NCBI GenBank assembly: GCA_033391075.1
Contig: JAWPMV010000001.1
Coordinates: 5,394,001 to 5,458,000 of the forward strand
Source of the DNA: Bacteroidia bacterium
GTDB taxonomy: Bacteria > Bacteroidota > Bacteroidia > J057
DNA length: 64,000 nt
Direction of reading: 5' to 3'
Each line of letters opens with the position of its first letter. Position 1 is the stretch's first letter. Of the stretch, positions 1 to 64,000 are shown piece after piece. The notes beneath the pieces are model-generated. The model worked only from the letters and a program-made list of their open reading frames with translations. It had not been told where the DNA came from and did no database searches. The translations under genes and the position numbers were made by a program.

Positions 1-560
1 TCCCGCTCTCTTTTCAGTTTGTTCAGGTAAGGATTGAAATCAAGCTTTTGCAGCTCGGTTTTACTCTCTTCGACCTCTTCTGAAACAAAAAAAGGAAATC
101 CTTTATAAGTCCCTTTCCAAAGTACTTCCAGGGATTTTATGCCACATTGAGCAAAAACTTCCATGCCTTCCAATTCTCGCTCAAGTTTCTCTCTTCCCGC
201 CTCATTGAGCGCATATTTCAAATAGCCGATAACTCCTTTCGCTCCCTGTATTTGAAAAATTACTTTATCTCCATCAGTCGCCAAATACTTTGACAGCACC
301 AATGGTCCTTCTTCACTTTTGAAGTTCTGCTCTAGAAAATCCGCAAACTCGCTTTGGACTGATTTTTTACTAAAAAGGGAGATAAGTCCTATGGAGGAAA
401 GGAGTTTTATAAGTTTTTTGAGGAATATAGCTTTAGCAGAATATACCCGGTATAATTTCAGGCTATTGAGAGCCATACGCGGATTATCAACAGCCAGGAG
501 AACCTTGGGCTGAGAAAAAGGCGGCAGGGAAATATATTTGTTGCTGCTAAGCAAATCCAC
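1..560 (-). CDS. Kinase/phosphotransferase-like protein, C-terminal part missing
   Basis: An open frame on the minus strand runs off the left edge of the window. The coding potential is visible from a stop near 590 through to position 1. The first usable start is GTG at 560-558, eight bases after the stop of the preceding kinase-like gene, and ATG at 476 is an alternative. The visible protein has a basic N-terminal third and then segments such as GVIGYLKYAL, EAGREKLEREL and GFPFFVSEEV. These resemble the N-lobe of aminoglycoside-phosphotransferase/protein-kinase-like folds often found next to dTMP-kinase-like genes in glycan loci. Function is inferred only from this resemblance and the operon position. 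The catalytic loop would lie outside the window. Confidence 0.55.
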   Translation of the reverse strand, partial: MDLLSSNKYISLPPFSQPKVLLAVDNPRMALNSLKLYRVYSAKAIFLKKLIKLLSSIGLISLFSKKSVQSEFADFLEQNFKSEEGPLVLSKYLATDGDKVIFQIQGAKGVIGYLKYALNEAGREKLERELEGMEVFAQCGIKSLEVLWKGTYKGFPFFVSEEVEESKTELQKLDFNPYLNKLKRER

Positions 561-567
561 AACTATA

Positions 568-1878
568 TCAATAAGATTTTCTTTCCATCACCTGCATAAT
601 CGATTCCCGAACCTGAAGCTCAACTTTGGGAAGGTCCTGATCAGAGTTGACCACAACCCCACGATCACAACTCCGCATAAATTCCAGGTATCTTTCCCGT
701 GCATTTTTGCTTTCCTGCAAAGTCACTTCCTGTTTTCTGGCCTGCAAGACTTCTGCAGGCGCATCCAGGAGGATAAACATGTCCGGTTTGGGAATTAGTT
801 TTCCGATCAAATTTGCCAGGAATTTACCTCCTCCATATCGATACCGAATTGGGTCTATCAGAATATCATGATAGTATCGATCAAATATCACCAAATGCGT
901 CCGAATCAACCGCGGCTTTACCTTCATGATCCAACCCAGAGAATACTCAATCAATAGGTAAAATACTTTCAGGCTTGAAAATAGGAAGGAGCGTTTACTC
1001 TTTCCATGCGGATTGGATGCCTGTTCTGCAGGGCCTCCTTTATATATAAGCTTTGGACTTAAATGGAAATAGGTATTCTTGCGAAAGGCAGGAGAATCAT
1101 CCTGGAGTTTTTTGATAATGGTAGATTTTCCAGAACCATCTGCACCCAGAAATGCGATACTCAAACCCGTAGGCCGGAATATTCTCCCCAATCTATTCAG
1201 GTAAAACTTAAACATGAGGCCGGGATTAAAGTTCAAATGATCCAGCAGATCTTCCTTTAAACCACCCAATACTTTTTGCACCCCAATCAGTTCCTTCTTC
1301 CCTTCCATTGCCAGGCAGATAAAGCCCTGATTTGATTTATTAAAGAATCTTTCCAGAACTAGCGAAGAGGCATCCGGAGATTCGGCAAATTTATCCTTTA
1401 GATACTCAAACTGCTCTTCATTCATTTCTTTCTTAACCACTTTTTTGAGCAGATAATAGAGAAATTCATTCGCCACTGATGGTACCCAGAATTTCAGCTT
1501 CCCATCCGATCCTGTGATCAGTCTCCTCCCATCCAGCAATTGTTTCCCGGAAAGCAACATATGCCGACCCTGGCTATAGGCACTGGCAAAATCAAATTGC
1601 ACAGAAACCATTTTACCTTCGTGACTTTTTTGAAGAAAGAAAGCCTTTGCCAAAGGTTCATAGGGAATAACCTGCACCATATGTAGATTTTCATCCTTGC
1701 AGAAAGCCTGCATCAAGGGGATGATTCGTACAAAAGAAGTAGGATCGACTATAAAATCGACATCATTTTCCACCTCATAGGGTATTCGGCTCGCATTGGC
1801 TCCTACGATCACATATTTTAATCGAGCTCTTTCAAAAAACTCAACAAGTGCAACAATTATCCGGCTTCGGGCCTCCAT
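568..1878 (-). CDS. Nucleotidyltransferase-like / dTMP-kinase-like fusion protein
   Basis: A 436-residue protein with two parts. Residues 1-180 look like a minimal nucleotidyltransferase fold (YVIVGANASRIPY, then NDVDFIVD, with paired acidic residues). Residues 238-436 are a thymidylate-kinase-like P-loop kinase with Walker A GADGSGKST at about 245-253, a DRYYHD motif and a lid-like arginine-rich end. Proteins of this type recur in polysaccharide clusters, where their substrate is not established; true dTMP synthesis is unlikely because housekeeping Tmk is only about 210 residues. It lies between a GT2 (5 bases upstream) and the truncated kinase-like gene, clearly in one leftward operon. ATG start. 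Confidence 0.75.
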   Translation of the reverse strand: MEARSRIIVALVEFFERARLKYVIVGANASRIPYEVENDVDFIVDPTSFVRIIPLMQAFCKDENLHMVQVIPYEPLAKAFFLQKSHEGKMVSVQFDFASAYSQGRHMLLSGKQLLDGRRLITGSDGKLKFWVPSVANEFLYYLLKKVVKKEMNEEQFEYLKDKFAESPDASSLVLERFFNKSNQGFICLAMEGKKELIGVQKVLGGLKEDLLDHLNFNPGLMFKFYLNRLGRIFRPTGLSIAFLGADGSGKSTIIKKLQDDSPAFRKNTYFHLSPKLIYKGGPAEQASNPHGKSKRSFLFSSLKVFYLLIEYSLGWIMKVKPRLIRTHLVIFDRYYHDILIDPIRYRYGGGKFLANLIGKLIPKPDMFILLDAPAEVLQARKQEVTLQESKNARERYLEFMRSCDRGVVVNSDQDLPKVELQVRESIMQVMERKSY

Positions 1879-1883
1879 GGTTT

Positions 1884-2708
1884 TTAATTGGTCAGCTGCT
1901 CAAAGGTATATTTATGGTTTTGCATCTTGAGGATCTTTCTTACCACCTTCAATCCTCCCAGTAGATTTTTATACAGGGAAATAGAAAAATTCCCATTCCC
2001 CAATCTGAAGTTGGAATATCTATTGAAGATCGAAAGTCCCTCTCTGAATCGAATTCTCTTTACCTCTGGTGTATCCAGTGATTTATTGGATTCATGCCAG
2101 CGGAATGAAGCAAAAAAGTCATTTATGTAGGTGATTTTATATCCCTTATGCAAAATATTGGCAAAGAAATCTTTATCCATACAGATATGGATTTCCTTAT
2201 CAATCCTCAACCCATTGTCCAGGATAGCACGATTGAAGAAAAAAGTAGTGGAAGGGATATAACAATGGAAAAGCGAAAGCCATTTAACGGCACGATGCGT
2301 AATCAGATCAGTCGTCAGATTTCCATGTTTGTCGATAAAGTGAACATTGGAATACACTCCATCAAGCTTTTCGTCTTTGGAGAATAGGCTTACCACCTTT
2401 TTGAAGGTGTCTTTCAGGTAAAAATCATCTGCATTTAACCAACCAATAATATCTCCTGTAGCCTTGCTAAAGCCTTTATTTAAGGCATCGCTTTGCCCTT
2501 CATCCGGTTCACAGATGAGTACTACATGTGGATATTTCTTGATTATTTCAGGAGTCTGATCGTTGGAGCAATTGTCGACAATAATGTGTTCAAAGTTCTC
2601 ATATCCCTGATTGAGGATGCTTTTTATCGCTTCCTCAATGAACTCGCCCTGATTGTAAGACGGGGTCACGATGGATATTTTTGGACTTTTTCCTTCCCTT
2701 TTTATCAT
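1884..2708 (-). CDS. Glycosyltransferase family 2
   Basis: A 274-residue inverting GT-A glycosyltransferase. The N-terminus has the classic ISIVTPSYNQGEFIEEAI opening, HIIVDNCSND for nucleotide-sugar binding, and the metal-binding NADD motif near residue 93 (GWLNADDFY). It probably adds one sugar to the lipid-linked repeat unit on the cytoplasmic face. Acceptor and donor cannot be read from the sequence. The start overlaps the 3' end of the polymerase gene by 74 bases, which points to translational coupling. There are no transmembrane segments beyond weak hydrophobic patches. Confidence 0.9.
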   Translation of the reverse strand: MIKREGKSPKISIVTPSYNQGEFIEEAIKSILNQGYENFEHIIVDNCSNDQTPEIIKKYPHVVLICEPDEGQSDALNKGFSKATGDIIGWLNADDFYLKDTFKKVVSLFSKDEKLDGVYSNVHFIDKHGNLTTDLITHRAVKWLSLFHCYIPSTTFFFNRAILDNGLRIDKEIHICMDKDFFANILHKGYKITYINDFFASFRWHESNKSLDTPEVKRIRFREGLSIFNRYSNFRLGNGNFSISLYKNLLGGLKVVRKILKMQNHKYTFEQLTN

Positions 2709-4176
2709 CTTCTATAGATTTAGTTTCTTTATTTAAATTGAATTGTGCTGCCAGCAAGCCCAGATATATCCAAAGGATAATCGTAAAACCGTAGTGGTTG
2801 AGACTGGCATTAAAAAAGGACATGATGCATTGCATAAGCAGCATCCATCCCAGTATTAAGGTTTCATATTTATAGGGTCTTTCTTTTTTCGCATAGACCA
2901 AAGCTCTCAATATATATAAGCTACATGCGATCATCAGAACGATTACAAAAACCAATCCATTGGTCATGGACATAGAAATGAAATCATTGTGAGCCATAGA
3001 GTTATCGACATGACTGACTTTTTTCGTCCCCCAATACCAGTTTAATTCACGTATATCGATCTGCTCATCCCCAAAGGGTCTACCGACTAACATCCGTTTT
3101 TTATCCTCCGTCAGTCGATTTAAGAACACCTCCCACATTTTCAATCTCCAACCGGCCGTGTTTGCCGTAGGATCACCACTGGTAGTGGCTTCAATAATCT
3201 TCACATATTTGGTCTGTGTCGCGACGAGTCGCTGTGCACTATCGAGTTGAATAAATATCATGCCCGCCAGCACAATAGCTATCGCTGCCAGAAATTTTTT
3301 GACAAAGCCTAATTTTCCGGATAAAATGAAAAAGTATCCCAGGATCAGTACCGTAACAATCAGCATGGTTCTTACTCCTGCCAGAAATAGTATACCCAGA
3401 TAGATGAGGACCAATAAGTCCTTTCTTAATTTGAAGAAATGAAAATCTGTTTTATTCTGAAGATCTATGATGGCAATCAATAAGCCCAAAACAAGTAGTC
3501 CTGCGAGGTCATTACCCGGATTATATCGGGAGACATCTGTTACCAGACCATCTGTTTCCAAACTCACCCTAAAGGTAACGAGCATCAAAACACAGAAGGC
3601 TATATTAAAAGAAGCCAGGCATACGATTTTGAGGAACTTGCGCAGATGTAAATTAAAGTCTTCATGCAAGAGAGTAACCAGTCCAAACAAGAAAATGGAA
3701 GTTAAATAAAAACGCGCCTCACCAATCACCGAGCTTCCATTTCTCAAGAGAATTCCCATCATGAAGTTAGAGCACCAGAATACTGTGAGAAAAATAAAAA
3801 AGGGACTCAGGTAGAATCTTCTTGGTTTTTTAGCCTGGATGAACTGGAAAATAATGTTTAGAAAGATCCAGCCCATAAATATATCCAGGAAGAGGATACG
3901 CGCTCCTGAATCTCCGGCCAATTTAAATCCTGCAAACCAATTCGTAATGTCCGTTAAATAGGCCATCAGAAACATAAAGATTTGCTCTTTCAGGTTGTAC
4001 AGATTGCTTAAAATAAAGAAGCAGAAAGCCCCCATGAGTAAATAATCCAGTGCGCGAGATCCAGGTGACAAGCAAACCTGCACGGTTTTCACCATGATCA
4101 GAAAAGACCAGATATAATATTTCAGATCTAGCTCAGAGGGCTCAACGGTTTTATTTGATGTTCTAAATAACCTCAT
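2635..4176 (-). CDS. O-antigen ligase / Wzy-type polymerase family membrane protein
   Basis: A 513-residue integral membrane protein with about ten to twelve hydrophobic helices. A large periplasmic loop sits between residues of about 310 and 400 and carries the Wzy_C-like AHNDFISMSMTNG stretch, in which a histidine-asparagine pair is typical. Such proteins polymerise lipid-linked repeat units or ligate glycans in the periplasm. With the Wzx-type flippase immediately upstream (34 bases) and a Wzc-like kinase across the divergent region, polymerisation of an exopolysaccharide by the Wzx/Wzy route is the best reading. Its C-terminal 25 residues are basic and overlap the following glycosyltransferase gene. 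Confidence 0.85.
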   Translation of the reverse strand: MRLFRTSNKTVEPSELDLKYYIWSFLIMVKTVQVCLSPGSRALDYLLMGAFCFFILSNLYNLKEQIFMFLMAYLTDITNWFAGFKLAGDSGARILFLDIFMGWIFLNIIFQFIQAKKPRRFYLSPFFIFLTVFWCSNFMMGILLRNGSSVIGEARFYLTSIFLFGLVTLLHEDFNLHLRKFLKIVCLASFNIAFCVLMLVTFRVSLETDGLVTDVSRYNPGNDLAGLLVLGLLIAIIDLQNKTDFHFFKLRKDLLVLIYLGILFLAGVRTMLIVTVLILGYFFILSGKLGFVKKFLAAIAIVLAGMIFIQLDSAQRLVATQTKYVKIIEATTSGDPTANTAGWRLKMWEVFLNRLTEDKKRMLVGRPFGDEQIDIRELNWYWGTKKVSHVDNSMAHNDFISMSMTNGLVFVIVLMIACSLYILRALVYAKKERPYKYETLILGWMLLMQCIMSFFNASLNHYGFTIILWIYLGLLAAQFNLNKETKSIEDDKKGRKKSKNIHRDPVLQSGRVH

Positions 4177-4210
4177 AATTGATCTGGTTTGAATGGGTTC
4201 AATTTACTAC

Positions 4211-5653
4211 TTAGGCTTTTGGACGAAAAAATCCTCCGAGTCTGTTTACTACTTGCAAGACTGCGGGGTTAAGAAAATAAATTAATCCTGCATAAAGGAT
4301 TCCTCCCAAAATAATGCCGATTGACACACTCCAGAGGATCTCAAGATTGATCGTAATCTGAATGAGATAAAACAAGCCACCAGCTCCGAGAACCGCCAAA
4401 GCAGGCTTTAGGATACTGGAGAGAAATTTTTTCAGTTCAAATGGAACCAGTTTATTCATGGCTGCCAACATAAATGGCAGAACAATTAATACTCCTATAA
4501 CGCGCGAAAGAGCAATTCCTTCTATTCCATACTCTATTGCCAGGAAAAATAGTCCTATATAGAACAAAGATAAGAGGGAGTTGAACTTTAAGCTCAAATT
4601 CGGATTTCCAGTACTCAGATAGATCCCTTCAACAAAATGGGTAATGGTAAATAGCATACCCACTACGGCCAGGATTTGCATGGCTTCAATACTCGGTACC
4701 CAGGTATCTCCAAAGAAGAGGGGCACAACAAAAGGAGCCAGAGCTATTACGCCTGCAAAAACAGCAAAGGAAGCATATGAAGTATATTCTGTTGATTGAT
4801 AGAATACAGAGATCAACTTATCCTTATCATCCTGTAATTTAGAATAAAGGGGAAGTATCACTTTATATATGGTGTTGGTAATGAGATCTGTGAGGGTGCT
4901 GAATACTTTGTAAGCGATGGCATAGTAGCCCAAAATTACCGGCCCCATAAAATAACCTACCAGCAAATCATCCATATGCCTGTTGAGGAAATAGACAATG
5001 TTGGTAAACATCATTTTATAGCCAAAGGAAAATATTTCCCAGAAAGCTGTCCAGGAGAAATACCATTTAGGCTTCCAGGGACTTTCCATCCAGATAACCA
5101 GGGTTTGAACAAAGCCAAAAACCAGGCGCTGAAATACCAGAGACCAAACTCCATAATCCAGGAGTGCCATTCCGATACCAACTGCTGCAGAAGCTAAACT
5201 GGCAATCAATCTTCTTTTGGCCAGGGCTTTAAACAAAAATTCCTTCTGCAAAATCCCTTCCTGAACTTTTGATAAAGAGTCAGTAATGAAGACCAAACCG
5301 GCAACCCGCAGAATCGGACTTAGTTCTGGTTCTTCAAAAAACCAGGCGATCAGGGGAGCAAACAAAAAAGTCAGGATAAAAAACAATACCCCCATGGCCA
5401 GATTGCCCCACAAAGTAGAACTCAGGTTTTCTTCTGTAAGATCAGGCTTTTGAACAATGGCCGTGATTACTCCGAATTCAACAAAGACAGTCGAGAAGCT
5501 CAAAAAGACCGTAGCGATAGCTACCAGGCCGAAAGCTTCCGGCCCTAATATTTTTGCAAGGAAGAAAAAGGTACCAATGGTGACTATTCGTAAGCCAAAA
5601 TTATCTATGAAAGACCAAATGATTCCTTTAAAAGACTTCTCAAATAAACTCAC
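4211..5653 (-). CDS. Lipopolysaccharide/exopolysaccharide flippase (Wzx/WzxC, MOP superfamily)
   Basis: A 480-residue polytopic membrane protein with roughly twelve to fourteen helices. The N-terminus (GIIWSFIDNFGLRIVTIGTF) and FLAKILGPEAFGLVAIA match the WzxC branch of the polysaccharide transporter family. The expected role is to flip undecaprenyl-diphosphate-linked repeat units across the inner membrane for the polymerase encoded next. The start is GTG at 5653; no better ATG lies upstream in frame. About 275 bases separate it from the epimerase gene upstream. That gap holds no supportable gene, so an internal promoter is possible. Confidence 0.9.
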   Translation of the reverse strand: MSLFEKSFKGIIWSFIDNFGLRIVTIGTFFFLAKILGPEAFGLVAIATVFLSFSTVFVEFGVITAIVQKPDLTEENLSSTLWGNLAMGVLFFILTFLFAPLIAWFFEEPELSPILRVAGLVFITDSLSKVQEGILQKEFLFKALAKRRLIASLASAAVGIGMALLDYGVWSLVFQRLVFGFVQTLVIWMESPWKPKWYFSWTAFWEIFSFGYKMMFTNIVYFLNRHMDDLLVGYFMGPVILGYYAIAYKVFSTLTDLITNTIYKVILPLYSKLQDDKDKLISVFYQSTEYTSYASFAVFAGVIALAPFVVPLFFGDTWVPSIEAMQILAVVGMLFTITHFVEGIYLSTGNPNLSLKFNSLLSLFYIGLFFLAIEYGIEGIALSRVIGVLIVLPFMLAAMNKLVPFELKKFLSSILKPALAVLGAGGLFYLIQITINLEILWSVSIGIILGGILYAGLIYFLNPAVLQVVNRLGGFFRPKA

Positions 5654-5928
5654 CCGTGTTTTTGTATTATTGATTGCTTAAAGCAAGCAGGGAGAAGAAA
5701 TCGCCTTCTCCAAATGGGAAAACAGCTCTGATGTCAATTGAATTGCTAAGAGCCTGGAAAGAACGCGATAAGTGAACAGGGAAATTAAAGCTGTGAGCGG
5801 GAAAAATTGCCATTTAGAGCTTCAACTCAATAAATCTGATGCGTATCAGCGAAATGAGGGCCCTAAGTGGGAAAAGAGATCTGCCCTTTCAAGCTCTTCT
5901 AAGCAAGCAGACCTCTTTTCTTTACCTA

Positions 5929-6993
5929 TCAGGATACTTTCTCTACACGATCTACCCAGGAATCATGAATTTCCTGAAAGGTCGTCTTTAGATCTTTGGT
6001 AATGTCCCAGGAGGGATAATGCGCTTTCATTTTACTCAAATCAGAAATGTAGCACATATGATCACCTTTTCTATTGGTCTCATCATATACATATTTCATC
6101 TCTTTTCCAGAGATGCTTTCAATCAGTTTAAAAGCCTCCAAGATCGAAATAGAATTATCTCTCCCACCTCCAATATTATACACCTCAGCTACTCTGGGCG
6201 AATCTATAAAAGCCTGAACGAAACTCATCACATCATAAGAATGAATATTGTCTCGAACCTGTTTTCCTTTATAACCGAAGATGGTGTACTGGCGTTCTTC
6301 CAGATTACATCTGATCAAATAGCTCAGGAATCCATGTAGCTCCACTCCAGAATGATTTGGACCCGTCAGACATCCTCCACGCAGACAGGCAGTAGGAATG
6401 TCAAAATATCGACCGTATTCCTGCACCATCACATCTGCAGCAACCTTGGAAGCTCCAAAGATGGAGTGTTTGGACTGGTCTATACTAAAGCTTTCTTTGA
6501 TTCCATTGTAATATTCTTCGTCTCCATAATCCCAACGCGTTTCCAACTCTACCAAATTCAGATTATTGGGAGCATCTCCATATACTTTATTAGTTGATAA
6601 GTGAACAAAGATAGCCTCTGGTGCTTGTTGGCGAGTGGCTTCCAGCAGATTGAGGGTACCTACTGCATTCACATCGAAATCATCATATGGCCTGCTCGCT
6701 GCCAGGTCATGGCTCGGCTGAGCTGCTGTATGAACGATTGCATAGGGTTTTACCTTTGCCCAAAAATCTACTACTCCTTTTCTATCTCTGATATCGAGCT
6801 CTACATGCTCAAAGTTTTTGAAACTATCAGAGAGTCTTTTTTGATTCCATCTTGTGTCTCCATTTGTGCCAAAAAAATCAGCACGCATATTATTATCAAT
6901 GCCATACACTTGCCATCCGAGCTTGCAATAATGGCTAACAACTTCACTTCCTATTAGACCACTGGATCCTGTTACAATAATTTTTTTACTCAT
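5929..6993 (-). CDS. NAD-dependent epimerase, CDP-paratose 2-epimerase-like SDR
   Basis: A 354-residue extended short-chain dehydrogenase/reductase. The NAD-binding glycine motif GSSGLIG is at residues 9-15, followed by DIRD and a Ser-Thr pair in [10 protein letters not shown]. The sequence around residues 170-200 and [17 protein letters not shown] resembles enzymes annotated as CDP-paratose/tyvelose 2-epimerases, which act on nucleotide-linked hexoses. At the usual YxxxK catalytic site the protein reads FGASK (Phe179, Lys183), so the general-acid tyrosine is missing. The lysine and nucleotide-binding features are intact, so it may run modified chemistry or use another residue. The presence of a CDP-glucose-forming enzyme in the same locus supports a CDP-sugar substrate. 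Confidence 0.8.
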
Positions 6994-7009
6994 CCGAATT
7001 TATGTTGAT

Positions 7010-7792
7010 TTATCTAGACATTTCAAAACGCTTGCCCATGAAAGCAGCTCTGATCTTTTGCTTAAAAAAGAGAAAAATGAATTGAGAGTTCGTGGAAAAA
7101 TATCGTTTCCACAATCGATTGGGTTCCTGTATCAATCGAAACAACCACTCCAGCCCATTGTTTTGCATCCATGCCGGAGCTTGTTTTACTGTCCCTGCAT
7201 GAAAATCAAAGGCGGCTCCAACGGCCATCATAGCTGCGTCAACTTTCCCCAGATGTGAAGCCACCCATTTTTCCTGTCGAGGGCAACCTCTCCCTACCAG
7301 TACAATATGAGCACCAGAGGCATTGATTTTCTCAATATCTTCCAGGTCTTCTTCAGCTGTTGCATCCCTAAACCTATCTATATGTATGCCACAGATACTT
7401 ACGTTGGGATATTCTTTCCGTATGAAAGCCTCAAACTTATCCAGGGTAGATTCAGTACTTCCGTAGAGGTAAACATTTAATGCCTCACGATTGGCTTTTT
7501 CCAACACATGGAGGGTCAGAGTGGGCCCGTAAACACGGTCTTTCAATCCGACCTTATAAAAACTATTGAGCGCCCAGCGAACAGGTTGCCCATCCGGTAC
7601 AACCAAATCGATCTCATTCACCATGTTTGCCAGCGAATTATCTCGGACCGACTCCATTAATCCATGAACAGCAAGTGCACTTACTCCATAACTGATCCGA
7701 TTTTTGGCATGCTCAATGATAGCATCCGAGGCGGAATCATAATCAGCAATGGAATAGTTTACGGCAAATAGTTTCTTTTTATCTAATTTCAT
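7010..7792 (-). CDS. WecG/TagA/CpsF family glycosyltransferase (GT26)
   Basis: A 260-residue GT26 enzyme. Family hallmarks are visible in order: VVPDGQPVRWAL, RVYGPTLTLHVLE, VYLYGSTEST, the HIVLVGRGCPRQEKW motif, and AVGAAFDFHAGTVKQAPAWMQ followed by GLEWLFRLIQEPNRLWKRY at the C-terminus, the membrane-binding tail. Such enzymes typically add the second sugar (often ManNAcA or ManNAc) to undecaprenyl-PP-sugar. It follows the initiating sugar-phosphate transferase by 20 bases, which fits a role in the second step of repeat-unit assembly. Confidence 0.9.
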   Translation of the reverse strand: MKLDKKKLFAVNYSIADYDSASDAIIEHAKNRISYGVSALAVHGLMESVRDNSLANMVNEIDLVVPDGQPVRWALNSFYKVGLKDRVYGPTLTLHVLEKANREALNVYLYGSTESTLDKFEAFIRKEYPNVSICGIHIDRFRDATAEEDLEDIEKINASGAHIVLVGRGCPRQEKWVASHLGKVDAAMMAVGAAFDFHAGTVKQAPAWMQNNGLEWLFRLIQEPNRLWKRYFSTNSQFIFLFFKQKIRAAFMGKRFEMSR

Positions 7793-7812
7793 AATGATGG
7801 CAGCGTCCAGGA

Positions 7813-9225
7813 TTAATATGCGTTATCGTCTCCTTTAAAAATGCTGGCAAAAGTTTTAAGTATGATTTTTACATCAAGGAAAAGGCTCCAGTTTTGGATG
7901 TACCAGGAATCCAGCTCCACTCGCTTTTTCATTTTGTCCGGATCAGAAGTTGTTTCGCCTCTGTATCCCTGAATCTGAGCCATACCGGTTATCCCAGGCG
8001 TGATATAGTATCTGAAGAAATAGTTCTGAATTTTCTTCGCATACATATCATTTAGCTGCAATGGGTGTGGACGAGGCCCAACTACGGACATATGCCCTAG
8101 AAATACATTGATGAATTGTGGAAATTCATCCAGACTTGTCTTCCGAAGGAAAGCCCCAATTTTTGTAATGCGAGGATCACCTTTGGTCGCCTGAACATAT
8201 TTTTCAGAGAGATCATCTGCATTGCTAACCATCGTGCGGAACTTGATACAATTGAATGTACGGTTGTTCCGACCGGATCTTTTCTGCAAATAAAACAAGG
8301 GACCTGAAGAGCTCAGTTTGATTCCCAATCCTATGAAAAGTAGCATAGGAGGAAAAATTAAAACTAGGACCAGGAGGGAAAATATAATATCAAAAGCCCT
8401 TTTTATGAGTCGATTCATCCAGGAGGATAAAGGATCCTTTCTTAAGGTTATAATAGGGGTCTGATCATAAAAATAGACTTGTATATCTTTTTGATTTAAG
8501 AGGTTGAAATCATTTGCCAGCTTAAATCTTATATAATTGTTGTCCGCAAATTCTGATATATCTTCAATGATTCCTTTATAGGTAATGGGGAGAGTACAAT
8601 AAATCTCTTTCACCTCATTGTGTGTACAAAATTCTTTGATTTTTCGCACTTGCTTGGCCACCTCTTCCTGGTTGGATTTTTTCGCCAGCGACTCCTCATC
8701 CACGGATTCCCAAAGTCTGTAAACCTTGGTCATTTTGGCGGTAAAGAAGTTGTAGAGGGCATTTGCCGTAGTTCCTGAACCAATAATAACAACCTTATAG
8801 TCCTTGAAAAACAGCCTGCGATAATTGTATACAAAGCTCAGAAGCATGCGGAAGGTGAAAATCATCACCAAAGCGCAGGTATAGGTTGTCAATGCACCCG
8901 CGCTCGTAATAAGCTCCTCTGAAAAGAGACTTAAACAGAATAAAATGATTACTGTATGAAATAGGAAGGTATAGGCCAGCTTGATAAGCATCGGCCTTCG
9001 GTCAAATAAAGACTCGGTATCATATTGACCAGTCAATGCAGAAATACTAGACCAGGCAAACAGGAATATCAATCCCCATGCAATTTGATAATCTGGAAAT
9101 GTGCCGCTCCAATTCGAACCAATCTGGAAAGCAAGCCATGCAGCACAAAACATAATTACGCTTTCTCCCAAAAAGACTAACAGCTTAAAGATCAAGAATG
9201 CGTAATTATATGTGTATTTTTCCAT
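7813..9225 (-). CDS. Exopolysaccharide initiating undecaprenyl-phosphate glycosylphosphotransferase (WcaJ-like)
   Basis: A 470-residue polyprenyl-phosphate hexose-1-phosphate transferase. Four hydrophobic helices lie in residues 10-130, a soluble CoA-binding-like Rossmann segment (VVIIGSGTTANALYNFF) follows, a fifth membrane element is at about 270-300, and the PF02397 catalytic domain ends the protein. Catalytic landmarks are KRSGRNNRTFNCIKFRTM, LRKTSLDEFPQFINVFLG and MSVVGPRPH, with GITGMAQIQGYRG near the end. It transfers sugar-1-P from a UDP-sugar to undecaprenyl phosphate, starting each repeat unit. It is the first gene of the leftward operon and faces the 1.1 kb divergent region. Confidence 0.93.
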   Translation of the reverse strand: MEKYTYNYAFLIFKLLVFLGESVIMFCAAWLAFQIGSNWSGTFPDYQIAWGLIFLFAWSSISALTGQYDTESLFDRRPMLIKLAYTFLFHTVIILFCLSLFSEELITSAGALTTYTCALVMIFTFRMLLSFVYNYRRLFFKDYKVVIIGSGTTANALYNFFTAKMTKVYRLWESVDEESLAKKSNQEEVAKQVRKIKEFCTHNEVKEIYCTLPITYKGIIEDISEFADNNYIRFKLANDFNLLNQKDIQVYFYDQTPIITLRKDPLSSWMNRLIKRAFDIIFSLLVLVLIFPPMLLFIGLGIKLSSSGPLFYLQKRSGRNNRTFNCIKFRTMVSNADDLSEKYVQATKGDPRITKIGAFLRKTSLDEFPQFINVFLGHMSVVGPRPHPLQLNDMYAKKIQNYFFRYYITPGITGMAQIQGYRGETTSDPDKMKKRVELDSWYIQNWSLFLDVKIILKTFASIFKGDDNAY

Positions 9226-10324
9226 GATTAGTTAAGACGGTTTAGGATAGGGTATGTGTTGCATGGCACCCTAAAAAGCACCAAATGAAATAGAAAAACC
9301 CTTCTTAATTCAAGTTGTGACATTCTTATTGTTATCGCTTTAATAAATCCCTCAAAAAGGGAAATATTTCTATTATAGATTAAGCTTACAATTTGTAGGA
9401 TCCCCGATAGATAGAACTTTTCCTAGCGCATTTGAACAATTAATCATCTTTCATTATCCCCACTTTCCAAAGAAAAACAAATTCTCGTCAATGATCAATT
9501 ATTATTTTAATATGTGCGTAAAATTACGATAACAAATTCTATCCGATAATTTATTACAGTTTATTTAGACATTATTATTGCGTGAACGGCAAATTTGGTC
9601 CATCCAATAGATCCAGAGTCTTTGGAACTAAAGAATAGTTTTTGACAATAAAATATCTAATCGCGTCCGAGAATCTTGTGGGAAAAGGCTTTCCTTCTTT
9701 GATTTTAGATTTCATATAAATTGGGTTGTGCACAAAAAAACCAGGTAGATGTATGTATTATACGTATATATAACGATATACAATTAAAAAATTACATAAA
9801 CCGTTTATATAAAGAACGAAAAATTCATGTGATTTTTCAACAACTTTTGTGAATAAATCGGGAAAAACAATGCATAATTATTCACTTATTCTTAATTTTA
9901 GCCCTGAGTTTGGGTAAATTTGGCTTTTGGCCTGATCCTTAAAATCTAAGAAAGCGCAGTTAGTCCACGATAAATACCAAATCTTCTTACCCATATAAAT
10001 GGCCTTAAACACAGTAATTTATACCTAAATATGAAAATACATCTTAGCAATCTCAGGTATCGAGACTACTTATTCACAACCACCTTTGCCATAAAAAAAA
10101 TGAACTTTGCGTCTGCATTTTTTCATTAGTCTACGTTTAACTAACCAAAAGCAATAGTTTGTTTAAGCACTGATTATCACAATTGGCAATTGTATACTGA
10201 CCGATATCATACATTTATAATCAGCTCCTGCTTCAAAAAAGAAACTGTTTTTATAGAGTTAGTAACTTTATCTTCATTTCAAGTTTATTCTAGTTTCAAT
10301 TCACGCCTTAAAAATTTTTAAAAC
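9226..10324. other. 1.1 kb AT-rich divergent intergenic region
   Basis: There is no supportable ORF, tRNA or repeat family here. The stretch separates the leftward glycan operon from the rightward tyrosine-kinase gene and must hold both promoters. A TAnnTTTG-type box (TAAATTTG) occurs at 9915-9922 facing right, about 400 bases before the kinase start, without a convincing TTTG partner 19 bases upstream. A short hairpin CCCT-caaaa-AGGG lies at 9349-9361, and an alternating AT tract with TATACGTATA is near 9757-9782. The length suggests a long leader, multiple regulator sites or an unseen small RNA; none can be proved by reading. Confidence 0.5.
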
Positions 10325-12751
10325 ATGGGCATATATGACCGAGATCACTTACCCTTAAATGAATACCTAGGGTTTGCTATCAAAAAGTGGTACATCTTTC
10401 TCATTTCATTAGCTCTATGTACTGCAGTAGCTATTCTTGTTATAAAGGCTACTCAACCGGTCTATCAGGTACGTGCGCAAATACACCTTGATGGAGGCGA
10501 TTCTAATTCAAAGAATGAAGTCCTTATGAAAGAGATGGAAATCTTTGAAGCAGGAACCAGTGTAAGTGATCAGATTAGCATCATTTCATCAAATACCTTA
10601 ATAGAAAAGGTAATTGATCAAATGAATGTTGGCATCTCCTATTTTGAAACTGCAGATTTCAAAAAGGTGATTGATCCCAAATTCAGTCCATTCGCCATAA
10701 TATTGGATAGCACTCATATTCAACCCGTAGAATATGGAATTAATGTTTCAACCAATGATGACGGGACGTACAACATAAGCATCAAGGGCGGTGAAGCGAC
10801 CATGTACTTACTAAACAAAGATGAATTGTTGCGGGAAGTGGAAATGCCCGATTTTGAAACTGTGGCAAAAAATGACGAATGGATAGAAACCAAACATTTC
10901 AAATTCAAACTCCAGAAAAACCCCGAATGGGAGATTTTTGAAGATAGTGAATACTCCTGCGTTATAAATAGCAAATTCAAACTCATCAGAGAGTTTCAGG
11001 AAAAAGTGAACATCCAACCCATTTCTGACAAGTCAAGTATCGTAGAGCTGGTTGCTGAAGGTTCCTTAATCCATCAGGAAAAAACCTTCCTCAACACCAT
11101 CATGGAGACTTACATCAAGGATCGTGTAGAGAAAAAGGTAGCCCATGCGATGGAAACCCTGAATTTTATCGATCAGGCCATTGCTGCGGCTAATGATACC
11201 CTGAAGCAGAACGAAAGAAGCCTGGAAAATTTTCGTACAAACAGCAATATCATAGATGTTGAAGCTACTTCCAGTTTGCTGAAAGAGCAACAACTCAAAT
11301 TGGAAGAGAAGAACGATAATCTAGCATTGAAGATTCAAAACTACCGGGATATTCTAAATGTACTGAATAACCAAAAAGATAAAACAGATGCTATGGCTCC
11401 GACTGCTCAGCAGATCGGTGATGTTTTCTTACAGAACCTATTACTTACACTTGCCGACCTTCAAAGGCAAAAAGCAATTGATGAGTTGACTGCTATTTCG
11501 ACCAGTCAACAGATTCAACAGCTGGATGTACAGATCAATAGCACCGTAGCGACTATTACGGATCATGTGAATAGCACCTTGGTGAGTTTGAGAAAAGAGA
11601 GAAATCTGGTGGTAAGTCGATTGGGTAAAACCAATTCTGAATTGTCCAGAATTCCAATAAATGAGAAAAAACTCAACAAAATTGAAAGGAATTCTGAATT
11701 TGCTGACGAAAATTATAAATACCTCGTTCAAAGGAGAGCTGAAGCCAGATTGGCACTTTCCAGTGAAGATACAGAGACTTATATCGTAGATGAGGCTGAG
11801 CTCGTGAGTAACGAACCTGTTTCCCCTAACAAACTCATTGTTTTCTGCTTCGCATTCATTCTGGGAATTACTCTCCCAATCCTGGGCAAAGTATCCTATG
11901 ACTTGCTCAACAATAAAGTGATGAGCAGAAGAGATTTGGAGTTATCTACTGATATTCCGGTTCTGGGTATGGTTGTAAAATCAGACCTATGGAACCGTGT
12001 GGTATCTCCCAATACGTCTCAAACACGTTTGGCAGAAAGTTTCCGTTCTGCGAGAATCCAGCTCAACTACCTTTTTTCCAAGGATGAGGAAAATCCAAAA
12101 AAGGTAATTGGCTTTACATCTTCCAGTCCGAATGAAGGAAAATCATTCTGTGCGGCAAACTTTGCCAGTACCCTGGCATTGAGTGGAAAGAAAACCGTAT
12201 TGGTTGACCTTGACCTGAGAAAACCAGATCAAAAAGAATACTTCACCTACGATAATTCGGTAGGTCTTCACGGATACCTGACAGGATCTTATCGCTACAC
12301 CGATATCCTGACAAAGATTCAGAACATTGATAATCTATGGATCTTCCCTTCAGGGCCTGCTTTTCACAATTCTTTGGACCTTTTGGATTCGAAAAAATTC
12401 ACAAGATTGGTGAGCAGCCTACGTAAACGCTTTGATTATGTAATTTTTGATACCCCTCCTATTGGGCATACATCAGATTACTACATCATCAAAGATATGG
12501 TAGACTTTACCGTCTATGTTGTCAGACATAATCTTACAAGCATCAAAGCGCTGGAGCTGGTCAATCAACTCTACCAGGACAATGCCCTGGGTGACATGGG
12601 AATACTGGTAAATGGTGTAAAAGATGTTGAAGAATACAATTACGGACAAGGTACTTCTTATAGCTATAGCAAAAATGGGTACCAGTATGCTTCTCAGAAT
12701 GGAACTCAAAAAAACTTAAAAGACCGTTTGCTCGAGAAAATATGGAAGTAA
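10325..12751 (+). CDS. Wzc-type polysaccharide co-polymerase / tyrosine autokinase
   Basis: An 808-residue inner-membrane protein. The first transmembrane helix is at about 30-48, a Wzz chain-length domain and long periplasmic coiled coils (about 260-470) follow, and a second helix is near 505-525. A cytoplasmic BY-kinase then carries Walker A SSSPNEGKS at 599-607, Walker A' VLVDLDLRKP and Walker B VIFDTPP at 706-712. The last 40 residues hold a tyrosine cluster (EEYNYGQGTSYSYSKNGYQY), the usual autophosphorylation tail. It controls polymer length and export with the Wzx/Wzy proteins. No Wza outer-membrane partner is encoded in the window. A strong terminator follows the stop codon. Confidence 0.95.
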   Translation: MGIYDRDHLPLNEYLGFAIKKWYIFLISLALCTAVAILVIKATQPVYQVRAQIHLDGGDSNSKNEVLMKEMEIFEAGTSVSDQISIISSNTLIEKVIDQMNVGISYFETADFKKVIDPKFSPFAIILDSTHIQPVEYGINVSTNDDGTYNISIKGGEATMYLLNKDELLREVEMPDFETVAKNDEWIETKHFKFKLQKNPEWEIFEDSEYSCVINSKFKLIREFQEKVNIQPISDKSSIVELVAEGSLIHQEKTFLNTIMETYIKDRVEKKVAHAMETLNFIDQAIAAANDTLKQNERSLENFRTNSNIIDVEATSSLLKEQQLKLEEKNDNLALKIQNYRDILNVLNNQKDKTDAMAPTAQQIGDVFLQNLLLTLADLQRQKAIDELTAISTSQQIQQLDVQINSTVATITDHVNSTLVSLRKERNLVVSRLGKTNSELSRIPINEKKLNKIERNSEFADENYKYLVQRRAEARLALSSEDTETYIVDEAELVSNEPVSPNKLIVFCFAFILGITLPILGKVSYDLLNNKVMSRRDLELSTDIPVLGMVVKSDLWNRVVSPNTSQTRLAESFRSARIQLNYLFSKDEENPKKVIGFTSSSPNEGKSFCAANFASTLALSGKKTVLVDLDLRKPDQKEYFTYDNSVGLHGYLTGSYRYTDILTKIQNIDNLWIFPSGPAFHNSLDLLDSKKFTRLVSSLRKRFDYVIFDTPPIGHTSDYYIIKDMVDFTVYVVRHNLTSIKALELVNQLYQDNALGDMGILVNGVKDVEEYNYGQGTSYSYSKNGYQYASQNGTQKNLKDRLLEKIWK

Positions 12752-12766
12752 TACGGTGACTTTTTC

Positions 12767-12822
12767 AACAGCAAGAATCTAAATATGTGAGGATGCATTT
12801 GGATTCTTGCTGTTTTTCTTTT
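12767..12822 (+). terminator. Rho-independent terminator after the tyrosine kinase gene
   Basis: A perfect 13-base inverted repeat, AACAGCAAGAATC at 12767-12779 and its complement at 12802-12814, encloses a 22-base loop. It is followed by a T-rich tail to 12822. It lies 15 bases past the stop. Confidence 0.85.
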
Positions 12823-12946
12823 GAAATTTCTTTAATATTGCAGCTTTAATCCCCTGTGCTTTTCCCATTTAACCTTAATGAGAATTTTATAGAACAAATT
12901 CCTTGAGTTTGTTCTTATAAAGGTAGACAAAAACGCAGGCCCTTTC

Positions 12947-13645
12947 ATGCTAAAATTTTTTCTAAAAAACCCAATTTCCCTTTGGCTCCACTGGTGGTTT
13001 AATACAGTGGCGATCAAACTGAGAAACTCATCCAATAACCTACATATTGGGTACTTGAGTAGTATCAAAGGCTGTACTTTTGACCAATATAATTCTATTG
13101 CAGAAGGTGTGACCCTGCGGAATGTCAAAATGGGATTCGCCTCTTATATAGCCCGCAATTCTCGCTTAAAAGACGTTGAAATAGGGAAATTTTGCTCCAT
13201 TGGCCCCAACGTAATGGTCAACCAGGGAGAACATCCCAGCACAGGACATGTATCTACTCATCCCGCCTTTTATTCATCCGGCAAACAAGCAGGATTTAGT
13301 TTTACCTCTGTAGACTTATTTGAAGAATACGGCCCGGTAAAAATTGGACATGATGTCTGGATCGGAGCAAACACCCTGATTCGTCCTGGTGTAACTATCG
13401 GCAATGGTGCTATCATCGCCGCCGGAGCCATCGTAACCAAAGATGTTGAAGCCTACAGCATTGTAGGAGGAATACCAGCCAAATTTATCCGTTCTAGATT
13501 TAGCCATGAGGAAATCCGAGAGCTCAATTTAGCCCAATGGTGGAACTGGGATTTTGATAAGCTAAAAAAGGAAAGCAAAAATTTCACCTCTATAGGTAGT
13601 TTTATTAACCAATTAGGAGTAAAAGGTTTTGCTTTGAAAAATTAA
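12947..13645 (+). CDS. CatB-like hexapeptide-repeat O-acetyltransferase
   Basis: A 232-residue left-handed beta-helix acetyltransferase. Hexapeptide repeats begin near residue 30. Key motifs are [28 protein letters not shown], and [34 protein letters not shown] in pieces, ending with [13 protein letters not shown], the standard LbH signature with its catalytic histidine. It most likely transfers acetyl from acetyl-CoA to a sugar hydroxyl of the polysaccharide made here. A role in antibiotic inactivation is less likely given the neighbourhood. ATG start; the gene stands alone between a terminator and a 324-base gap. Confidence 0.88.
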
Positions 13646-13969
13646 AGGCTATATTTTCGCCACATAACAATTAGGTATAACCTGGCCTAAAGTTTCAAAG
13701 ACCTTTGTCATAATGCATGATACTTAATCCAGGTAGGTTGACCTGGGGTAATAATATTTTATTAAGATTTAGCAATAAGATAGCAATAATCTTGTGGGGT
13801 ATTTATTGTAAACCACCAAGTTTTCGTGGAGTCTTTGCACAAACCAATCCGAATTCAATCACTTTGTCCTAAAACGAATTCATCGGTTTGCTTTTTCTCT
13901 TTCAAAAGAGAGAGTTATACCCTATGGGACATGATACAAGCATTCAATCACTACTTATAAAATCAGCAC
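13646..13969. other. Intergenic region ahead of the CDP-sugar genes
   Basis: These 324 bases hold no gene. Two structured motifs are visible: an inverted repeat CCAGGT-aggttg-ACCTGG at 13729-13746, and an AAGATT...AATCTT inverted repeat enclosing two AGCAATA copies at about 13765-13792. Either could be an operator. A promoter for the rightward sugar-nucleotide operon should lie here, but no clear -7 box was found. Confidence 0.4.
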
Positions 13970-14752
13970 ATGAAAGTCGTAATTTTTGCCGGTGGATTCG
14001 GAACAAGGATAAGCGAAGAAAGCGGTATCAGACCAAAGCCCATGGTCGAAATAGGTGGCAAGCCTATCCTTTGGCATATCATGAAAATCTATTCCCATTA
14101 CGGAATAAATGAATTTATTATTTGTTGTGGCTATAAAGGCTATGTAATCAAGGAGTACTTCTCCAATTACTTCCTCCATATGTCGGATGTTACATTTGAC
14201 ATGTCTAATAACAGTATGGAAGTACACAGGGGAAGTGCAGAACCCTGGAAAGTCACCCTGGTGGATACAGGTGAAAACACCATGACTGGAGGTCGACTAA
14301 AGCGAGTCAAAGAGTATGTTAATAATGAAAGCTTCTGCCTGACTTATGGAGATGGAGTTTCCAATGTTAATATCAAAGAGTTGATTGCTTTCCATAAAGA
14401 ACAGGGCACACAAGCTACCTTGACAGCCGTAATGCAGCCAGGACGTTTTGGTGCATTCACCCTGGGTGAAGGACAACATCGGGTTCCTCAATTCAGAGAA
14501 AAACCTCAAGGCGATGGTACAGAAGGTGCCATGATCAATGGAGGATTTTTTGTTTGTGAACCCAGCGTTTTTGATCTGATAGAAGGAGATAGCACTATTT
14601 GGGAAAGAGGTCCGCTTGAACACCTTGCTGAAAGTGGGCAGCTATCTGCATTCCGCCACAAAGGTTTCTGGCAAGCCATGGATACCCTTCGCGACAAAAA
14701 TCACCTGGAAGAGTATTGGCTAAAAGGAGAAGCCCCCTGGAAAGTATGGTAA
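13970..14752 (+). CDS. rfbF: Glucose-1-phosphate cytidylyltransferase
   Basis: A 260-residue protein, the usual family size of about 257. The nucleotide-binding signature [20 protein letters not shown] begins near residue 8. It continues with [15 protein letters not shown], the [16 protein letters not shown] block and [10 protein letters not shown] (metal-binding aspartate). It makes CDP-glucose from CTP and glucose-1-phosphate, the entry to CDP-linked deoxy or branched sugars. The usual next gene, CDP-glucose 4,6-dehydratase, is not here; an epimerase-like cupin and a SAF-domain oxidoreductase follow instead, with only 46 and 3 bases between genes. Identity as a cytidylyltransferase rests on close motif match to RfbF rather than RmlA. 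Confidence 0.92.
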
Positions 14753-14798
14753 TCTAGCTCTATAAAGTTCTATTATTTTATTTATTGAAAATACGCTA

Positions 14799-15344
14799 AT
14801 GAAATTTACTGAAACTCCCCTAAAAGGTGCCTTTCTAATCGAGCTTGAAGCAAGAAAAGATGAAAGAGGAATGTTTGCCAGAGTTTTCTGCAAACGCGAA
14901 TTTGAAGAACACGGAATTAATCCTACTGTGGTTAATACCAATATGTCCCGAAGTAGATACAAAGGAACTTTGAGAGGCATGCATTTTCAAAAGGCCCCTT
15001 ATGGAGAATGTAAACTTGTTCGTTGTACCCGGGGAAGTCTCTATGATGTCATTATTGACTTGAGACAAGATTCCCCTTCCTATAAGCAATGGTATGGAGT
15101 GGAGTTGACGCAGGATAATGATAAAATGCTTTTCCTTCCAGAAGGATTTGCTCACGGATTTATTACCCTGGAAGATCATACCGAGGCTACTTATCAGGTA
15201 TCTCAATTCTATTCTCCCGATTATGAAGGAGGAGTACGATATAATGATCCTGCTTTTAATATTGAGTGGCCCCTTGAGCCTACCGTATTATCTGACAAGG
15301 ACGCCAACTGGCCTGATTACACTTCTGAACTAATTATTATCTAA
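14799..15344 (+). CDS. dTDP-4-dehydrorhamnose 3,5-epimerase-like cupin
   Basis: A 181-residue RmlC-family protein. Visible family features are ERGMFARVFC, the catalytic-histidine motif LRGMHFQ (His62), GECKLVRCTRGSLYDVIIDLR, FLPEGFAHGF (His119) and a tyrosine (Tyr132) in ATYQVSQFY. RmlC enzymes epimerise C3 and/or C5 of 4-keto-6-deoxy sugars linked to a nucleotide. Here a CDP-linked substrate is inferred because it sits directly after the cytidylyltransferase gene and 3 bases before the oxidoreductase. It may be a 3- or 5-monoepimerase; the sequence alone does not decide. Confidence 0.85.
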   Translation: MKFTETPLKGAFLIELEARKDERGMFARVFCKREFEEHGINPTVVNTNMSRSRYKGTLRGMHFQKAPYGECKLVRCTRGSLYDVIIDLRQDSPSYKQWYGVELTQDNDKMLFLPEGFAHGFITLEDHTEATYQVSQFYSPDYEGGVRYNDPAFNIEWPLEPTVLSDKDANWPDYTSELIII

Positions 15345-15347
15345 ACT

Positions 15348-16658
15348 ATGATCATTGTAGATACAGCACTAGAGAAACTTGCTTCTGAAAATAAGTCTAT
15401 TAAAGTGGCGATGATCGGTGCCGGTTTTATGGGCCGGGGAGTTGCTCTCCAAATCGCTCAGTACACCAAGGGCATTGAATTGGTAGCCATTAGCAATCGC
15501 AATATTGAAAAGGCTAAACAAGCCTGGACTGAAGCGGGAGTCGAAGATTTTGTTTCTGTCGATTCACAAAAAGCTGCCGAGGAGGCAATCCATTCCGGGA
15601 AAGCCGTCATTTCTCAAGACCCCTTCCTTCTCTGTAGAGCAGGCAATGTCGATGTTGTAGTAGACGTAACCGGTGCAGTAGAATTTGGTACTCTCCTTGC
15701 CATGGAGTGTATCAATAACGGCAAACATATCGTCTCCATGAATGTGGAAGTAGATGCGACCATCGGACCGATTCTGAAAACTTATGCCGATAAAGCCGGA
15801 GTCGTGATGACAATCGCGGACGGAGATCAGCCTGGGGTACAGATGAATCTATATCGCTTTGTACAGGGATTGGGAGTAAAGCCGGTACTTTGCGGAAATA
15901 TCAAAGGCCTGCATGACCCATACAGAAATCCAACCACCCAGGAAGGATTCGCAAAGAAGTGGGGACAAAATCCTAGCATGGTGACTTCTTTTGCTGATGG
16001 AAGTAAAATTTCTTTCGAACAAGCCAGTGTAGCAAATGGCACAGGGATGCTTGTTGGCCAGAGAGGGATGTTCGGTCCGGAAGTAGAAAGAGGTACCCCG
16101 GTAGAACAGATCGGAGGAGAATATCCGCTCGAAAAATTATTGGAAGGCCCTGGAATCGTAGACTATGTAGTAGGTGCAGTTCCCGCTCCAGGTATTTTTA
16201 TCTTCGGCACCCACGAACATCCAAAAATGCAACACTACCTCAAACTGTATAAATTGGGTGATGGACCTTTGTATTGCTTTTACACTCCCTATCACCTCTG
16301 TCATTTTGAGGTACCTAGCAGTATAGGCAGAGCTGTTTTGTTCAATGATGCTACCCTGGCTCCTAAAGACAAGCCATATGTAGACGTTGTAACTGCGGCC
16401 AAGATCGATTTGAAAGCGGGTCAGACCCTTGATGGAATTGGACATTATCACACCTATGGACTTTGTGAAAATGCCGATACGACTATAGCTGAAAATCTTC
16501 TCCCACTGGGAATTGCTGAAGGAGCCGTTCTTAAGAACGACATTCCAAAAGATAAGGTATTGACTTATGCAGATGTAATCCTTCCTGAAGATAGCCTGAG
16601 CGCTAAGCTTCGCAGAGAACAGGATCAGGTTTTCTTTAAAACCGGGCAACCTGCCTAA
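15348..16658 (+). CDS. SAF-domain NAD(P)-dependent oxidoreductase (COG4091, homoserine-dehydrogenase-like)
   Basis: A 436-residue protein with an N-terminal Rossmann fold (VAMIGAGFMGRG at about 20-31). It continues with VDVVVDVTGAVEFG, GKHIVSMNVEVDAT and the acidic motif IADGDQPGVQMNLY, as in COG4091 proteins described as homoserine-dehydrogenase-like. The last 90 residues (DVVTAAKIDLKAGQTLDGIG onward) match a SAF domain. True homoserine dehydrogenase activity is unlikely. Position within a sugar-nucleotide operon (three bases after the epimerase-like gene) suggests oxidation or reduction of an activated sugar or its precursor. The exact reaction is unknown. A strong terminator follows, so this is the operon's last gene. 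Confidence 0.8.
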   Translation: MIIVDTALEKLASENKSIKVAMIGAGFMGRGVALQIAQYTKGIELVAISNRNIEKAKQAWTEAGVEDFVSVDSQKAAEEAIHSGKAVISQDPFLLCRAGNVDVVVDVTGAVEFGTLLAMECINNGKHIVSMNVEVDATIGPILKTYADKAGVVMTIADGDQPGVQMNLYRFVQGLGVKPVLCGNIKGLHDPYRNPTTQEGFAKKWGQNPSMVTSFADGSKISFEQASVANGTGMLVGQRGMFGPEVERGTPVEQIGGEYPLEKLLEGPGIVDYVVGAVPAPGIFIFGTHEHPKMQHYLKLYKLGDGPLYCFYTPYHLCHFEVPSSIGRAVLFNDATLAPKDKPYVDVVTAAKIDLKAGQTLDGIGHYHTYGLCENADTTIAENLLPLGIAEGAVLKNDIPKDKVLTYADVILPEDSLSAKLRREQDQVFFKTGQPA

Positions 16659-16672
16659 GTTGACTTCTCAAT

Positions 16673-16710
16673 AAAAAAAGCCTGTCTGAAGTTCAGACAG
16701 GCTTTTTTTT
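16673..16710 (+). terminator. Bidirectional-looking Rho-independent terminator
   Basis: The GCCTGTCTG stem at 16680-16688 pairs with CAGACAGGC at 16694-16702, with a run of seven A before and eight T after. It lies 14 bases after the oxidoreductase gene and closes the rightward sugar operon. Confidence 0.92.
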
Positions 16711-16924
16711 ATTACGCCCGTAACTAAACTGCTCATAATGAGGCATGAACTGCCAATTTCAAGCTGGCAAATACAAACAGAAATCGGTAAATTATATATC
16801 CAAACTCACTCCTGAATCCATGTAAAACAAGCGCTATTACTAAGCATCTTCTGCGGCATTTGCAGAGGAGCAGGCTTTTGAATTTCAATCATGTAGCTAA
16901 CAAGCTGTAAAACGTCTGGCTTAT

Positions 16925-18172
16925 ATGGAATTTATCAGAAAAATCTTTCTTCCCTTAATTGTCCTTAGTTTTTTTCCTCTGGCCTCTTATTGTCAAAGCA
17001 AAATTTTGCCTTTGGGTAACTCCATCACACAGGCAGAAAATAATGGAGGCAGTAATCAATACAATAGTTACCGAAGGCCCCTTTGGCTCCTTTTCCAAAA
17101 TGCAGGAACCAGCGTTGACTTTGTGGGTTCCATGACCAAGTCCTTTAACAATGTAAACCCTCCCAACAATGACTTCGACTGGGATCATGAGGGGCACTGG
17201 GGATGGCGAGCTGATGAAATTCTCAATGGAAAACCTGGCCAGGGTAGTTTATCAAGCTGGCTGAGCGGATATACGCCAGATATCGCTTTGATCCATTTGG
17301 GAACCAATGATGCTATTGCCAATCAAACGGCCAATTCAACCATATCCGAGCTTGGAAGTATTATCGATGATCTACGCGCTGATAATCCCAATGTAGAAGT
17401 ATACCTGGCCAAGATCATCTATTCCACCCGTTCAGATTGGAATACGCGCATAGATGCCATCAATGCACTCATACCCGGGCTCGCCAGTTCCAAAAATACC
17501 GCCAATAGTCCAGTTACGGTTGTGGATATGAATGCGGTCATTGATCCTTCCATACATCTTTATGACCGCGCACATCCCAATACGACGGGAGAACAAATCA
17601 TGGCTCAGACATGGTATAATGCCATCACCTCAGCCCTTCCCATTAGCTTGCAATCCTTTTCTGCGAAAATAGATCAGAGGAAGGTAGAACTTGCCTGGTC
17701 GACTGCTACTGAATTGAATAGTAAAGCTTTTGAGGTAGAGATGAGAGCTGATGATCAGGAAGAGTTTGAGTCGATAGCTCAGTTAGCGGCAGCAGGACAT
17801 AGCAATATTATCCGGAACTATCGTTTTCGTACGGATGATCTGGAAGCAAAACGCTACCTCTTTCGACTAAAAATGATCGATATAGATGGAAGTTATGAAT
17901 ACAGCAAAAGCCTTGAAGTCAGGATGGCATCCGCTTTCATCCGTAGCTACTTAAGCACTCCTCAAGAACTCCAGCTAGAACTTCTTCAAAACTGGTCTGG
18001 AAGGCTTCGACTGGAAATTTTCAATATCATGGGGCAAAAGGCCTTTGAAACAAAGCTTGATCCCCGGGCTGGCAAACAGCTCATTCCCCTTTCCTTAAGT
18101 CAGGGAATCTACCAGATCAGTATCCTATCCAGCAGAGGGATCATACAAAGTCAAAGAATTCAGATCGACTAA
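16925..18172 (+). CDS. Secreted SGNH/GDSL hydrolase with T9SS sorting domain
   Basis: A 415-residue protein with a signal peptide ending near SYCQ (residues 1-24). The SGNH blocks are all present: GNSIT with nucleophile Ser33, LIHLGTNDA (block III, Asn), and DRAHPN with the Asp-x-x-His pair near 217-220. This architecture is common among carbohydrate acetylesterases. Residues of about 230 onward form a beta-rich region, and a C-terminal type IX sorting domain closes the protein (LRLEIFNIMGQK, then SQGIYQISILSS). It is therefore exported to the cell surface or medium, where it may deacetylate a glycan. The last four bases overlap the convergent nucleotidyltransferase gene. Confidence 0.85.
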   Translation: MEFIRKIFLPLIVLSFFPLASYCQSKILPLGNSITQAENNGGSNQYNSYRRPLWLLFQNAGTSVDFVGSMTKSFNNVNPPNNDFDWDHEGHWGWRADEILNGKPGQGSLSSWLSGYTPDIALIHLGTNDAIANQTANSTISELGSIIDDLRADNPNVEVYLAKIIYSTRSDWNTRIDAINALIPGLASSKNTANSPVTVVDMNAVIDPSIHLYDRAHPNTTGEQIMAQTWYNAITSALPISLQSFSAKIDQRKVELAWSTATELNSKAFEVEMRADDQEEFESIAQLAAAGHSNIIRNYRFRTDDLEAKRYLFRLKMIDIDGSYEYSKSLEVRMASAFIRSYLSTPQELQLELLQNWSGRLRLEIFNIMGQKAFETKLDPRAGKQLIPLSLSQGIYQISILSSRGIIQSQRIQID

Positions 18173-18957
18173 GTAGAGCTAAACATATTTTTCAACTTGA
18201 CAGGAGTTCCCAAATCCACAAAGGAGCCTTCGTCAAAGCAAACGCTGGAAACCTTCATTCCGGCCTTTGCAGCTTCCAGGATTACATGCCCTGGATAGGT
18301 CTCCGGAGCATCGGGATTTGTCAGGAATTTCTTTTCATCTTCTTTCAGATATTCATGCATGAAGTTGGAAAAATCGGGTTTCCAGGCGGCCATCCCCCAT
18401 GAATAGTGCAAATTCGTTTCCCGTGGCTTTACCTGAATATCCAAAACATCTCCATTTGCATCGATTCCTACCATATCACTCTTCGTCTTCTGAACTTCAT
18501 CATGTATTGGAAACAATCCCAGGACTACATCAGCATCTACTTCCTTAAGCTTATCCACCAAATGCTTATAAGCGTCCGCAGGATCTACCAGCATATCCGG
18601 AAAACCTAATAGACAAATGGCATCCTGAACATAGGAATGGGCCTGATCCAGGGTATAGGGAATTCCGAATGGGCGATTCATGATCAAATAGGCCATCTGA
18701 GTCCCAAATTCGGAACCATCGCCATAGTAATTGGGAATGTCCCATTTGCCTTTACGAATGATAAAGAAAATTCGGGAGGCTCCAGCTTCTATATAGGCAT
18801 CAACAGTATTTTGAGAAATCACTCTGGGAGCTTCCTGCCCATTAGCCATTTGTTGAAATGCAATGGGCATTACTTCTTTGCTACAGGGTATGGGTTGAAT
18901 TCGACTTGCCTTTCCGGATGCAGGGATCAATCCAATTATCTCTAATTCTTTACTCAT
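18169..18957 (-). CDS. RmlA/GalU-like sugar nucleotidyltransferase with altered signature
   Basis: A 262-residue NTP_transferase-fold protein. The N-terminus reads LIPASGKASRIQPIPCSKEV, in place of the usual GGxGTRLxPLTxxxPK, so the phosphate-binding glycines are replaced but the ending lysine is kept. Later blocks are recognisable: ISQNTVDAYIEAGASRIFFII, CLLGFPDMLVDP (the metal/nucleotide site normally contains GDD or GDN), and a C-terminal VDLGTPVKL as in GalU/RmlA. It may make an NDP-sugar for the locus or be a divergent, possibly catalytically changed, relative. It is a single gene on the minus strand, tail-to-tail with the SGNH hydrolase. Confidence 0.75.
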   Translation of the reverse strand: MSKELEIIGLIPASGKASRIQPIPCSKEVMPIAFQQMANGQEAPRVISQNTVDAYIEAGASRIFFIIRKGKWDIPNYYGDGSEFGTQMAYLIMNRPFGIPYTLDQAHSYVQDAICLLGFPDMLVDPADAYKHLVDKLKEVDADVVLGLFPIHDEVQKTKSDMVGIDANGDVLDIQVKPRETNLHYSWGMAAWKPDFSNFMHEYLKEDEKKFLTNPDAPETYPGHVILEAAKAGMKVSSVCFDEGSFVDLGTPVKLKNMFSST

Positions 18958-19146
18958 AGGTCCGCTATTCAGATTGTGTAACTTTTTTTTGATTTAAGAA
19001 TCAATTTTCATGCTAATTGAACAATAAATTTCATTTAATTGCAGCTATTCACGCAAGTTTAAATTTAAGACGAGATATCATAATATTGGCAGGTATTTTG
19101 CAGCAACATTCTTGCAAGGCAAACAGTTAAAGAAAGCGCGACAGGA

Positions 19147-20100
19147 ATGAATACGGACCTCCAGACGCACGCAAAGGCGCTGGTTTCAATAGCAATCCCT
19201 ACGATGAATCGGAGGCATGATCTTCCGACCTCCATCAACTCTGTTCTAAATCAAGATTATCATAATATTGAACTTATCATTTCTGATAATGGTTCGACAG
19301 ATGACACGCCTGAATTTTGTCGTGAACTGGCTGAAAGGGACCCAAGGGTCAAATACATCCGGCATGAAGAAAATCTGGGACTGATTCCTAACTGGAATTA
19401 TGCTTTGCATGCTTCAGAAGGGAAATACTTCATGTGGTTGGGGGATGACGACTGGATAGAACCAGGCACCCTAAAAACCTATGTAGATTTTCTGGAAGCG
19501 AATCCAGCGTATTCTTTGGTAAGTGGGGAAATTTTGTACTGGCAGGAAGGAAAATGTGTTCGCGTAGAAAGTGGCCTGAGCCAGGAGGACAAAGTACCTG
19601 CATCGAGAAGCACCAACTATTACGGAAAAGTCATCGATGGCGCTATGGTGTATGGCTTATGTAGAACTGATTTGGCCAAAAAGATTGAGCAGGAAAACGG
19701 CATTGGTCCTGACTGGCATTTCGTCGCAGCTATGGCTTTTCAGGGTAAAATCAAACAATTGAATTTTATCAGCTATAATAAAGTTTTAGGCGGAAATTCG
19801 GCCAGTTATAAGCGTTATGCCCAGATCATGGGAGTAAATGAGTGGTGGGGATATGCACCCTTCATCAAAATTGCCCTGGATGTATTGGAGGTGATCAAAC
19901 ACAAGTATCCCGTATATCAGACACTCAGCAAATCCAAAAGATCTTTGCTTGCCTATCAGGCTTTTCTGGGGGTGTTGAAAAATTTCTATATAAACAGATA
20001 TCCCTATATCATTGGGGGAAAGTTCCTACGCGCAATAGGCATCAAAACCCCAAATGAAAAGAGAATAGAAGATTTGCAAAAAGTTGTAAAGCAGGTCTAA
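19147..20100 (+). CDS. Glycosyltransferase family 2
   Basis: A 317-residue GT-A glycosyltransferase. VSIAIPTMNRRHDLPTSINSVLNQ opens the fold, with LIISDNGSTDDT for nucleotide binding and the metal motif GDDDW near residue 100 (MWLGDDDWIEPG). The C-terminal third is basic and partly hydrophobic, as in membrane-associated glycan transferases. It probably adds a branch or backbone sugar to the polysaccharide of this locus. It stands alone in direction, converging on the acylation pair with no spacer; the stop is at 20100 and the neighbouring stop at 20101. Confidence 0.9.
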   Translation: MNTDLQTHAKALVSIAIPTMNRRHDLPTSINSVLNQDYHNIELIISDNGSTDDTPEFCRELAERDPRVKYIRHEENLGLIPNWNYALHASEGKYFMWLGDDDWIEPGTLKTYVDFLEANPAYSLVSGEILYWQEGKCVRVESGLSQEDKVPASRSTNYYGKVIDGAMVYGLCRTDLAKKIEQENGIGPDWHFVAAMAFQGKIKQLNFISYNKVLGGNSASYKRYAQIMGVNEWWGYAPFIKIALDVLEVIKHKYPVYQTLSKSKRSLLAYQAFLGVLKNFYINRYPYIIGGKFLRAIGIKTPNEKRIEDLQKVVKQV

Positions 20101-21075
20101 TTACTTGCCCGCTGTAGCATTGGGATTGGCTTCCAGCATAGATCTCAAAGAAACTTCCTTCACAATATCATTACTCAGGCTATCCGGCCCTCCATAGACC
20201 AAATGTGATTCATCACAAAAGAGTGAATCCGCATAGCTATGTTTGCTATGCATATCTACAAAGGTCTGTCCACTACTTTCAATTATTTCACGCGTCCGCT
20301 GGGTATGCTCCCGAATAAATTGCTTGCAGGCTTCATCCTCACAATTTGGTTTCTTCTTCATAGGAGAAGCAACAAAAACCAATGGAGTTGATTGTGATTT
20401 GCTGAATTCGCAGAGCTTTTTGAGCTCCTCATATTGGTAGTCCTCCGTAACTTTGATGAGGTTTTCATCATAGCGGAACCACTGGAAATTTTCTTTTTTG
20501 GTTACCAGATTTGATCCTCCCCACTCATCCATCAAAAGGTGTATTCTCATTTCCGGTCTGGCAAATTTCGTATACTTATTTCGGGTTCTTTTTCTTTGAA
20601 GCAGGCTGTAGAGGTCGGAATTTTTAAAATAAAAATAAGGCTTCCGCTGATTATTGATATACCAGGAAAATTCCTCTGTTGTACACATGCCTACTTTTTG
20701 CTTCTCAAAATCCATAGGACCAGAAGCTATCAGTACTACCTTAGGTTGATATTTCTCCAATAGCACGGGTAGCATGATATTCAGGTCTTGCATCGTCAAT
20801 CCCCAGGATGAGAAGTTGTAATAGGTATAATCTTTCCCCAAATACTCCTGCATCGCTTTCGACCCGATATTGTTAAGGGCTATAGAAGAACCTACACAAA
20901 GCACATCAACTTTCTCCAGATTTGCTTCGGCGATCAGGTCCGCCTTATAATCAAAACTCACGCTATCTGTCAATAAAGGCTTTATATCTGTCTTATTTAA
21001 TAACAGATATAATCCTAGCAGAGGAATAGTTCCCATCAAGGCAAATAATCCAAACTTTTTAAGGTAGGTCTCCAT
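20101..21075 (-). CDS. Membrane-anchored SGNH-like partner of an MBOAT acyltransferase
   Basis: A 324-residue protein with one N-terminal membrane anchor (residues 8-27) and a periplasmic SGNH-like domain. The nucleophile block is CVGSSIALN (Ser63/64), an ASGPMD block follows, and CDESHLVYGG supplies Asp288 and His291. Similar proteins (the DltD and AlgX/AlgJ type) work with an MBOAT channel to move acetyl or alanyl groups onto extracytoplasmic polymers. It sits one base after the MBOAT gene in the same direction, which strongly supports that pairing. Substrate is inferred to be the exopolysaccharide. Confidence 0.8.
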   Translation of the reverse strand: METYLKKFGLFALMGTIPLLGLYLLLNKTDIKPLLTDSVSFDYKADLIAEANLEKVDVLCVGSSIALNNIGSKAMQEYLGKDYTYYNFSSWGLTMQDLNIMLPVLLEKYQPKVVLIASGPMDFEKQKVGMCTTEEFSWYINNQRKPYFYFKNSDLYSLLQRKRTRNKYTKFARPEMRIHLLMDEWGGSNLVTKKENFQWFRYDENLIKVTEDYQYEELKKLCEFSKSQSTPLVFVASPMKKKPNCEDEACKQFIREHTQRTREIIESSGQTFVDMHSKHSYADSLFCDESHLVYGGPDSLSNDIVKEVSLRSMLEANPNATAGK

Positions 21076-21076
21076 G

Positions 21077-22579
21077 CTAAAACTGAAAATAAATGAATTC
21101 GCTGCTACTAAATGATCTAAAGAATATTATGCTATAAATAAGTACCCAATATACGCTCCACTTGAGCCATACGGGTAGCTTGTTAAATCGACGCATCACT
21201 TCTACTTTTGACATGATGTATTCAACCACACAGATAAAGCCGATGCCTGAAAATGCCAGAAATAAATCCCAAATGGTCATGCCTAAACTTGCACCGCTTG
21301 CGGATTCGAGGTAAAGAGAAATTTGCATCAATTTCACAGTATCCCAAAAGGCTACTAATTCCGGCCCTATACCGCTAAACAAATGGGTACAGATATAGAA
21401 GGCATCCTGAACGGTGTTTGCTCTAAAGAATATCCACCCCAGACATACCAGACTGAAAATCATCAATACATCTACCGTCTTCATCATCAGACTTCCGTCC
21501 TTTAGCCCCAGAAGCTTGTTGCCTCTCGCTCTCAAAGGTGCCAGCAAAATGGAAGCAACCAAATAGGCTCCATGCAAACCTCCCCATATAACAAAGGTCC
21601 AGTTGGCTCCATGCCAGAGCCCACTTACGAGGAAGGTTATGATGAGGTTGTAATACCATCTCCATTTTACTACCCGATTTCCTCCCATAGGAATGTATAC
21701 ATAATCCCTGAACCAGGTGGAAAGAGAAATATGCCAGCGTTTCCAAAACTCTGAAATGCTTTTGGAGAAGTAGGGCGTTCGGAAATTGGTCATGAGGTCA
21801 TAGCCCATAACTCTGGCTGCCCCAATCGCTATATCTGAGTATCCAGAGAAATCACAATAGATCTGGAAGGCAAAAAAGAAGGTAGCCAACATCAGGCTCA
21901 CTCCTCCAAATTCCGTAGGATCATTATAAACGGAATTTACGAGAACCGCCAAACGGTCTGCAACGACCACTTTTTTAAACATCCCCCAAAGCATCTGCCG
22001 CAGGCCGGAATTGACCCTGGCCGATTCGAACTTGAATACTTTATGAAATTGAGGGAGAAGATTGCTTGCCCTTTCGATAGGTCCTGCTACCAATTGCGGG
22101 AAGAAGGAGACAAAGAGGGCAAAAATACCCAAATGCTTTTCCGGTTTGAGATTACCATTGTAAACATCGACTGAATAGCTGAGGGTTTGAAAGGTATAAA
22201 AGGAAATTCCCATAGGCAGGATGAGCTCAAAAGTGGGCCCATGATAGGTAGCGCCGAAAGATTCGACGACTGTCCGCAGGGAATCATTAAAAAATCCAAA
22301 GTATTTGAAGGAGAAAAGAATGCCCAGATTGGAAAGCAAACTGGCATATAGATAAGGTCTTCGTTTTTTCTTCTCCTCGATCTCTCCCATTTTTCTACCG
22401 CAGTAATAATCGATCAGGGTAGAAATCACGATTAATAAAATGTACTCTGGCTTCCAGGCCATATAAAAATAATAGCTGGCCGCCAGTAATAACGCCCACC
22501 TATACTGAGGACGCATAATGAAATAAAGCAGGATTACGGTAGGGAAAAACCAGAGAAACTCTAGTGAGTTAAATAGCAT
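21077..22579 (-). CDS. MBOAT family O-acyltransferase (AlgI/DltB-like)
   Basis: A 500-residue polytopic membrane protein with about eleven helices. Family motifs are LPMGISFYTFQTLSYSVDVY, PQLVAGPIER, the RWHISLSTWFRDYVYIPMGG loop (281-300), and GLWHGANWTFVIWGGLHG, which holds the catalytic His323 and a second His336. It transfers an acyl group, most often acetyl, from a cytoplasmic donor across the membrane to a polysaccharide. The SGNH-like partner is encoded one base downstream. A 9-base inverted repeat lies 29-76 bases upstream of the start and may be an operator. Confidence 0.92.
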   Translation of the reverse strand: MLFNSLEFLWFFPTVILLYFIMRPQYRWALLLAASYYFYMAWKPEYILLIVISTLIDYYCGRKMGEIEEKKKRRPYLYASLLSNLGILFSFKYFGFFNDSLRTVVESFGATYHGPTFELILPMGISFYTFQTLSYSVDVYNGNLKPEKHLGIFALFVSFFPQLVAGPIERASNLLPQFHKVFKFESARVNSGLRQMLWGMFKKVVVADRLAVLVNSVYNDPTEFGGVSLMLATFFFAFQIYCDFSGYSDIAIGAARVMGYDLMTNFRTPYFSKSISEFWKRWHISLSTWFRDYVYIPMGGNRVVKWRWYYNLIITFLVSGLWHGANWTFVIWGGLHGAYLVASILLAPLRARGNKLLGLKDGSLMMKTVDVLMIFSLVCLGWIFFRANTVQDAFYICTHLFSGIGPELVAFWDTVKLMQISLYLESASGASLGMTIWDLFLAFSGIGFICVVEYIMSKVEVMRRFNKLPVWLKWSVYWVLIYSIIFFRSFSSSEFIYFQF

Positions 22580-23031
22580 GTTGCGCGCGCATTAATTCAA
22601 TGGCTGATTTGAGGTAAATATTCACCTGTAAACATTTAAAACTCTCTACCTCAAACTTATTTATTCTCCTAAGGCAATTATCTCCAGAAAGAGAAATTGA
22701 TGCTGTACAATAGAAAAATGTGCTGTATTTAAATTAAAAAGAACGAATTAAGTGCATTTCGACAATGAAGTTCAATTAAGGTAAATTTATGTAATGATTG
22801 AAAGCATAATACCCCAATTGCCTAACTCGGGGTTTCAGTAAACCGAATTAAATCCCAAATAGGAAAAATCCCGACTTCAAAAATTATTTTGTCTCAGATA
22901 CCCATGCGCTCAAATCGAAATTTCAGAAGCCCATTCCCCCCTGATACAGAATAGCAGGAAATTGCTTTTCTTTTCAGAAGCTCTGTAAATTGCCCCTCTT
23001 AATTTCAATTATTCCTGCTAATTTCAACTCC
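22580..23031. other. Divergent intergenic region, 450 bases
   Basis: AT-rich and without a supportable gene. Besides the TTTGAGGTA inverted repeat at 22608-22655, there is a weak ACCCC...GGGGT hairpin at about 22810-22833. It must hold promoters for the leftward MBOAT pair and the rightward MOSC gene. Confidence 0.4.
22608..22655. promoter_or_regulatory. 9-base inverted repeat upstream of the MBOAT gene
   Basis: TTTGAGGTA at 22608-22616 and its exact complement TACCTCAAA at 22647-22655 are separated by 30 bases. The spacing (39 bases centre to centre, close to four helical turns) would suit a dimeric or looped regulator. No protein is assigned. Confidence 0.35.
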
Positions 23032-23844
23032 ATGAAAATCAGCCAAATCAATATCTATCCCATCAAATCTTGCGGGGGAATTTCTCTGGATCAAGCCCAA
23101 TTATCAGATCGAGGATTATTGTATGATCGTCGCTGGATGATTGTAGATCCACAAGGAAATTGCCTGACTCAAAGAGACAATGCACAAATGGCCCTGATCA
23201 AAACGGCGATCGAAGGTCAAAATCTACGGATCTGGCATCATTTCAAAAAAATCGCTCCGCTGGAGCTTCCACTAGAGATCAGCATGCAATATGTCATAGA
23301 AGTAGGCTTATGGGGAGATCGATTTCCGGCAAGTAGACATAGTGATGCTACGGATGCATGGATTTCCGGTGTCCTGGGACAAACTTGCCATTTGGTCTAT
23401 ATGCATAAGGAGAGTAGAAGAGCCGTTGATCCGGAATATGCACAGGCTGGTGAAATCGTAAGTGCGGCTGATGGATATCCTTACCTCATTATTGGAGAGG
23501 AAAGTTTGGCACATTTAAATGCAAAGCTTAGCGAAAAAGGAGAGGAGGAAGTTCCGATGAATCGCTTTCGTCCCAATTTTGTATTTCAGGGAGGCAGTGC
23601 ACATTTGGAAGATGAGTGGTCAAAAATCAGCATCGGGGAAACCACCTTCAAAGCAGTCAAACCCTGTGCACGTTGTCAATTGACTACTATAGAACAGGAA
23701 ACGGCCAAACAGGGCAAAGAACCCCTAAGAACGCTCAGCACCTATAGAAAACAAGGCGCCAAGGTCCTCTTTGGAATGAATCTGCTTCATGAAGGAAATG
23801 GAGTCATAAAGATAGGAGATGAGATCAGGACAATAGGTGCATAA
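23032..23844 (+). CDS. MOSC domain protein with N-terminal MOSC_N beta barrel
   Basis: A 270-residue protein from ATG 23032; a longer frame opens at TTG 22990 but its extra 14 residues look unlike the family. MKISQINIYPIKSCGG and RGLLYDRRWMIVDPQGNCLTQRD are typical of MOSC_N proteins related to YcbX and mARC. The MOSC domain follows with NRFRPNFVF and the cofactor-binding cysteine in KPCARCQLTTI. Such proteins bind molybdenum cofactor through the cysteine and reduce N-hydroxylated compounds with electron partners. No fused ferredoxin domain is present, so an external electron donor is needed. Confidence 0.88.
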   Translation: MKISQINIYPIKSCGGISLDQAQLSDRGLLYDRRWMIVDPQGNCLTQRDNAQMALIKTAIEGQNLRIWHHFKKIAPLELPLEISMQYVIEVGLWGDRFPASRHSDATDAWISGVLGQTCHLVYMHKESRRAVDPEYAQAGEIVSAADGYPYLIIGEESLAHLNAKLSEKGEEEVPMNRFRPNFVFQGGSAHLEDEWSKISIGETTFKAVKPCARCQLTTIEQETAKQGKEPLRTLSTYRKQGAKVLFGMNLLHEGNGVIKIGDEIRTIGA

Positions 23845-24132
23845 TTATGCACCTACATATTGCCCTGGCTCTTCCGTGCAATCTCGTAATGATCTTGGCA
23901 CCTCTGAGATCATTCTAATACCCGCTCTCACTGTGGCGTAGGTGGAAGCTGAAATGGGTTTATAGATCTCACAGATATTTTCCGCAAATTCTTCTGAGTA
24001 ATTATAGACGTCTATTGACTTATTTTTGGCTGTCCAGTCCTTTAAACTCTCAATTAAGCCTTTTCTGAAGTCTATTCTGTAGTAAATTGGCAAGTCGGGT
24101 GCTTTTCGGTATAAGATTTGAACTGTCTTCAC
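23845..24132 (-). CDS. Hypothetical 95-residue protein
   Basis: A small ORF starting with GTG at 24132 and ending directly against the MOSC stop codon. The composition is that of a folded protein (mixed aromatic and charged residues, YYRIDFRKGL, SIDVYNYSEEF), with a short C-terminal tail. It is not recognised. It is divergent from the helix-turn-helix gene at 24254 with about 120 bases between. That arrangement could mean regulation by the neighbour, but there is no sequence feature to prove it. Confidence 0.5.
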   Translation of the reverse strand: MKTVQILYRKAPDLPIYYRIDFRKGLIESLKDWTAKNKSIDVYNYSEEFAENICEIYKPISASTYATVRAGIRMISEVPRSLRDCTEEPGQYVGA

Positions 24133-24253
24133 GATATTCAGCTATTGCAAATTCAAGGGGCTTATATTGAATTTGAGTATATTTATCTGGTGTATCACAA
24201 AGGTAACGAAATAATTTCTTTCAAGCAATTAAATCGTACACAAAGTGACGAAA

Positions 24254-24538
24254 ATGGAACCTATTGTTCACAAATTAAAACGGCTCATCCGGGAAAAAAA
24301 TATCTCTCACGCTTCCATTGCAGAAAAAATGGGCAAGCATCGTACATTTATCACCAAGAAACTGGGAGGTGACTCAATGGAGACCCGTTTGTTGGAAGGT
24401 ATCCTAAGCGTCACCGGGATCACTCCTCAGGAGCTTTTTTGTGAAGGCATTGAAGATAAAAGCCTTCGTCAAGAACTGGACTCCCTCAAAAAGGAAGTAG
24501 ATATTATTAAGGAACATCTTCCGCCTTACAATCCCTAG
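24254..24538 (+). CDS. Small XRE-like helix-turn-helix protein
   Basis: About 94 residues from ATG 24254, or 97 from GTG 24245. An XRE-type fold is visible: LKRLIREKNISHASIAEKMGKHRTFITKKL gives helices 1-3 with the recognition helix around HRTFITKK, and LLEGILSVTGITPQELF completes the bundle. The C-terminal 30 residues (LRQELDSLKKEVDIIKEHL) form a short coiled coil, probably for dimerisation. It likely binds DNA as a dimer, possibly at the intergenic region shared with the 95-residue gene. It lies 22 bases ahead of the DUF1684 gene. Confidence 0.75.
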   Translation: MEPIVHKLKRLIREKNISHASIAEKMGKHRTFITKKLGGDSMETRLLEGILSVTGITPQELFCEGIEDKSLRQELDSLKKEVDIIKEHLPPYNP

Positions 24539-24560
24539 CTAATAGAAGCCCCTACATTAC

Positions 24561-25184
24561 ATGGAAAAACTGAATAGTCGGAAAAACAGTACCCGCATAT
24601 TTATCGTAATTGGCATAATTTTCATAATCCTGATCCTTTTCAATCAGTTTTCTAACAACCTTTCCAATTATGAAACCCGCATCTTAAAGCAAAGAGAAGC
24701 CAAAAATCTCAATTTTAAGAACAATCCCAGAAGCCCTGTGCCTCAGGAAGAAAGAGCTAATTTCTCCGGGCTGAAGTACTTTCCGGTGGATAAATCATTC
24801 GCTCCTGAAGGGAAATTCTCCCCTGCAGTTTTCAGAGATACCCTCCGCCTCATGACCAATACAGGCGAAGAACGTCTGATGATAAATGCCGGAAAAGTAA
24901 GTTTTGAATTGCAAGGAAAAAACTATCAACTCAGCGCTTTTGAAGTCCTGGGTGTACTTGAAAATTCGCTTTTCATCCCCTTTACCGATGAAACTTCCGG
25001 AGAAGAGAGTTATGGCGCTGGAAGGTATATGGACCTTCCTCATGACCAGGAACCCTTTCTGGTGGACTTTAATACAGCCTACAGTCCAGACTGTGCCTAC
25101 AATCCTACTTCCTCATGCCCCATTCCCCCTCGGGAAAATCACATAGATATTCCGGTTTTTGCGGGTGAAAAGGACTATAAATAG
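24561..25184 (+). CDS. DUF1684 family protein with N-terminal membrane anchor
   Basis: A 207-residue protein. One transmembrane helix is at about 13-30, then a periplasmic domain. Family motifs are clear: FIPFTDETSGEESYGAGRYMDL, FLVDFNTAYSPDCAYNPTSSC (in pieces) and PIPPRENHIDIPVFAGEK at the end. DUF1684 proteins are widespread in Bacteroidota and Actinobacteria but have no established reaction. The conserved GxRY, DFN and CAYN residues suggest a metal or ligand site. The gene is 22 bases after the HTH gene and probably co-transcribed. Confidence 0.88.
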   Translation: MEKLNSRKNSTRIFIVIGIIFIILILFNQFSNNLSNYETRILKQREAKNLNFKNNPRSPVPQEERANFSGLKYFPVDKSFAPEGKFSPAVFRDTLRLMTNTGEERLMINAGKVSFELQGKNYQLSAFEVLGVLENSLFIPFTDETSGEESYGAGRYMDLPHDQEPFLVDFNTAYSPDCAYNPTSSCPIPPRENHIDIPVFAGEKDYK

Positions 25185-25316
25185 GATAGATATTCAGGAT
25201 TGGCATTCCTCCCAATTACAATAATTGAAGCAATCCCTTTTCATAAGAGGCTAGGCTTGAATAGCGGCTATTTTTATAATATTCAATAATTGTTATATTT
25301 TTATAATAAGCCATTA

Positions 25317-25338
25317 GGCATAAATGCCATTTTATGCC
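25317..25338 (+). promoter_or_regulatory. Hairpin upstream of a hypothetical gene
   Basis: GGCATAAA-tgccat-TTTATGCC forms an 8-base stem in the leader 28 bases before ATG 25366. A repeated TTTTTATAAT element precedes it at 25271-25280 and 25298-25307. It could be the end of the previous transcript or a leader element. Confidence 0.35.
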
Positions 25339-25365
25339 TTTCTATTATTCGCCTAAACAGATACT

Positions 25366-26052
25366 ATGGGAGCCCTTCAAACCCATGTCTCAGACGCCAT
25401 TTCCCTAACCCTCAGCCGTATGCCCGTATACGGTGAATTGAGTAAAGGCAAATCTCTTCCTTTATCCAAAAACCTTATCAGAGCCGGTAAATTTATCATC
25501 CCCTTTGCCCGCCGGATCGATAAATCAGCCAGAAAGCTCAATAGACAGGGAATACCTATCCTTCAGGAAGATTTGATCCCAATAGAGAACCTTCCTGCTC
25601 CGGAAACGGCTCCGACCTATGCAAATGTCCTGTCCAAACAGGAATCACTTCCTATACAGACCGAACTGGATAAGTGGTTGAAAGAAGTGAAAGCGTATCG
25701 AAAGGCCGGTTTTCTCAGAGAGATATGTGAATGCTCTTATGAAATGCTTGCAAAAGTTGAAGATTGGGAAGCCCAACATAAATGCCATCTGGCCATGACG
25801 CGCTACCTAATGGAATCTCTGGCTTTTAATTCATACAAAGGTCTGGGATATCTAGGGTATAAAAGCAATAGCATCCTCTTGAGCAAAAGGCTGATTAAAG
25901 GCCATACTTTCCTTATGCCCTGGACCATTTCTTTTGACCGAAAGGCACAACATGTCCAGGCAATGGGCGTAGGTTTTCTGGTAAATGACTTTCCCAAAAT
26001 CCCGTTTAAATCTGAATGGGAGATCAACCGAAAAAAGAGTTGGGCAAAATAA
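25366..26052 (+). CDS. Hypothetical 228-residue protein
   Basis: Not recognised. The protein is soluble and basic, with no signal peptide or membrane helix. Residues 100-160 look helical (TELDKWLKEVKAYRKAGFLREI, then YEMLAKVEDWEAQHKCHLAMTRYLMESL), and a beta-type segment with aromatic residues follows (GHTFLMPWTISFDRKAQ). The N-terminal 70 residues are rich in proline and lysine. The stop is at 26052, one base before the end of the convergent MnmD gene. Codon use looks like that of the neighbours, so it is likely a real gene. Confidence 0.6.
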   Translation: MGALQTHVSDAISLTLSRMPVYGELSKGKSLPLSKNLIRAGKFIIPFARRIDKSARKLNRQGIPILQEDLIPIENLPAPETAPTYANVLSKQESLPIQTELDKWLKEVKAYRKAGFLREICECSYEMLAKVEDWEAQHKCHLAMTRYLMESLAFNSYKGLGYLGYKSNSILLSKRLIKGHTFLMPWTISFDRKAQHVQAMGVGFLVNDFPKIPFKSEWEINRKKSWAK

Positions 26053-26718
26053 TCAATCCTTCCAGGCTCTCAACATCTCCCTTTTCCCGGGAGGTCCTGG
26101 TATTTTCTCTACCCGAAATCCCGCCGCAATCATGGCTCGTCGTACATCTCCTTTGGCACAATAGGTAACTAAGACAGCTCCGGGATTCATGAGTCCAAAC
26201 ATCTTTTGAAAAATATCCAGGCTCCATAGTTCCAATTGGGCAGAAGGAGCAAAAGCATCAAAGTAAACCAGATCGTAGGACGACTCAGGGTCAAATTCTT
26301 CCAGTTTGCCCTGAATTTTTTCTAGCACAAAAGCAGGAATCAGTTCTCCTTTTTCATTCCAGGGCATGGCATGAAGCTTTTTGAAAATCGTCTCGGCATC
26401 CCCTCCCAGCTCTTTGGGATAGTTCAACTGTGTCAGCAAGTCCTCCGCCACAGGAAAAGCCTCAATACCTGTATACTGGATTTTTCGATCGTCCATATGA
26501 ATAGCTGTAAGAACTGCATTCAGTCCGGTTCCCAAACCCATTTCCAGAAGGCGCAGCTCCTCTTTCTCCAGAGCTCTTAGGCCTGCATTGATAAAGACAT
26601 GCATGGATTCCTGAATCGCTCCATGTATGGAGTGATAGTGCTCGTCAAAACGAGGGGCATAGAGGGTAGAAGAACCATCCTTACTGATCACATGCCTGAT
26701 TTCTTTTTTTTCTTCCAT
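26053..26718 (-). CDS. mnmD: tRNA (5-methylaminomethyl-2-thiouridine)-methyltransferase, MnmD type
   Basis: A 221-residue SAM-dependent methyltransferase of the MnmC N-terminal (DUF752) family. The SAM-binding stretch LRLLEMGLGTGLNAVLTAIH and the YDLVYFDAFAPSAQLELWS motif are diagnostic, with VLVTYCAKGDVRRAM and PGPPGKREMLRA at the end. It methylates the nm5 group at the wobble uridine of certain tRNAs. Unlike E. coli MnmC, the FAD oxidoreductase half is absent, so this is a stand-alone enzyme as in many other bacteria. The stop of the upstream MscS gene is one base before its start codon, so the two genes are probably transcribed together. Confidence 0.9.
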   Translation of the reverse strand: MEEKKEIRHVISKDGSSTLYAPRFDEHYHSIHGAIQESMHVFINAGLRALEKEELRLLEMGLGTGLNAVLTAIHMDDRKIQYTGIEAFPVAEDLLTQLNYPKELGGDAETIFKKLHAMPWNEKGELIPAFVLEKIQGKLEEFDPESSYDLVYFDAFAPSAQLELWSLDIFQKMFGLMNPGAVLVTYCAKGDVRRAMIAAGFRVEKIPGPPGKREMLRAWKD

Positions 26719-26719
26719 C

Positions 26720-28282
26720 CTATTGATTCTGCTCGGGTAAACTTTCTACATAAACAGAGGTACTTGGGAAGGCAAATCCTACCTTCATTTCCTCTGCCAA
26801 CTTCATAATATCAAGGAATATTTCCTGTCTGGCAGCTAACCAGGCAGTATAGTTTGTTTCCTCAAATATGGCCGCATAAAAGATATCCAAAGAAGACGCT
26901 GACATTTCATGAAATTGAACACCCACAGAATCTTCCCGTACCTTGGGATGTTTGATTACGATCTCCCGCACTCCATCTACAAATTCTGCCAGGGTACTCG
27001 GAAGAGTCGAATAGGAAACAGTTATGGTGGTTGAATAACGTCGATATTCTCGCAAACTATGGTTTAGAATGATTTTATTAGCCAAATCCCCATTTGGCAT
27101 ACTAATAAGTGCCCCATCAGAAGCCATAATACGACTCGAACGAACCCCTACTTCTTTGACAGTTCCACTTACGCCTCCTACTTCAATAAAATCACCTATA
27201 GTAAAAGGTCGATCAATGAAGATCGTGATTGATCCTATGAAGTTCCTCACTGTATCCTGAGCCGCAAGTGCCAGGGCAAGTCCCCCTATAGAAACCCCAG
27301 CCAGCAAGGCCGTAACATTCACCTCAAGATTATCGAGGATAAAAATGATTCCGAATACAGCTACCAGCATCTTTGCAATCCGAGAAATCAGCGGCACCAA
27401 TTGATTGTCCAGAGTAGTTGAGGTGCGATCTGCCAGGCTATCAAATATATCCGCCAGGATGTCAATGATCTTGAATAAAAATAAGATCCCAAAAACCGAG
27501 ATTAGCACACTCAGGATGATGTAGAAGGGTCTACTCAGGCCGATGGGCAGGATCAGCATAGGCATGAAGAAATTGCGAAGGAGAATACTGATCAGTAAAT
27601 AGCCAAATACATGAGCAGCGGGTGGAACTCGATCCATATTTAAAATTTCTGAGCTGAAAATCCGGGGAATAATTTTTCGAATCGCCCAATTAAAGCCTCT
27701 GTCCATGAGCATATATAATAGAACAGAAATGCCCGCAATAATGAGGATTCCGATCCACTTCCAGATTTTTAATCCCAAAAATCTTTTCTCCCCAATTTCA
27801 GGAACCAGAGATTTAAACTTTTGAGCGGCAGGGGGTATGGTAGACTGATATATAGCAGGAAGGTTCCTAATGGTATTTACAGAATACAACCATTCTCCCT
27901 GGTATTTTTCCAAATAGATCTGTGGATATTTATTGGGTAGAATGTAATAGCGTGGTAAATTCTTGAGGGTATCAACAAAGGCGGCATCATCGGGCACCAG
28001 ATCCATGTTGATATAATCTCCTTTTGCATTGTAGATCTCCAAAAGCTGGATCGCCGATTTAATCCTTTCCTCCAGACTCAAATCTCCCCCTATAGTCGCT
28101 GCCGCTTTCTCTGGATCATAACTATCATCCTGAAGATAATAGAGGTGTCGGCTGATGCTTTGATAGGGACTACTAAGATTGTACAGCGACTGGTCTCCCA
28201 AACTATCTGCAGGAGATTGTGCTTCCAGTCGAACTGAATAAACTGCCAGCAATAAAAAGATGAGGCTTAAAACTTTGTTCAT
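26720..28282 (-). CDS. MscS-family mechanosensitive channel with large periplasmic N-terminus
   Basis: A 520-residue protein. A signal peptide (residues 1-20) is followed by a soluble extension of about 160 residues, then four to five membrane helices (about 175-350). The pore helix GLALALAAQDTVRNFIGSI and FTIGDFIEVGGVSGTVKEVG identify the MscS beta domain. A C-terminal alpha/beta domain follows. MscS channels open on membrane tension and release solutes during hypo-osmotic shock. The periplasmic extension is longer than in E. coli MscS and resembles the larger YbdG/YnaI group in layout. Confidence 0.9.
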   Translation of the reverse strand: MNKVLSLIFLLLAVYSVRLEAQSPADSLGDQSLYNLSSPYQSISRHLYYLQDDSYDPEKAAATIGGDLSLEERIKSAIQLLEIYNAKGDYINMDLVPDDAAFVDTLKNLPRYYILPNKYPQIYLEKYQGEWLYSVNTIRNLPAIYQSTIPPAAQKFKSLVPEIGEKRFLGLKIWKWIGILIIAGISVLLYMLMDRGFNWAIRKIIPRIFSSEILNMDRVPPAAHVFGYLLISILLRNFFMPMLILPIGLSRPFYIILSVLISVFGILFLFKIIDILADIFDSLADRTSTTLDNQLVPLISRIAKMLVAVFGIIFILDNLEVNVTALLAGVSIGGLALALAAQDTVRNFIGSITIFIDRPFTIGDFIEVGGVSGTVKEVGVRSSRIMASDGALISMPNGDLANKIILNHSLREYRRYSTTITVSYSTLPSTLAEFVDGVREIVIKHPKVREDSVGVQFHEMSASSLDIFYAAIFEETNYTAWLAARQEIFLDIMKLAEEMKVGFAFPSTSVYVESLPEQNQ

Positions 28283-28392
28283 AATTATCTGGGTTTTCCC
28301 GATTTCAGCAAAAGAGATATAAAAGACTCCGTTTTCCGCAAAATTACGCCTTTACTAAAAATACTCACTAACTTGTGCCGTTAAATCTGAAA

Positions 28393-30057
28393 ATGAATAT
28401 GAGAAATAGCGTGTTGCTCCTTTTTTCCCTGCTTTGTTGCATACTTTCTGCTCAGGGACAAACCCTAAGTAGTAATCTTTCCCAATTAGACTTTGGACAA
28501 AAAAACGAACTGAGTTTTGATAGCCTGGAAGTTGTCGTCCGAAATCCCCTCAATCGAACGGTCCAGATTATAGATATTCTGTTTTTTGATACCTATGGGA
28601 GTCCCGCCTTTTCTACGCCAACAAAATCATACAGCATAGCAGAAGGAGATAGCCAGAAAATCAAGGTTTATTTCCAGGTACGCCATAATGTTGCCCATAA
28701 TTCTGAGATGTTGATTTTGACAGATTCGGATCGCGGCAGTCTCAGCATTGATTTGACTGGGCAGGGGATTTACTCTAAAAACTATTACTCAAGTACAAGG
28801 AATAAAGAGGAAGAAGCCTTGAAGTCTGCCTTGAAAAGCCGATTAGCTCAGGGCTATATCCAACTTTCTTATAACCAGGCCAGAGATAATATGTATATGG
28901 TGATAGATAACTGGAAGGAAAATGGTAGGGGTTCTGCGGAAAACAAAACCGTAGGAGCTTATACCGGAAGAGTCGCTAGTCCCTATAGCAATCGCTCACA
29001 AGCACAGGTCAATTTTCAGTTTGACACAGAACATATATTTCCGCAGGGACGCTTTAGCCAGAATCTCCCAATGCGATCCGATATTTTTCATCTGACTACC
29101 ACCTGGTCCAGTGCAAACAGTACGCGCGGCAATCTCAACTTCGGAAATGTAACGAGTGCAGATTGGCAAAATGGAGGTTCAAAAAGAGGAAATGGAGTTT
29201 TTGAACCTCGGGACGAGCAGAAAGGGAGGAATGCAAGAGCTATGTTCTATTTTGTCGTCCGCTACCAGAACTATCAAAGCCATATGACAACCTCAGAAGA
29301 AAATGTACTGAGGCAATGGCACAAGGATTTCCCCCCGGATGATATCGACCGAAAAAGAAATGAGGACATCTTCGGAGTTCAAGGAAATCGTAATCCCTTT
29401 ATCGACTATCCCCAACTTCTTGAAAGAATCAGCTCCATTCGCAGCAATTCAACGGCTCCCAATGAGCTAAGCATCTTTCTCTCTGAAAATCTCATTGATT
29501 ATGATACTGTATTTGCCCAAAACAATGAGGTATATCAATATGTGATTGTAAATGACGGAAACCAGGACCTCCAGCTAAGTAATCTTAGTCTGGCAGATAG
29601 CTACCTGGAATTTCTAGACAATAGCGGAGCAAATCTAAGCCTTGCTCCGGGAGAATCGCATAGCTTGAAAATTCGACTCCGCGCTCCTGCGAATAGTAAT
29701 TTACAATCCAGTCTGAATTTTGAGACCAATGTAAGCGGCCAGGAGCAAATCAGCATTCCTATAAACGCTATTAGTGTTGGGGCAAATAGTATACAAGAGG
29801 AGTTTGAAGCTAATTATAAACTTGAAGTTTATCCTAATCCTGCCTCAAAGCAGCTGACCATCAACTTTAAAGAAGGGCAGGAAGAAATTATATATGTAGG
29901 CCTGTACTCTCTAAAAGGAAAGGAAGTAAAAGCAGAAAGATCTCTCAGGATAGGTATGCAAAGCATTCTGTCTCTGGAAGGCTTGCCTGCAGGTTACTAT
30001 CTGCTAAGGTTTAAAACAGATAGTCATACTGGAGTTAGAAAAATCCAGATCTTTTAG
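28393..30057 (+). CDS. Secreted endonuclease I (EndA/NucM) with T9SS sorting domain
   Basis: From ATG 28393 the product has 554 residues; the frame extends six codons to GTG 28375. Signal peptide residues 1-22 end near SAQGQ. A beta-sandwich of the DUF1573/choice-of-anchor type is at about 25-125. The endonuclease I domain follows, with the catalytic DTEHIFPQ (His214), RSDIFHL, NSTRGNLNFGNV and FEPRDEQKGRNARAMFYF. A second beta domain is at about 375-470 and a T9SS sorting domain (LEVYPNPASKQLTINF) ends the protein. It should degrade extracellular DNA for nutrient use or biofilm turnover. Its last four bases overlap the convergent receiver gene. Confidence 0.9.
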   Translation: MNMRNSVLLLFSLLCCILSAQGQTLSSNLSQLDFGQKNELSFDSLEVVVRNPLNRTVQIIDILFFDTYGSPAFSTPTKSYSIAEGDSQKIKVYFQVRHNVAHNSEMLILTDSDRGSLSIDLTGQGIYSKNYYSSTRNKEEEALKSALKSRLAQGYIQLSYNQARDNMYMVIDNWKENGRGSAENKTVGAYTGRVASPYSNRSQAQVNFQFDTEHIFPQGRFSQNLPMRSDIFHLTTTWSSANSTRGNLNFGNVTSADWQNGGSKRGNGVFEPRDEQKGRNARAMFYFVVRYQNYQSHMTTSEENVLRQWHKDFPPDDIDRKRNEDIFGVQGNRNPFIDYPQLLERISSIRSNSTAPNELSIFLSENLIDYDTVFAQNNEVYQYVIVNDGNQDLQLSNLSLADSYLEFLDNSGANLSLAPGESHSLKIRLRAPANSNLQSSLNFETNVSGQEQISIPINAISVGANSIQEEFEANYKLEVYPNPASKQLTINFKEGQEEIIYVGLYSLKGKEVKAERSLRIGMQSILSLEGLPAGYYLLRFKTDSHTGVRKIQIF

Positions 30058-30479
30058 GCTATTGAAATCTTGGGGTCAAACAAATCTGCTAACAGTGAGA
30101 CAAGTGAATCGAAATCAAGCGGTTTCTCTAAAAAATCTGTAGCTCCCAAAGCCAGCATATCTTCTTTCATGGATGCTAAAAGGGCTCCAGAGAAAATGTA
30201 TATAGGGCAAAGGATTTCTGTTTGGGATTTCAGGTAGTTCAATACATCTTTGCCTGACATCCCAGACATATTGTAGTCTATAAAAAAGCTCTTTATAGGT
30301 GGAGATCCTGTGTTAGCAGATTCCCAGTATTCGTGAAAAGCTTCTCCAGACTCAAAGGCAAGAACCTTTGAATCCTTAAATAGCTGCTTTAGCGCCACTT
30401 CCATTAAATGTAAGTCTCCCAGGTTATCGTCAATGAGAACAAAGCAAGATGGGGAGCATTCTGGCTTCTGAAAACTCAT
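30054..30479 (-). CDS. Single-domain response regulator
   Basis: A 141-residue receiver-only protein. VLIDDN (acidic pocket), phospho-acceptor aspartate in FFIDYNMSGMSG, the serine in YIFSGA, and the EKPLD lysine are all present. With no output domain it probably passes phosphate in a relay or binds a partner protein. It lies 217 bases downstream of a second receiver gene and the large PAS kinase, all on the same strand, so these may belong together. Tail-to-tail overlap of four bases with the endonuclease gene. Confidence 0.88.
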   Translation of the reverse strand: MSFQKPECSPSCFVLIDDNLGDLHLMEVALKQLFKDSKVLAFESGEAFHEYWESANTGSPPIKSFFIDYNMSGMSGKDVLNYLKSQTEILCPIYIFSGALLASMKEDMLALGATDFLEKPLDFDSLVSLLADLFDPKISIA

Positions 30480-30696
30480 ATCTATCCTTAGGTTATTTGA
30501 GTATGCTTGTGATACTTATGTAAAATAAGAAAGCAAAATAAGCGCTCCTTGTTTTTTATCCTTGATTTATTACAGCAAGCGTGAAAGCTCTGAATACAAG
30601 TTATTCAGCTGAATCGCTGAAAGCAGGCAATATAAGGCATAAATTCCATCTACTGAGTAGTTGTTCTTACATACCTAAATAGCCATAATCAGCCAT

Positions 30697-31119
30697 TTAA
30701 GTTTTAGGAAGAATATTGAAAAGGCCCCAGAATAGTCCAAGAATCTTAACAGCCTTGGAGAATTCTTCCTGTTGTACAGGTTTGGTAACAAAAGCATTTA
30801 CCCCCAATTCATAGCATCGGTTAATTTCAGGATTTTCCTGAGAGGAGGTCAGGATGACAATCGGGAAGTTACCATAGGCTTTATCCTTTCCTCTAATCTC
30901 TTCCAATGCCTCCAAACCAGACATTACGGGCATTTTGAGATCGAGAATAACCAGGCATATATTTCCGGAACCGTTTTCATCCAGGTAATCGATAAATTCT
31001 TCTCCATTTTCCAGCCAGATGATTTCATTTAAAAGAGGAATTTCTTTCAGGGTTTTCTGGGTCATTTCTGCATCCAATTCATCATCTTCTACCAGAAGTA
31101 TTTTAGGGATTGTACTCAT
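30697..31119 (-). CDS. Rcp1-like single-domain response regulator
   Basis: A 140-residue receiver. LLVEDDELDAEM, phospho-acceptor LVILDLKMPVMSG, IVILTSS, and VTKPV give all conserved positions. The extra loop between the first helix and the acceptor (LENGEEFIDYLDENG) matches the Rcp1 type, partners of phytochrome-like and PAS kinases. It starts 23 bases after the stop of the six-PAS histidine kinase and is very likely its phospho-acceptor. No DNA-binding domain. Confidence 0.9.
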   Translation of the reverse strand: MSTIPKILLVEDDELDAEMTQKTLKEIPLLNEIIWLENGEEFIDYLDENGSGNICLVILDLKMPVMSGLEALEEIRGKDKAYGNFPIVILTSSQENPEINRCYELGVNAFVTKPVQQEEFSKAVKILGLFWGLFNILPKT

Positions 31120-31142
31120 AACTAAGGTTTTCAGAGCTATTC

Positions 31143-34100
31143 TTAAGCCAGGGGTAAAGTAAAATAGAATTTTGCGCCCTTATCAACTTTTCCTTCTGCC
31201 CAAATACTTCCTCCATGGCGTTCAATAATGCGCTTAACATTTGAAAGTCCTATCCCAGTTCCTTCAAAATCACTCCGGTTATGAAGACGTTGAAAAACTG
31301 CAAAAAGCTTATCTATATATTTCATTTTAAATCCTGCTCCATTATCGACGACCTGTATAAGGAGCATTTCTCCCATTTCTCGGGCTGTAATCTCTATGCA
31401 GGCAGCATCAGTCTTTGCGGTAAACTTAACCGCATTTGAAAGCAGATTTAGCATAACTTTTTCCAACATAAGTGGATCTCCTTTCACTTTAGGTATAGGA
31501 CCAATTTTCCACTCAATCCCCCGACTTTCAGTATCTGAAGAAAACAATTCGATGGTTCGCCGGGTGATTTCTTCCAAGTCTATGGGCACCTGCATCATTT
31601 CAATATTCCTGTTCCGGAAAAATTGAAGCAATTCGTCAATCATGGTCCCTAATCGGGCAGAAGCTTTTATAACATTTGAAAGATATCTGCTTTCTTCTGT
31701 ATCCAATTTGCCATCTGTGGCCTTCTTAACCATTCCAGCATAACTACTCACATGTCTCAATGGAGCTCTAAGATCATGTGAAACCGTATATAGTAACTGT
31801 TCCATCTCCTTCTGGGCCTCAAGCAATTTTTCGCTCTTGTGGACAAAATCCGTGATATCCTTATTAATAGTGATCCTCATATTAGGAGAAGTATAGGGCT
31901 GAGAAATAACCTGTACCCACTTGACTCCTCCTTTTTTGGTCAATATCCTGTGCTTCATTTCGACCTGCTCAGGAGGATTCTTCACTATTTTTTGGGTAAA
32001 TACATCTATTACCTTTTTATCCTCCGGATGAAACCGCAAGGATAGCAATTCCAGAAGATTGGTATCTGTAACTTCTTCCGGATCTATTTCAAACATCTGA
32101 AGAAGATGAGGAGAATAATAGAACTCTCCCGTTTCCAGATTCCAGATATCCACTCCTATATTTCCAACCACCTCTCCCAGTCTTATCAACTCTTCCTGCC
32201 TTTCCAGCAATTCCGTCCGTGCTTTTTCTTCACTTATGTCCTGGATCGTACCCAGCTTCAATTTTGCAGTTATGAACTCTCCCGGATAATTTCTCAGCCA
32301 TCTTATCTCTCCATCTGGAATGATGATCCTAAAATCAATGGTGCATGGTAATTCGCCCCTAAGTATTTGCTCATTTCTCGCCCTCATTTTATCTACATCC
32401 TCTGGGTGAATCATAGACCATGTCCTGGTAAAGAGATTTTCATTTCCTATTTCTTCCTCTTCCAGTCCAAAACACTTATAAAAGCCCTGAGAAGCATTAA
32501 TTTCTTTACTCTCTGTATCCCATACGAAGGTGCCGACATTGGCTGTCAATTCACCAGAGCGTATGATTCTTCCCTGCTGTTCCAATTGCTCTGTTCTGTG
32601 TTTCTCTTCAGTTATGTCCAGCATGGTCCCCAGTTTTTCCTTCTCATTGAGAAATTTCCCATCAGAAGTTCGCAACCATTTTACCTGCCCTGTTTCCAGA
32701 ATTACACGAAATTCTATGGGACTTGTAGTTTTCTTCTCAGCGATCAGGTTCATATTGTTTGCCAGCGCTTCCTTGTCTTCTGGATGAACGATTGAAAGCA
32801 GTTTTGCCATCAAGGCTTTGGGATCTAATGAGCCCTCTTCTAAACCTGCTAACTGATACAATCCGGGACTGGCTTCGACCTCCCGACTTTCTACATCCCA
32901 CACAAATGTTCCGAGTCCTGATATTCTTTCACCGATTTCTATTATTTCTTTTTGACGAGACAATAAATTTGTCTTCTTCACTTCTTCCGTGATATCCTGC
33001 AGGGTGGTTAGCCTCCTTCTTTCATCCAGAAATTTGCCTTTATAGGATTTGATCCATTTTTCTTTCCCATCTTTGGTATTGATCCGAAATTCAAGCGGTC
33101 CTCCTTCTTTTGATTCAGATATTTGTTTCAGTCTGGCAATAACTTTAGGCAAATCTTCAGGATTGACATAGCGAAAGAAAGCATCAAAGGATTCTTTGAC
33201 TTTCTCAGTCGGGATTTCAATACCAAATATTTGATAAATCCCATCACTAATTTCCAAATCCCAACTATGAATGTCCCAAATAATCGTTCCTATACGAGCC
33301 ACTCCTTCCCCCATCTGAATCATTTCTTTCTGGTGGAGCAATAGGGCCGATTTCTTCATTTCTTCCGAAATGTCCTGAACAGTTCTCAACATCCAGACTT
33401 CATCCATAAAAGCACCTGGAGTAGTTTTCAACCATTTAATCCTTCCATCAGGAAATTGAATTCGATAGTTCGTATGAATCAGTTTTTTCTCCCGAGCGGA
33501 TTCCATAATATCCTTTCGAAGCAATTCGACATCATCAGGATGAGTCAAGCTCATAGCCCGTTCAAATAGATTTTGAGGGTTTGTACTTTCCTCATCTAAT
33601 TCATAAATCCGGAACACTTCTGAGCTCGCTTCTATTTCGTTCGTTTCTGTATTCCAAATAAATGTACCTATTCCTGCAGCCTGCTCTCCCATTTGAAGTA
33701 TGACCTTTTGCCTTTCTATCTCTTTTTCCAACTGTTTTTTCGCACTGATATCTTCTATCAGAGCCAAGGTGAGTTTCTTTGCTGTTTTTTTATCCTCGAC
33801 TATCGTAACCTGTAATCTGCACCAGACCAAATGGCCTTCTTTATGCCAGTAGCGCTTTTCAAATTCAAAGGTTTCTGTTTTACCCTCTATCAATTGTTGA
33901 TAAGTAGTCAGGTTTTTTTGACGATCTTCTTCATAGGTAAGCTTACTCCAATCCATACCCGCTAATTCTTCCTGTCCATATCCCAGGAGATTCCCAAAGG
34001 TTTTATTCGCATAGATCAGGTTTCTGGAAGAAGAACTTAAGGTTAGGCCAAAGGGTAATAAATCAACCAGGGTTTTAAATAGTGGTTCATCTGGCGAAAA

Positions 34101-34193
34101 ATTCTTCGCATAATTCAGAAGTTGACTCTCTGGGTTTTGAAGACCTTTGTCAAGGGGCAAGGAATACGGACTCTGCTTTTCTCTTTGGCTCAA
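31143..34193 (-). CDS. Cytosolic histidine kinase with six tandem PAS domains
   Basis: A 1016-residue kinase without membrane segments. An initial PAS domain is at about 35-155. Five further PAS/PAC units of about 125 residues follow to about 790, sharing the pattern GE-x5-GTFVWD-x8-AS, then a HPED motif and KWLR/RWLR with DITEE. HisKA (YTVSHDLRAP, His806) and HATPase_c (NLLSNAVKF, DNGAGF, GTGIGLSNV) end the protein. The start is TTG at 34193; no ATG is available nearby upstream. The repeat units are clearly related, which points to internal duplication. It phosphorylates a receiver protein, probably that encoded 23 bases downstream. Ligands are unknown. Confidence 0.92.
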   Translation of the reverse strand: MSQREKQSPYSLPLDKGLQNPESQLLNYAKNFSPDEPLFKTLVDLLPFGLTLSSSSRNLIYANKTFGNLLGYGQEELAGMDWSKLTYEEDRQKNLTTYQQLIEGKTETFEFEKRYWHKEGHLVWCRLQVTIVEDKKTAKKLTLALIEDISAKKQLEKEIERQKVILQMGEQAAGIGTFIWNTETNEIEASSEVFRIYELDEESTNPQNLFERAMSLTHPDDVELLRKDIMESAREKKLIHTNYRIQFPDGRIKWLKTTPGAFMDEVWMLRTVQDISEEMKKSALLLHQKEMIQMGEGVARIGTIIWDIHSWDLEISDGIYQIFGIEIPTEKVKESFDAFFRYVNPEDLPKVIARLKQISESKEGGPLEFRINTKDGKEKWIKSYKGKFLDERRRLTTLQDITEEVKKTNLLSRQKEIIEIGERISGLGTFVWDVESREVEASPGLYQLAGLEEGSLDPKALMAKLLSIVHPEDKEALANNMNLIAEKKTTSPIEFRVILETGQVKWLRTSDGKFLNEKEKLGTMLDITEEKHRTEQLEQQGRIIRSGELTANVGTFVWDTESKEINASQGFYKCFGLEEEEIGNENLFTRTWSMIHPEDVDKMRARNEQILRGELPCTIDFRIIIPDGEIRWLRNYPGEFITAKLKLGTIQDISEEKARTELLERQEELIRLGEVVGNIGVDIWNLETGEFYYSPHLLQMFEIDPEEVTDTNLLELLSLRFHPEDKKVIDVFTQKIVKNPPEQVEMKHRILTKKGGVKWVQVISQPYTSPNMRITINKDITDFVHKSEKLLEAQKEMEQLLYTVSHDLRAPLRHVSSYAGMVKKATDGKLDTEESRYLSNVIKASARLGTMIDELLQFFRNRNIEMMQVPIDLEEITRRTIELFSSDTESRGIEWKIGPIPKVKGDPLMLEKVMLNLLSNAVKFTAKTDAACIEITAREMGEMLLIQVVDNGAGFKMKYIDKLFAVFQRLHNRSDFEGTGIGLSNVKRIIERHGGSIWAEGKVDKGAKFYFTLPLA

Positions 34194-34485
34194 AATAAAT
34201 GAAGGATAGGCTTGGGTGTGAAATGCCTGAAATAAAATGTCTATTTCCAGAGGAGCGTGTAGAATTTATAATTTAGGCTATTTCTAGCATTTTCTCAAAA
34301 AAATGACTGGATATTCTATTGGCTGAAATTTCAACAGAAATGAGAATAGAGCTTGAACAAGAATTTAGGGTAGCCAAATGGAAAATTTGGTTTATCAAGG
34401 GTTTTTCAGGCAATTACCCCCATAATCTTATCTCCTTATTTAAACATTTCATACAATCATAGCAGCATCTTGCGTAATAAATACC
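34194..34485. other. Intergenic region between PAS kinase and cold-shock gene
   Basis: Just under 300 bases to the promoter box of the cold-shock gene. No gene, repeat or tRNA is visible. It is the divergent promoter region for the PAS kinase and the cold-shock gene. Confidence 0.4.
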
Positions 34486-34493
34486 TACCTTTG
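34486..34493 (+). promoter_or_regulatory. -7 box (TACCTTTG) of the cold-shock gene
   Basis: An exact match to the Bacteroidota TAnnTTTG element. The transcript would start near 34499 and have a leader of about 84 bases. The upstream TTG element is weak. Confidence 0.6.
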
Positions 34494-34513
34494 CATAAAT
34501 CATTATTTCAACA

Positions 34514-34565
34514 CGATAGGAAATTAAGGCCATCAGCAATAAGCTGAATGTGGTTTTACCTATCG
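34514..34565 (+). promoter_or_regulatory. Long leader hairpin of the cold-shock gene
   Basis: CGATAGG at 34514-34520 pairs exactly with CCTATCG at 34559-34565. Inside it CAGC (34534-34537) pairs with GCTG (34543-34546) around AATAA, with additional CCAT/ATG-TGG and A-T/G-T pairs between. It ends 17 bases before the start codon, so it could act as a temperature-sensitive leader. Folding is inferred by eye. Confidence 0.55.
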
Positions 34566-34582
34566 GCTTTTAATCATTATAA

Positions 34583-35017
34583 ATGGCAGATAGTTTCGGT
34601 AAAAAAGAACGAGAGAAAAAAAGACAGAAAAGAAAGAAGGAAAAAGCAGAACGCAAGAAAAGACGTAAAGAAGAGGGCGTCAGGTCTGAAGAGTTCATGT
34701 ACCTGGATGAAGATGGGAATTTAACATCCACCCCTCCGGATCCTACCAGAAAAAAGAAGAAAATTGATCCCAGTACCATTGAGATCAGTATCCCTCGCAA
34801 GGAGGATATCGAACTTGATCCAATTCGTCAGGGGAAAGTTAAATTCTTCAATTCAGAGAAAGGCTATGGCTTCATCATAGACAAAGATACTCAGGAGAGT
34901 TATTATGTACATGCTGAAAGCCTCGAAGCTCCTATTGATGCATACGACAATGTGAGTTTCGAAATTAGTGAAGGTCCCAAAGGCCTTAGAGCTATCAATG
35001 TAAAACTCGTCAAATAA
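34583..35017 (+). CDS. Cold-shock domain protein with basic N-terminal extension
   Basis: A 144-residue protein. Residues 1-35 are almost all Lys, Arg and Glu, residues 36-80 form a linker with KKKKID, and a cold-shock domain occupies about 84-144. The RNA-binding signatures are GKVKFFNSEKGYGFI (RNP1 type) and ESYYVHAES in the RNP2 position; the usual FVH is YVH. CSD proteins bind single-stranded RNA or DNA and act as RNA chaperones. The extension is common in Bacteroidota and may tether the domain to ribosomes or nucleic acid. It converges on the histidine kinase gene with one base between. Confidence 0.92.
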   Translation: MADSFGKKEREKKRQKRKKEKAERKKRRKEEGVRSEEFMYLDEDGNLTSTPPDPTRKKKKIDPSTIEISIPRKEDIELDPIRQGKVKFFNSEKGYGFIIDKDTQESYYVHAESLEAPIDAYDNVSFEISEGPKGLRAINVKLVK

Positions 35018-35018
35018 G

Positions 35019-36317
35019 CTAAAGCTTCATCTCGAATACAGCTCCCTTCTGCCCGGCAGATTTGAGGGAGAAGTGTATTCTGTGTTTTAATAAAATTTCA
35101 CGGGTCAGGGTTAGTCCAATACCCTGGCCATTTTTTTTGCTGCTGTAGAAAGGAGAAAAGACCTTTTGGGCAAGTTCCTCCGAAATTCCCTGTCCGTCGT
35201 CTTCAATACGGAGGATTACAGGTTCTGCCTCCAACTCAATCTTGATATTACCTTTGCTCTCTATGGCTTCAATGGCATTCTTGATCAGGTTGATCATTAC
35301 CTGTTCCATCTGTTTTACATCTACTTCTACCCAAACTTCCTGATCCGGCAGATGGCTGTGGAACTCAATTTCCTTGATACCCTTCTGAAAACTCATAAAG
35401 TTTATCATCCTTTCTATCAGAATCCTCAGATCAATTCTTTCTAAAATCGGTTCAGGTAGTTTCACCACTTTAGCAAAATTGACCATAAAATCATTGAGCT
35501 TATCATTTCTTTGGTGGGCAATCTTCAGAATTTCCTGATATTCTTCTCTATCCTCTTCAGGAATATGTTTCGCATAGGTATCTATAGATTCTAATATAGA
35601 ATTGATGGGACCGATGGAATTATTGACTTCATGTGCCATCATGCGGATCACCTTGCCATAGGCTGCTTTCTCAATCTCAAGTTTCTCTGCCGTCAACTCC
35701 TCAATCATGATGAAATAATTGGCAAAACCTCTGTCAATAAACTGTGCTTTATGGCATTTAAAAGTTTCAACCCCATTCATCGCTACTACCTCCGTCTTAC
35801 CCGCATCCAGCTCACTGATCTTTCTCATTAGTGGATGATCTATCTCCACCGTTTTTTTCCCCAGGATCGCCTTGGAGCCTAAGCCTAAATGAGCCTCGGC
35901 TATCGGATTGTAACTGGAAATCTCTCCTTTCAGATTCAGAATGATAATGCCGGTTGGGGAGTTTTGAATCAACTTTTCCAGAAAAAAGTGTTTTTGGGCC
36001 TTTTGGGTTCTTTCCTCTCTCAATTCATCAATCATGCTGTTATAGACCGCGATGAGTTGATCCATATCTTTTTGTCCCACTCCCTGAAACTTCACCGTAA
36101 AATCTCTTTCTTTTATCGCATAGGTTCCTCGATTGATCAATTCAATGGGATTCACCAGGGATTGATAAAGTCGATAAGAGAAATACAAAGAAATCAGTAC
36201 GATCACTTCCGATGCTATAAACAACCACTTAAAATCCTCAAATATGAAATAGGACATCACCAGGGAAATCCCATGGATGAGGCCTATAAAGAGGATATAT
36301 TTGATGCGGAGCTTCAT
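35019..36317 (-). CDS. NtrB/NtrY-like membrane histidine kinase
   Basis: A 432-residue kinase. Two membrane helices at about 5-26 and 30-50 enclose almost no periplasmic loop, so it probably senses a signal in the membrane or cytosol. A HAMP-like stretch (NPIELINRGTYAI) and a PAS domain (about 110-210) precede the HisKA motif MMAHEVNNSIGPINS with His229, then HATPase_c with LIKNAIEAI, DDGQGI and GQGIGLTLTREIL. It is downstream of the sigma-54 activator gene, separated by about 110 bases containing a palindromic repeat. The pair probably forms one two-component system controlling the efflux genes. Confidence 0.92.
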   Translation of the reverse strand: MKLRIKYILFIGLIHGISLVMSYFIFEDFKWLFIASEVIVLISLYFSYRLYQSLVNPIELINRGTYAIKERDFTVKFQGVGQKDMDQLIAVYNSMIDELREERTQKAQKHFFLEKLIQNSPTGIIILNLKGEISSYNPIAEAHLGLGSKAILGKKTVEIDHPLMRKISELDAGKTEVVAMNGVETFKCHKAQFIDRGFANYFIMIEELTAEKLEIEKAAYGKVIRMMAHEVNNSIGPINSILESIDTYAKHIPEEDREEYQEILKIAHQRNDKLNDFMVNFAKVVKLPEPILERIDLRILIERMINFMSFQKGIKEIEFHSHLPDQEVWVEVDVKQMEQVMINLIKNAIEAIESKGNIKIELEAEPVILRIEDDGQGISEELAQKVFSPFYSSKKNGQGIGLTLTREILLKHRIHFSLKSAGQKGAVFEMKL

Positions 36318-36330
36318 AAGACGCAGTAGC

Positions 36331-36428
36331 GTTTTTGGGTGTTAGTGTTTTAGCGTGTTTGGGTTATGTGAAGGACAAAATAATAAACCCTGGCTCCCTA
36401 ACACACAAACACTCTAACACATTTTTTT
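36331..36428. repeat. Imperfect palindromic repeat, GTGTTAG family (copy A)
   Basis: GGGTGTTAGTGTTTT at 36337-36351 is mirrored by AAACACTCTAACAC at 36407-36420 followed by a T tract. The same words occur at 52435-52511. It lies between the activator and kinase genes and may end part of the transcription. Confidence 0.6.
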
Positions 36429-37788
36429 ACTCATGCGGTATTTGATACTTCTCTAACCTCCGATACAAAGCATTTCTACTCAAGCCCAGAGCCTGCGCTA
36501 CCTTACTAATCTTACCACTATGATAGGTCATGGCCTTGAGAATCATTTCTTTTTCCATTTCCTCCAGGGACATGCTGCCAACTTCTGGTAGACCGCCATC
36601 ATTTTTTCTGCGAGCAGGGGCTCCCAGTTGATCTTTGAAATCATCAATTTCCAGATGGTCTTCCGGACTCATGAGGACGGTCCGCTCTACCAGATTTTTG
36701 AGCTGACGAATATTTCCGGGGAAAGAATACTGTTCCAGCCAACTCATTGCAGCTTCGCTCACCTGCAAACCGGGCCTTTGGTAAATTTGGCGAAGATTTT
36801 TCAGGTAGTATTCTACCAGTAAGGGGATATCAGAGGCTCGCTCGCGGAGGGCAGGAAGTCGGATAGTAATAAGGTTGATTCGATAGAAAAGGTCTTCCCG
36901 AAACATCCCTTCCGAAACCATTTCAGCCAAATTTCGATTGGTGGCACTGATAATACGCACATTTACTCTTTGGTTTACACTGCTCCCTAACACCTCAAAG
37001 CTCCGATCTTGCAGGACCCGTAGTAGTTTTACCTGACTCGCCAAATCCAGTTCTCCTATCTCATCCAAAAAGATGGTGCCTCCATCTGCCATTTCAAATC
37101 GACCTTTGCGATCATAGCGGGCATCCGTAAACGCCCCTTTCTTATGGCCAAAAAGTTCACTTTCGAATAAAGTGGTTGAAATCCCTCCCAAATTGACTTT
37201 TACAAAGGCTTCGCTCTGTCTTTTGCTGTTTTGATGTACGGCTTCAGCTATCAGTTCTTTACCTGTTCCACTTTCTCCAAGAATTAAAATAGAAGCTTCC
37301 GTATTAGCTACGCGCCCTATGGTTTCCAGGATCTTCATAAAGCCTGGATCCTCCCCGACAATATGACCAAAGTCATATTTTTCATCCAGCTCCTTCCGAC
37401 TGCTGCTTTGTGCCTGAAATCCTTTCAATGCCAGGGCCGTTTTAATCGAAGCCAGCATTTGATCATTGGACCAGGGCTTGCTGATAAAATCCCTGGCACC
37501 TGCCCGCATGCCTGCTATCGCCAATTCGATGGTCGCCCAACCGGTAATCAGGATCACGGGCATTGAGGGATCAAATGCCAGTATCTTTTTGAGCAGCGCC
37601 ATCCCTTCTTCTCCGCTGGTTTCCAGAGAGAAATTCATATCCAGGATAATCAGATCCACCTTATTTTCCCTGATAAAATCCAGGGCTGTATGGGGCTTTT
37701 TTACGGCCGCACAATCCCAGCCCTGGTTTTTCAGGAGTAATTTTACGGAGGCTAAAACCGCCTGGTCATCATCTATGATAAGGATCAT
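36427..37788 (-). CDS. NtrC-family sigma-54-dependent response regulator
   Basis: From ATG 37788 the product has 453 residues; an earlier in-frame ATG at 37824 would overlap the permease gene and add 12 non-homologous residues. The receiver has Asp6-8 and phospho-acceptor Asp50. The AAA+ domain has Walker A GESGTGKE (171-178), the sigma-54 contact loop as GAFTDA (218-223) rather than GAFTGA, and Walker B TIFLDE (238-243). A Fis-type helix-turn-helix ends the protein (SKVAQALGLSRNALYRRLEKY). It activates sigma-54 promoters; a likely target is the promoter in front of its own operon at 43644-43660. Confidence 0.93.
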   Translation of the reverse strand: MILIIDDDQAVLASVKLLLKNQGWDCAAVKKPHTALDFIRENKVDLIILDMNFSLETSGEEGMALLKKILAFDPSMPVILITGWATIELAIAGMRAGARDFISKPWSNDQMLASIKTALALKGFQAQSSSRKELDEKYDFGHIVGEDPGFMKILETIGRVANTEASILILGESGTGKELIAEAVHQNSKRQSEAFVKVNLGGISTTLFESELFGHKKGAFTDARYDRKGRFEMADGGTIFLDEIGELDLASQVKLLRVLQDRSFEVLGSSVNQRVNVRIISATNRNLAEMVSEGMFREDLFYRINLITIRLPALRERASDIPLLVEYYLKNLRQIYQRPGLQVSEAAMSWLEQYSFPGNIRQLKNLVERTVLMSPEDHLEIDDFKDQLGAPARRKNDGGLPEVGSMSLEEMEKEMILKAMTYHSGKISKVAQALGLSRNALYRRLEKYQIPHE

Positions 37789-37804
37789 AAAGGGCTGTTT
37801 TCTT

Positions 37805-38977
37805 TTATTCTTCTCGCAAGGCAATGGCAGGATGCAGTTCGGCAGCCTGAGTACTTGGAATCAAAGCGCAAACAAAGACCAACAGATAAATGCAGATCGC
37901 AGCAAAAACGATCGCTAAAATATAGGTTCCGGCATTTACTCCAAATACATCCAATAAAGGGAATTGAGATGCAAAGAAAATCCCAAGAATCAAGCTAATA
38001 CTGGCCAGCACCATGATCTCCAAAATAAATTGAATGGTGATCTCTGACTTGCTGGATCCCATCGCCCGTCTGACACCTATCTCCTGCTTTCTGCGACTGA
38101 TGTTTTGCCAAAGCACACCAAACAATCCCAGTGCGACATTAAATATGAGGAATGCTCCGATAATTCCCAATATTAACATAGGGATAAATGAAACCAGGAG
38201 GAAATTTGACCTCATTTCATCTATATATCGAATCTCCATTGAATAGTCGGGTGCAATCTGATGTAGATCTTTCATCAATTTCGCTTCAAAAGCTGCATCA
38301 GCTCCTTCATTCACCTTTATCAATAAATTTGAAAGGAGACGATCCTCATTTTTCCTGATAAAAAATCCATATCCACTTTCCATAATTCCTCCTCTGTATC
38401 GATAATCGGAGACTACCCCTATAATTTCATGGTAATCGTTTTCGGTTTCTCCGTATTGCAGTTTTTGCCCTACAGCCGAACCCTCCGGAAAAAGTTCTTC
38501 AGCCATATTCTCGGTAATAATAAAGGGAGATTTGGAGTTGATCTCGTCCTGTTCCTCAAACCAGCGCCCATCCAGCATTTCTATCTCCATGGTTTGATCA
38601 AAATTATCGTCAACTACAAAGCGCTGAGCAAGAATATTTGCATTGGCTCTACTCAAATCTGAGGTATTGGAGGTTCCAGAGAAAGGAATGTTATTCTGCG
38701 ACCAGCTAAATTCTTTAATCTCCGAATATCTTCTCATGGTCTCATCTATCTGATCGTCGATCTGCATAGAAGCCTCTTTTTCCATTCCTTCGCGATTAAA
38801 GGTAATGGCCCATACATCCTCATATTCATATCCTAAAGGACTGAAATATTCCTGCAAATTGAAGATAGCAAAACTAAATACCAGAAAGAGGATCATAAAG
38901 GAGAAGAAGATTTCTACAAACAATCCGAGGTGTTTGCCTCTCTGGTTCCAAATGAGTTTAAATGCCTGACGTATCAT
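37805..38977 (-). CDS. ABC transporter permease (MacB/FtsX family), second copy
   Basis: A 390-residue permease with four membrane helices in the FtsX arrangement: one near 18-42 and three at about 265-385. A large periplasmic domain separates them (MacB_PCD type), with ITENMAEELFPEGSAVGQKL and IGVVSDYRYRGG. The motif RKQEIGVRRAMGSSKSEI, which couples to the ATPase, precedes the last helices. It overlaps the first permease gene by four bases. Together with the adaptor and TolC it should form a tripartite export machine that pushes periplasmic substrates, such as peptides or lipids, out of the cell. Confidence 0.9.
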   Translation of the reverse strand: MIRQAFKLIWNQRGKHLGLFVEIFFSFMILFLVFSFAIFNLQEYFSPLGYEYEDVWAITFNREGMEKEASMQIDDQIDETMRRYSEIKEFSWSQNNIPFSGTSNTSDLSRANANILAQRFVVDDNFDQTMEIEMLDGRWFEEQDEINSKSPFIITENMAEELFPEGSAVGQKLQYGETENDYHEIIGVVSDYRYRGGIMESGYGFFIRKNEDRLLSNLLIKVNEGADAAFEAKLMKDLHQIAPDYSMEIRYIDEMRSNFLLVSFIPMLILGIIGAFLIFNVALGLFGVLWQNISRRKQEIGVRRAMGSSKSEITIQFILEIMVLASISLILGIFFASQFPLLDVFGVNAGTYILAIVFAAICIYLLVFVCALIPSTQAAELHPAIALREE

Positions 38978-40230
38978 GAGTTTAATCCTTTTAAAGCGTT
39001 AACAACCTGAATTTTTGACATCCTGTAAGCGGGGAGCACACCAGAAAGTAGCCCAAATACCAGACAGAGGAATATTGCCAATAGAAAAACATTGAATTGG
39101 AGTCCCAATTCTATATGAGTGATAAGCTCTGAGTTCTCAATGATCTCGAGGACACCCAGTGCCAGTAGAAGACCCAGCCCTCCCCCAATCAGGGTCACTA
39201 TAATATTTTCAACAATAAACTGCCAGGCAAGGGTCATAGAATTGGCACCAAAAGCTTTACGAACCCCTATCTCTGAGGATCTTTCACTGATCCTGCTGGA
39301 ATTGAGGTTGATAAGGTTGAGGGCGGGTAAAAGCATGAACATCAACATGGCTAGCGAAAGAAAAAGAGTCAGTAAGCCCATTTGAGGTTTTTGCCCGATC
39401 ACAAAAGCGGAAGATATCCGCTCAATTTTACTCATAGCAAAAGAGCTAATGATATCGTAATCCTGCTTCCATCCTTTACTAGCTGCAGGCACTTCCAGCC
39501 GAGCTACCAAATCTTTGTACTCTTCTTTGATTGTGGGAATATCGGATGAACTTTCTCCCTGAAAGATGACCGTAAATTGCCCAATAAGATCCGGGTTTTG
39601 CAGGTGATGGGCTGCAAGCCCCAGAGGTACATAGATATCACTATACTGATAAATAGCTGCCTCAGAGACATTTTCTACAACTCCCAGCACTTTATACTCG
39701 ATATTATCCGTTTCTATGCTTTTGCCCAGAGCAGAAACCCCTTCTCCAAAATAGGAATCACGGGTAGCACGAGTAATAACAGCGACTCTGTCTTTTTCTT
39801 TTATATGCTCTTCATTGAAAGCTTTACCTTCGATGAAACTATAGCTATGCATTCCCCAGTAATCTGCATCTGTATAATTTAGGTGCAGGGTGATCTTTCT
39901 ATCCCCCACAAAGGAATTGGTGCTTTTTCCATTGGAAATAATTGAGATTCCTTTGGGGCTTTTCATCTTCCGGATAAAGTTTTCATACAAATAATACCCA
40001 ACTCCTCCGTTCCAACCCGAACCCTCTCCATCTTCCTGAGAAACGGTGGCAACATAGATCAAGTGATCATCCGGACCTACTGGATAATGCTTGCCGACGA
40101 TCTGATCAAAAAGGGTAGCCAGTACCAGGAGGATGCCAATGGTAAGGCTGATCCCAAAAAGGCTTACGAAGGTGAAGAACTTATTTCTTGCCAAAACCTT
40201 CCAGGCGATCTTTATATAATTACGTATCAT
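38974..40230 (-). CDS. ABC transporter permease (MacB/FtsX family), first copy
   Basis: A 418-residue permease, similar in layout to the next gene product: helix one at about 20-42, a periplasmic MacB_PCD domain, then three helices at about 285-410. The coupling motif is RSSEIGVRKAFGANSMTL. Two different permeases encoded side by side suggest a heterodimer rather than the homodimer of E. coli MacB. It lies 21 bases after the ATPase gene and overlaps the following permease gene by four bases. Confidence 0.9.
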   Translation of the reverse strand: MIRNYIKIAWKVLARNKFFTFVSLFGISLTIGILLVLATLFDQIVGKHYPVGPDDHLIYVATVSQEDGEGSGWNGGVGYYLYENFIRKMKSPKGISIISNGKSTNSFVGDRKITLHLNYTDADYWGMHSYSFIEGKAFNEEHIKEKDRVAVITRATRDSYFGEGVSALGKSIETDNIEYKVLGVVENVSEAAIYQYSDIYVPLGLAAHHLQNPDLIGQFTVIFQGESSSDIPTIKEEYKDLVARLEVPAASKGWKQDYDIISSFAMSKIERISSAFVIGQKPQMGLLTLFLSLAMLMFMLLPALNLINLNSSRISERSSEIGVRKAFGANSMTLAWQFIVENIIVTLIGGGLGLLLALGVLEIIENSELITHIELGLQFNVFLLAIFLCLVFGLLSGVLPAYRMSKIQVVNALKGLNS

Positions 40231-40251
40231 AATTTTTGGGCTTAAAAAGAT

Positions 40252-40917
40252 TTATACAACCTGACTTCCATCAAATAAGCGAACCAAACGATGCGTGCGC
40301 ATAGCCATACTTTCGTCATGCGTTACCATTACGATGGTCGTTTCATCTTCCTCATTAAGTTTGGTAAGGATATCCATGACCTCATTTCCCATAACACTAT
40401 CCAGGTTTCCCGTTGGCTCATCCGCCAATATGATAGAAGGATTACCTACAATAGCTCTGGCTATGGCTACTCTTTGTCTCTGTCCTCCAGAAAGCTGGCT
40501 GGGAAAGTGTTGCATGCGGTTGCTCAAGCCCACTTTGTTCAGGGCTTCTATAGCTCTCCGTTTTCTCTCTTTAGCCGACATTTTCCGATACAAAAGAGGT
40601 AATTCTACATTGTCTATTACCTGGAGATCATTGATCAGGTGGTAGCTTTGGAAAATGAAACCAATATTCTGGTTGCGAAAGCGGGCCAGTTCTTTGTCGG
40701 TATAATCCCCAAAGTTTTCTCCGGCGATACTCAAATCTCCCTCGCTGGGCTCGTCCAGTAAGCCCATGATATTGAGCAAGGTACTTTTGCCGCATCCTGA
40801 GGGTCCCATGACAGAAAGGAACTCTCCTTTGTCAACTTTCAGATTGATCTGATTCAGTGCTACAGTTTCGATGGTCCGTGTTTGGTAAACCTTTTCGATG
40901 TTGGATAATGCAATCAT
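40252..40917 (-). CDS. ABC transporter ATP-binding protein (MacB/LolD-like)
   Basis: A 221-residue ATPase, the usual length for the family. Walker A GPSGCGKST at 38-46, Q-loop FQSYHLI, signature LSGGQ at 142-146, Walker B IILADEP at 162-168 and the H-loop VMVTHD are intact. The LolD/MacB subfamily powers extrusion without transporting substrate through the membrane itself. The gene is four bases after the TolC gene and precedes both permeases. Confidence 0.95.
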   Translation of the reverse strand: MIALSNIEKVYQTRTIETVALNQINLKVDKGEFLSVMGPSGCGKSTLLNIMGLLDEPSEGDLSIAGENFGDYTDKELARFRNQNIGFIFQSYHLINDLQVIDNVELPLLYRKMSAKERKRRAIEALNKVGLSNRMQHFPSQLSGGQRQRVAIARAIVGNPSIILADEPTGNLDSVMGNEVMDILTKLNEEDETTIVMVTHDESMAMRTHRLVRLFDGSQVV

Positions 40918-40921
40918 ATCT

Positions 40922-42370
40922 TTAGTGTGTTATGTGCTGATTTAAAGTAAAGTCAAATAAGGTTAATTCGCGAATTCGATAATAACTCCTCCAGTAATCC
41001 CAAAGCGATTGGACATAGTCTCGTTTTGCCTGGTCTTTTTCCTGTAGGGCTATGCTAAGGTCTGTGATACTAAGTTTATTGATCAGGAATCTATCCTGAG
41101 CGATCTGGTAGCGCATTTGAGCCAATTCATCTACTTCTTTATTGAGCTCTACTTGCATGGCGTACCTTCTCAACAGGGTCAATTCAGTCAGGAGGATTTG
41201 GTCGAAATTGATGCTATCCTGCTCAATCTCATAGAGCACCAATTGGCGATTGGCTTTTGCAGTCTCTACCCGGGATTTTGCTCTCCCCCAGTCCATGATT
41301 GGCAGAGAGAATTCCAGGGAGATGGTTTGCTGCTCGATCGGATTTCTATAAGCTTCTGAAATTCGCTTATCACTTTTATTGAATCCGATACTTCCTACCA
41401 GGTTTGCAGAGAATCCTCTCGATCCTTTCGCCTCTGCAATTCCCATTTCTGCTTGCAGGGCTCTCCGCTTGAAAGCAATAGAATTAGGTCGGTTTTTATG
41501 GGCCTGCTGTAAGGCTTCTTCTGTAGAAATTTCGAGTAAGGGGATTTGCTCAGGCAATTGTAGAAAGAGAGAGACATCTCCCCGGTAGTTGATGAATGAA
41601 CCCAACTGAAGGTTGGCGGTCTCCATATCCTGCTCCGCAAGTGCCACAGATTTGGCCGCCTTGAGTTTTTCCAGTTTGAGCTGAAGCACATCATTCCTGG
41701 ATGCTTTGCCCATCTCAAATTTTTCTTCCGTTATCTTAAAAATCGTATCCGTATTCCGAAGGTTTACTTTGGCGATTTCATAATCGATTTGAGCGATCAA
41801 CTGTAGGAAAAAGTAATCCAGAACTTCTACGGCAATATTTTCCATATTGGCGTGAAACTCCTGCTGGGATTCCTGATAGCGTAGGGGTTCAATTTTTTTA
41901 TCCCATTTTAAAGGATTAAAAGCAAATAAAGGCTGCATCAAGCCCAATTGAAAAGGCGTTGCATTGTAGAGAGAGTTATCGGTTGTAAAATCATCAAAGC
42001 GCTGCAATTCTGTCCCGACAAAAACGGTAGCACCAGTAGCCAGTATAGGCTGACTTAAAGAGACCTGGGTACTGATATTGCTTTGGGAAATGGATTGGAA
42101 GAGAATACTTCCATCCGGCTGCAATACTTCCTGAGAAATTCTTGAAAAGCCTGGCAGACGACCACTCAGGGTCACCTGCGGCTTTAAATTGGCTTGATAA
42201 GACTTCCACTCCCAATAACTCGTTGTTTTCAAGGTCGCGGCTTTGCGAGCGGCTATGGCTTGAGACTGTCCCATGAGGATAATCTCTTGCAGGCTGTGGC
42301 TTCGCTGTGCCCAAATCCCGGAAGAGAAGAGCATAGTAAAAGCGAGGCTTATGAGAATACTTCTTTTCAT
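40922..42370 (-). CDS. TolC-family outer-membrane efflux protein
   Basis: A 482-residue protein with signal peptide residues 1-21 (SGIWAQ). Two OEP repeats of about 190 residues are visible, rich in long helices (LQLKLEKLKAAKSVALAEQDME and its counterpart around 410-460) and with beta strands between (PLFAFNP, ISLEFSLPIMDWG). Trimers form the outer-membrane channel and periplasmic tunnel that docks with the adaptor. It is encoded two bases after the adaptor and four before the ATPase, which fixes it in this efflux unit. Confidence 0.92.
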   Translation of the reverse strand: MKRSILISLAFTMLFSSGIWAQRSHSLQEIILMGQSQAIAARKAATLKTTSYWEWKSYQANLKPQVTLSGRLPGFSRISQEVLQPDGSILFQSISQSNISTQVSLSQPILATGATVFVGTELQRFDDFTTDNSLYNATPFQLGLMQPLFAFNPLKWDKKIEPLRYQESQQEFHANMENIAVEVLDYFFLQLIAQIDYEIAKVNLRNTDTIFKITEEKFEMGKASRNDVLQLKLEKLKAAKSVALAEQDMETANLQLGSFINYRGDVSLFLQLPEQIPLLEISTEEALQQAHKNRPNSIAFKRRALQAEMGIAEAKGSRGFSANLVGSIGFNKSDKRISEAYRNPIEQQTISLEFSLPIMDWGRAKSRVETAKANRQLVLYEIEQDSINFDQILLTELTLLRRYAMQVELNKEVDELAQMRYQIAQDRFLINKLSITDLSIALQEKDQAKRDYVQSLWDYWRSYYRIRELTLFDFTLNQHITH

Positions 42371-42372
42371 AA

Positions 42373-43620
42373 CTAATCTATGCTTATTTCTCTGCGGTTT
42401 TCGTAACGAGACATATCACTGATGATGACTTTCTCTCCAGGGTTCAGGTTTTTCTCGATCTCGACAAAATCAAAGCTGTTGAGGCCGACGAGTATATCTC
42501 TTCTGATCGCCTTATTTCCTTCCACCACATATACATATTTGGTACTGCGCCCATTGAAAGCCGGACCATTTTCTACTCGTACAACATTTGATTTTGAAGC
42601 GGTAATCACATAAACATCTACTTTCATATTGGGGCGAAGGAGCTGATGATCTCTTTCTTCCAATTCTACTTCGAAAGTCATGATATTATTCTCAACACTG
42701 GGACGGATATTGGCGATCCTGCCAGGTGTTCTTTCTTCATCATTTATCTCAATAATTACCTCCATACCCCTCTGCAATCGATCCATAAACACATCTGAGC
42801 AATTGGCAATGACCTTATAGCTGCTGAGATCTGCGACTCGCGCCAGCATTTCTCCTTCCCGAATCGTAGTTCCGATATTTTCATTTGCCCAGGTCAGTAT
42901 CCCTTCACGGGAAGCCACGATATCTGCACGATCCAGTTTTTCCTTTATGGTCTTTACATTATTGCTTTGGATGTTGTATTGAATCTTCAGATCCTCCAGA
43001 CTGGCCTCGGTTTGCTGTTGTTCGATGCTGAGATCAAACTCCAGTTTTTGCTTTTCCAGATTGGCGATCTTGAGCTTAGTCTCAATCAGACTTACCTCCT
43101 CACGCGTTCCCCCACCGATCTTTTCCAGTCGTTTTGCGTCTTCCAGTTCCGCTTCCAGCTGAGCGATATTTAGCGCCTGAGTTGAATCCGTGATTTTGAG
43201 ATTGAATAGGCTCTTTTTCAATTCGAGGCGGGTCTTCTTAATGCTGTTTGCATTCAGTTGTAATTCCTGCATCTGTTTCTCATAATCCAGCTGTGCAAAG
43301 GATTTGTCCAAAGCGAGAATTGACTGCCCGGGCTTGATCTCCGTTCCCAGAGGAATTAAGACCTCCTTGATATTGGCTTGAATGGGACTGGAGATGACTT
43401 CTTCGAAGGCAGGACTTACCAGTCCACTGGCAGTGAGGGTATGGGCTACCTTTCCGATTTCGGCAGTGGAGATCAGAATTCGGTCTCCATCTATGCTCAA
43501 GGCTAAGCCTCTTCGAGTCAGGTAATAGGCCAGACCAATAAAGGCCAGGATGCCTATAGCGGTCAAAATACGCTTGGCCCACTGTTGTTGTATACGTTCC
43601 TTTGAAATGGCTCTGTCCAT
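42373..43620 (-). CDS. HlyD-family periplasmic adaptor
   Basis: A 415-residue membrane-fusion protein. One N-terminal helix (about 17-35) anchors it. A beta-barrel/lipoyl half starts at VISSPIQANIKEVLIPLG, a helical hairpin of about 115-230 has heptad leucines, and the second lipoyl half follows (IVASREGILTWANENIGTTIREG). The membrane-proximal domain ends with ALNSFD-type residues at about 390. It links the permeases to TolC. As first gene of the operon it lies 33 bases from a near-consensus sigma-54 promoter. Confidence 0.92.
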   Translation of the reverse strand: MDRAISKERIQQQWAKRILTAIGILAFIGLAYYLTRRGLALSIDGDRILISTAEIGKVAHTLTASGLVSPAFEEVISSPIQANIKEVLIPLGTEIKPGQSILALDKSFAQLDYEKQMQELQLNANSIKKTRLELKKSLFNLKITDSTQALNIAQLEAELEDAKRLEKIGGGTREEVSLIETKLKIANLEKQKLEFDLSIEQQQTEASLEDLKIQYNIQSNNVKTIKEKLDRADIVASREGILTWANENIGTTIREGEMLARVADLSSYKVIANCSDVFMDRLQRGMEVIIEINDEERTPGRIANIRPSVENNIMTFEVELEERDHQLLRPNMKVDVYVITASKSNVVRVENGPAFNGRSTKYVYVVEGNKAIRRDILVGLNSFDFVEIEKNLNPGEKVIISDMSRYENRREISID

Positions 43621-43643
43621 GGGAATTTATTTTCCATAGACGA

Positions 43644-43660
43644 ATCCAAGGGGCGTGCCA
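43644..43660 (-). promoter_or_regulatory. Sigma-54 (-24/-12) promoter of the efflux operon
   Basis: Read on the minus strand the sequence is TGGCACG-CCCC-TTGGA, one base from the consensus TGGCACG-N4-TTGCA. Transcription would start near 43634, about 14 bases before the ATG at 43620. The operon encodes its own NtrC-type activator. Confidence 0.7.
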
Positions 43661-43714
43661 TAAAATAAACTACTGACTTTCAGCCGGTTAACAAGAGCCC
43701 TTAGAGAGTCAAAT

Positions 43715-43747
43715 GTTCGATATCGAACCCTCTGTTCGGTTTTGAAG
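43715..43747. promoter_or_regulatory. Tandem palindromic enhancer-like sites
   Basis: GTTCGATATCGAAC at 43715-43728 is a perfect 14-base palindrome. A second, imperfect copy GTTCGGTTTTGAAG lies at 43734-43747, matching ten of fourteen positions. The centres are 19 bases apart and about 88 and 107 bases upstream of the predicted sigma-54 start, a position suitable for an NtrC-family regulator. Confidence 0.6.
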
Positions 43748-43828
43748 CAAAAGCGGACAAGAAGTTTTCTGGTATTCTGGTGTTCTTGTGGGGAGATGGT
43801 AAGAAACTGAAACGCTAACTCCAACAAT

Positions 43829-43936
43829 CCTGTCATTGCGAGCTCTGATTCGGAGCGAAGCAATCCCCTTAAATCAAATAATGCTTTCGAAGTCAAGGAG
43901 ATTGCTTTGCCCTTTATAAGGACTCGCAATGACAGG
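43829..43936. repeat. TGTCATTGCGAG palindromic repeat (copy 1)
   Basis: A perfect 14-base terminal inverted repeat CCTGTCATTGCGAG / CTCGCAATGACAGG bounds 108 bases. The inner AGCAATCCCC / GGAGATTGCT words are partly complementary. The same ends recur at 62754-62857. It sits downstream of the lipoprotein gene and may also act as a terminator. Confidence 0.8.
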
Positions 43937-43978
43937 CTGTATGGTCAAACGCCAATACACCAAGACGTTTTTAATTAT

Positions 43979-44758
43979 TTATTCCACCGAATAATTGGAA
44001 TACTCATAATCAGCTCGCAGCCAGAGTTTCTCACGATTTTCATTTACGCGCCAGCTTTTCCTGCTAAGAGGAAACACAATCCCTCCAGCCCGGGTCAATT
44101 CGGTATTTTCTACATAACTCACATGGTCTGCATGCTTTACCATATAGGCGAGATGCTCATATGTTTCAGCATCGAAATAATGCCACCAGATATCTGCCGT
44201 GCTCAGGTTAGCATATTCATCCGGCTTATAAACCACTTTGAGTACTTCTACTTCTTTACCACTTTCCAGCTTGTCCTTTCCATCATAGGACAATTCCGCC
44301 CCTTCATCCAGGAGTTTAAATGGAATACTGATCACAAAGGATGCACTCAACACGCTGTTCTCGATTGCTTGAGGATCGGCTTGAGGATTTACATCACCGG
44401 AGATTTGAATCAAATCCGGTCCCAATTGATAGACAACATCTTTTTCCTTATCCAGTCCCAGTCCCTCTTCTGTTTTTCTATTTCGCTGGGTATAGGTTTG
44501 GTTCCGATCCATTTCAACAGTACCATCTTCTTTAAAGAGGGCAAAATGTTTATCAAAGCTTATCTCTGAAAGTTTTTCCCAATTGTCCAATCCTCCCGCT
44601 CCTTCCATCGCATGTATAAGCAGGGCTTTAGCCTCGGCATCTTCAATAGATGCATAAGGATCAGCGGAGGCTTTCTCTGCTTCTGTGGATGCAGGCTTAT
44701 CTGTGCAGGAATAAATTAGGAGAAATGAAAGGAAAAGTGAGTTGATAAAAAGTCTCAT
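43979..44758 (-). CDS. Lipoprotein, DUF6503-like
   Basis: A 259-residue lipoprotein. The signal peptide ends in the lipobox-like LIYSC with the lipidated cysteine at residue 18, then an acidic/alanine-rich linker. The rest is beta-rich with aromatic residues (AHAMEGAGGLDNW-type start, ISFDKHFALF, WWHYFDAETYEHLAYMVKH), a pattern seen in DUF6503 lipoproteins of Bacteroidota that fold like LolA/LppX-type half barrels. A lipid-binding role is possible but not shown. The gene is separate from the efflux unit, being on the far side of a repeat. Confidence 0.7.
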   Translation of the reverse strand: MRLFINSLFLSFLLIYSCTDKPASTEAEKASADPYASIEDAEAKALLIHAMEGAGGLDNWEKLSEISFDKHFALFKEDGTVEMDRNQTYTQRNRKTEEGLGLDKEKDVVYQLGPDLIQISGDVNPQADPQAIENSVLSASFVISIPFKLLDEGAELSYDGKDKLESGKEVEVLKVVYKPDEYANLSTADIWWHYFDAETYEHLAYMVKHADHVSYVENTELTRAGGIVFPLSRKSWRVNENREKLWLRADYEYSNYSVE

Positions 44759-44953
44759 AGTAAAAGCGTAGTAGATAATTGCTTTCCCAAGATGCTCAAA
44801 CCGAATTCATTTTGCAAAGAAACCATTTGATCTGATTCACTCCACGAATAATCAGTTTCACACCACCATTATTCGTTTCCACTCTCATTGACGCAACTAA
44901 GCCCCTAAGTATCAGGTATATTAGATCAAAATTAAAAATCATCTTTTAGCCCT

Positions 44954-45613
44954 ATGAATATGCGTGTAATTACAACAAACAAAACAAAACTGGCGAAGAT
45001 CTTCGCTATTTTCTCCCTAAGCTTCATTTTCTTTGGTAGCCAGCTACAAGCCCAAAAGTTTAAATTCGGTCCCAGAATCGGAGTAGCTACTTCTCCTTTA
45101 AATGGAAGTGATTTCAATTTCGATGACTTTGAAGTTTCTTTTCAGGATGGTAGCGCTGAGTATAAAGCCGGTGTATTTGCCCGCTTACAACTTTTCGGTC
45201 TGTATGTACAACCCGAATTCCTATTCTCTACTTCTTCTGGTAATTTCCTCGTATCCGATCTTGTAAACGGTGGTAGCGAAATTCTCCGTGAGCAGTATTA
45301 CAATGTAGAAATTCCCATCATGGCTGGGATCAAATTAGGCCCTTTCCGCGCACATGGTGGCCCAGTTTACCGAATCAATCTGGACAACAACTCTGACTTC
45401 CTTTCCATCAATGGATTTGGACGTGGCTTCAGAGAATCAACAGTTTCTCTTCAAGCAGGTGTAGGTCTGGATATCGGTAGAAAGATGGTGTTGGATATCA
45501 ACTATGGATTCAACCTTTCTGACAATCGCGATGAGATCAGCCTCTTCGGTCAAACACACGAACTGACTGAACAAGGAGCGCAGCTCTCTGCAAGTCTGGG
45601 ATTCTCTTTCTAA
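44954..45613 (+). CDS. PorT-like outer-membrane beta-barrel protein
   Basis: A 219-residue protein. Signal peptide residues 1-33 (ending near LQAQ). The remainder alternates hydrophobic and polar residues in eight strands, with the opening KFGPRIGVATSPLNG and the C-terminal GAQLSASLGFSF, which ends in phenylalanine as BAM substrates do. It belongs to the small outer-membrane barrels (OMP_b-brl_2) abundant in Bacteroidota. Specific function is not known. A terminator follows the gene. Confidence 0.85.
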   Translation: MNMRVITTNKTKLAKIFAIFSLSFIFFGSQLQAQKFKFGPRIGVATSPLNGSDFNFDDFEVSFQDGSAEYKAGVFARLQLFGLYVQPEFLFSTSSGNFLVSDLVNGGSEILREQYYNVEIPIMAGIKLGPFRAHGGPVYRINLDNNSDFLSINGFGRGFRESTVSLQAGVGLDIGRKMVLDINYGFNLSDNRDEISLFGQTHELTEQGAQLSASLGFSF

Positions 45614-45661
45614 ACCCAAATCCAAAAAGAACTTTGTTTTCAAGGTAATGTGTGTAAAAGG

Positions 45662-45683
45662 CAGGGCTTCGGCCCTGTTTTTT
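45662..45683 (+). terminator. Rho-independent terminator with UUCG tetraloop
   Basis: CAGGGC-TTCG-GCCCTG stem followed by six T, 49 bases after the barrel gene. Confidence 0.92.
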
Positions 45684-45813
45684 GCGTTATAAAAACTTGT
45701 AATAGTTAGCATAAACTCCCCTCAAACTATGTAAGGAAGATTACAAAGTTTTCGAGGGATTCTTGATGGGATACAATTAATTTAATTAATAAATATTCCA
45801 TACAAGAAAATAA

Positions 45814-48800
45814 ATGTCGGCACAAAGAGATTCTCAACCCCCAAAGACGCGGTTTAGCCTCAGTCCCAAGCAAAAAACCACTTTTCAGACCACTACAGCT
45901 GGAGCGGTTTTATTGTGTGCCTTGCTTTTCAATTATGCATCTAGCGAACAACCGCTTGATGACGTCTTTTTCTCCACCTCCGTTACCCAGGAAATCGATA
46001 TCTGTATAGATCAGGGTACGATTGAGCTGGAATACCTCAATACTTCAGGTTTTGCATTGACAGGTCAGGAAATCACCGTAGAGTTTCCTTCTGGCATCAC
46101 CTATGTAGCCGGAAGTTTAACAGATACAAGCGGCTATAATGTGGTAGAGGAAGACATATCAGATCTGGCAAATCCCATATTTTCTATGGATGATTTGGGG
46201 GATGGGGAAACCCTTCCTTTCTCCATAAATTTTGAGGCAGATCCAGCAGCAATGGCTTACATTCTCGCCGGCAACACTCCAGATAATGTAATAAAGCTTG
46301 TAACAAATGAAGGGATAGCGGAAAGTAGTTCGGGTCCCTACAATGTTTTATATCCTTCCATAAGTATTGTAAATCTGAGCCCCAGTTCTCAATCTGTAGT
46401 CTCCGGCGATACTGCTAGCAGGTCTATGACCATTATCAATGCCGGCAATGGGCGATTGAGCAGCTTTTTTGTAACAGATATTCATGGAGAGGGCATTGAA
46501 TTGGTCAGCAGTAATTTTGGAACCATCAATGCCAGTAAAGACACCATTTTCTTTGGAGCCAGCGATTTTCAACAGTTTGGTGATAATGACGAATATTTTG
46601 ATACCAATGAATCTTTCAGTTTTGAAGAAAATCTGGTAGCTACGGGCTGTAGTGATGCTACGGTTTCCTCTGTAATAAGTGCTATATGGGGATGTAATGG
46701 GCAAAACACCACCAATTCTACTACCAATGGGCACGTAAATGTCAGCCTCAAAATGCCTAGTCTCTCTTTGAGTGCGACCAGCAATCTCGAATCCTGCTTT
46801 GGAGCAGGCGTTCCAAATAATCAGGAAATAGAAATAGAAAATACGGGTCAGGGAATCGCCATGGATGTAGAAGTGGAAATCTATAAATCTTCCGGTGGCT
46901 CCTTTGATGAAGACCTATTCTCTCGCATAGATACTGCCAGCATTACCTATAAAGTAGGAGCAAATGGAAGTCCTATTCATATTTCACCTACTTCCGTAGT
47001 GAATAACAGGACCGATGGCAATTACTCCTGTTTAGGCAGCAATCCAATTGGCAAAGTAGTGCTTGACCTTCCCAATATCGATCCGGATGAAACCATTTTT
47101 ATCAATTGGGATACCTATAGTTGTTGTGTAAATGTTTGTAGCAGTGAGGAGAATACGGGCTGGAAATACAAAGTGAGTTACACAGATGCCTGCGGCCAAA
47201 GTCCGACTTCCTCCACCAAAAAAGGAGAGGATACTCGCTCGGGTACCATGAGCGTTCTTCCGGAAACCCCCTCTGATATTCAGGATGGACAAACCGAAAG
47301 TTTTGACTTTACCATATCCAGCCATACCAATGAATATCCGGAAGGAAATGGTGCACATTATCTGGTAGAATTTAGCATTCCTCAAGGATTGAGCTGGAGT
47401 GGGAATTCAAGTGATTTAACTTTCACCAGTGGTACCAATGTCTGGACAGGCCAGGACATCAATTATAATAGCAGCACGCGTCTGCTTGAGGTAAAATACT
47501 TTTTACCCGAAGCCTTTGATATTCCCAAATCGGAACTCTCGGTTAATCTGACCGGAGACTGCACCGGAATAAGCAATAGCACAGAAGACATCGCCCTTGG
47601 ATTAGATATTTCTTACGTTCCTGATACAACTTGTACGAGTGATTGCAGCCTTCCATTCTTATGCAATGAAATTGCTACGGTTGCCCTTCACTGCCCCGGT
47701 CCATGTGATGAAGGAATGGCCTTTAAGCAATATGATATTGCCAGGATCAGTTATGGAGCCCCTGACGATAATCAGGATGGGAAAGCAGATGGAAGTGGGT
47801 CTGTTGACCTTGCAAGTATCAAAACCAATCGCGCTATGGTTGGTGATACCTTAAGAGGAACATTTACAGGAGTCGTCAAAACTTCAGGGAGCCATCCTTC
47901 CTGGGCTCAGGGATATGCAGATTCTGAAATAGAAAAAGGAACAAATCTTAGTTCAGCCGGAGCCAGTTTAAAAGTATATGATGCTTCTGCAGGAAGCTAT
48001 ATTACCTGTAATGGAGTGAGTGTAAACAGTAGCGACAATGGAAGTCTGCGAACCTTTACGTATGACTTTAGTCCCTCCACCCTTTCCAGCGGATGTAGTG
48101 ATTTCAATTCTTTCACTTTTGGCGAAGGGGACTCCGTTTGGTTATATACCGATTATAAAGTTACGGGAAATATAGGAGGAGCAATCGAGGAAATAGATAT
48201 TGATAATAATTATTATGTCAGTGATGTATCCAGTCCTACTTCTTCCTCAGACAAATATCAATGCGATACCTGGGGAGGTCGTTTTACCCTGATTGGATAC
48301 TACTTTGAAAATAGTACGGGTACCAATGTAACCATCAAAGGATGTTCAAAAGTTATTCAGCAGAATTTCAAGTTGAGCATAGGAGATTGCTGTTCCAATT
48401 TTGAGGGTGGAAATCTCTTCCCTTATGAATATCGGAACTGGGCGCATGTAAAGCAGGCTTTCACGGTTATCCCGGATAACTACGAAGTTCTGCAGATGTA
48501 TGTCAAGCAGAAAAGGACCAAATCCACCAATACCAGTGCGACCCAGACTGTCAATGATATTGTTCCGACTTACAATAGCAATGACACCCTGATTTTTGAT
48601 CTGGAACAGTACTATTCAGAATTTGGCGGTTCCTTATTGTACTCTGATGATGGATTCTCAGGTACACTCTATATCGAAATCGCACCTAGTTGTGATGTGA
48701 CGCCAAGTACCTATCAGGATATGCCCTGGAAGTTTACCTTCGTTGAATCGGATATGCTAAGTGGTGCTGAAACGGATTGGTACACTTCTGATCCGGATCG

Positions 48801-51800
48801 GGTAAGATGGACACCTCCATCTTTAGATTTATCCTCCCCCAACCCGACCATCGACGGAATCGGAAAAACAGTAACCTGGACCCTTGATATCGAGAACACT
48901 TCTTCTTCTTCAAATTCAGATAATGCCTGGTTCCACATCAAAAATCCAAGTGGTGAGGTAAATATTGAATATGTGATTGATGCGAGCAGTGGGGATACCC
49001 TGAGCCTGAGTGGAGACATCTACCAGGTAGGATCTATCAACAAAGGGAATACAAGCAGTTATTATATTACCGCTTCCTATTCAGCCTGTGGCAATGACAA
49101 TATCGAAGTGTATTCAGGCTATGAATGTTCGGCTTATCCGGATTCCTTCGCAAATTTCACCTGCTCCTATTCTCAAATGAGTCTCTACATGGAGCCCAAA
49201 ACCGCTGAACTTCAAATGACCCTCAGTGGTCAATACACAGGAGATGAGTGTGGGAAAGAAATAGAAGTTACCCTGGAATTGGCCAGTGTACAGATTGCGC
49301 ATGTGGATAGCATGAAAGTAGAAGTACAACTGCCATCTTCCGGAAGCATGAGCCTCAAAGCCTCTTCTTCCAGTTTGAAATACCCCCTATCCGGATCTTA
49401 TTTCAACTTTGCTGATCCGACAGTCAGCAGCAATAAGTTTGAGATCAACACCTGGGAAATCAATTCAACCATTGCAGAGAATGGCATGCCAGGGGTAATG
49501 GATCTGGATAATAATCGAGTCAGCATTAGATTCTACCTAGAAGTAGGGAACTCTTATCAACCGGGGGAATTAGTCCAAATAAGCGCCTATTCAGAATCCC
49601 CTTGTGATCAGGACCTGGCTACCATAAACCTGGCTTATGATCCTAGTATCAAATTGACCAAACCAGAAGCCACCGGGCTCTCAGATGATCAGGGCCATAG
49701 TTGGAGTGCATCCTGGGCAGATTACGATAATGATGGATATGAAGACCTCTATGTTACTGAGTTCATGCACTGGAAAGGAAATTATCTATACAGAAATAAG
49801 GGAGATGGTAGCTTCGAAAGAATCACTGCCGGAGATATGGTAAATGATAAAGGAGCGGCTGCAGGAAGTAGCTGGGGCGATTATGACAATGATGGCGATT
49901 TGGACCTATTTGTTTCCAATAATGTCCGGGCAGTCAATCACCTCTACCAAAACAATGGGGACGGCAGCTTCACCCGAGTAGATGCCGGAGATGTATCAGA
50001 CTATGGAGGCTATTGCCACAATGCGGCCTGGATCGATTATGACAATGATGGCTGGCTGGATCTATTTGTCTCGGATTATATGCCGACCAAATTCAATATG
50101 CTATATAAAAACAATGGCGACGGCACCTTTACGACCCAAACAGGAACAGAGCTTTCTTTGGAAGCCAAATTCTCTATGGGAGCGACCTGGGCAGATTATG
50201 ATATGGATGGCTTATTGGATGTTTTTGTTCCCAATGGACGTAATGACAACAATTCCCTATATCACAATGATGGAAATGGTAAGTTCACCAAAGTAACAGA
50301 TGGAGATATTGTAAATGATGGAGGAAATTCGACGGGAAGTAGTTGGGCTGATTTTGACAATGATGGAGATATGGACCTCTATGTGACCAATGCCAGTAAT
50401 CAGAAGAATTTCCTTTATGTGAATAATGGAGACGGAAGTTTTACCAAAAACACTTCTTCCGTCATTGTATCCGAACAAGGACATTCGCATGGATCGGGTT
50501 GGTTGGATTTGGAGAATGATGGAGACCTTGACCTCATCGTAGGTAATGATGCAGATAATCCGAATTTCCTCTATACCAATAATGGGGATGGGACTTTCAC
50601 CAAGCAAGCAAATACCTTAACAGAGGATGAGGAAAACAGTATGGGTCTGGCTTTTGCCGACGCAGACAATGATGGAGATATGGATATTTTCGTGGCGAAT
50701 AAAAGCAATCAGACCAATTCCTTCTATTTAAATTCCAGTGGCCAATGTAACAATTGGAAGTGCTTTATTTTACAGGGGGAAAGGTCTAATAAATCCGCCA
50801 TTGGAGCACGTATTCGAGTAAAAGCAACCATCGATGGGCAGGTTGTATGGCAAACACGTGAAATCAGTTCCCAATCAGGAGGTGGTTCCAGTAGTCAAAG
50901 TACCCTGAGAGCCTATTTTGGACTGGGAGATGCTACGAATATTGATTCAGTGGTCATTGATTGGCCTTCTGGTTTTGAGCAACATCTCACCAATGTTTAC
51001 ACCAATGATTGCCAGACCATTGTAGAAGAAGAGGGTGCAGAGATTTGTGGAACAGTCTTCTATGATATGAATGGAAATTGTACACAAGATCCGGGCGAAA
51101 ATGGAGTTCCTAATGTATTGCTCGAAATTCTTCCCGGACCGAAGTACGTTACCACCAATAATTTAGGAGAATACAAGATTTATCGTCAGTACGGAACCTA
51201 TACCGTAAAAATAGCACAAGCTGAAGGATGGAGCATGGCAAATTCCTGTGATGATGAATATAACATCGTCTATGAAAGTGCTAACCGTACTTCTTCCAAT
51301 TCCTTTTGTGGTAAAGACTTTGCCATGGAACCGGATTGTGCTAAGCCAGACCTCGTAAGTTATCTATCAAGTACAGCCTTGCGTAGAGGCTTCAGAAATA
51401 GCTATGCCATCTCTTACCTCAATAGAGGGAGCCTGGCAGCCTATGATGTAAATCTGTCCGTAGAGTTCGACAATGAGATTATTCCATTGAATGCGGACAC
51501 AGACTGGAATTCGATGGTAGTCGGAGACAGTACTACGACATATTCTTGGACCCTGGATACTTTAAGTCCCATGCAACAGGCTTCCATCATGATCACAGAC
51601 TCTGTATCTACGGAGGCCGAAATGGGTAAAATGACTCGAGTGAAGTCAAACTTCAGCATGGCTCAGGAGGATTGTGATCCGACCAATAATTCAAATGTAG
51701 ATTATAATGAAGTCGTAGGCTCGATTGATCCCAACGACATTCTGGTATTCCCAAGTGGGAGCATTCTGCATAAAGATACCCTGACCTATAAAATCAGGTT

Positions 51801-52413
51801 CCAGAATGTAGGGACTAAATTCGCGCAAAGGGTACTCATACTCGATACGCTCTCAGAGCATTTCGACCTAAGTAGCCTGCATGTGGAGACCGCTAGCCAT
51901 CCGTATAGATATGAGTTATCAGAAGATAGAGTATTGAGCTTCATCTTTGATCACATCTATTTACCGGACAGTGTTTCTAATGAGCCTAAGAGTCATGGCT
52001 TTGTTCAGTACAAAATCATGGTAGATGAATTGACGCCAATGAAAAGCAAGATCACCAATCGGGCAGCCATACAGTTCGACTACAATGAGTTTATCATCAC
52101 TAATACGGTCAAGAATCGGGTATTTGATACCAAGAGCCTTGCCTTTGACAATAAACTCAAAATGGAATTGGCACCCAATCCCATGGTAACAGAATCCTTT
52201 ATCCGCATAGTTTCTACCGAGGATGCTGAAACCCGGGTCAATATTGTGGCCTTGGAAATGTTTGACATCACCGGCAAGCGAGTCAAATACATTTCTCGCC
52301 TCAATCACCAGGAGGTACGCATTGATGCCAACAACCTGACCTCAGGCGTCTACATCCTCAAAGTCAGAGACCAGAATGGATTGAGCCATTCGGAGAAGTT
52401 GGTGGTTGAGTAA
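45814..52413 (+). CDS. Giant T9SS surface protein with FG-GAP, UnbV and SdrD-like domains
   Basis: A 2199-residue secreted protein with an extended signal region (hydrophobic core about 28-43). Residues 45-1290 hold many beta domains of the DUF11/conserved-repeat type with cysteine pairs. Seven FG-GAP/VCBS units with calcium loops (DYDNDGDLDLFV pattern) fill about 1300-1635. An ASPIC/UnbV domain follows at about 1655-1735 (GARIRVKATIDGQVVWQTRE), then an SdrD B-like domain (CGTVFYDMNGNCTQDPGENG, 1743-1839), two further beta domains and a T9SS sorting domain at the end (LAPNPMVTES, SGVYILKVRD). It is probably anchored or released at the surface and may bind ligands or adhere. No catalytic domain is recognised. 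Confidence 0.92.
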   Translation: MSAQRDSQPPKTRFSLSPKQKTTFQTTTAGAVLLCALLFNYASSEQPLDDVFFSTSVTQEIDICIDQGTIELEYLNTSGFALTGQEITVEFPSGITYVAGSLTDTSGYNVVEEDISDLANPIFSMDDLGDGETLPFSINFEADPAAMAYILAGNTPDNVIKLVTNEGIAESSSGPYNVLYPSISIVNLSPSSQSVVSGDTASRSMTIINAGNGRLSSFFVTDIHGEGIELVSSNFGTINASKDTIFFGASDFQQFGDNDEYFDTNESFSFEENLVATGCSDATVSSVISAIWGCNGQNTTNSTTNGHVNVSLKMPSLSLSATSNLESCFGAGVPNNQEIEIENTGQGIAMDVEVEIYKSSGGSFDEDLFSRIDTASITYKVGANGSPIHISPTSVVNNRTDGNYSCLGSNPIGKVVLDLPNIDPDETIFINWDTYSCCVNVCSSEENTGWKYKVSYTDACGQSPTSSTKKGEDTRSGTMSVLPETPSDIQDGQTESFDFTISSHTNEYPEGNGAHYLVEFSIPQGLSWSGNSSDLTFTSGTNVWTGQDINYNSSTRLLEVKYFLPEAFDIPKSELSVNLTGDCTGISNSTEDIALGLDISYVPDTTCTSDCSLPFLCNEIATVALHCPGPCDEGMAFKQYDIARISYGAPDDNQDGKADGSGSVDLASIKTNRAMVGDTLRGTFTGVVKTSGSHPSWAQGYADSEIEKGTNLSSAGASLKVYDASAGSYITCNGVSVNSSDNGSLRTFTYDFSPSTLSSGCSDFNSFTFGEGDSVWLYTDYKVTGNIGGAIEEIDIDNNYYVSDVSSPTSSSDKYQCDTWGGRFTLIGYYFENSTGTNVTIKGCSKVIQQNFKLSIGDCCSNFEGGNLFPYEYRNWAHVKQAFTVIPDNYEVLQMYVKQKRTKSTNTSATQTVNDIVPTYNSNDTLIFDLEQYYSEFGGSLLYSDDGFSGTLYIEIAPSCDVTPSTYQDMPWKFTFVESDMLSGAETDWYTSDPDRVRWTPPSLDLSSPNPTIDGIGKTVTWTLDIENTSSSSNSDNAWFHIKNPSGEVNIEYVIDASSGDTLSLSGDIYQVGSINKGNTSSYYITASYSACGNDNIEVYSGYECSAYPDSFANFTCSYSQMSLYMEPKTAELQMTLSGQYTGDECGKEIEVTLELASVQIAHVDSMKVEVQLPSSGSMSLKASSSSLKYPLSGSYFNFADPTVSSNKFEINTWEINSTIAENGMPGVMDLDNNRVSIRFYLEVGNSYQPGELVQISAYSESPCDQDLATINLAYDPSIKLTKPEATGLSDDQGHSWSASWADYDNDGYEDLYVTEFMHWKGNYLYRNKGDGSFERITAGDMVNDKGAAAGSSWGDYDNDGDLDLFVSNNVRAVNHLYQNNGDGSFTRVDAGDVSDYGGYCHNAAWIDYDNDGWLDLFVSDYMPTKFNMLYKNNGDGTFTTQTGTELSLEAKFSMGATWADYDMDGLLDVFVPNGRNDNNSLYHNDGNGKFTKVTDGDIVNDGGNSTGSSWADFDNDGDMDLYVTNASNQKNFLYVNNGDGSFTKNTSSVIVSEQGHSHGSGWLDLENDGDLDLIVGNDADNPNFLYTNNGDGTFTKQANTLTEDEENSMGLAFADADNDGDMDIFVANKSNQTNSFYLNSSGQCNNWKCFILQGERSNKSAIGARIRVKATIDGQVVWQTREISSQSGGGSSSQSTLRAYFGLGDATNIDSVVIDWPSGFEQHLTNVYTNDCQTIVEEEGAEICGTVFYDMNGNCTQDPGENGVPNVLLEILPGPKYVTTNNLGEYKIYRQYGTYTVKIAQAEGWSMANSCDDEYNIVYESANRTSSNSFCGKDFAMEPDCAKPDLVSYLSSTALRRGFRNSYAISYLNRGSLAAYDVNLSVEFDNEIIPLNADTDWNSMVVGDSTTTYSWTLDTLSPMQQASIMITDSVSTEAEMGKMTRVKSNFSMAQEDCDPTNNSNVDYNEVVGSIDPNDILVFPSGSILHKDTLTYKIRFQNVGTKFAQRVLILDTLSEHFDLSSLHVETASHPYRYELSEDRVLSFIFDHIYLPDSVSNEPKSHGFVQYKIMVDELTPMKSKITNRAAIQFDYNEFIITNTVKNRVFDTKSLAFDNKLKMELAPNPMVTESFIRIVSTEDAETRVNIVALEMFDITGKRVKYISRLNHQEVRIDANNLTSGVYILKVRDQNGLSHSEKLVVE

Positions 52414-52434
52414 GGGACGAATTAGCGTAGATCT

Positions 52435-52511
52435 GTGTTAGGGTGTTAGTGTTTTTGATATCTCGAGTATATCACAATCGCTAACACCCTAAAACACTAA
52501 CACCCTAAAAC
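52435..52511. repeat. Palindromic repeat, GTGTTAG family (copy B)
   Basis: TTAGGGTGTTAGTGTTTT at 52438-52455 has an exact 18-base complement at 52491-52508. A further CTAACACCCTAAAAC copy lies beside the right arm. Related to 36331-36428. It falls between the giant surface protein and metG and could terminate the former. Confidence 0.75.
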
Positions 52512-52514
52512 CTT

Positions 52515-52537
52515 CTTACTTACTCCCCGTAAGTAAG
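52515..52537 (+). promoter_or_regulatory. Perfect hairpin upstream of metG
   Basis: CTTACTTAC-TCCCC-GTAAGTAAG, a 9-base stem with a 5-base loop, 55 bases before the ATG. It lies upstream of the predicted -7 box, so it is more likely an operator or end of the previous transcript than a leader element. Confidence 0.5.
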
Positions 52538-52579
52538 TGCCTACACCTCTCCTCTTTCTCAATCAACTTCATTTTTTAT

Positions 52580-52587
52580 TACCTTTG
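52580..52587 (+). promoter_or_regulatory. -7 box (TACCTTTG) of metG
   Basis: An exact TAnnTTTG element that ends five bases before the ATG. If used, the transcript would begin at or beside the start codon, giving a leaderless or almost leaderless mRNA. Confidence 0.55.
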
Positions 52588-52592
52588 CCGCC

Positions 52593-54662
52593 ATGAACAC
52601 AAAAGCGTATACCATTACCTCTGCTTTGCCCTATGCTAATGGGCCATTGCACATAGGTCACCTTGCCGGGGCCTACTTACCTGCCGATATTTTTGTCAGG
52701 TATTTGCGCATGCGGGGGAATGATGTGCTTTGGGTGTGTGGGAGTGATGAACATGGAGCAGCTGTTACCTTACGAGCAAAAAAGGAGGGGACCACACCAA
52801 AAGCCATCGTCGATCAATACCACATTCAAATCAAAGAAACCTTTGAGCGCTTTGGGATTGATTTCGACATATACCACAGAACCACAGAGCCCCTTCACCA
52901 TAAAACTTCGCAGGATTTCTTTTCGGTCCTGTATGAAAAAGGAGCATTCGTCAAGAAAACTTCTGAGCAGTACTATGATGAAGAATATGATCAGTTTCTG
53001 GCCGATCGCTATATCAAAGGGACCTGTCCCAATTGTAGTTATGAAGCCGCTTATGGAGACCAATGTGAAAACTGTGGAACCTCTTTAAGCCCTACTGAAT
53101 TGATCAATCCCCTTTCTACCCTCAGTGAAAAAACTCCGATTTTACGCGAGACGACTCACTGGTATCTACAGCTCGACAAAGCCCAACCCTGGTTGGAAGA
53201 GTGGTTGCTGGAAGGAAAGAAAGGGAAATGGAAGAACAATGTTTACGGGCAATGTTCCTCCTGGCTCAAAGAAGGCCTCCAACCCCGGAGCATGACGCGC
53301 GACCTGGATTGGGGGGTAGATGTTCCGTTGGAAGAAGCCGTTGGCAAAAAGTTGTACGTTTGGCTGGATGCGCCTATAGGCTACATTTCAGCTACCAAAC
53401 AATGGGCACTCGATAATGGAAAAGACTGGGAACCCTATTGGAAAAGCCAGGACAATCCTGAAGATGATCGGACCTTGATCCATTTCATCGGAAAGGACAA
53501 TATCGTTTTCCACTGCATCATCTTCCCCAGCATCCTCCACTTCCACGAAGGATATCTCTTACCGGAAAATGTTCCGGCCAATGAGTTCCTCAACCTGGAA
53601 GGAGATAAGATGAGTACCTCCCGCAATCATGCGGTTTGGGTACATGAATTCCTGGACGAATTTCCTGGAAAGAACGATGTGTTGAGATATGCGCTTTGTT
53701 CCATCCTGCCAGAGAATAAAGACAGTGATTTTACCTGGAAAGACTTTCAGGCCAGAAATAATAATGAACTGGCGGCCATCCTTGGAAATTTTGTAAACCG
53801 CATCATTGTATTGACCAATAAATACTATGAAGCTGTTTTGCCAGCAGAAATAGATTATAGTGGAAATCCTGCAATCGCAGAAGCATTCAAGCAAATCGAT
53901 CAACATATCGCCCAGCTGGAGAAATCCATTGAGACGTATCGCTTCAGAGAAGCTTTGACGGAGTTTATGAATGTGGCTCGGGTCGGGAATAAATTCCTCA
54001 CAGACCAGGAGCCCTGGAAAAAGTGGAAAGCAAGTCCTGAGGAAGTTGCACCGATTTTGGCTGCTTCTCTTCAGATCATTGCGAAATTGGGGATACTGTC
54101 TAAAGTTTTCCTTCCGGAAACAGCAGACAAGATTTTCAATCTGCTCAAGATCGATAAAGATGCTTATAGTTGGGGCGATTTGGGAAGAACAGATCTCATT
54201 CAGGCAGGGCATCAGATATTCAAGGGGAAAGCGGAGATTCTCTTTTCTCAAATTGATGATGCAGTTGTCGAAGCCCAGCTCAAAAAGCTGGAGGACGCTA
54301 AAAATATAGCCACTTCCAATTTCCCGCCTTCCAAAGGGGAAATTAGCTTTGATGATTTTCAGAAAATGGACATCCGTATGGGGACCATTTTGGAAGCGCA
54401 GAAAGTACCCAAAGCAGACAAGCTACTTCAGTTTAAGGTGGATACGGGCATTGATGTGCGTACCATCGTTTCCGGCGTAGCTAAATACTTCAAACCGGAA
54501 GATTTGCTTGGAAAGCAAGTACCTGTTTTGGTGAATCTCGCTCCTCGCAAAATCCGAGGCGTTGTCTCTCAGGGCATGATCCTTTTTGCAGAAGATAGTT
54601 CCGAAGAACTCCACCTATTAAACCCTCTCAAAGAGATTGAGTCGGGTTCTATGGTGAATTGA
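52593..54662 (+). CDS. metG: Methionyl-tRNA synthetase
   Basis: A 689-residue class I synthetase with HIGH at residues 20-23 and KMSTS at 339-343. A zinc knuckle with two CxxC pairs (CPNC and CENC) lies near 149-165, the anticodon-binding helical domain is at about 390-560, and a C-terminal tRNA-binding (EMAP-II-like) domain starts near FDDFQKMDIRMGTI. It charges tRNA-Met in the cytosol. The length and domain order are those of dimeric MetG. A promoter box is five bases ahead of the start and a strong terminator follows. Confidence 0.97.
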   Translation: MNTKAYTITSALPYANGPLHIGHLAGAYLPADIFVRYLRMRGNDVLWVCGSDEHGAAVTLRAKKEGTTPKAIVDQYHIQIKETFERFGIDFDIYHRTTEPLHHKTSQDFFSVLYEKGAFVKKTSEQYYDEEYDQFLADRYIKGTCPNCSYEAAYGDQCENCGTSLSPTELINPLSTLSEKTPILRETTHWYLQLDKAQPWLEEWLLEGKKGKWKNNVYGQCSSWLKEGLQPRSMTRDLDWGVDVPLEEAVGKKLYVWLDAPIGYISATKQWALDNGKDWEPYWKSQDNPEDDRTLIHFIGKDNIVFHCIIFPSILHFHEGYLLPENVPANEFLNLEGDKMSTSRNHAVWVHEFLDEFPGKNDVLRYALCSILPENKDSDFTWKDFQARNNNELAAILGNFVNRIIVLTNKYYEAVLPAEIDYSGNPAIAEAFKQIDQHIAQLEKSIETYRFREALTEFMNVARVGNKFLTDQEPWKKWKASPEEVAPILAASLQIIAKLGILSKVFLPETADKIFNLLKIDKDAYSWGDLGRTDLIQAGHQIFKGKAEILFSQIDDAVVEAQLKKLEDAKNIATSNFPPSKGEISFDDFQKMDIRMGTILEAQKVPKADKLLQFKVDTGIDVRTIVSGVAKYFKPEDLLGKQVPVLVNLAPRKIRGVVSQGMILFAEDSSEELHLLNPLKEIESGSMVN

Positions 54663-54679
54663 TATCATGTATTTTTTCC

Positions 54680-54710
54680 TAGGCGCTGATATCAGTCAGC
54701 GCCTATTTTA
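54680..54710 (+). terminator. Rho-independent terminator after metG
   Basis: TAGGCGCTGA-tatcag... with its complement TCAGCGCCTA, a 10-base stem at 54680-54705 followed by TTTTA. Confidence 0.85.
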
Positions 54711-54721
54711 TACACAATCCC

Positions 54722-54844
54722 GTGTCATCCCGAGCCCCGTCGAGGGACCTAATTCCTCTCTCTCATTTTTTCCCTCAACCCAATATTGGATTAAGAAAGG
54801 AGGAAGGGAAGATATAGGTCCCTCCACTTTGGTCGGGATGACAC
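54722..54844. repeat. GTGTCATCCCGA palindromic repeat
   Basis: GTGTCATCCCGA at 54722-54733 is mirrored by TCGGGATGACAC at 54833-54844. Inside, GAGGGACCTA and TAGGTCCCTC are also complementary. This is a 123-base element between metG and the next gene. Confidence 0.8.
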
Positions 54845-54865
54845 AGATTGTGGAAGCCAAAGCCC

Positions 54866-56317
54866 ATGCTACAAGCACTCAAAAATCGATACTTCATCGC
54901 TTTTTTGCTGATTACCTTCATCAGCAGCATAATCATAGGCTTTAGTATAGCTTATCATTTCTACTACCTTTTCCCCAATAGCCATAGCCTCTTCCAAGTC
55001 AGGCACAATCATTTCCAACATCTCGAACTCCACACAGACAAATGGAACTATGAAGAAGGAGAGCAAATCGCCATCTATGCTAGTGCTGCTGGAGAACAAA
55101 AGGCGAAACTGATCTGTTTTGATCCCATTCAAAATGATACCCTCTTTTCAGAAGAAGTACATCTCCCTTTTCAAAAAGTAGCAGACAGAGTTTCCGTAAC
55201 GGGTACAGACTGGGAAAAAACACTTGCGCTTCCTATCCCCTCAGAAGTTTCGACTGGCTGGTACCTCATCCAACTCAGCAATCAACGATTCAAGCAAACA
55301 ACATCTGTATTCATTAGCCCAAAAGTAGAACAGATCAAAAAACCCATTGCCCTCCTCCTTTCCACCAATACCTGGAATGCTTATAATCATTGGGGAGGAC
55401 AATCCTTATATAGCGCAAACCATACTCCAGTTGTGAGTTTCCATCGCCCACAATTATTGGCAGATCCCTTCATCTCAAATACCTATCCTAATCAGCAGCT
55501 TTATTATCAGGCAGCCAATATGGATCTTCCCTTGGCAAAGCTTCTGGATTCTGCAGGAATCGAATTTGACGTCTATGCCATAGAAGAGCTTCATCGTTCG
55601 CCAGATAAACTGCGAGAATATGAAAGCCTTGTACTCAGTACGCATCCGGAATATTGGACGGAGCAGATGTTCATCCATCTGAATACTTGCCTGGACTCGG
55701 GATTGAACCTTATCAATCTGGGAGGAAATACAGCTGCCTGGTACAGCGAATTGGATCTGGACGAACGAAAACTGGAAGTTCATAAAGGAGTTCACAGTTA
55801 TTGGCGGGAGAAAGACAGCACAGGCCTACGACCTTTCGGTATACAGGAAACTGCCTGGGGCTTTCATTCCTTTGGGCCTTATCAGGTTTTGGAGGATACT
55901 TCTTTTGTGTGGGCGAATACGGGATTGAAGCAAGGAGATCTCTTTGGGGAAATCAGTGAAACCTATGATTACGCCTATGCCTATGCAGGTAAATGGGAAC
56001 TCTTATTATCTCTTTTTCGAAAAGGGCGAAAAGGTGCAGCTGCCGGCATGGAAATCGACAAAGTATTTCCCGGCACTCCTGCGAATTGGATCAGCCTTGC
56101 CCGCGGATGGAACCAACAAAGAGACGGAGCAGGTATTGTCCTCAGCTCAGCAGATATCAAAGAATTGGAAGAAAAACCTTTAGGGGCAGATCTGGGTTAT
56201 TATATACATCCGGGAGGAGGCATGGTCTTTCAAACGGGGAGTCTGGCTTTTTGCGGAGCAATCCCATATGATCGCAGGATCAGGCAGATGGTATTAAATG
56301 TACTGGGAGTGCGCTAG
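54866..56317 (+). CDS. Membrane-anchored N,N-dimethylformamidase-large-subunit-like protein
   Basis: 483 residues from ATG 54866; an earlier TTG at 54848 is within four bases of a repeat element and is not preferred. One membrane helix at about 12-35 anchors a large extracytoplasmic part. A beta-sandwich of about 45-155 precedes a domain with TNTWNAYNHWGGQSLY, VLSTHPEYWTEQM and LINLGGNTAAWYS, motifs of the DMFase C-terminal family (PF20254). The WGG motif and a glutamine-amidotransferase-like fold suggest hydrolysis of an amide. Substrate is unknown and the catalytic residues were not assigned with confidence. Confidence 0.75.
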   Translation: MLQALKNRYFIAFLLITFISSIIIGFSIAYHFYYLFPNSHSLFQVRHNHFQHLELHTDKWNYEEGEQIAIYASAAGEQKAKLICFDPIQNDTLFSEEVHLPFQKVADRVSVTGTDWEKTLALPIPSEVSTGWYLIQLSNQRFKQTTSVFISPKVEQIKKPIALLLSTNTWNAYNHWGGQSLYSANHTPVVSFHRPQLLADPFISNTYPNQQLYYQAANMDLPLAKLLDSAGIEFDVYAIEELHRSPDKLREYESLVLSTHPEYWTEQMFIHLNTCLDSGLNLINLGGNTAAWYSELDLDERKLEVHKGVHSYWREKDSTGLRPFGIQETAWGFHSFGPYQVLEDTSFVWANTGLKQGDLFGEISETYDYAYAYAGKWELLLSLFRKGRKGAAAGMEIDKVFPGTPANWISLARGWNQQRDGAGIVLSSADIKELEEKPLGADLGYYIHPGGGMVFQTGSLAFCGAIPYDRRIRQMVLNVLGVR

Positions 56318-56383
56318 TGTTCTGGGAATTGAAGATGATTCACGAAAAAATGCCACTCTCTTGCGCACTTGAACGCAAGAACA

Positions 56384-56414
56384 CTTGAACACATGCAAAA
56401 ATCCCGTATTTTTG
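56384..56414 (+). promoter_or_regulatory. -33/-7 promoter of the nitroreductase gene
   Basis: TTG at 56385-56387 is separated by exactly 19 bases from TATTTTTG at 56407-56414, matching the Bacteroidota TTTG-N19-TAnnTTTG form. The start codon is 16 bases after the box. Confidence 0.7.
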
Positions 56415-56430
56415 CCACAAATCATCCCAT

Positions 56431-57102
56431 ATGGCCAAGATTGTAGGAAGAAAGAAGGGAAGCGATAAAGTTTCCGTTACGAATGCTGAGATACAAAAAG
56501 AGGAGGTAACACTCCCCGACTTCAATATAGATCAGGTAAATACTTTGATCGAAAATCGTCGATCAATTTTTCCCAAAGACTATTCAGGAGAAATCATTCC
56601 GAGAGAGAAGATTGAGACGCTTTTGAAAAATGCACATTGGGCGCCTACGCATGGAAAAACAGAACCCTGGTTTTTCAAAGTCTTTGCAGGGGAGGGATTG
56701 AAGAAGCTTGCCGAAGCTCAGTCTCAAATTTATAAAGAGTTGAGCGGAGATGCTTTCGAAGAAAAGAAATTCAACAAACTCGCCAATCGTCCGCTTCAAG
56801 CCTCACATGTGATCGCTATTTGCATGAAGCGCGGCAGCAATCCCAAAATTCCTGAACTGGAGGAAATCGAAGCGGTAGCCGCGGCTGTTCAGAATCTTTG
56901 GCTTAGTGCTACTTCTATGGGATTGGCCGGATACTGGTCCAGCGGGGGAGTTACCTATAAAGATGAAATGCGTGACTGGCTCGGATTAGGAGCGGAGGAC
57001 AAATGCCTGGGATTCTTTTACCTCGGCATGCCGGCAAACGGCTGGGTAAAACCTCACAGACAATCGGGCTGGGAGACTAAAGTTGAGTGGGTGGAAAGCT
57101 AA
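56431..57102 (+). CDS. Nitroreductase family FMN oxidoreductase
   Basis: A 223-residue flavoprotein. RRSIFPKDYSGEIIPREKIE and LLKNAHWAPTHGKTEPWFF form the FMN-phosphate site of the YdjA-like branch, with AVQNLWLSATSMGLAGYWSSG and GFFYLGMPA completing the fold. It should reduce nitro or quinone compounds with NAD(P)H as a homodimer. A basic N-terminal extension of about 30 residues (KIVGRKKGSDK) is unusual and might be a remnant or a binding tail. It has its own strong promoter box. Confidence 0.88.
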   Translation: MAKIVGRKKGSDKVSVTNAEIQKEEVTLPDFNIDQVNTLIENRRSIFPKDYSGEIIPREKIETLLKNAHWAPTHGKTEPWFFKVFAGEGLKKLAEAQSQIYKELSGDAFEEKKFNKLANRPLQASHVIAICMKRGSNPKIPELEEIEAVAAAVQNLWLSATSMGLAGYWSSGGVTYKDEMRDWLGLGAEDKCLGFFYLGMPANGWVKPHRQSGWETKVEWVES

Positions 57103-57108
57103 TTCTCC

Positions 57109-58104
57109 TTATTTGATAATTTTTTTGTGGTAATAGGAATTTCCCGAATAGAGTCGAAGAATATAGACTCCAGGCGGATAGCTATGTAGATTGATTTGCA
57201 ATTCAGCCTCTAAAGCTCCCAAATTTCCTTGATGCACCTTTTGACCACTTATATCTATAATTTCCAGACTGATTTCCTGTATGGGTGCGGGATCTATACT
57301 GAGAAAAATCATTTCCCTTTCCCTATCCTGCCCAAGGCTTATAGAATATTGACTTTCAAGATCATTGTCGATAGATACTGCCTCTAAAAAACAGGTATCG
57401 GAATAGAACCAAATGTTCGGATGATAATAAGCCGTATCTCCTTTATGAATACATCCCGTTTCGACCTCAAAATAATAATTGGCCCCAGCTGCCAATATCC
57501 CATCTAAAGATCCCATACCTTCAGCCCAAATAACGGCATCCAGATAAAGTCCAGGATCAAAAGGAAAATTGAGAGGTGTGAAGAAAAAGACTTGCGCACT
57601 GTCCGCTTGATAGCTGCCTCTTTCTTTTTCAATATCAGTATGCTGAAAAAATTGGCTAAAGCTAGGCTTGATTGAATCCAGTACCATGAGAACATCCGGA
57701 GGGAAAATGTCGGGAAAAACCGGATCAAAATTCCTAACCATTACCGTATCACCAATACTTAGGCTAAAATCATAGAGGAGGGCCTCTGTATTGAGTAAGA
57801 TGGAAGCGGAGGTGTCAGCTTCATAAACAAAAACTTTGCGGTTTAGGCTGTCTTCCCGTAGAAAATATTCATTTGCCCCATAATCATTGCCTCCATACCA
57901 TGTACGAAAGCGATAATAATCCTGCCCATTAATGCAAGTATCCAAAGAAAGGATTTCAGCATGAGCAGCAATTTCTCCAAAGCCGTTGAAAATAATTACC
58001 CAGCTGCTTGTATCGCTATCACTAAAAATAGGTAGGTAAGAAGATTGAGATTTGCATAGGAAAAAATGCAAAGCAAAAAGCAGTAGTAAACTGATCCTTT
58101 TCAT
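57109..58104 (-). CDS. Secreted T9SS-sorted hypothetical protein
   Basis: A 331-residue protein. Signal peptide residues 1-19 end in LCKSQ. The middle part (about 20-240) is beta-rich with repeated aromatic and aspartate residues and no recognised domain. The C-terminal 75 residues form a T9SS sorting domain (LEIIDISGQKVHQGNLGALE, then PPGVYILRLYSGNSYYHKKI). It is exported across the outer membrane; function unknown. It is downstream of ppk1 by 27 bases on the same strand but may be read separately. It converges with the nitroreductase gene. Confidence 0.75.
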   Translation of the reverse strand: MKRISLLLLFALHFFLCKSQSSYLPIFSDSDTSSWVIIFNGFGEIAAHAEILSLDTCINGQDYYRFRTWYGGNDYGANEYFLREDSLNRKVFVYEADTSASILLNTEALLYDFSLSIGDTVMVRNFDPVFPDIFPPDVLMVLDSIKPSFSQFFQHTDIEKERGSYQADSAQVFFFTPLNFPFDPGLYLDAVIWAEGMGSLDGILAAGANYYFEVETGCIHKGDTAYYHPNIWFYSDTCFLEAVSIDNDLESQYSISLGQDREREMIFLSIDPAPIQEISLEIIDISGQKVHQGNLGALEAELQINLHSYPPGVYILRLYSGNSYYHKKIIK

Positions 58105-58131
58105 GTTGTGCGTATGTTAAACAGGTTCTTA

Positions 58132-60207
58132 TTATCGAAGCAAAGTACTTATCGTATCCACATGCTTCTGACGTTCTTCAGATTCCTCGATCAGGTATTC
58201 CTGTACATTAAAACTTCCTTTTTCTTTAACCCGCACATAAGTCCCGTCTTTCTGAAGGTAGCGGGACTTCACATCATCTTTTATCATCTGCCGCAATATT
58301 CCCAGCACCCGGGATTTTAGTTCCTCATCCTCCACCGGAAATACCAATTCTACTCTACGGTTGAGGTTACGTTGCATAAGGTCCGCACTTCCCATGTAGA
58401 TTTTCACGCCTTCCTGGGATTTGAAATAAAAGACGCGAGTATGCTCAAGGAATCTACCTACGATGCTTTTCACCCGAATATTTTCACTTACTCCTTTTAT
58501 CCCCGGCTTCAAACAACAAATACCCCGAATGATCAGGTCAACTTTAATCCCCAACATGGAGCATTTATAAAGTTCCCGTATCATATCCGGATCCACCAAA
58601 GAGTTCATCACCATGATGATGCGTGAGGGTGATTTTTCTGAATGATATTTGCGAGTCTCCTGGATCATATTTCTCAATCCCTCCCTTAAGCTGGAAGGAG
58701 CAATAAGAAATTTGTTCCAATTCTTCTGCATGGAATAACCTGTCAGTAAATTGAAAAGACCGGAAGCATCTTCTCCCATATCCTTATCGCAGGTCATCAG
58801 GGAAAGGTCGGTATAAATACGAGCCGTTTTCTCATTATAATTACCCGTACTCAGGTGGAGATAGCGTCTGATTTGATCTCCCTCTTTCCGCACGACCATA
58901 CATATTTTACAATGCGTCTTTAATCCCAGAACTCCATAGACAACATTTACTCCGGATCGATCCAGGTCTTTCGCCCATTCTATATTATTCTGTTCATCAA
59001 AGCGAGCCTTTAATTCTATCAAAGCTGTTACTTGCTTTCCATTTCTCACCCCAGCTTTGAGGGCTTTTACAATGGAAGAATCCCCACTGGTACGATAAAG
59101 AGTTTGTTTGATGGCTAATACCTGAGGATCTTCAGCAGCCTCTCTTACAAAATCCACGACATGCTGAAAAGAATCATATGGATGATGAAGAACAACATCT
59201 CCTTCGGATAGCGCATCAAAAATATTAGCTCCCTTGATCACACTGGGATTGAGGGCAGGATTGAACGGCCGGTCTTTGAGGTCGGGGAAATCCAGCCCCA
59301 TCATACGCATAAAGGCAGAAGCATCCAGATAGGTTGGGATCTCATAAATCTCATCCTCCTTCAGCTCTGTAATTTTTCTGAGAAATTTCCGATTGGAATT
59401 GCTCATTTTGGTACTAATCTCCAATCGGATTATGGTTCCCAATCTTCTTTTCCGCAATTCTCTTTCCACCAGTTTCAGCAAATCATCTGCTTCTGCTTCC
59501 GCCAAATCCAAATCAGCATTTCGGGTGATTCGGAATTCGGAGACATTGAGGATTTTCATATTGGGGAAAAGCATGCGGGCATGATTGTGGATTAAATCCT
59601 CCAACATGACAAAATCTCTTCGCCCGTTCTCCGTAGGCAATTCAATAAATCGAGGCAATGTAGAGGGAATATGTACCACCGCGATTTTATTGTCCTTCCG
59701 ATAGGGAGTCCGTAATTCTACCATCAGATTTAGCCCCAGACTCTTGAGTTGGGGAAAGGGATGGGTAGGGTCCACCGCCAATGGGGTCAGGACCGGATAT
59801 ACACTTTCTCTGAAATATTCTGTAAGGAAATGTTTATGATGCTTGCGAAGGCTACTCAATTTTCTGATACGAAAGCCCTTCTTGCTAATCTTGGGAAGAA
59901 TATCATGATTGAGGACCTTATATACCCTTGCGACACTGCTATGTACAAGCTCAGAAATTCTGTTCAACTGCTCTTGTGGGCCCAGACCATCAACAGGAAT
60001 ATCCCTGACTCCCGCTGCTATTTGTTCCTTCAGTCCTGCAACCCGGATCATGAAAAACTCATCCAGGTTAGAGAAGAATATGGCTACAAATTTCAGTCTT
60101 TCAAGTAAGGGGTGATCGGTATCTTCAGCTTCTTCAATAACTCTGTCATTAAATCCCAGCCAACTCAGTTCCCGATTAAAGTATAATTTGGGGTCCTTTA
60201 GATTCAT
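58132..60207 (-). CDS. ppk1: Polyphosphate kinase 1
   Basis: A 691-residue enzyme, typical for PPK1. The N-domain begins with FNRELSWLGFNDRVIEEA and DEFFMIRVAGL. The phosphohistidine LKTHCKI (His432) and the second conserved histidine in EHTRVFYF (His589) are present, with RYLHLSTGNYNEKTARIYTD between. It makes long polyphosphate chains from ATP. Two bases of the catalytic signature residues agree with the E. coli positions by spacing. No ppx exopolyphosphatase gene is next to it. Confidence 0.96.
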   Translation of the reverse strand: MNLKDPKLYFNRELSWLGFNDRVIEEAEDTDHPLLERLKFVAIFFSNLDEFFMIRVAGLKEQIAAGVRDIPVDGLGPQEQLNRISELVHSSVARVYKVLNHDILPKISKKGFRIRKLSSLRKHHKHFLTEYFRESVYPVLTPLAVDPTHPFPQLKSLGLNLMVELRTPYRKDNKIAVVHIPSTLPRFIELPTENGRRDFVMLEDLIHNHARMLFPNMKILNVSEFRITRNADLDLAEAEADDLLKLVERELRKRRLGTIIRLEISTKMSNSNRKFLRKITELKEDEIYEIPTYLDASAFMRMMGLDFPDLKDRPFNPALNPSVIKGANIFDALSEGDVVLHHPYDSFQHVVDFVREAAEDPQVLAIKQTLYRTSGDSSIVKALKAGVRNGKQVTALIELKARFDEQNNIEWAKDLDRSGVNVVYGVLGLKTHCKICMVVRKEGDQIRRYLHLSTGNYNEKTARIYTDLSLMTCDKDMGEDASGLFNLLTGYSMQKNWNKFLIAPSSLREGLRNMIQETRKYHSEKSPSRIIMVMNSLVDPDMIRELYKCSMLGIKVDLIIRGICCLKPGIKGVSENIRVKSIVGRFLEHTRVFYFKSQEGVKIYMGSADLMQRNLNRRVELVFPVEDEELKSRVLGILRQMIKDDVKSRYLQKDGTYVRVKEKGSFNVQEYLIEESEERQKHVDTISTLLR

Positions 60208-60319
60208 TTACAATATAAAATAAGCAAGCCAAGGTGCTGTTCACAACCTTTTCTTCAAAAAATGGCACTATGCTTTATAAAGAGTGTAATCCAATATACT
60301 ATTATTTTTTCATTGTTTG

Positions 60320-60327
60320 TACATTTG
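60320..60327 (+). promoter_or_regulatory. -7 box (TACATTTG) of the lptC gene
   Basis: An exact TAnnTTTG element ending four bases before ATG 60332, again predicting a leaderless transcript. No clear TTTG 19 bases upstream. Confidence 0.5.
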
Positions 60328-60331
60328 CAGC

Positions 60332-61183
60332 ATGCGGTATCTCTTGACTATTTATACCCTTTTCTGTTTAATCGCCTGTAATTCAGATAAAGAAGAACTC
60401 AGAAAGAGTTTACCCTTGCGTACAGAAGACAGCGTTGCGGTAGAATCATTTGGGGTGCGCTTCCTTTTCTCTGACTCAGCCAAGGTTACAGCAGAACTAT
60501 ATGCCTCACATGTCATGGAAGTTCAAAACAGCCTGGATTTCAAGGATGGCAAACAGGATGCCCTCTTCAAAAAAAATATAGCCAAAGCAGTCGACCATAT
60601 TTTAAGTACAGACAGAGGAGCTGAAGACTTTACCGCTTTGGTTATGCAGGAAGCTATGCGGCTTATGCCCAAACCCAAGGAAAAACCTAAAGAAGAACTG
60701 GATGAAGGCGGGGAAGATGAGGATAAAGACAAGAAAAAGACCATAAATAGTCCCGTCACTCCCAACAAGCCCAAAACCCTTCAGTATATGGAGGATAGTG
60801 TACATATTGATTTTCTGGATCGTTTCGGTCGGCCCCACAGTTTTATCGAGTCTAAAAGCGGTATTTATAACCAGGATGACGAATGGGCCGTATTGATCGA
60901 AGATGTAATTCTCAAAAATGAGAAAGGAGAACGATTAGAAACGATACAATTGTTTTGGGATAAAGAGATTGATTCCGTCTATACACATACACCGGTCAAG
61001 ATTACAACTCCGGACAAGATCATCACAGGTAGCGGAGGAATGAGATCTACTACTTCTTTTGACTCCTATGTAATTTTTGGTACCTATGGAGAGGTAAGCC
61101 TTAATGCTGCAGAAGAGAAGAAAGAAGCGCCTAAACCAAAACCTACTTTAAAGCCGACCCTAAAACCGGCCGCGATCAAATAA
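60332..61183 (+). CDS. lptC: LptC-like lipopolysaccharide export protein with internal insertion
   Basis: 284 residues from ATG 60332. A longer frame from 60317 would start inside the promoter box. Lipobox LIAC puts the lipidated cysteine near residue 15. The LptC core is recognisable: VRFLFSDSAKVTAELYASHVME at the first strands, then GIYNQDDEWAVLIEDVILKNEKGERLETIQLFW, VYTHTPVKITTPDKIITGSG and the C-terminal YGEVSL. Between the two halves lie about 85 extra residues, including a highly charged Lys/Glu/Pro stretch. LptC takes LPS from LptBFG and passes it to LptA. Anchoring by lipid rather than by a helix is common in Bacteroidota. Confidence 0.82.
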   Translation: MRYLLTIYTLFCLIACNSDKEELRKSLPLRTEDSVAVESFGVRFLFSDSAKVTAELYASHVMEVQNSLDFKDGKQDALFKKNIAKAVDHILSTDRGAEDFTALVMQEAMRLMPKPKEKPKEELDEGGEDEDKDKKKTINSPVTPNKPKTLQYMEDSVHIDFLDRFGRPHSFIESKSGIYNQDDEWAVLIEDVILKNEKGERLETIQLFWDKEIDSVYTHTPVKITTPDKIITGSGGMRSTTSFDSYVIFGTYGEVSLNAAEEKKEAPKPKPTLKPTLKPAAIK

Positions 61184-61218
61184 TTGCGTGTAAGCCCGCA
61201 ATAACGTAACATTGCTAT

Positions 61219-61452
61219 ATGAAATACTTCGAATATGTCTACCTGATCCTTATGGTCATGGCCCTGGTTTTCCTCTCAAAGGAGTGGGAGACTTTACCCG
61301 GTCAAAGCAGGGTCATGCTGTGTATAGTCACAGGGATATTCGCCTTTATGTTCTCATTCAGACGTACGCAAAGGATAAGAGCCGAGAAAGCCTGGGAGGC
61401 AGAATTGCAGGCGACGGAGGAAGAAGCTGACGAAATAGAGGAGGAGATTTGA
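61219..61452 (+). CDS. Small membrane protein, 77 residues
   Basis: Two hydrophobic helices at about 5-21 and 32-50, then an acidic C-terminus (AEKAWEAELQATEEEADEIEEEI). The stop codon overlaps the TTG start of the next gene by two bases, and a GAGGAG sequence seven bases before that TTG may be a ribosome-binding site. Not recognised; the arrangement suggests it is expressed with the CNNM-type transporter and may be associated with it. Confidence 0.65.
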   Translation: MKYFEYVYLILMVMALVFLSKEWETLPGQSRVMLCIVTGIFAFMFSFRRTQRIRAEKAWEAELQATEEEADEIEEEI

Positions 61453-62732
61453 TACTTGCATTTTCCATAGCGCTCCTTATGCTGGCCCTTTCCTTTTTCT
61501 TTTCAGGGATGGAAATTGCCTTCATTTCTTCCAGCTTGTTAAAAATTGAGCTCAAAACTGCCCAGGGAGATCGCGCAGCGCAATTGCTCTCCAATTTTAA
61601 AAAGAAAAGCTCCCAAATTCTGATCACCATCCTCATTGGCAACAACTTTGCCCTGGTAATCTTTACCCTGATGGTGGATAATATAAGCGAGCCTTTTATA
61701 GGGATAGATCCGGAAGAGTTCTATTTGACCTTTACCCTGATCCAATCCCTCATTGCTACCCTGATCATCCTCGTATTTGCTGAATACATTCCCAAAGCAA
61801 TCTTCCGGAGAAATGCAGATCGACTGATCTTTCCGCTGGCTTTCGTTCTCAATTTCTTCTACATCTTTTTCTATATCCCGGTCTGGGTTGTAAATCAGGT
61901 CTCAAAAATTCTACTTAGGGTCTTTTTCAGGGTTACCACAGATGACCGCATAGTAGAGCTTGGGAAGAAAGACCTGGATCATTATGTGCAGGAATTAGTC
62001 GCTGCCAGTGAAACCCTTCCCGTAGAAGATTTGGATACAGAAATGCTGAGTAATGCCCTTGCCTTCAAGGACACCAAGGCACGGGAATTTATGATTCCAC
62101 GTACTGAGATCATTGCCGTTTCCATCGATACTCCTATTAGTGATCTGATCGATCAGTTTATAGAATCTTCTCTTTCAAAAATTGTGATTTATGAGGAAAG
62201 TCTCGACCAGGTAGTAGGATACGTACATAGCAACACCCTTTTCAGCAAACCCGAGACAATCAAACAGGTTCTACAGTCTGTCATCATCGTTCCGGAAACC
62301 ATGTCTGCCGATGTCTTGTTGCTGGAGTTCACCAATGAGAAAAAGAGTATTGCGATAGTCGTTGATGAGTTTGGTGGCACCTCAGGCATGGTGACAATGG
62401 AAGATTTGGTTGAAGAAGTATTTGGAGAAATTGAAGATGAACATGATTCTGAGGCAGAAACCCCTGATGAGCCTGATCTGGTAAAAGAAATGCTGGATGA
62501 TGGTGCTTATCGCCTGGGAGGAAGACTGGAGATTGATGATATCAATGAAGAATTTGAACTGGAGCTGCCAGAAGAGGAATACTATACTACGCTGGGAGGA
62601 TTGGTTACCTATATAGCCGAAGAGATACCCGAAGCAGAAGCAAACATTGAGGTTGGAGCCTATGTCCTTACGGTCGAAGAATCCTCAAGCACCCGAGTCA
62701 TTTCCATTTTGCTTAGAAAAAAGGCGGATTAG
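61449..62732 (+). CDS. CNNM/CorC-type (hemolysin family) membrane protein with CBS pair
   Basis: A 427-residue protein. The N-terminal DUF21 domain has four membrane segments up to about residue 165 (LALSFFFSGMEIAFISSS and FAEYIPKAIFRRNADRL). Two CBS domains at about 205-325 (REFMIPRTEIIAVSID, GTSGMVTMEDLVEEVFGEIEDE) and a C-terminal CorC_HlyC domain follow. The start is TTG at 61449, overlapping the previous stop; ATG 61482 would cut the first helix. Relatives bind or transport Mg2+ or Co2+; the hemolysin name is historical. Confidence 0.9.
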   Translation: MILAFSIALLMLALSFFFSGMEIAFISSSLLKIELKTAQGDRAAQLLSNFKKKSSQILITILIGNNFALVIFTLMVDNISEPFIGIDPEEFYLTFTLIQSLIATLIILVFAEYIPKAIFRRNADRLIFPLAFVLNFFYIFFYIPVWVVNQVSKILLRVFFRVTTDDRIVELGKKDLDHYVQELVAASETLPVEDLDTEMLSNALAFKDTKAREFMIPRTEIIAVSIDTPISDLIDQFIESSLSKIVIYEESLDQVVGYVHSNTLFSKPETIKQVLQSVIIVPETMSADVLLLEFTNEKKSIAIVVDEFGGTSGMVTMEDLVEEVFGEIEDEHDSEAETPDEPDLVKEMLDDGAYRLGGRLEIDDINEEFELELPEEEYYTTLGGLVTYIAEEIPEAEANIEVGAYVLTVEESSSTRVISILLRKKAD

Positions 62733-62753
62733 AATTAAGGGACCAAACACACT

Positions 62754-62857
62754 TGTCATTGCGAGCCCTTGACCAGGGCGCGGCAATCCCCTTCATTCAA
62801 AATAGCTATTTGTATTCAAGGGGATTGCTTCGCCTGTATCACAGGCTCGCAATGACA
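62754..62857. repeat. TGTCATTGCGAGC palindromic repeat (copy 2)
   Basis: TGTCATTGCGAGC at 62754-62766 mirrors GCTCGCAATGACA at 62845-62857. Inside, GCAATCCCCTT and AAGGGGATTGC are exact complements, so the whole 104 bases could fold into one long stem. Confidence 0.85.
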
Positions 62858-63130
62858 GCTATGCTGATCGGGGATTCTCAATGACAGCTTGTTTAGATTT
62901 TCAAAAAAGGAAAGCTTTATTTATCCCTTAGCCCTGTAATATTTCCCCAAGCCAAGCTACTAATTCAACACCTCAAACGTTTCAAGAGAAAATCTGCAAA
63001 GGCTTCCTCATTAATGATAAATGAACCGCTTGATTTTCAAGCCTCAGGATATTAGAAAAGTTCTGTGGATTAAGCAGGCTCCAATTTTGAAATTAAGTCG
63101 GAATCCCCGTAATTTGCAGGGCTAAAAATC

Positions 63131-63138
63131 TACCTTTG
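63131..63138 (+). promoter_or_regulatory. -7 box (TACCTTTG) of the foldase gene
   Basis: An exact TAnnTTTG element 52 bases before ATG 63191, giving a predicted leader of about 47 bases. Confidence 0.55.
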
Positions 63139-63190
63139 GGGAAGATTTTTTCATTGAAACCTAAAAGCATTAAATAAAAAACGTATATCA

Positions 63191-64000
63191 ATGTCTGCAC
63201 TGAGTAGGATTAGAAATAACATTGGTCTGGTAGCGGTGGTGATCTTTGTGGCCCTGGCTGCATTCATTTTGACAGATTTTCTGTCTGGTATAACCAGCAT
63301 TTTCAATACACCTCCTCCTGCCGCTGTAGTGGCTGGTGAGGAAATTACAAATCAGGATTTCGAACAAAGAGTTTCTGAGGCGATGCAACAATACCAGGGA
63401 GCTGCCTATAATGACGCTTTCAACGGACAAATCAGAGACAATGTCTGGAACCAGATCGTTCAGGAAAAAGTTTTCGAACAAGAGTTCGATAAGATTGGCC
63501 TGGTTGTAACGGATGATGAATTGATCGACATGATGGCAGGAAACCACATTCCTCCCAGCGTTATTTCCGGATTCTTTGGGCAAGACCCAAACAATCCTAA
63601 TATGGCTTTCATCAGACAAGGGCTCAAGCAGCTCAAAGAAAGTCCTAATGGACGTGCTGCTTTGAAAAGCCTGGAAGACTTCCTGCTGAGAAGCCGTCCT
63701 CAGGAAAGATATTCTAATATGGTTCGGAGAAGCTTTGTTGGCTCAAACAGAATGGCTGAGCAGCAATACTTCGACCAAAATAAAACCGTTGATATCAGCT
63801 ACCTGAGTATTCCTTACAGTAGCATCATTGATTCAACCATCAATGTAAGCACTGCTGATATTGACAACTACATCTCTGACAATCCAGCGAGATTTGAGCA
63901 GGATGAAGAAGCTTATGTACGCTATGTCAATTTTGATGTAAATCCCAGCTCAGAGGATAGCGCAAACGCAAAGAATCGTATTGCTAAAATCATTACTTCT
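63191..64000 (+). CDS. PpiD/SurA-like periplasmic peptidyl-prolyl isomerase, C-terminal part missing
   Basis: The first 270 residues of a larger protein that runs off the right edge. One N-terminal helix (about 11-30, NIGLVAVVIFVALAAFILTDF) anchors it. The SurA_N/PpiD chaperone region follows (AVVAGEEITNQDFEQRVSEAMQQYQ, then DNVWNQIVQEKVFEQEFDKIGLVVTDDELIDMM). The parvulin PPIase domains would be outside the window. Such proteins fold outer-membrane proteins in the periplasm. ATG start with an exact promoter box 52 bases upstream. Confidence 0.88.
   Translation, partial: MSALSRIRNNIGLVAVVIFVALAAFILTDFLSGITSIFNTPPPAAVVAGEEITNQDFEQRVSEAMQQYQGAAYNDAFNGQIRDNVWNQIVQEKVFEQEFDKIGLVVTDDELIDMMAGNHIPPSVISGFFGQDPNNPNMAFIRQGLKQLKESPNGRAALKSLEDFLLRSRPQERYSNMVRRSFVGSNRMAEQQYFDQNKTVDISYLSIPYSSIIDSTINVSTADIDNYISDNPARFEQDEEAYVRYVNFDVNPSSEDSANAKNRIAKIITS

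Follow-up and report, generated by a model that had tools for sequence, protein, structure and literature searches.

The window, that is, the whole stretch of 64,000 nucleotides that was analysed, comes from a 9.49-Mb genome of the Bacteroidota and carries on its minus strand seven tightly packed genes, running from 43620 to 35019, which are the following:

42373..43620, minus strand: gene 1, a MacA/HlyD-type periplasmic adaptor of 415 amino acids (Pfam HlyD_D23/HlyD_3; NCBIfam TIGR01730 above its cut-off; profile match to the solved MacA)
40922..42370, minus strand: gene 2, a TolC-type outer-membrane efflux protein of 482 amino acids (Pfam OEP)
40252..40917, minus strand: gene 3, an ABC ATPase of the MacB/LolD/DarD group, 221 amino acids (domain and model matches)
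38974..40230, minus strand: gene 4, a MacB/FtsX-type permease of 418 amino acids (Pfam MacB_PCD and FtsX; best PDB match, the solved MacB)
37805..38977, minus strand: gene 5, a second MacB/FtsX-type permease, 390 amino acids (domain and model matches)
36427..37788, minus strand: gene 6, an NtrC-type response regulator with receiver, AAA+ domain containing GAFTDA, and Fis-type HTH (probable start, the ATG at 37788)
35019..36317, minus strand: gene 7, a histidine kinase in which about 5 residues separate the two transmembrane helices, and which also has HAMP-like and PAS regions, the H-box HEVNN and an ATPase domain

Since the gene that follows the kinase is convergent, the operon ends with the kinase. 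A first-pass annotation had placed the regulator sixth and the kinase seventh in this operon, with which the gene order and the domain matches agree. The exporter set is complete for the MacAB-TolC type—adaptor, MacB-type permease, ATPase, and TolC channel—and in that sense resembles MacA-MacB-TolC, which can nevertheless be considered a distant relative only, because here the ATPase and the permease are encoded by separate, unfused genes and the permeases are two different ones. The nearest named models for the transporter were those of darobactin export, lipoprotein export, and macrolide export, all of them scoring below their cut-offs, so that the proposal of lipophilic or peptide compounds as the exported substrate is a guess.

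Other elements of the window deserve a brief description. Beyond the kinase, 31143-34193 encodes another, large kinase, of 1016 amino acids with about six PAS_3-type repeats, which is followed by two small proteins resembling receivers (30697-31119 and 30054-30479). On the plus strand, a 2199-amino-acid open frame (45814-52413) adjoins a gene for a small outer-membrane beta-barrel. In addition, an inverted repeat measuring about 100-115 bp is present in two copies—one at 43824-43940, between genes and ahead of the operon, and the other at about 62750-62860—whose ends, GTCATTGCGAG, lie at an equal distance from each other in both copies; it has the appearance of a small mobile element or a REP-like one.

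Between the operon and that repeat we distinguished four features, here listed from the first gene outwards:

43645..43660, minus strand: predicted -24/-12 element, TGGCAC-GCCCC-TTGGA (TGGCACGCCCCTTGGA), with a predicted +1 at about 43634
43666..43690, minus strand: 25-bp dyad TAA-N4-YTGA-N3-TCAR-N4-TTA (TAACCGGCTGAAAGTCAGTAGTTTA, which fits without a mismatch), with its centre 18 bp ahead of the T of the -24 motif
43715..43728, minus strand: proximal predicted activator box GTTCGATATCGAAC, a perfect palindrome (16-bp family consensus TGTNCG-N4-CGNACA)
43734..43747, minus strand: distal, degenerate predicted activator box, CTTCAAAACCGAAC in the minus-strand reading (from the sequence and the distal box in a profile of 78 promoters)

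The element TGGCACGCCCCTTGGA is one base away from TGGCAC-N5-TTGC. In the genome a single rpoN was found through its Sigma54_DBD domain (E 1e-49), along with 11 full-length sigma-54 activators. Transcription would be sigma-54-dependent and start at about 43634. Taken alone, the element is not striking: the TGGCACGNNNNTTGSW pattern had one match in the 9.49-Mb genome, as did a control pattern, and therefore a comparison with relatives was needed.

The proximal box GTTCGATATCGAAC is unique in the 9.49-Mb genome even when one mismatch is allowed. Its centre is 19 bp from that of the distal site, which pairs at only 3 of 7 positions; and the distances of 88 and 107 bp upstream of the predicted start that the first-pass annotation had given for these boxes agree with ours. 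That annotation had also described two 14-base palindromes, a description that holds for 43715-43728, whereas 43734-43747 is better regarded as a degenerate distal box. In the window, the proximal box is followed by a gap of 54 bp and then by TGGCAC-N5-TTGGA. A strict pattern combining box and promoter had a single match in the source genome, namely this operon, and a looser version added just one tRNA-like chance match. Counts of the combined pattern across 395 genomes of the class were dropped as a measure of regulon size, most of those matches being chance occurrences within genes.

A search of 22 genomes of the same order revealed no ortholog besides the window's own. The operon being thus patchy within its order, we extended the search to the class, and gathered from Bacteroidia and GTDB genomes the gene-1 orthologs, with identities of 29-55%, at 105 loci, the nearest named ones belonging to Saprospiraceae/Lewinella metagenome bins. 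Most of these loci retain the seven-gene order. In the 220 bp that precede this gene, which amount to 23.1 kb over the 105 loci, the exact GTNCG-N4-CGNAC occurred 85 times versus 22 in the remaining 1.63 Mb of these loci, an enrichment of about 270-fold directly upstream of the operon. The TGG[CT]A motif was present upstream of the first gene in all 105 loci, and in 82 of them was located 60-63 bp from the box centre, although spacing had not been a selection criterion; the gap from box to promoter was of 52-55 bp in most promoters. The degenerate distal box likewise recurs in the profile of 78 promoters at the matching offset of 19 bp. Moreover, when a combined matrix of boxes, dyad, and promoter—built from the 77 other non-redundant promoters, with the window left out—was slid along both strands, it peaked at 64.7 bits at exactly 43660 on the minus strand, while of the independent sites in the window the highest scored 3.4. 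The promoter layout is conserved upstream of orthologous seven-gene operons in many families of Bacteroidia and dozens of genera. The first-pass annotation had staked its reading on the persistence of the palindromes and the -24/-12 motif in related genomes, and both are kept, with near-fixed spacing, in about 100 loci; at the level of sequence comparison, this result confirms that its observation was real and far above chance.

The family profile also enables an evaluation of what else these sequences might be. The proximal box reads TGTNCG-ATAT-CGNACA and is followed by a T-rich stretch, which tract—together with the Dyadobacter-type loci, where the palindrome is extended and then followed by a run of T, and with the co-orientation of the upstream gene in 44 of 75 loci—would be compatible with the palindrome serving the upstream gene as an intrinsic terminator instead of being an activator site. 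In the window, though, no T run follows the palindrome and a terminator scan makes no call there, the upstream gene is divergent in the remaining 31 of the 75 loci, and the near-fixed distance from box to promoter and the second box 19 bp away also speak against a terminator. We accordingly reject that explanation for the window, where we give it almost no credence, while in some relatives, with a T run after the box, the palindrome may have a terminator role.

With respect to the promoter proper, the profile of 78 non-redundant promoters displayed TGGCA[C/T] and then TTG at positions 11-13, with T11 in 98% and G13 in 89%; the next base varies, being G in 43%, A in 24%, and C in 20%. The first-pass annotation had considered the site to be one base off consensus, and the match is indeed at the place it gave; the deviating -12 base, however, is the norm of the family rather than the sign of a weak copy. 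This noncanonical -12, along with the need for a basal supply of regulator before activation, could be invoked in favour of transcription mainly from a housekeeping promoter of the sigma-A type (-33/-7), with the TGGCAC/TTGG block being incidental. Yet few bases ahead of the operon are as well conserved as those of the -24 motif and the TTG, and the 78-promoter profile contains no conserved -33/-7 motif, so that we regard a predominantly housekeeping transcription as exceedingly improbable. By contrast, the reading of 43640-43750 as a sigma-54 promoter plus a two-dimer enhancer, whose activator would most likely be the operon's own gene-6 regulator, appears to us highly probable, even if a -12 that lacks the canonical C and the existence in the genome of two related circuits with similar boxes are among the points against it.

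The 25-bp dyad between the boxes and the promoter was absent from the first-pass account. In the family profile the element extends from -30 to -6 before the T of the -24 motif, with the centre of the dyad at 17-19 bp before that T, and 67 of the 78 promoters matched its 14 positions with 3 mismatches or fewer (the window with none), as against about 1.6 in shuffled sequences. Because the consensus had been derived from the very 78 promoters that were scored, we performed two held-out tests. The first one made use of 18 paralogous promoters, chosen by boxes and -24 alone and mostly preceding other ABC/FtsX transporter genes: in 16 of them the dyad reached the 8% level of the shuffles or better, and 15 of these have it where it was expected. 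For the second, a dyad matrix was trained on only the lineages with TGTGCG boxes, and this matrix recognised 32 of the 37 promoters of the other lineages, the window being one of them and its dyad obtaining the lowest p attainable by the test. An IHF-like YAANNNNTTGATW was found within one mismatch in 46 of the 78 promoters (9 in shuffles), the element being nonetheless a dyad and not a single asymmetric WATCAANNNNTTR, which dyad resembles two overlapping, opposed halves of the IHF consensus, each of its halves matching that consensus. A bend of the IHF type is a classical feature of the DNA that separates an enhancer from its sigma-54 promoter; the usual IHF site, however, is not a dyad, and only one gene of the HU/IHF family was found in the source genome. 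In the literature, which we covered in part, we encountered no earlier description of this dyad.

The gene-6 regulator possesses all the domains to be expected from an activator of such a promoter: a receiver, the Sigma54_activat AAA+ domain, and a Fis-type HTH. The loop that contacts sigma-54, however, is GAFTDA instead of GAFTGA in 86 of 89 orthologous regulators, the family including three GAFTGA members; and in the source genome GAFTDA is carried by 3 of the 11 activators—the one of this operon plus those of two other loci, L028 and L029—the other eight being without it. GAFTDA is a known and presumably functional variant, listed among the GAFTGA variants held to keep activity (PMC4641369). 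The GAFTGA loop has in turn been linked to the sensing of DNA near -12 (PMC7057263).

As to which regulator would recognise the boxes, residue 451 of the recognition helix (open-frame numbering) is F in orthologous regulators that go with TGTGCG half-sites and S, N, or A in those that go with TGT[C/T]CG. On the regulator tree this residue changes once, from S/N to F, and the box changes from TGT[C/T]CG to TGTGCG on that same single branch; the box changes once more in another part of the tree. The co-change of helix and box is thus one event on the tree—one independent pair—and does not constitute statistically independent evidence; many other alignment columns also track the box change. For both reasons we downgraded this covariation from a proof of binding to a supportive observation. 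A complementary case is that of a genome of the F group (G301), in which the F-type regulator goes with TGTGCG boxes, while a second, Q-type transporter regulator adjoins a TGTCCG promoter. Considered jointly, the co-change and this case favour the local gene-6 regulator as the probable binder of the boxes.

The first-pass annotation had further envisaged promoter, enhancers, exporter, and regulator as one self-contained circuit, which view is sustained by the location of the regulator and the kinase in the operon that they would control and by the uniqueness of the strict pattern, but needs qualification in view of L028 (about 671-680 kb) and L029 (about 2191-2201 kb). Each of these loci of the same genome contains an adaptor-ABC-FtsX operon next to divergently oriented genes for a regulator and a kinase, and both have paired TGTCCG-like boxes and TGG[CT]A promoters. 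Because these two paralogous units use related boxes, cross-talk is possible, and any of the three regulators might activate the others' operons. A stronger version would have the L028 or the L029 regulator as the main activator of this sigma-54 promoter, with the three efflux units forming one cross-wired network, and the GAFTDA loop common to precisely these three regulators is in keeping with that idea. Nevertheless, the boxes differ, being GTTCG at this operon as opposed to GTCCG or degenerate at L028 and L029; the strict box-plus-promoter pattern belongs to this operon's promoter alone; and in relatives it is the recognition helix of the local regulator that changes on the same branch as the local box. 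We consequently deem a paralogous main activator unlikely and retain the gene-6 regulator as the preferred candidate.

In other Bacteroidia, at the loci L217-L234, boxes plus a -24 motif mostly precede other transporter genes of the FtsX/MacB-type ABC class, arrays of lone permeases included, which distribution suggests a wider family of box/-24 transporter circuits in the class. A separate observation concerns another sigma-54 activator (L026:9237-10619), whose N-terminus (HLAKVIIIGAGKGGTALLELF) resembles a nucleotide-binding fold and not a receiver, and would be an unusual sensor domain.

The kinase encoded by gene 7 has, as judged by eye, a pair of hydrophobic helices at its N-terminus, with about 5 residues between them, and no periplasmic sensor domain; the loop between the helices is likewise very short in all the kinase orthologs inspected in the same manner. 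The Bce/Lia-type modules of Firmicutes combine an intramembrane-sensing kinase with an FtsX-type ABC transporter, their regulators being of the OmpR or LuxR type. The present kinase would be comparable to theirs in its two helices with almost no extracytoplasmic loop and in being encoded together with an FtsX-type ABC transporter, and differs in its association with a sigma-54 activator and a tripartite Gram-negative exporter. By that analogy, the signal may come from the exporter or the membrane, with the cytoplasmic PAS domain as another possible sensing site.

We therefore envisage that envelope stress or the state of the transporter would trigger the kinase, which enzyme, on receiving its signal inside the membrane or directly from the transporter, would phosphorylate the regulator. 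Dimers of the latter, on the boxes that lie 88 and 107 bp before +1, would assemble into a ring, and the DNA between boxes and promoter would be bent, probably by a protein bound to the 25-bp dyad, so that the AAA+ ring could remodel the sigma-54 RNA polymerase parked on TGGCAC-N5-TTGGA. A single transcript would then supply the MacAB-TolC-like exporter together with more regulator and kinase—a positive autoregulation that would end once export had cleared the signal.

In its general architecture the circuit is like those of the group I bacterial enhancer-binding proteins NtrC, ZraR/ZraS, and AtoC/AtoS: a receiver-AAA+-Fis HTH regulator with its kinase, paired predicted dimer sites about 100 bp upstream, a putative bending-type element between these and the promoter, and a -24/-12 promoter. 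In contrast to those systems, here the regulator and the kinase are the last genes of the controlled operon, GAFTDA replaces GAFTGA, the C of -12 is usually lost, and the intervening element is a 25-bp dyad. The parts belong to known kinds; what sets the operon apart as a variant is the conservation of the dyad, together with the relaxed -12 and a regulator of the GAFTDA subfamily.

The Bacteroidota literature, within our partial coverage, offered only two related papers when searched for the circuit, its boxes, or the operon: a transcription-start map of Flavobacterium psychrophilum, whose sigma-54 promoters are typical, and a study that predicted computationally that sigma-54 controls FtsX-like ABC permeases (COG0577) of Bacteroidia (PLoS One 2025, PMC12316311). 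The portion of the latter study considered here matches our results in target genes and promoter class, contains neither the activator sites nor the operon circuit nor the dyad, and states that its own method misses promoters far from consensus—precisely the type to which most of the present promoters, being far from consensus at -12, belong.

A bolder generalisation, which we put forward tentatively and consider rather doubtful, is that of a distinct class of sigma-54 circuits for MacB/FtsX-type exporters in Bacteroidia, which class would combine GAFTDA activators, a relaxed -12, a dedicated and hitherto undescribed dyad-binding protein that bends the DNA or co-activates, and a transporter that serves as the sensor for a kinase devoid of an outside domain. 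In a phylum where sigma-54 activator sites have apparently been hardly mapped, the present family provides, in dozens of genera, a full and readable promoter code—two boxes, dyad, and -24/-12—in which regulator and box can be matched by sequence. Furthermore, the co-occurrence of a natural variant of the loop, GAFTDA, with a natural variant of the -12 element makes the coupling between loop and -12 open to test.
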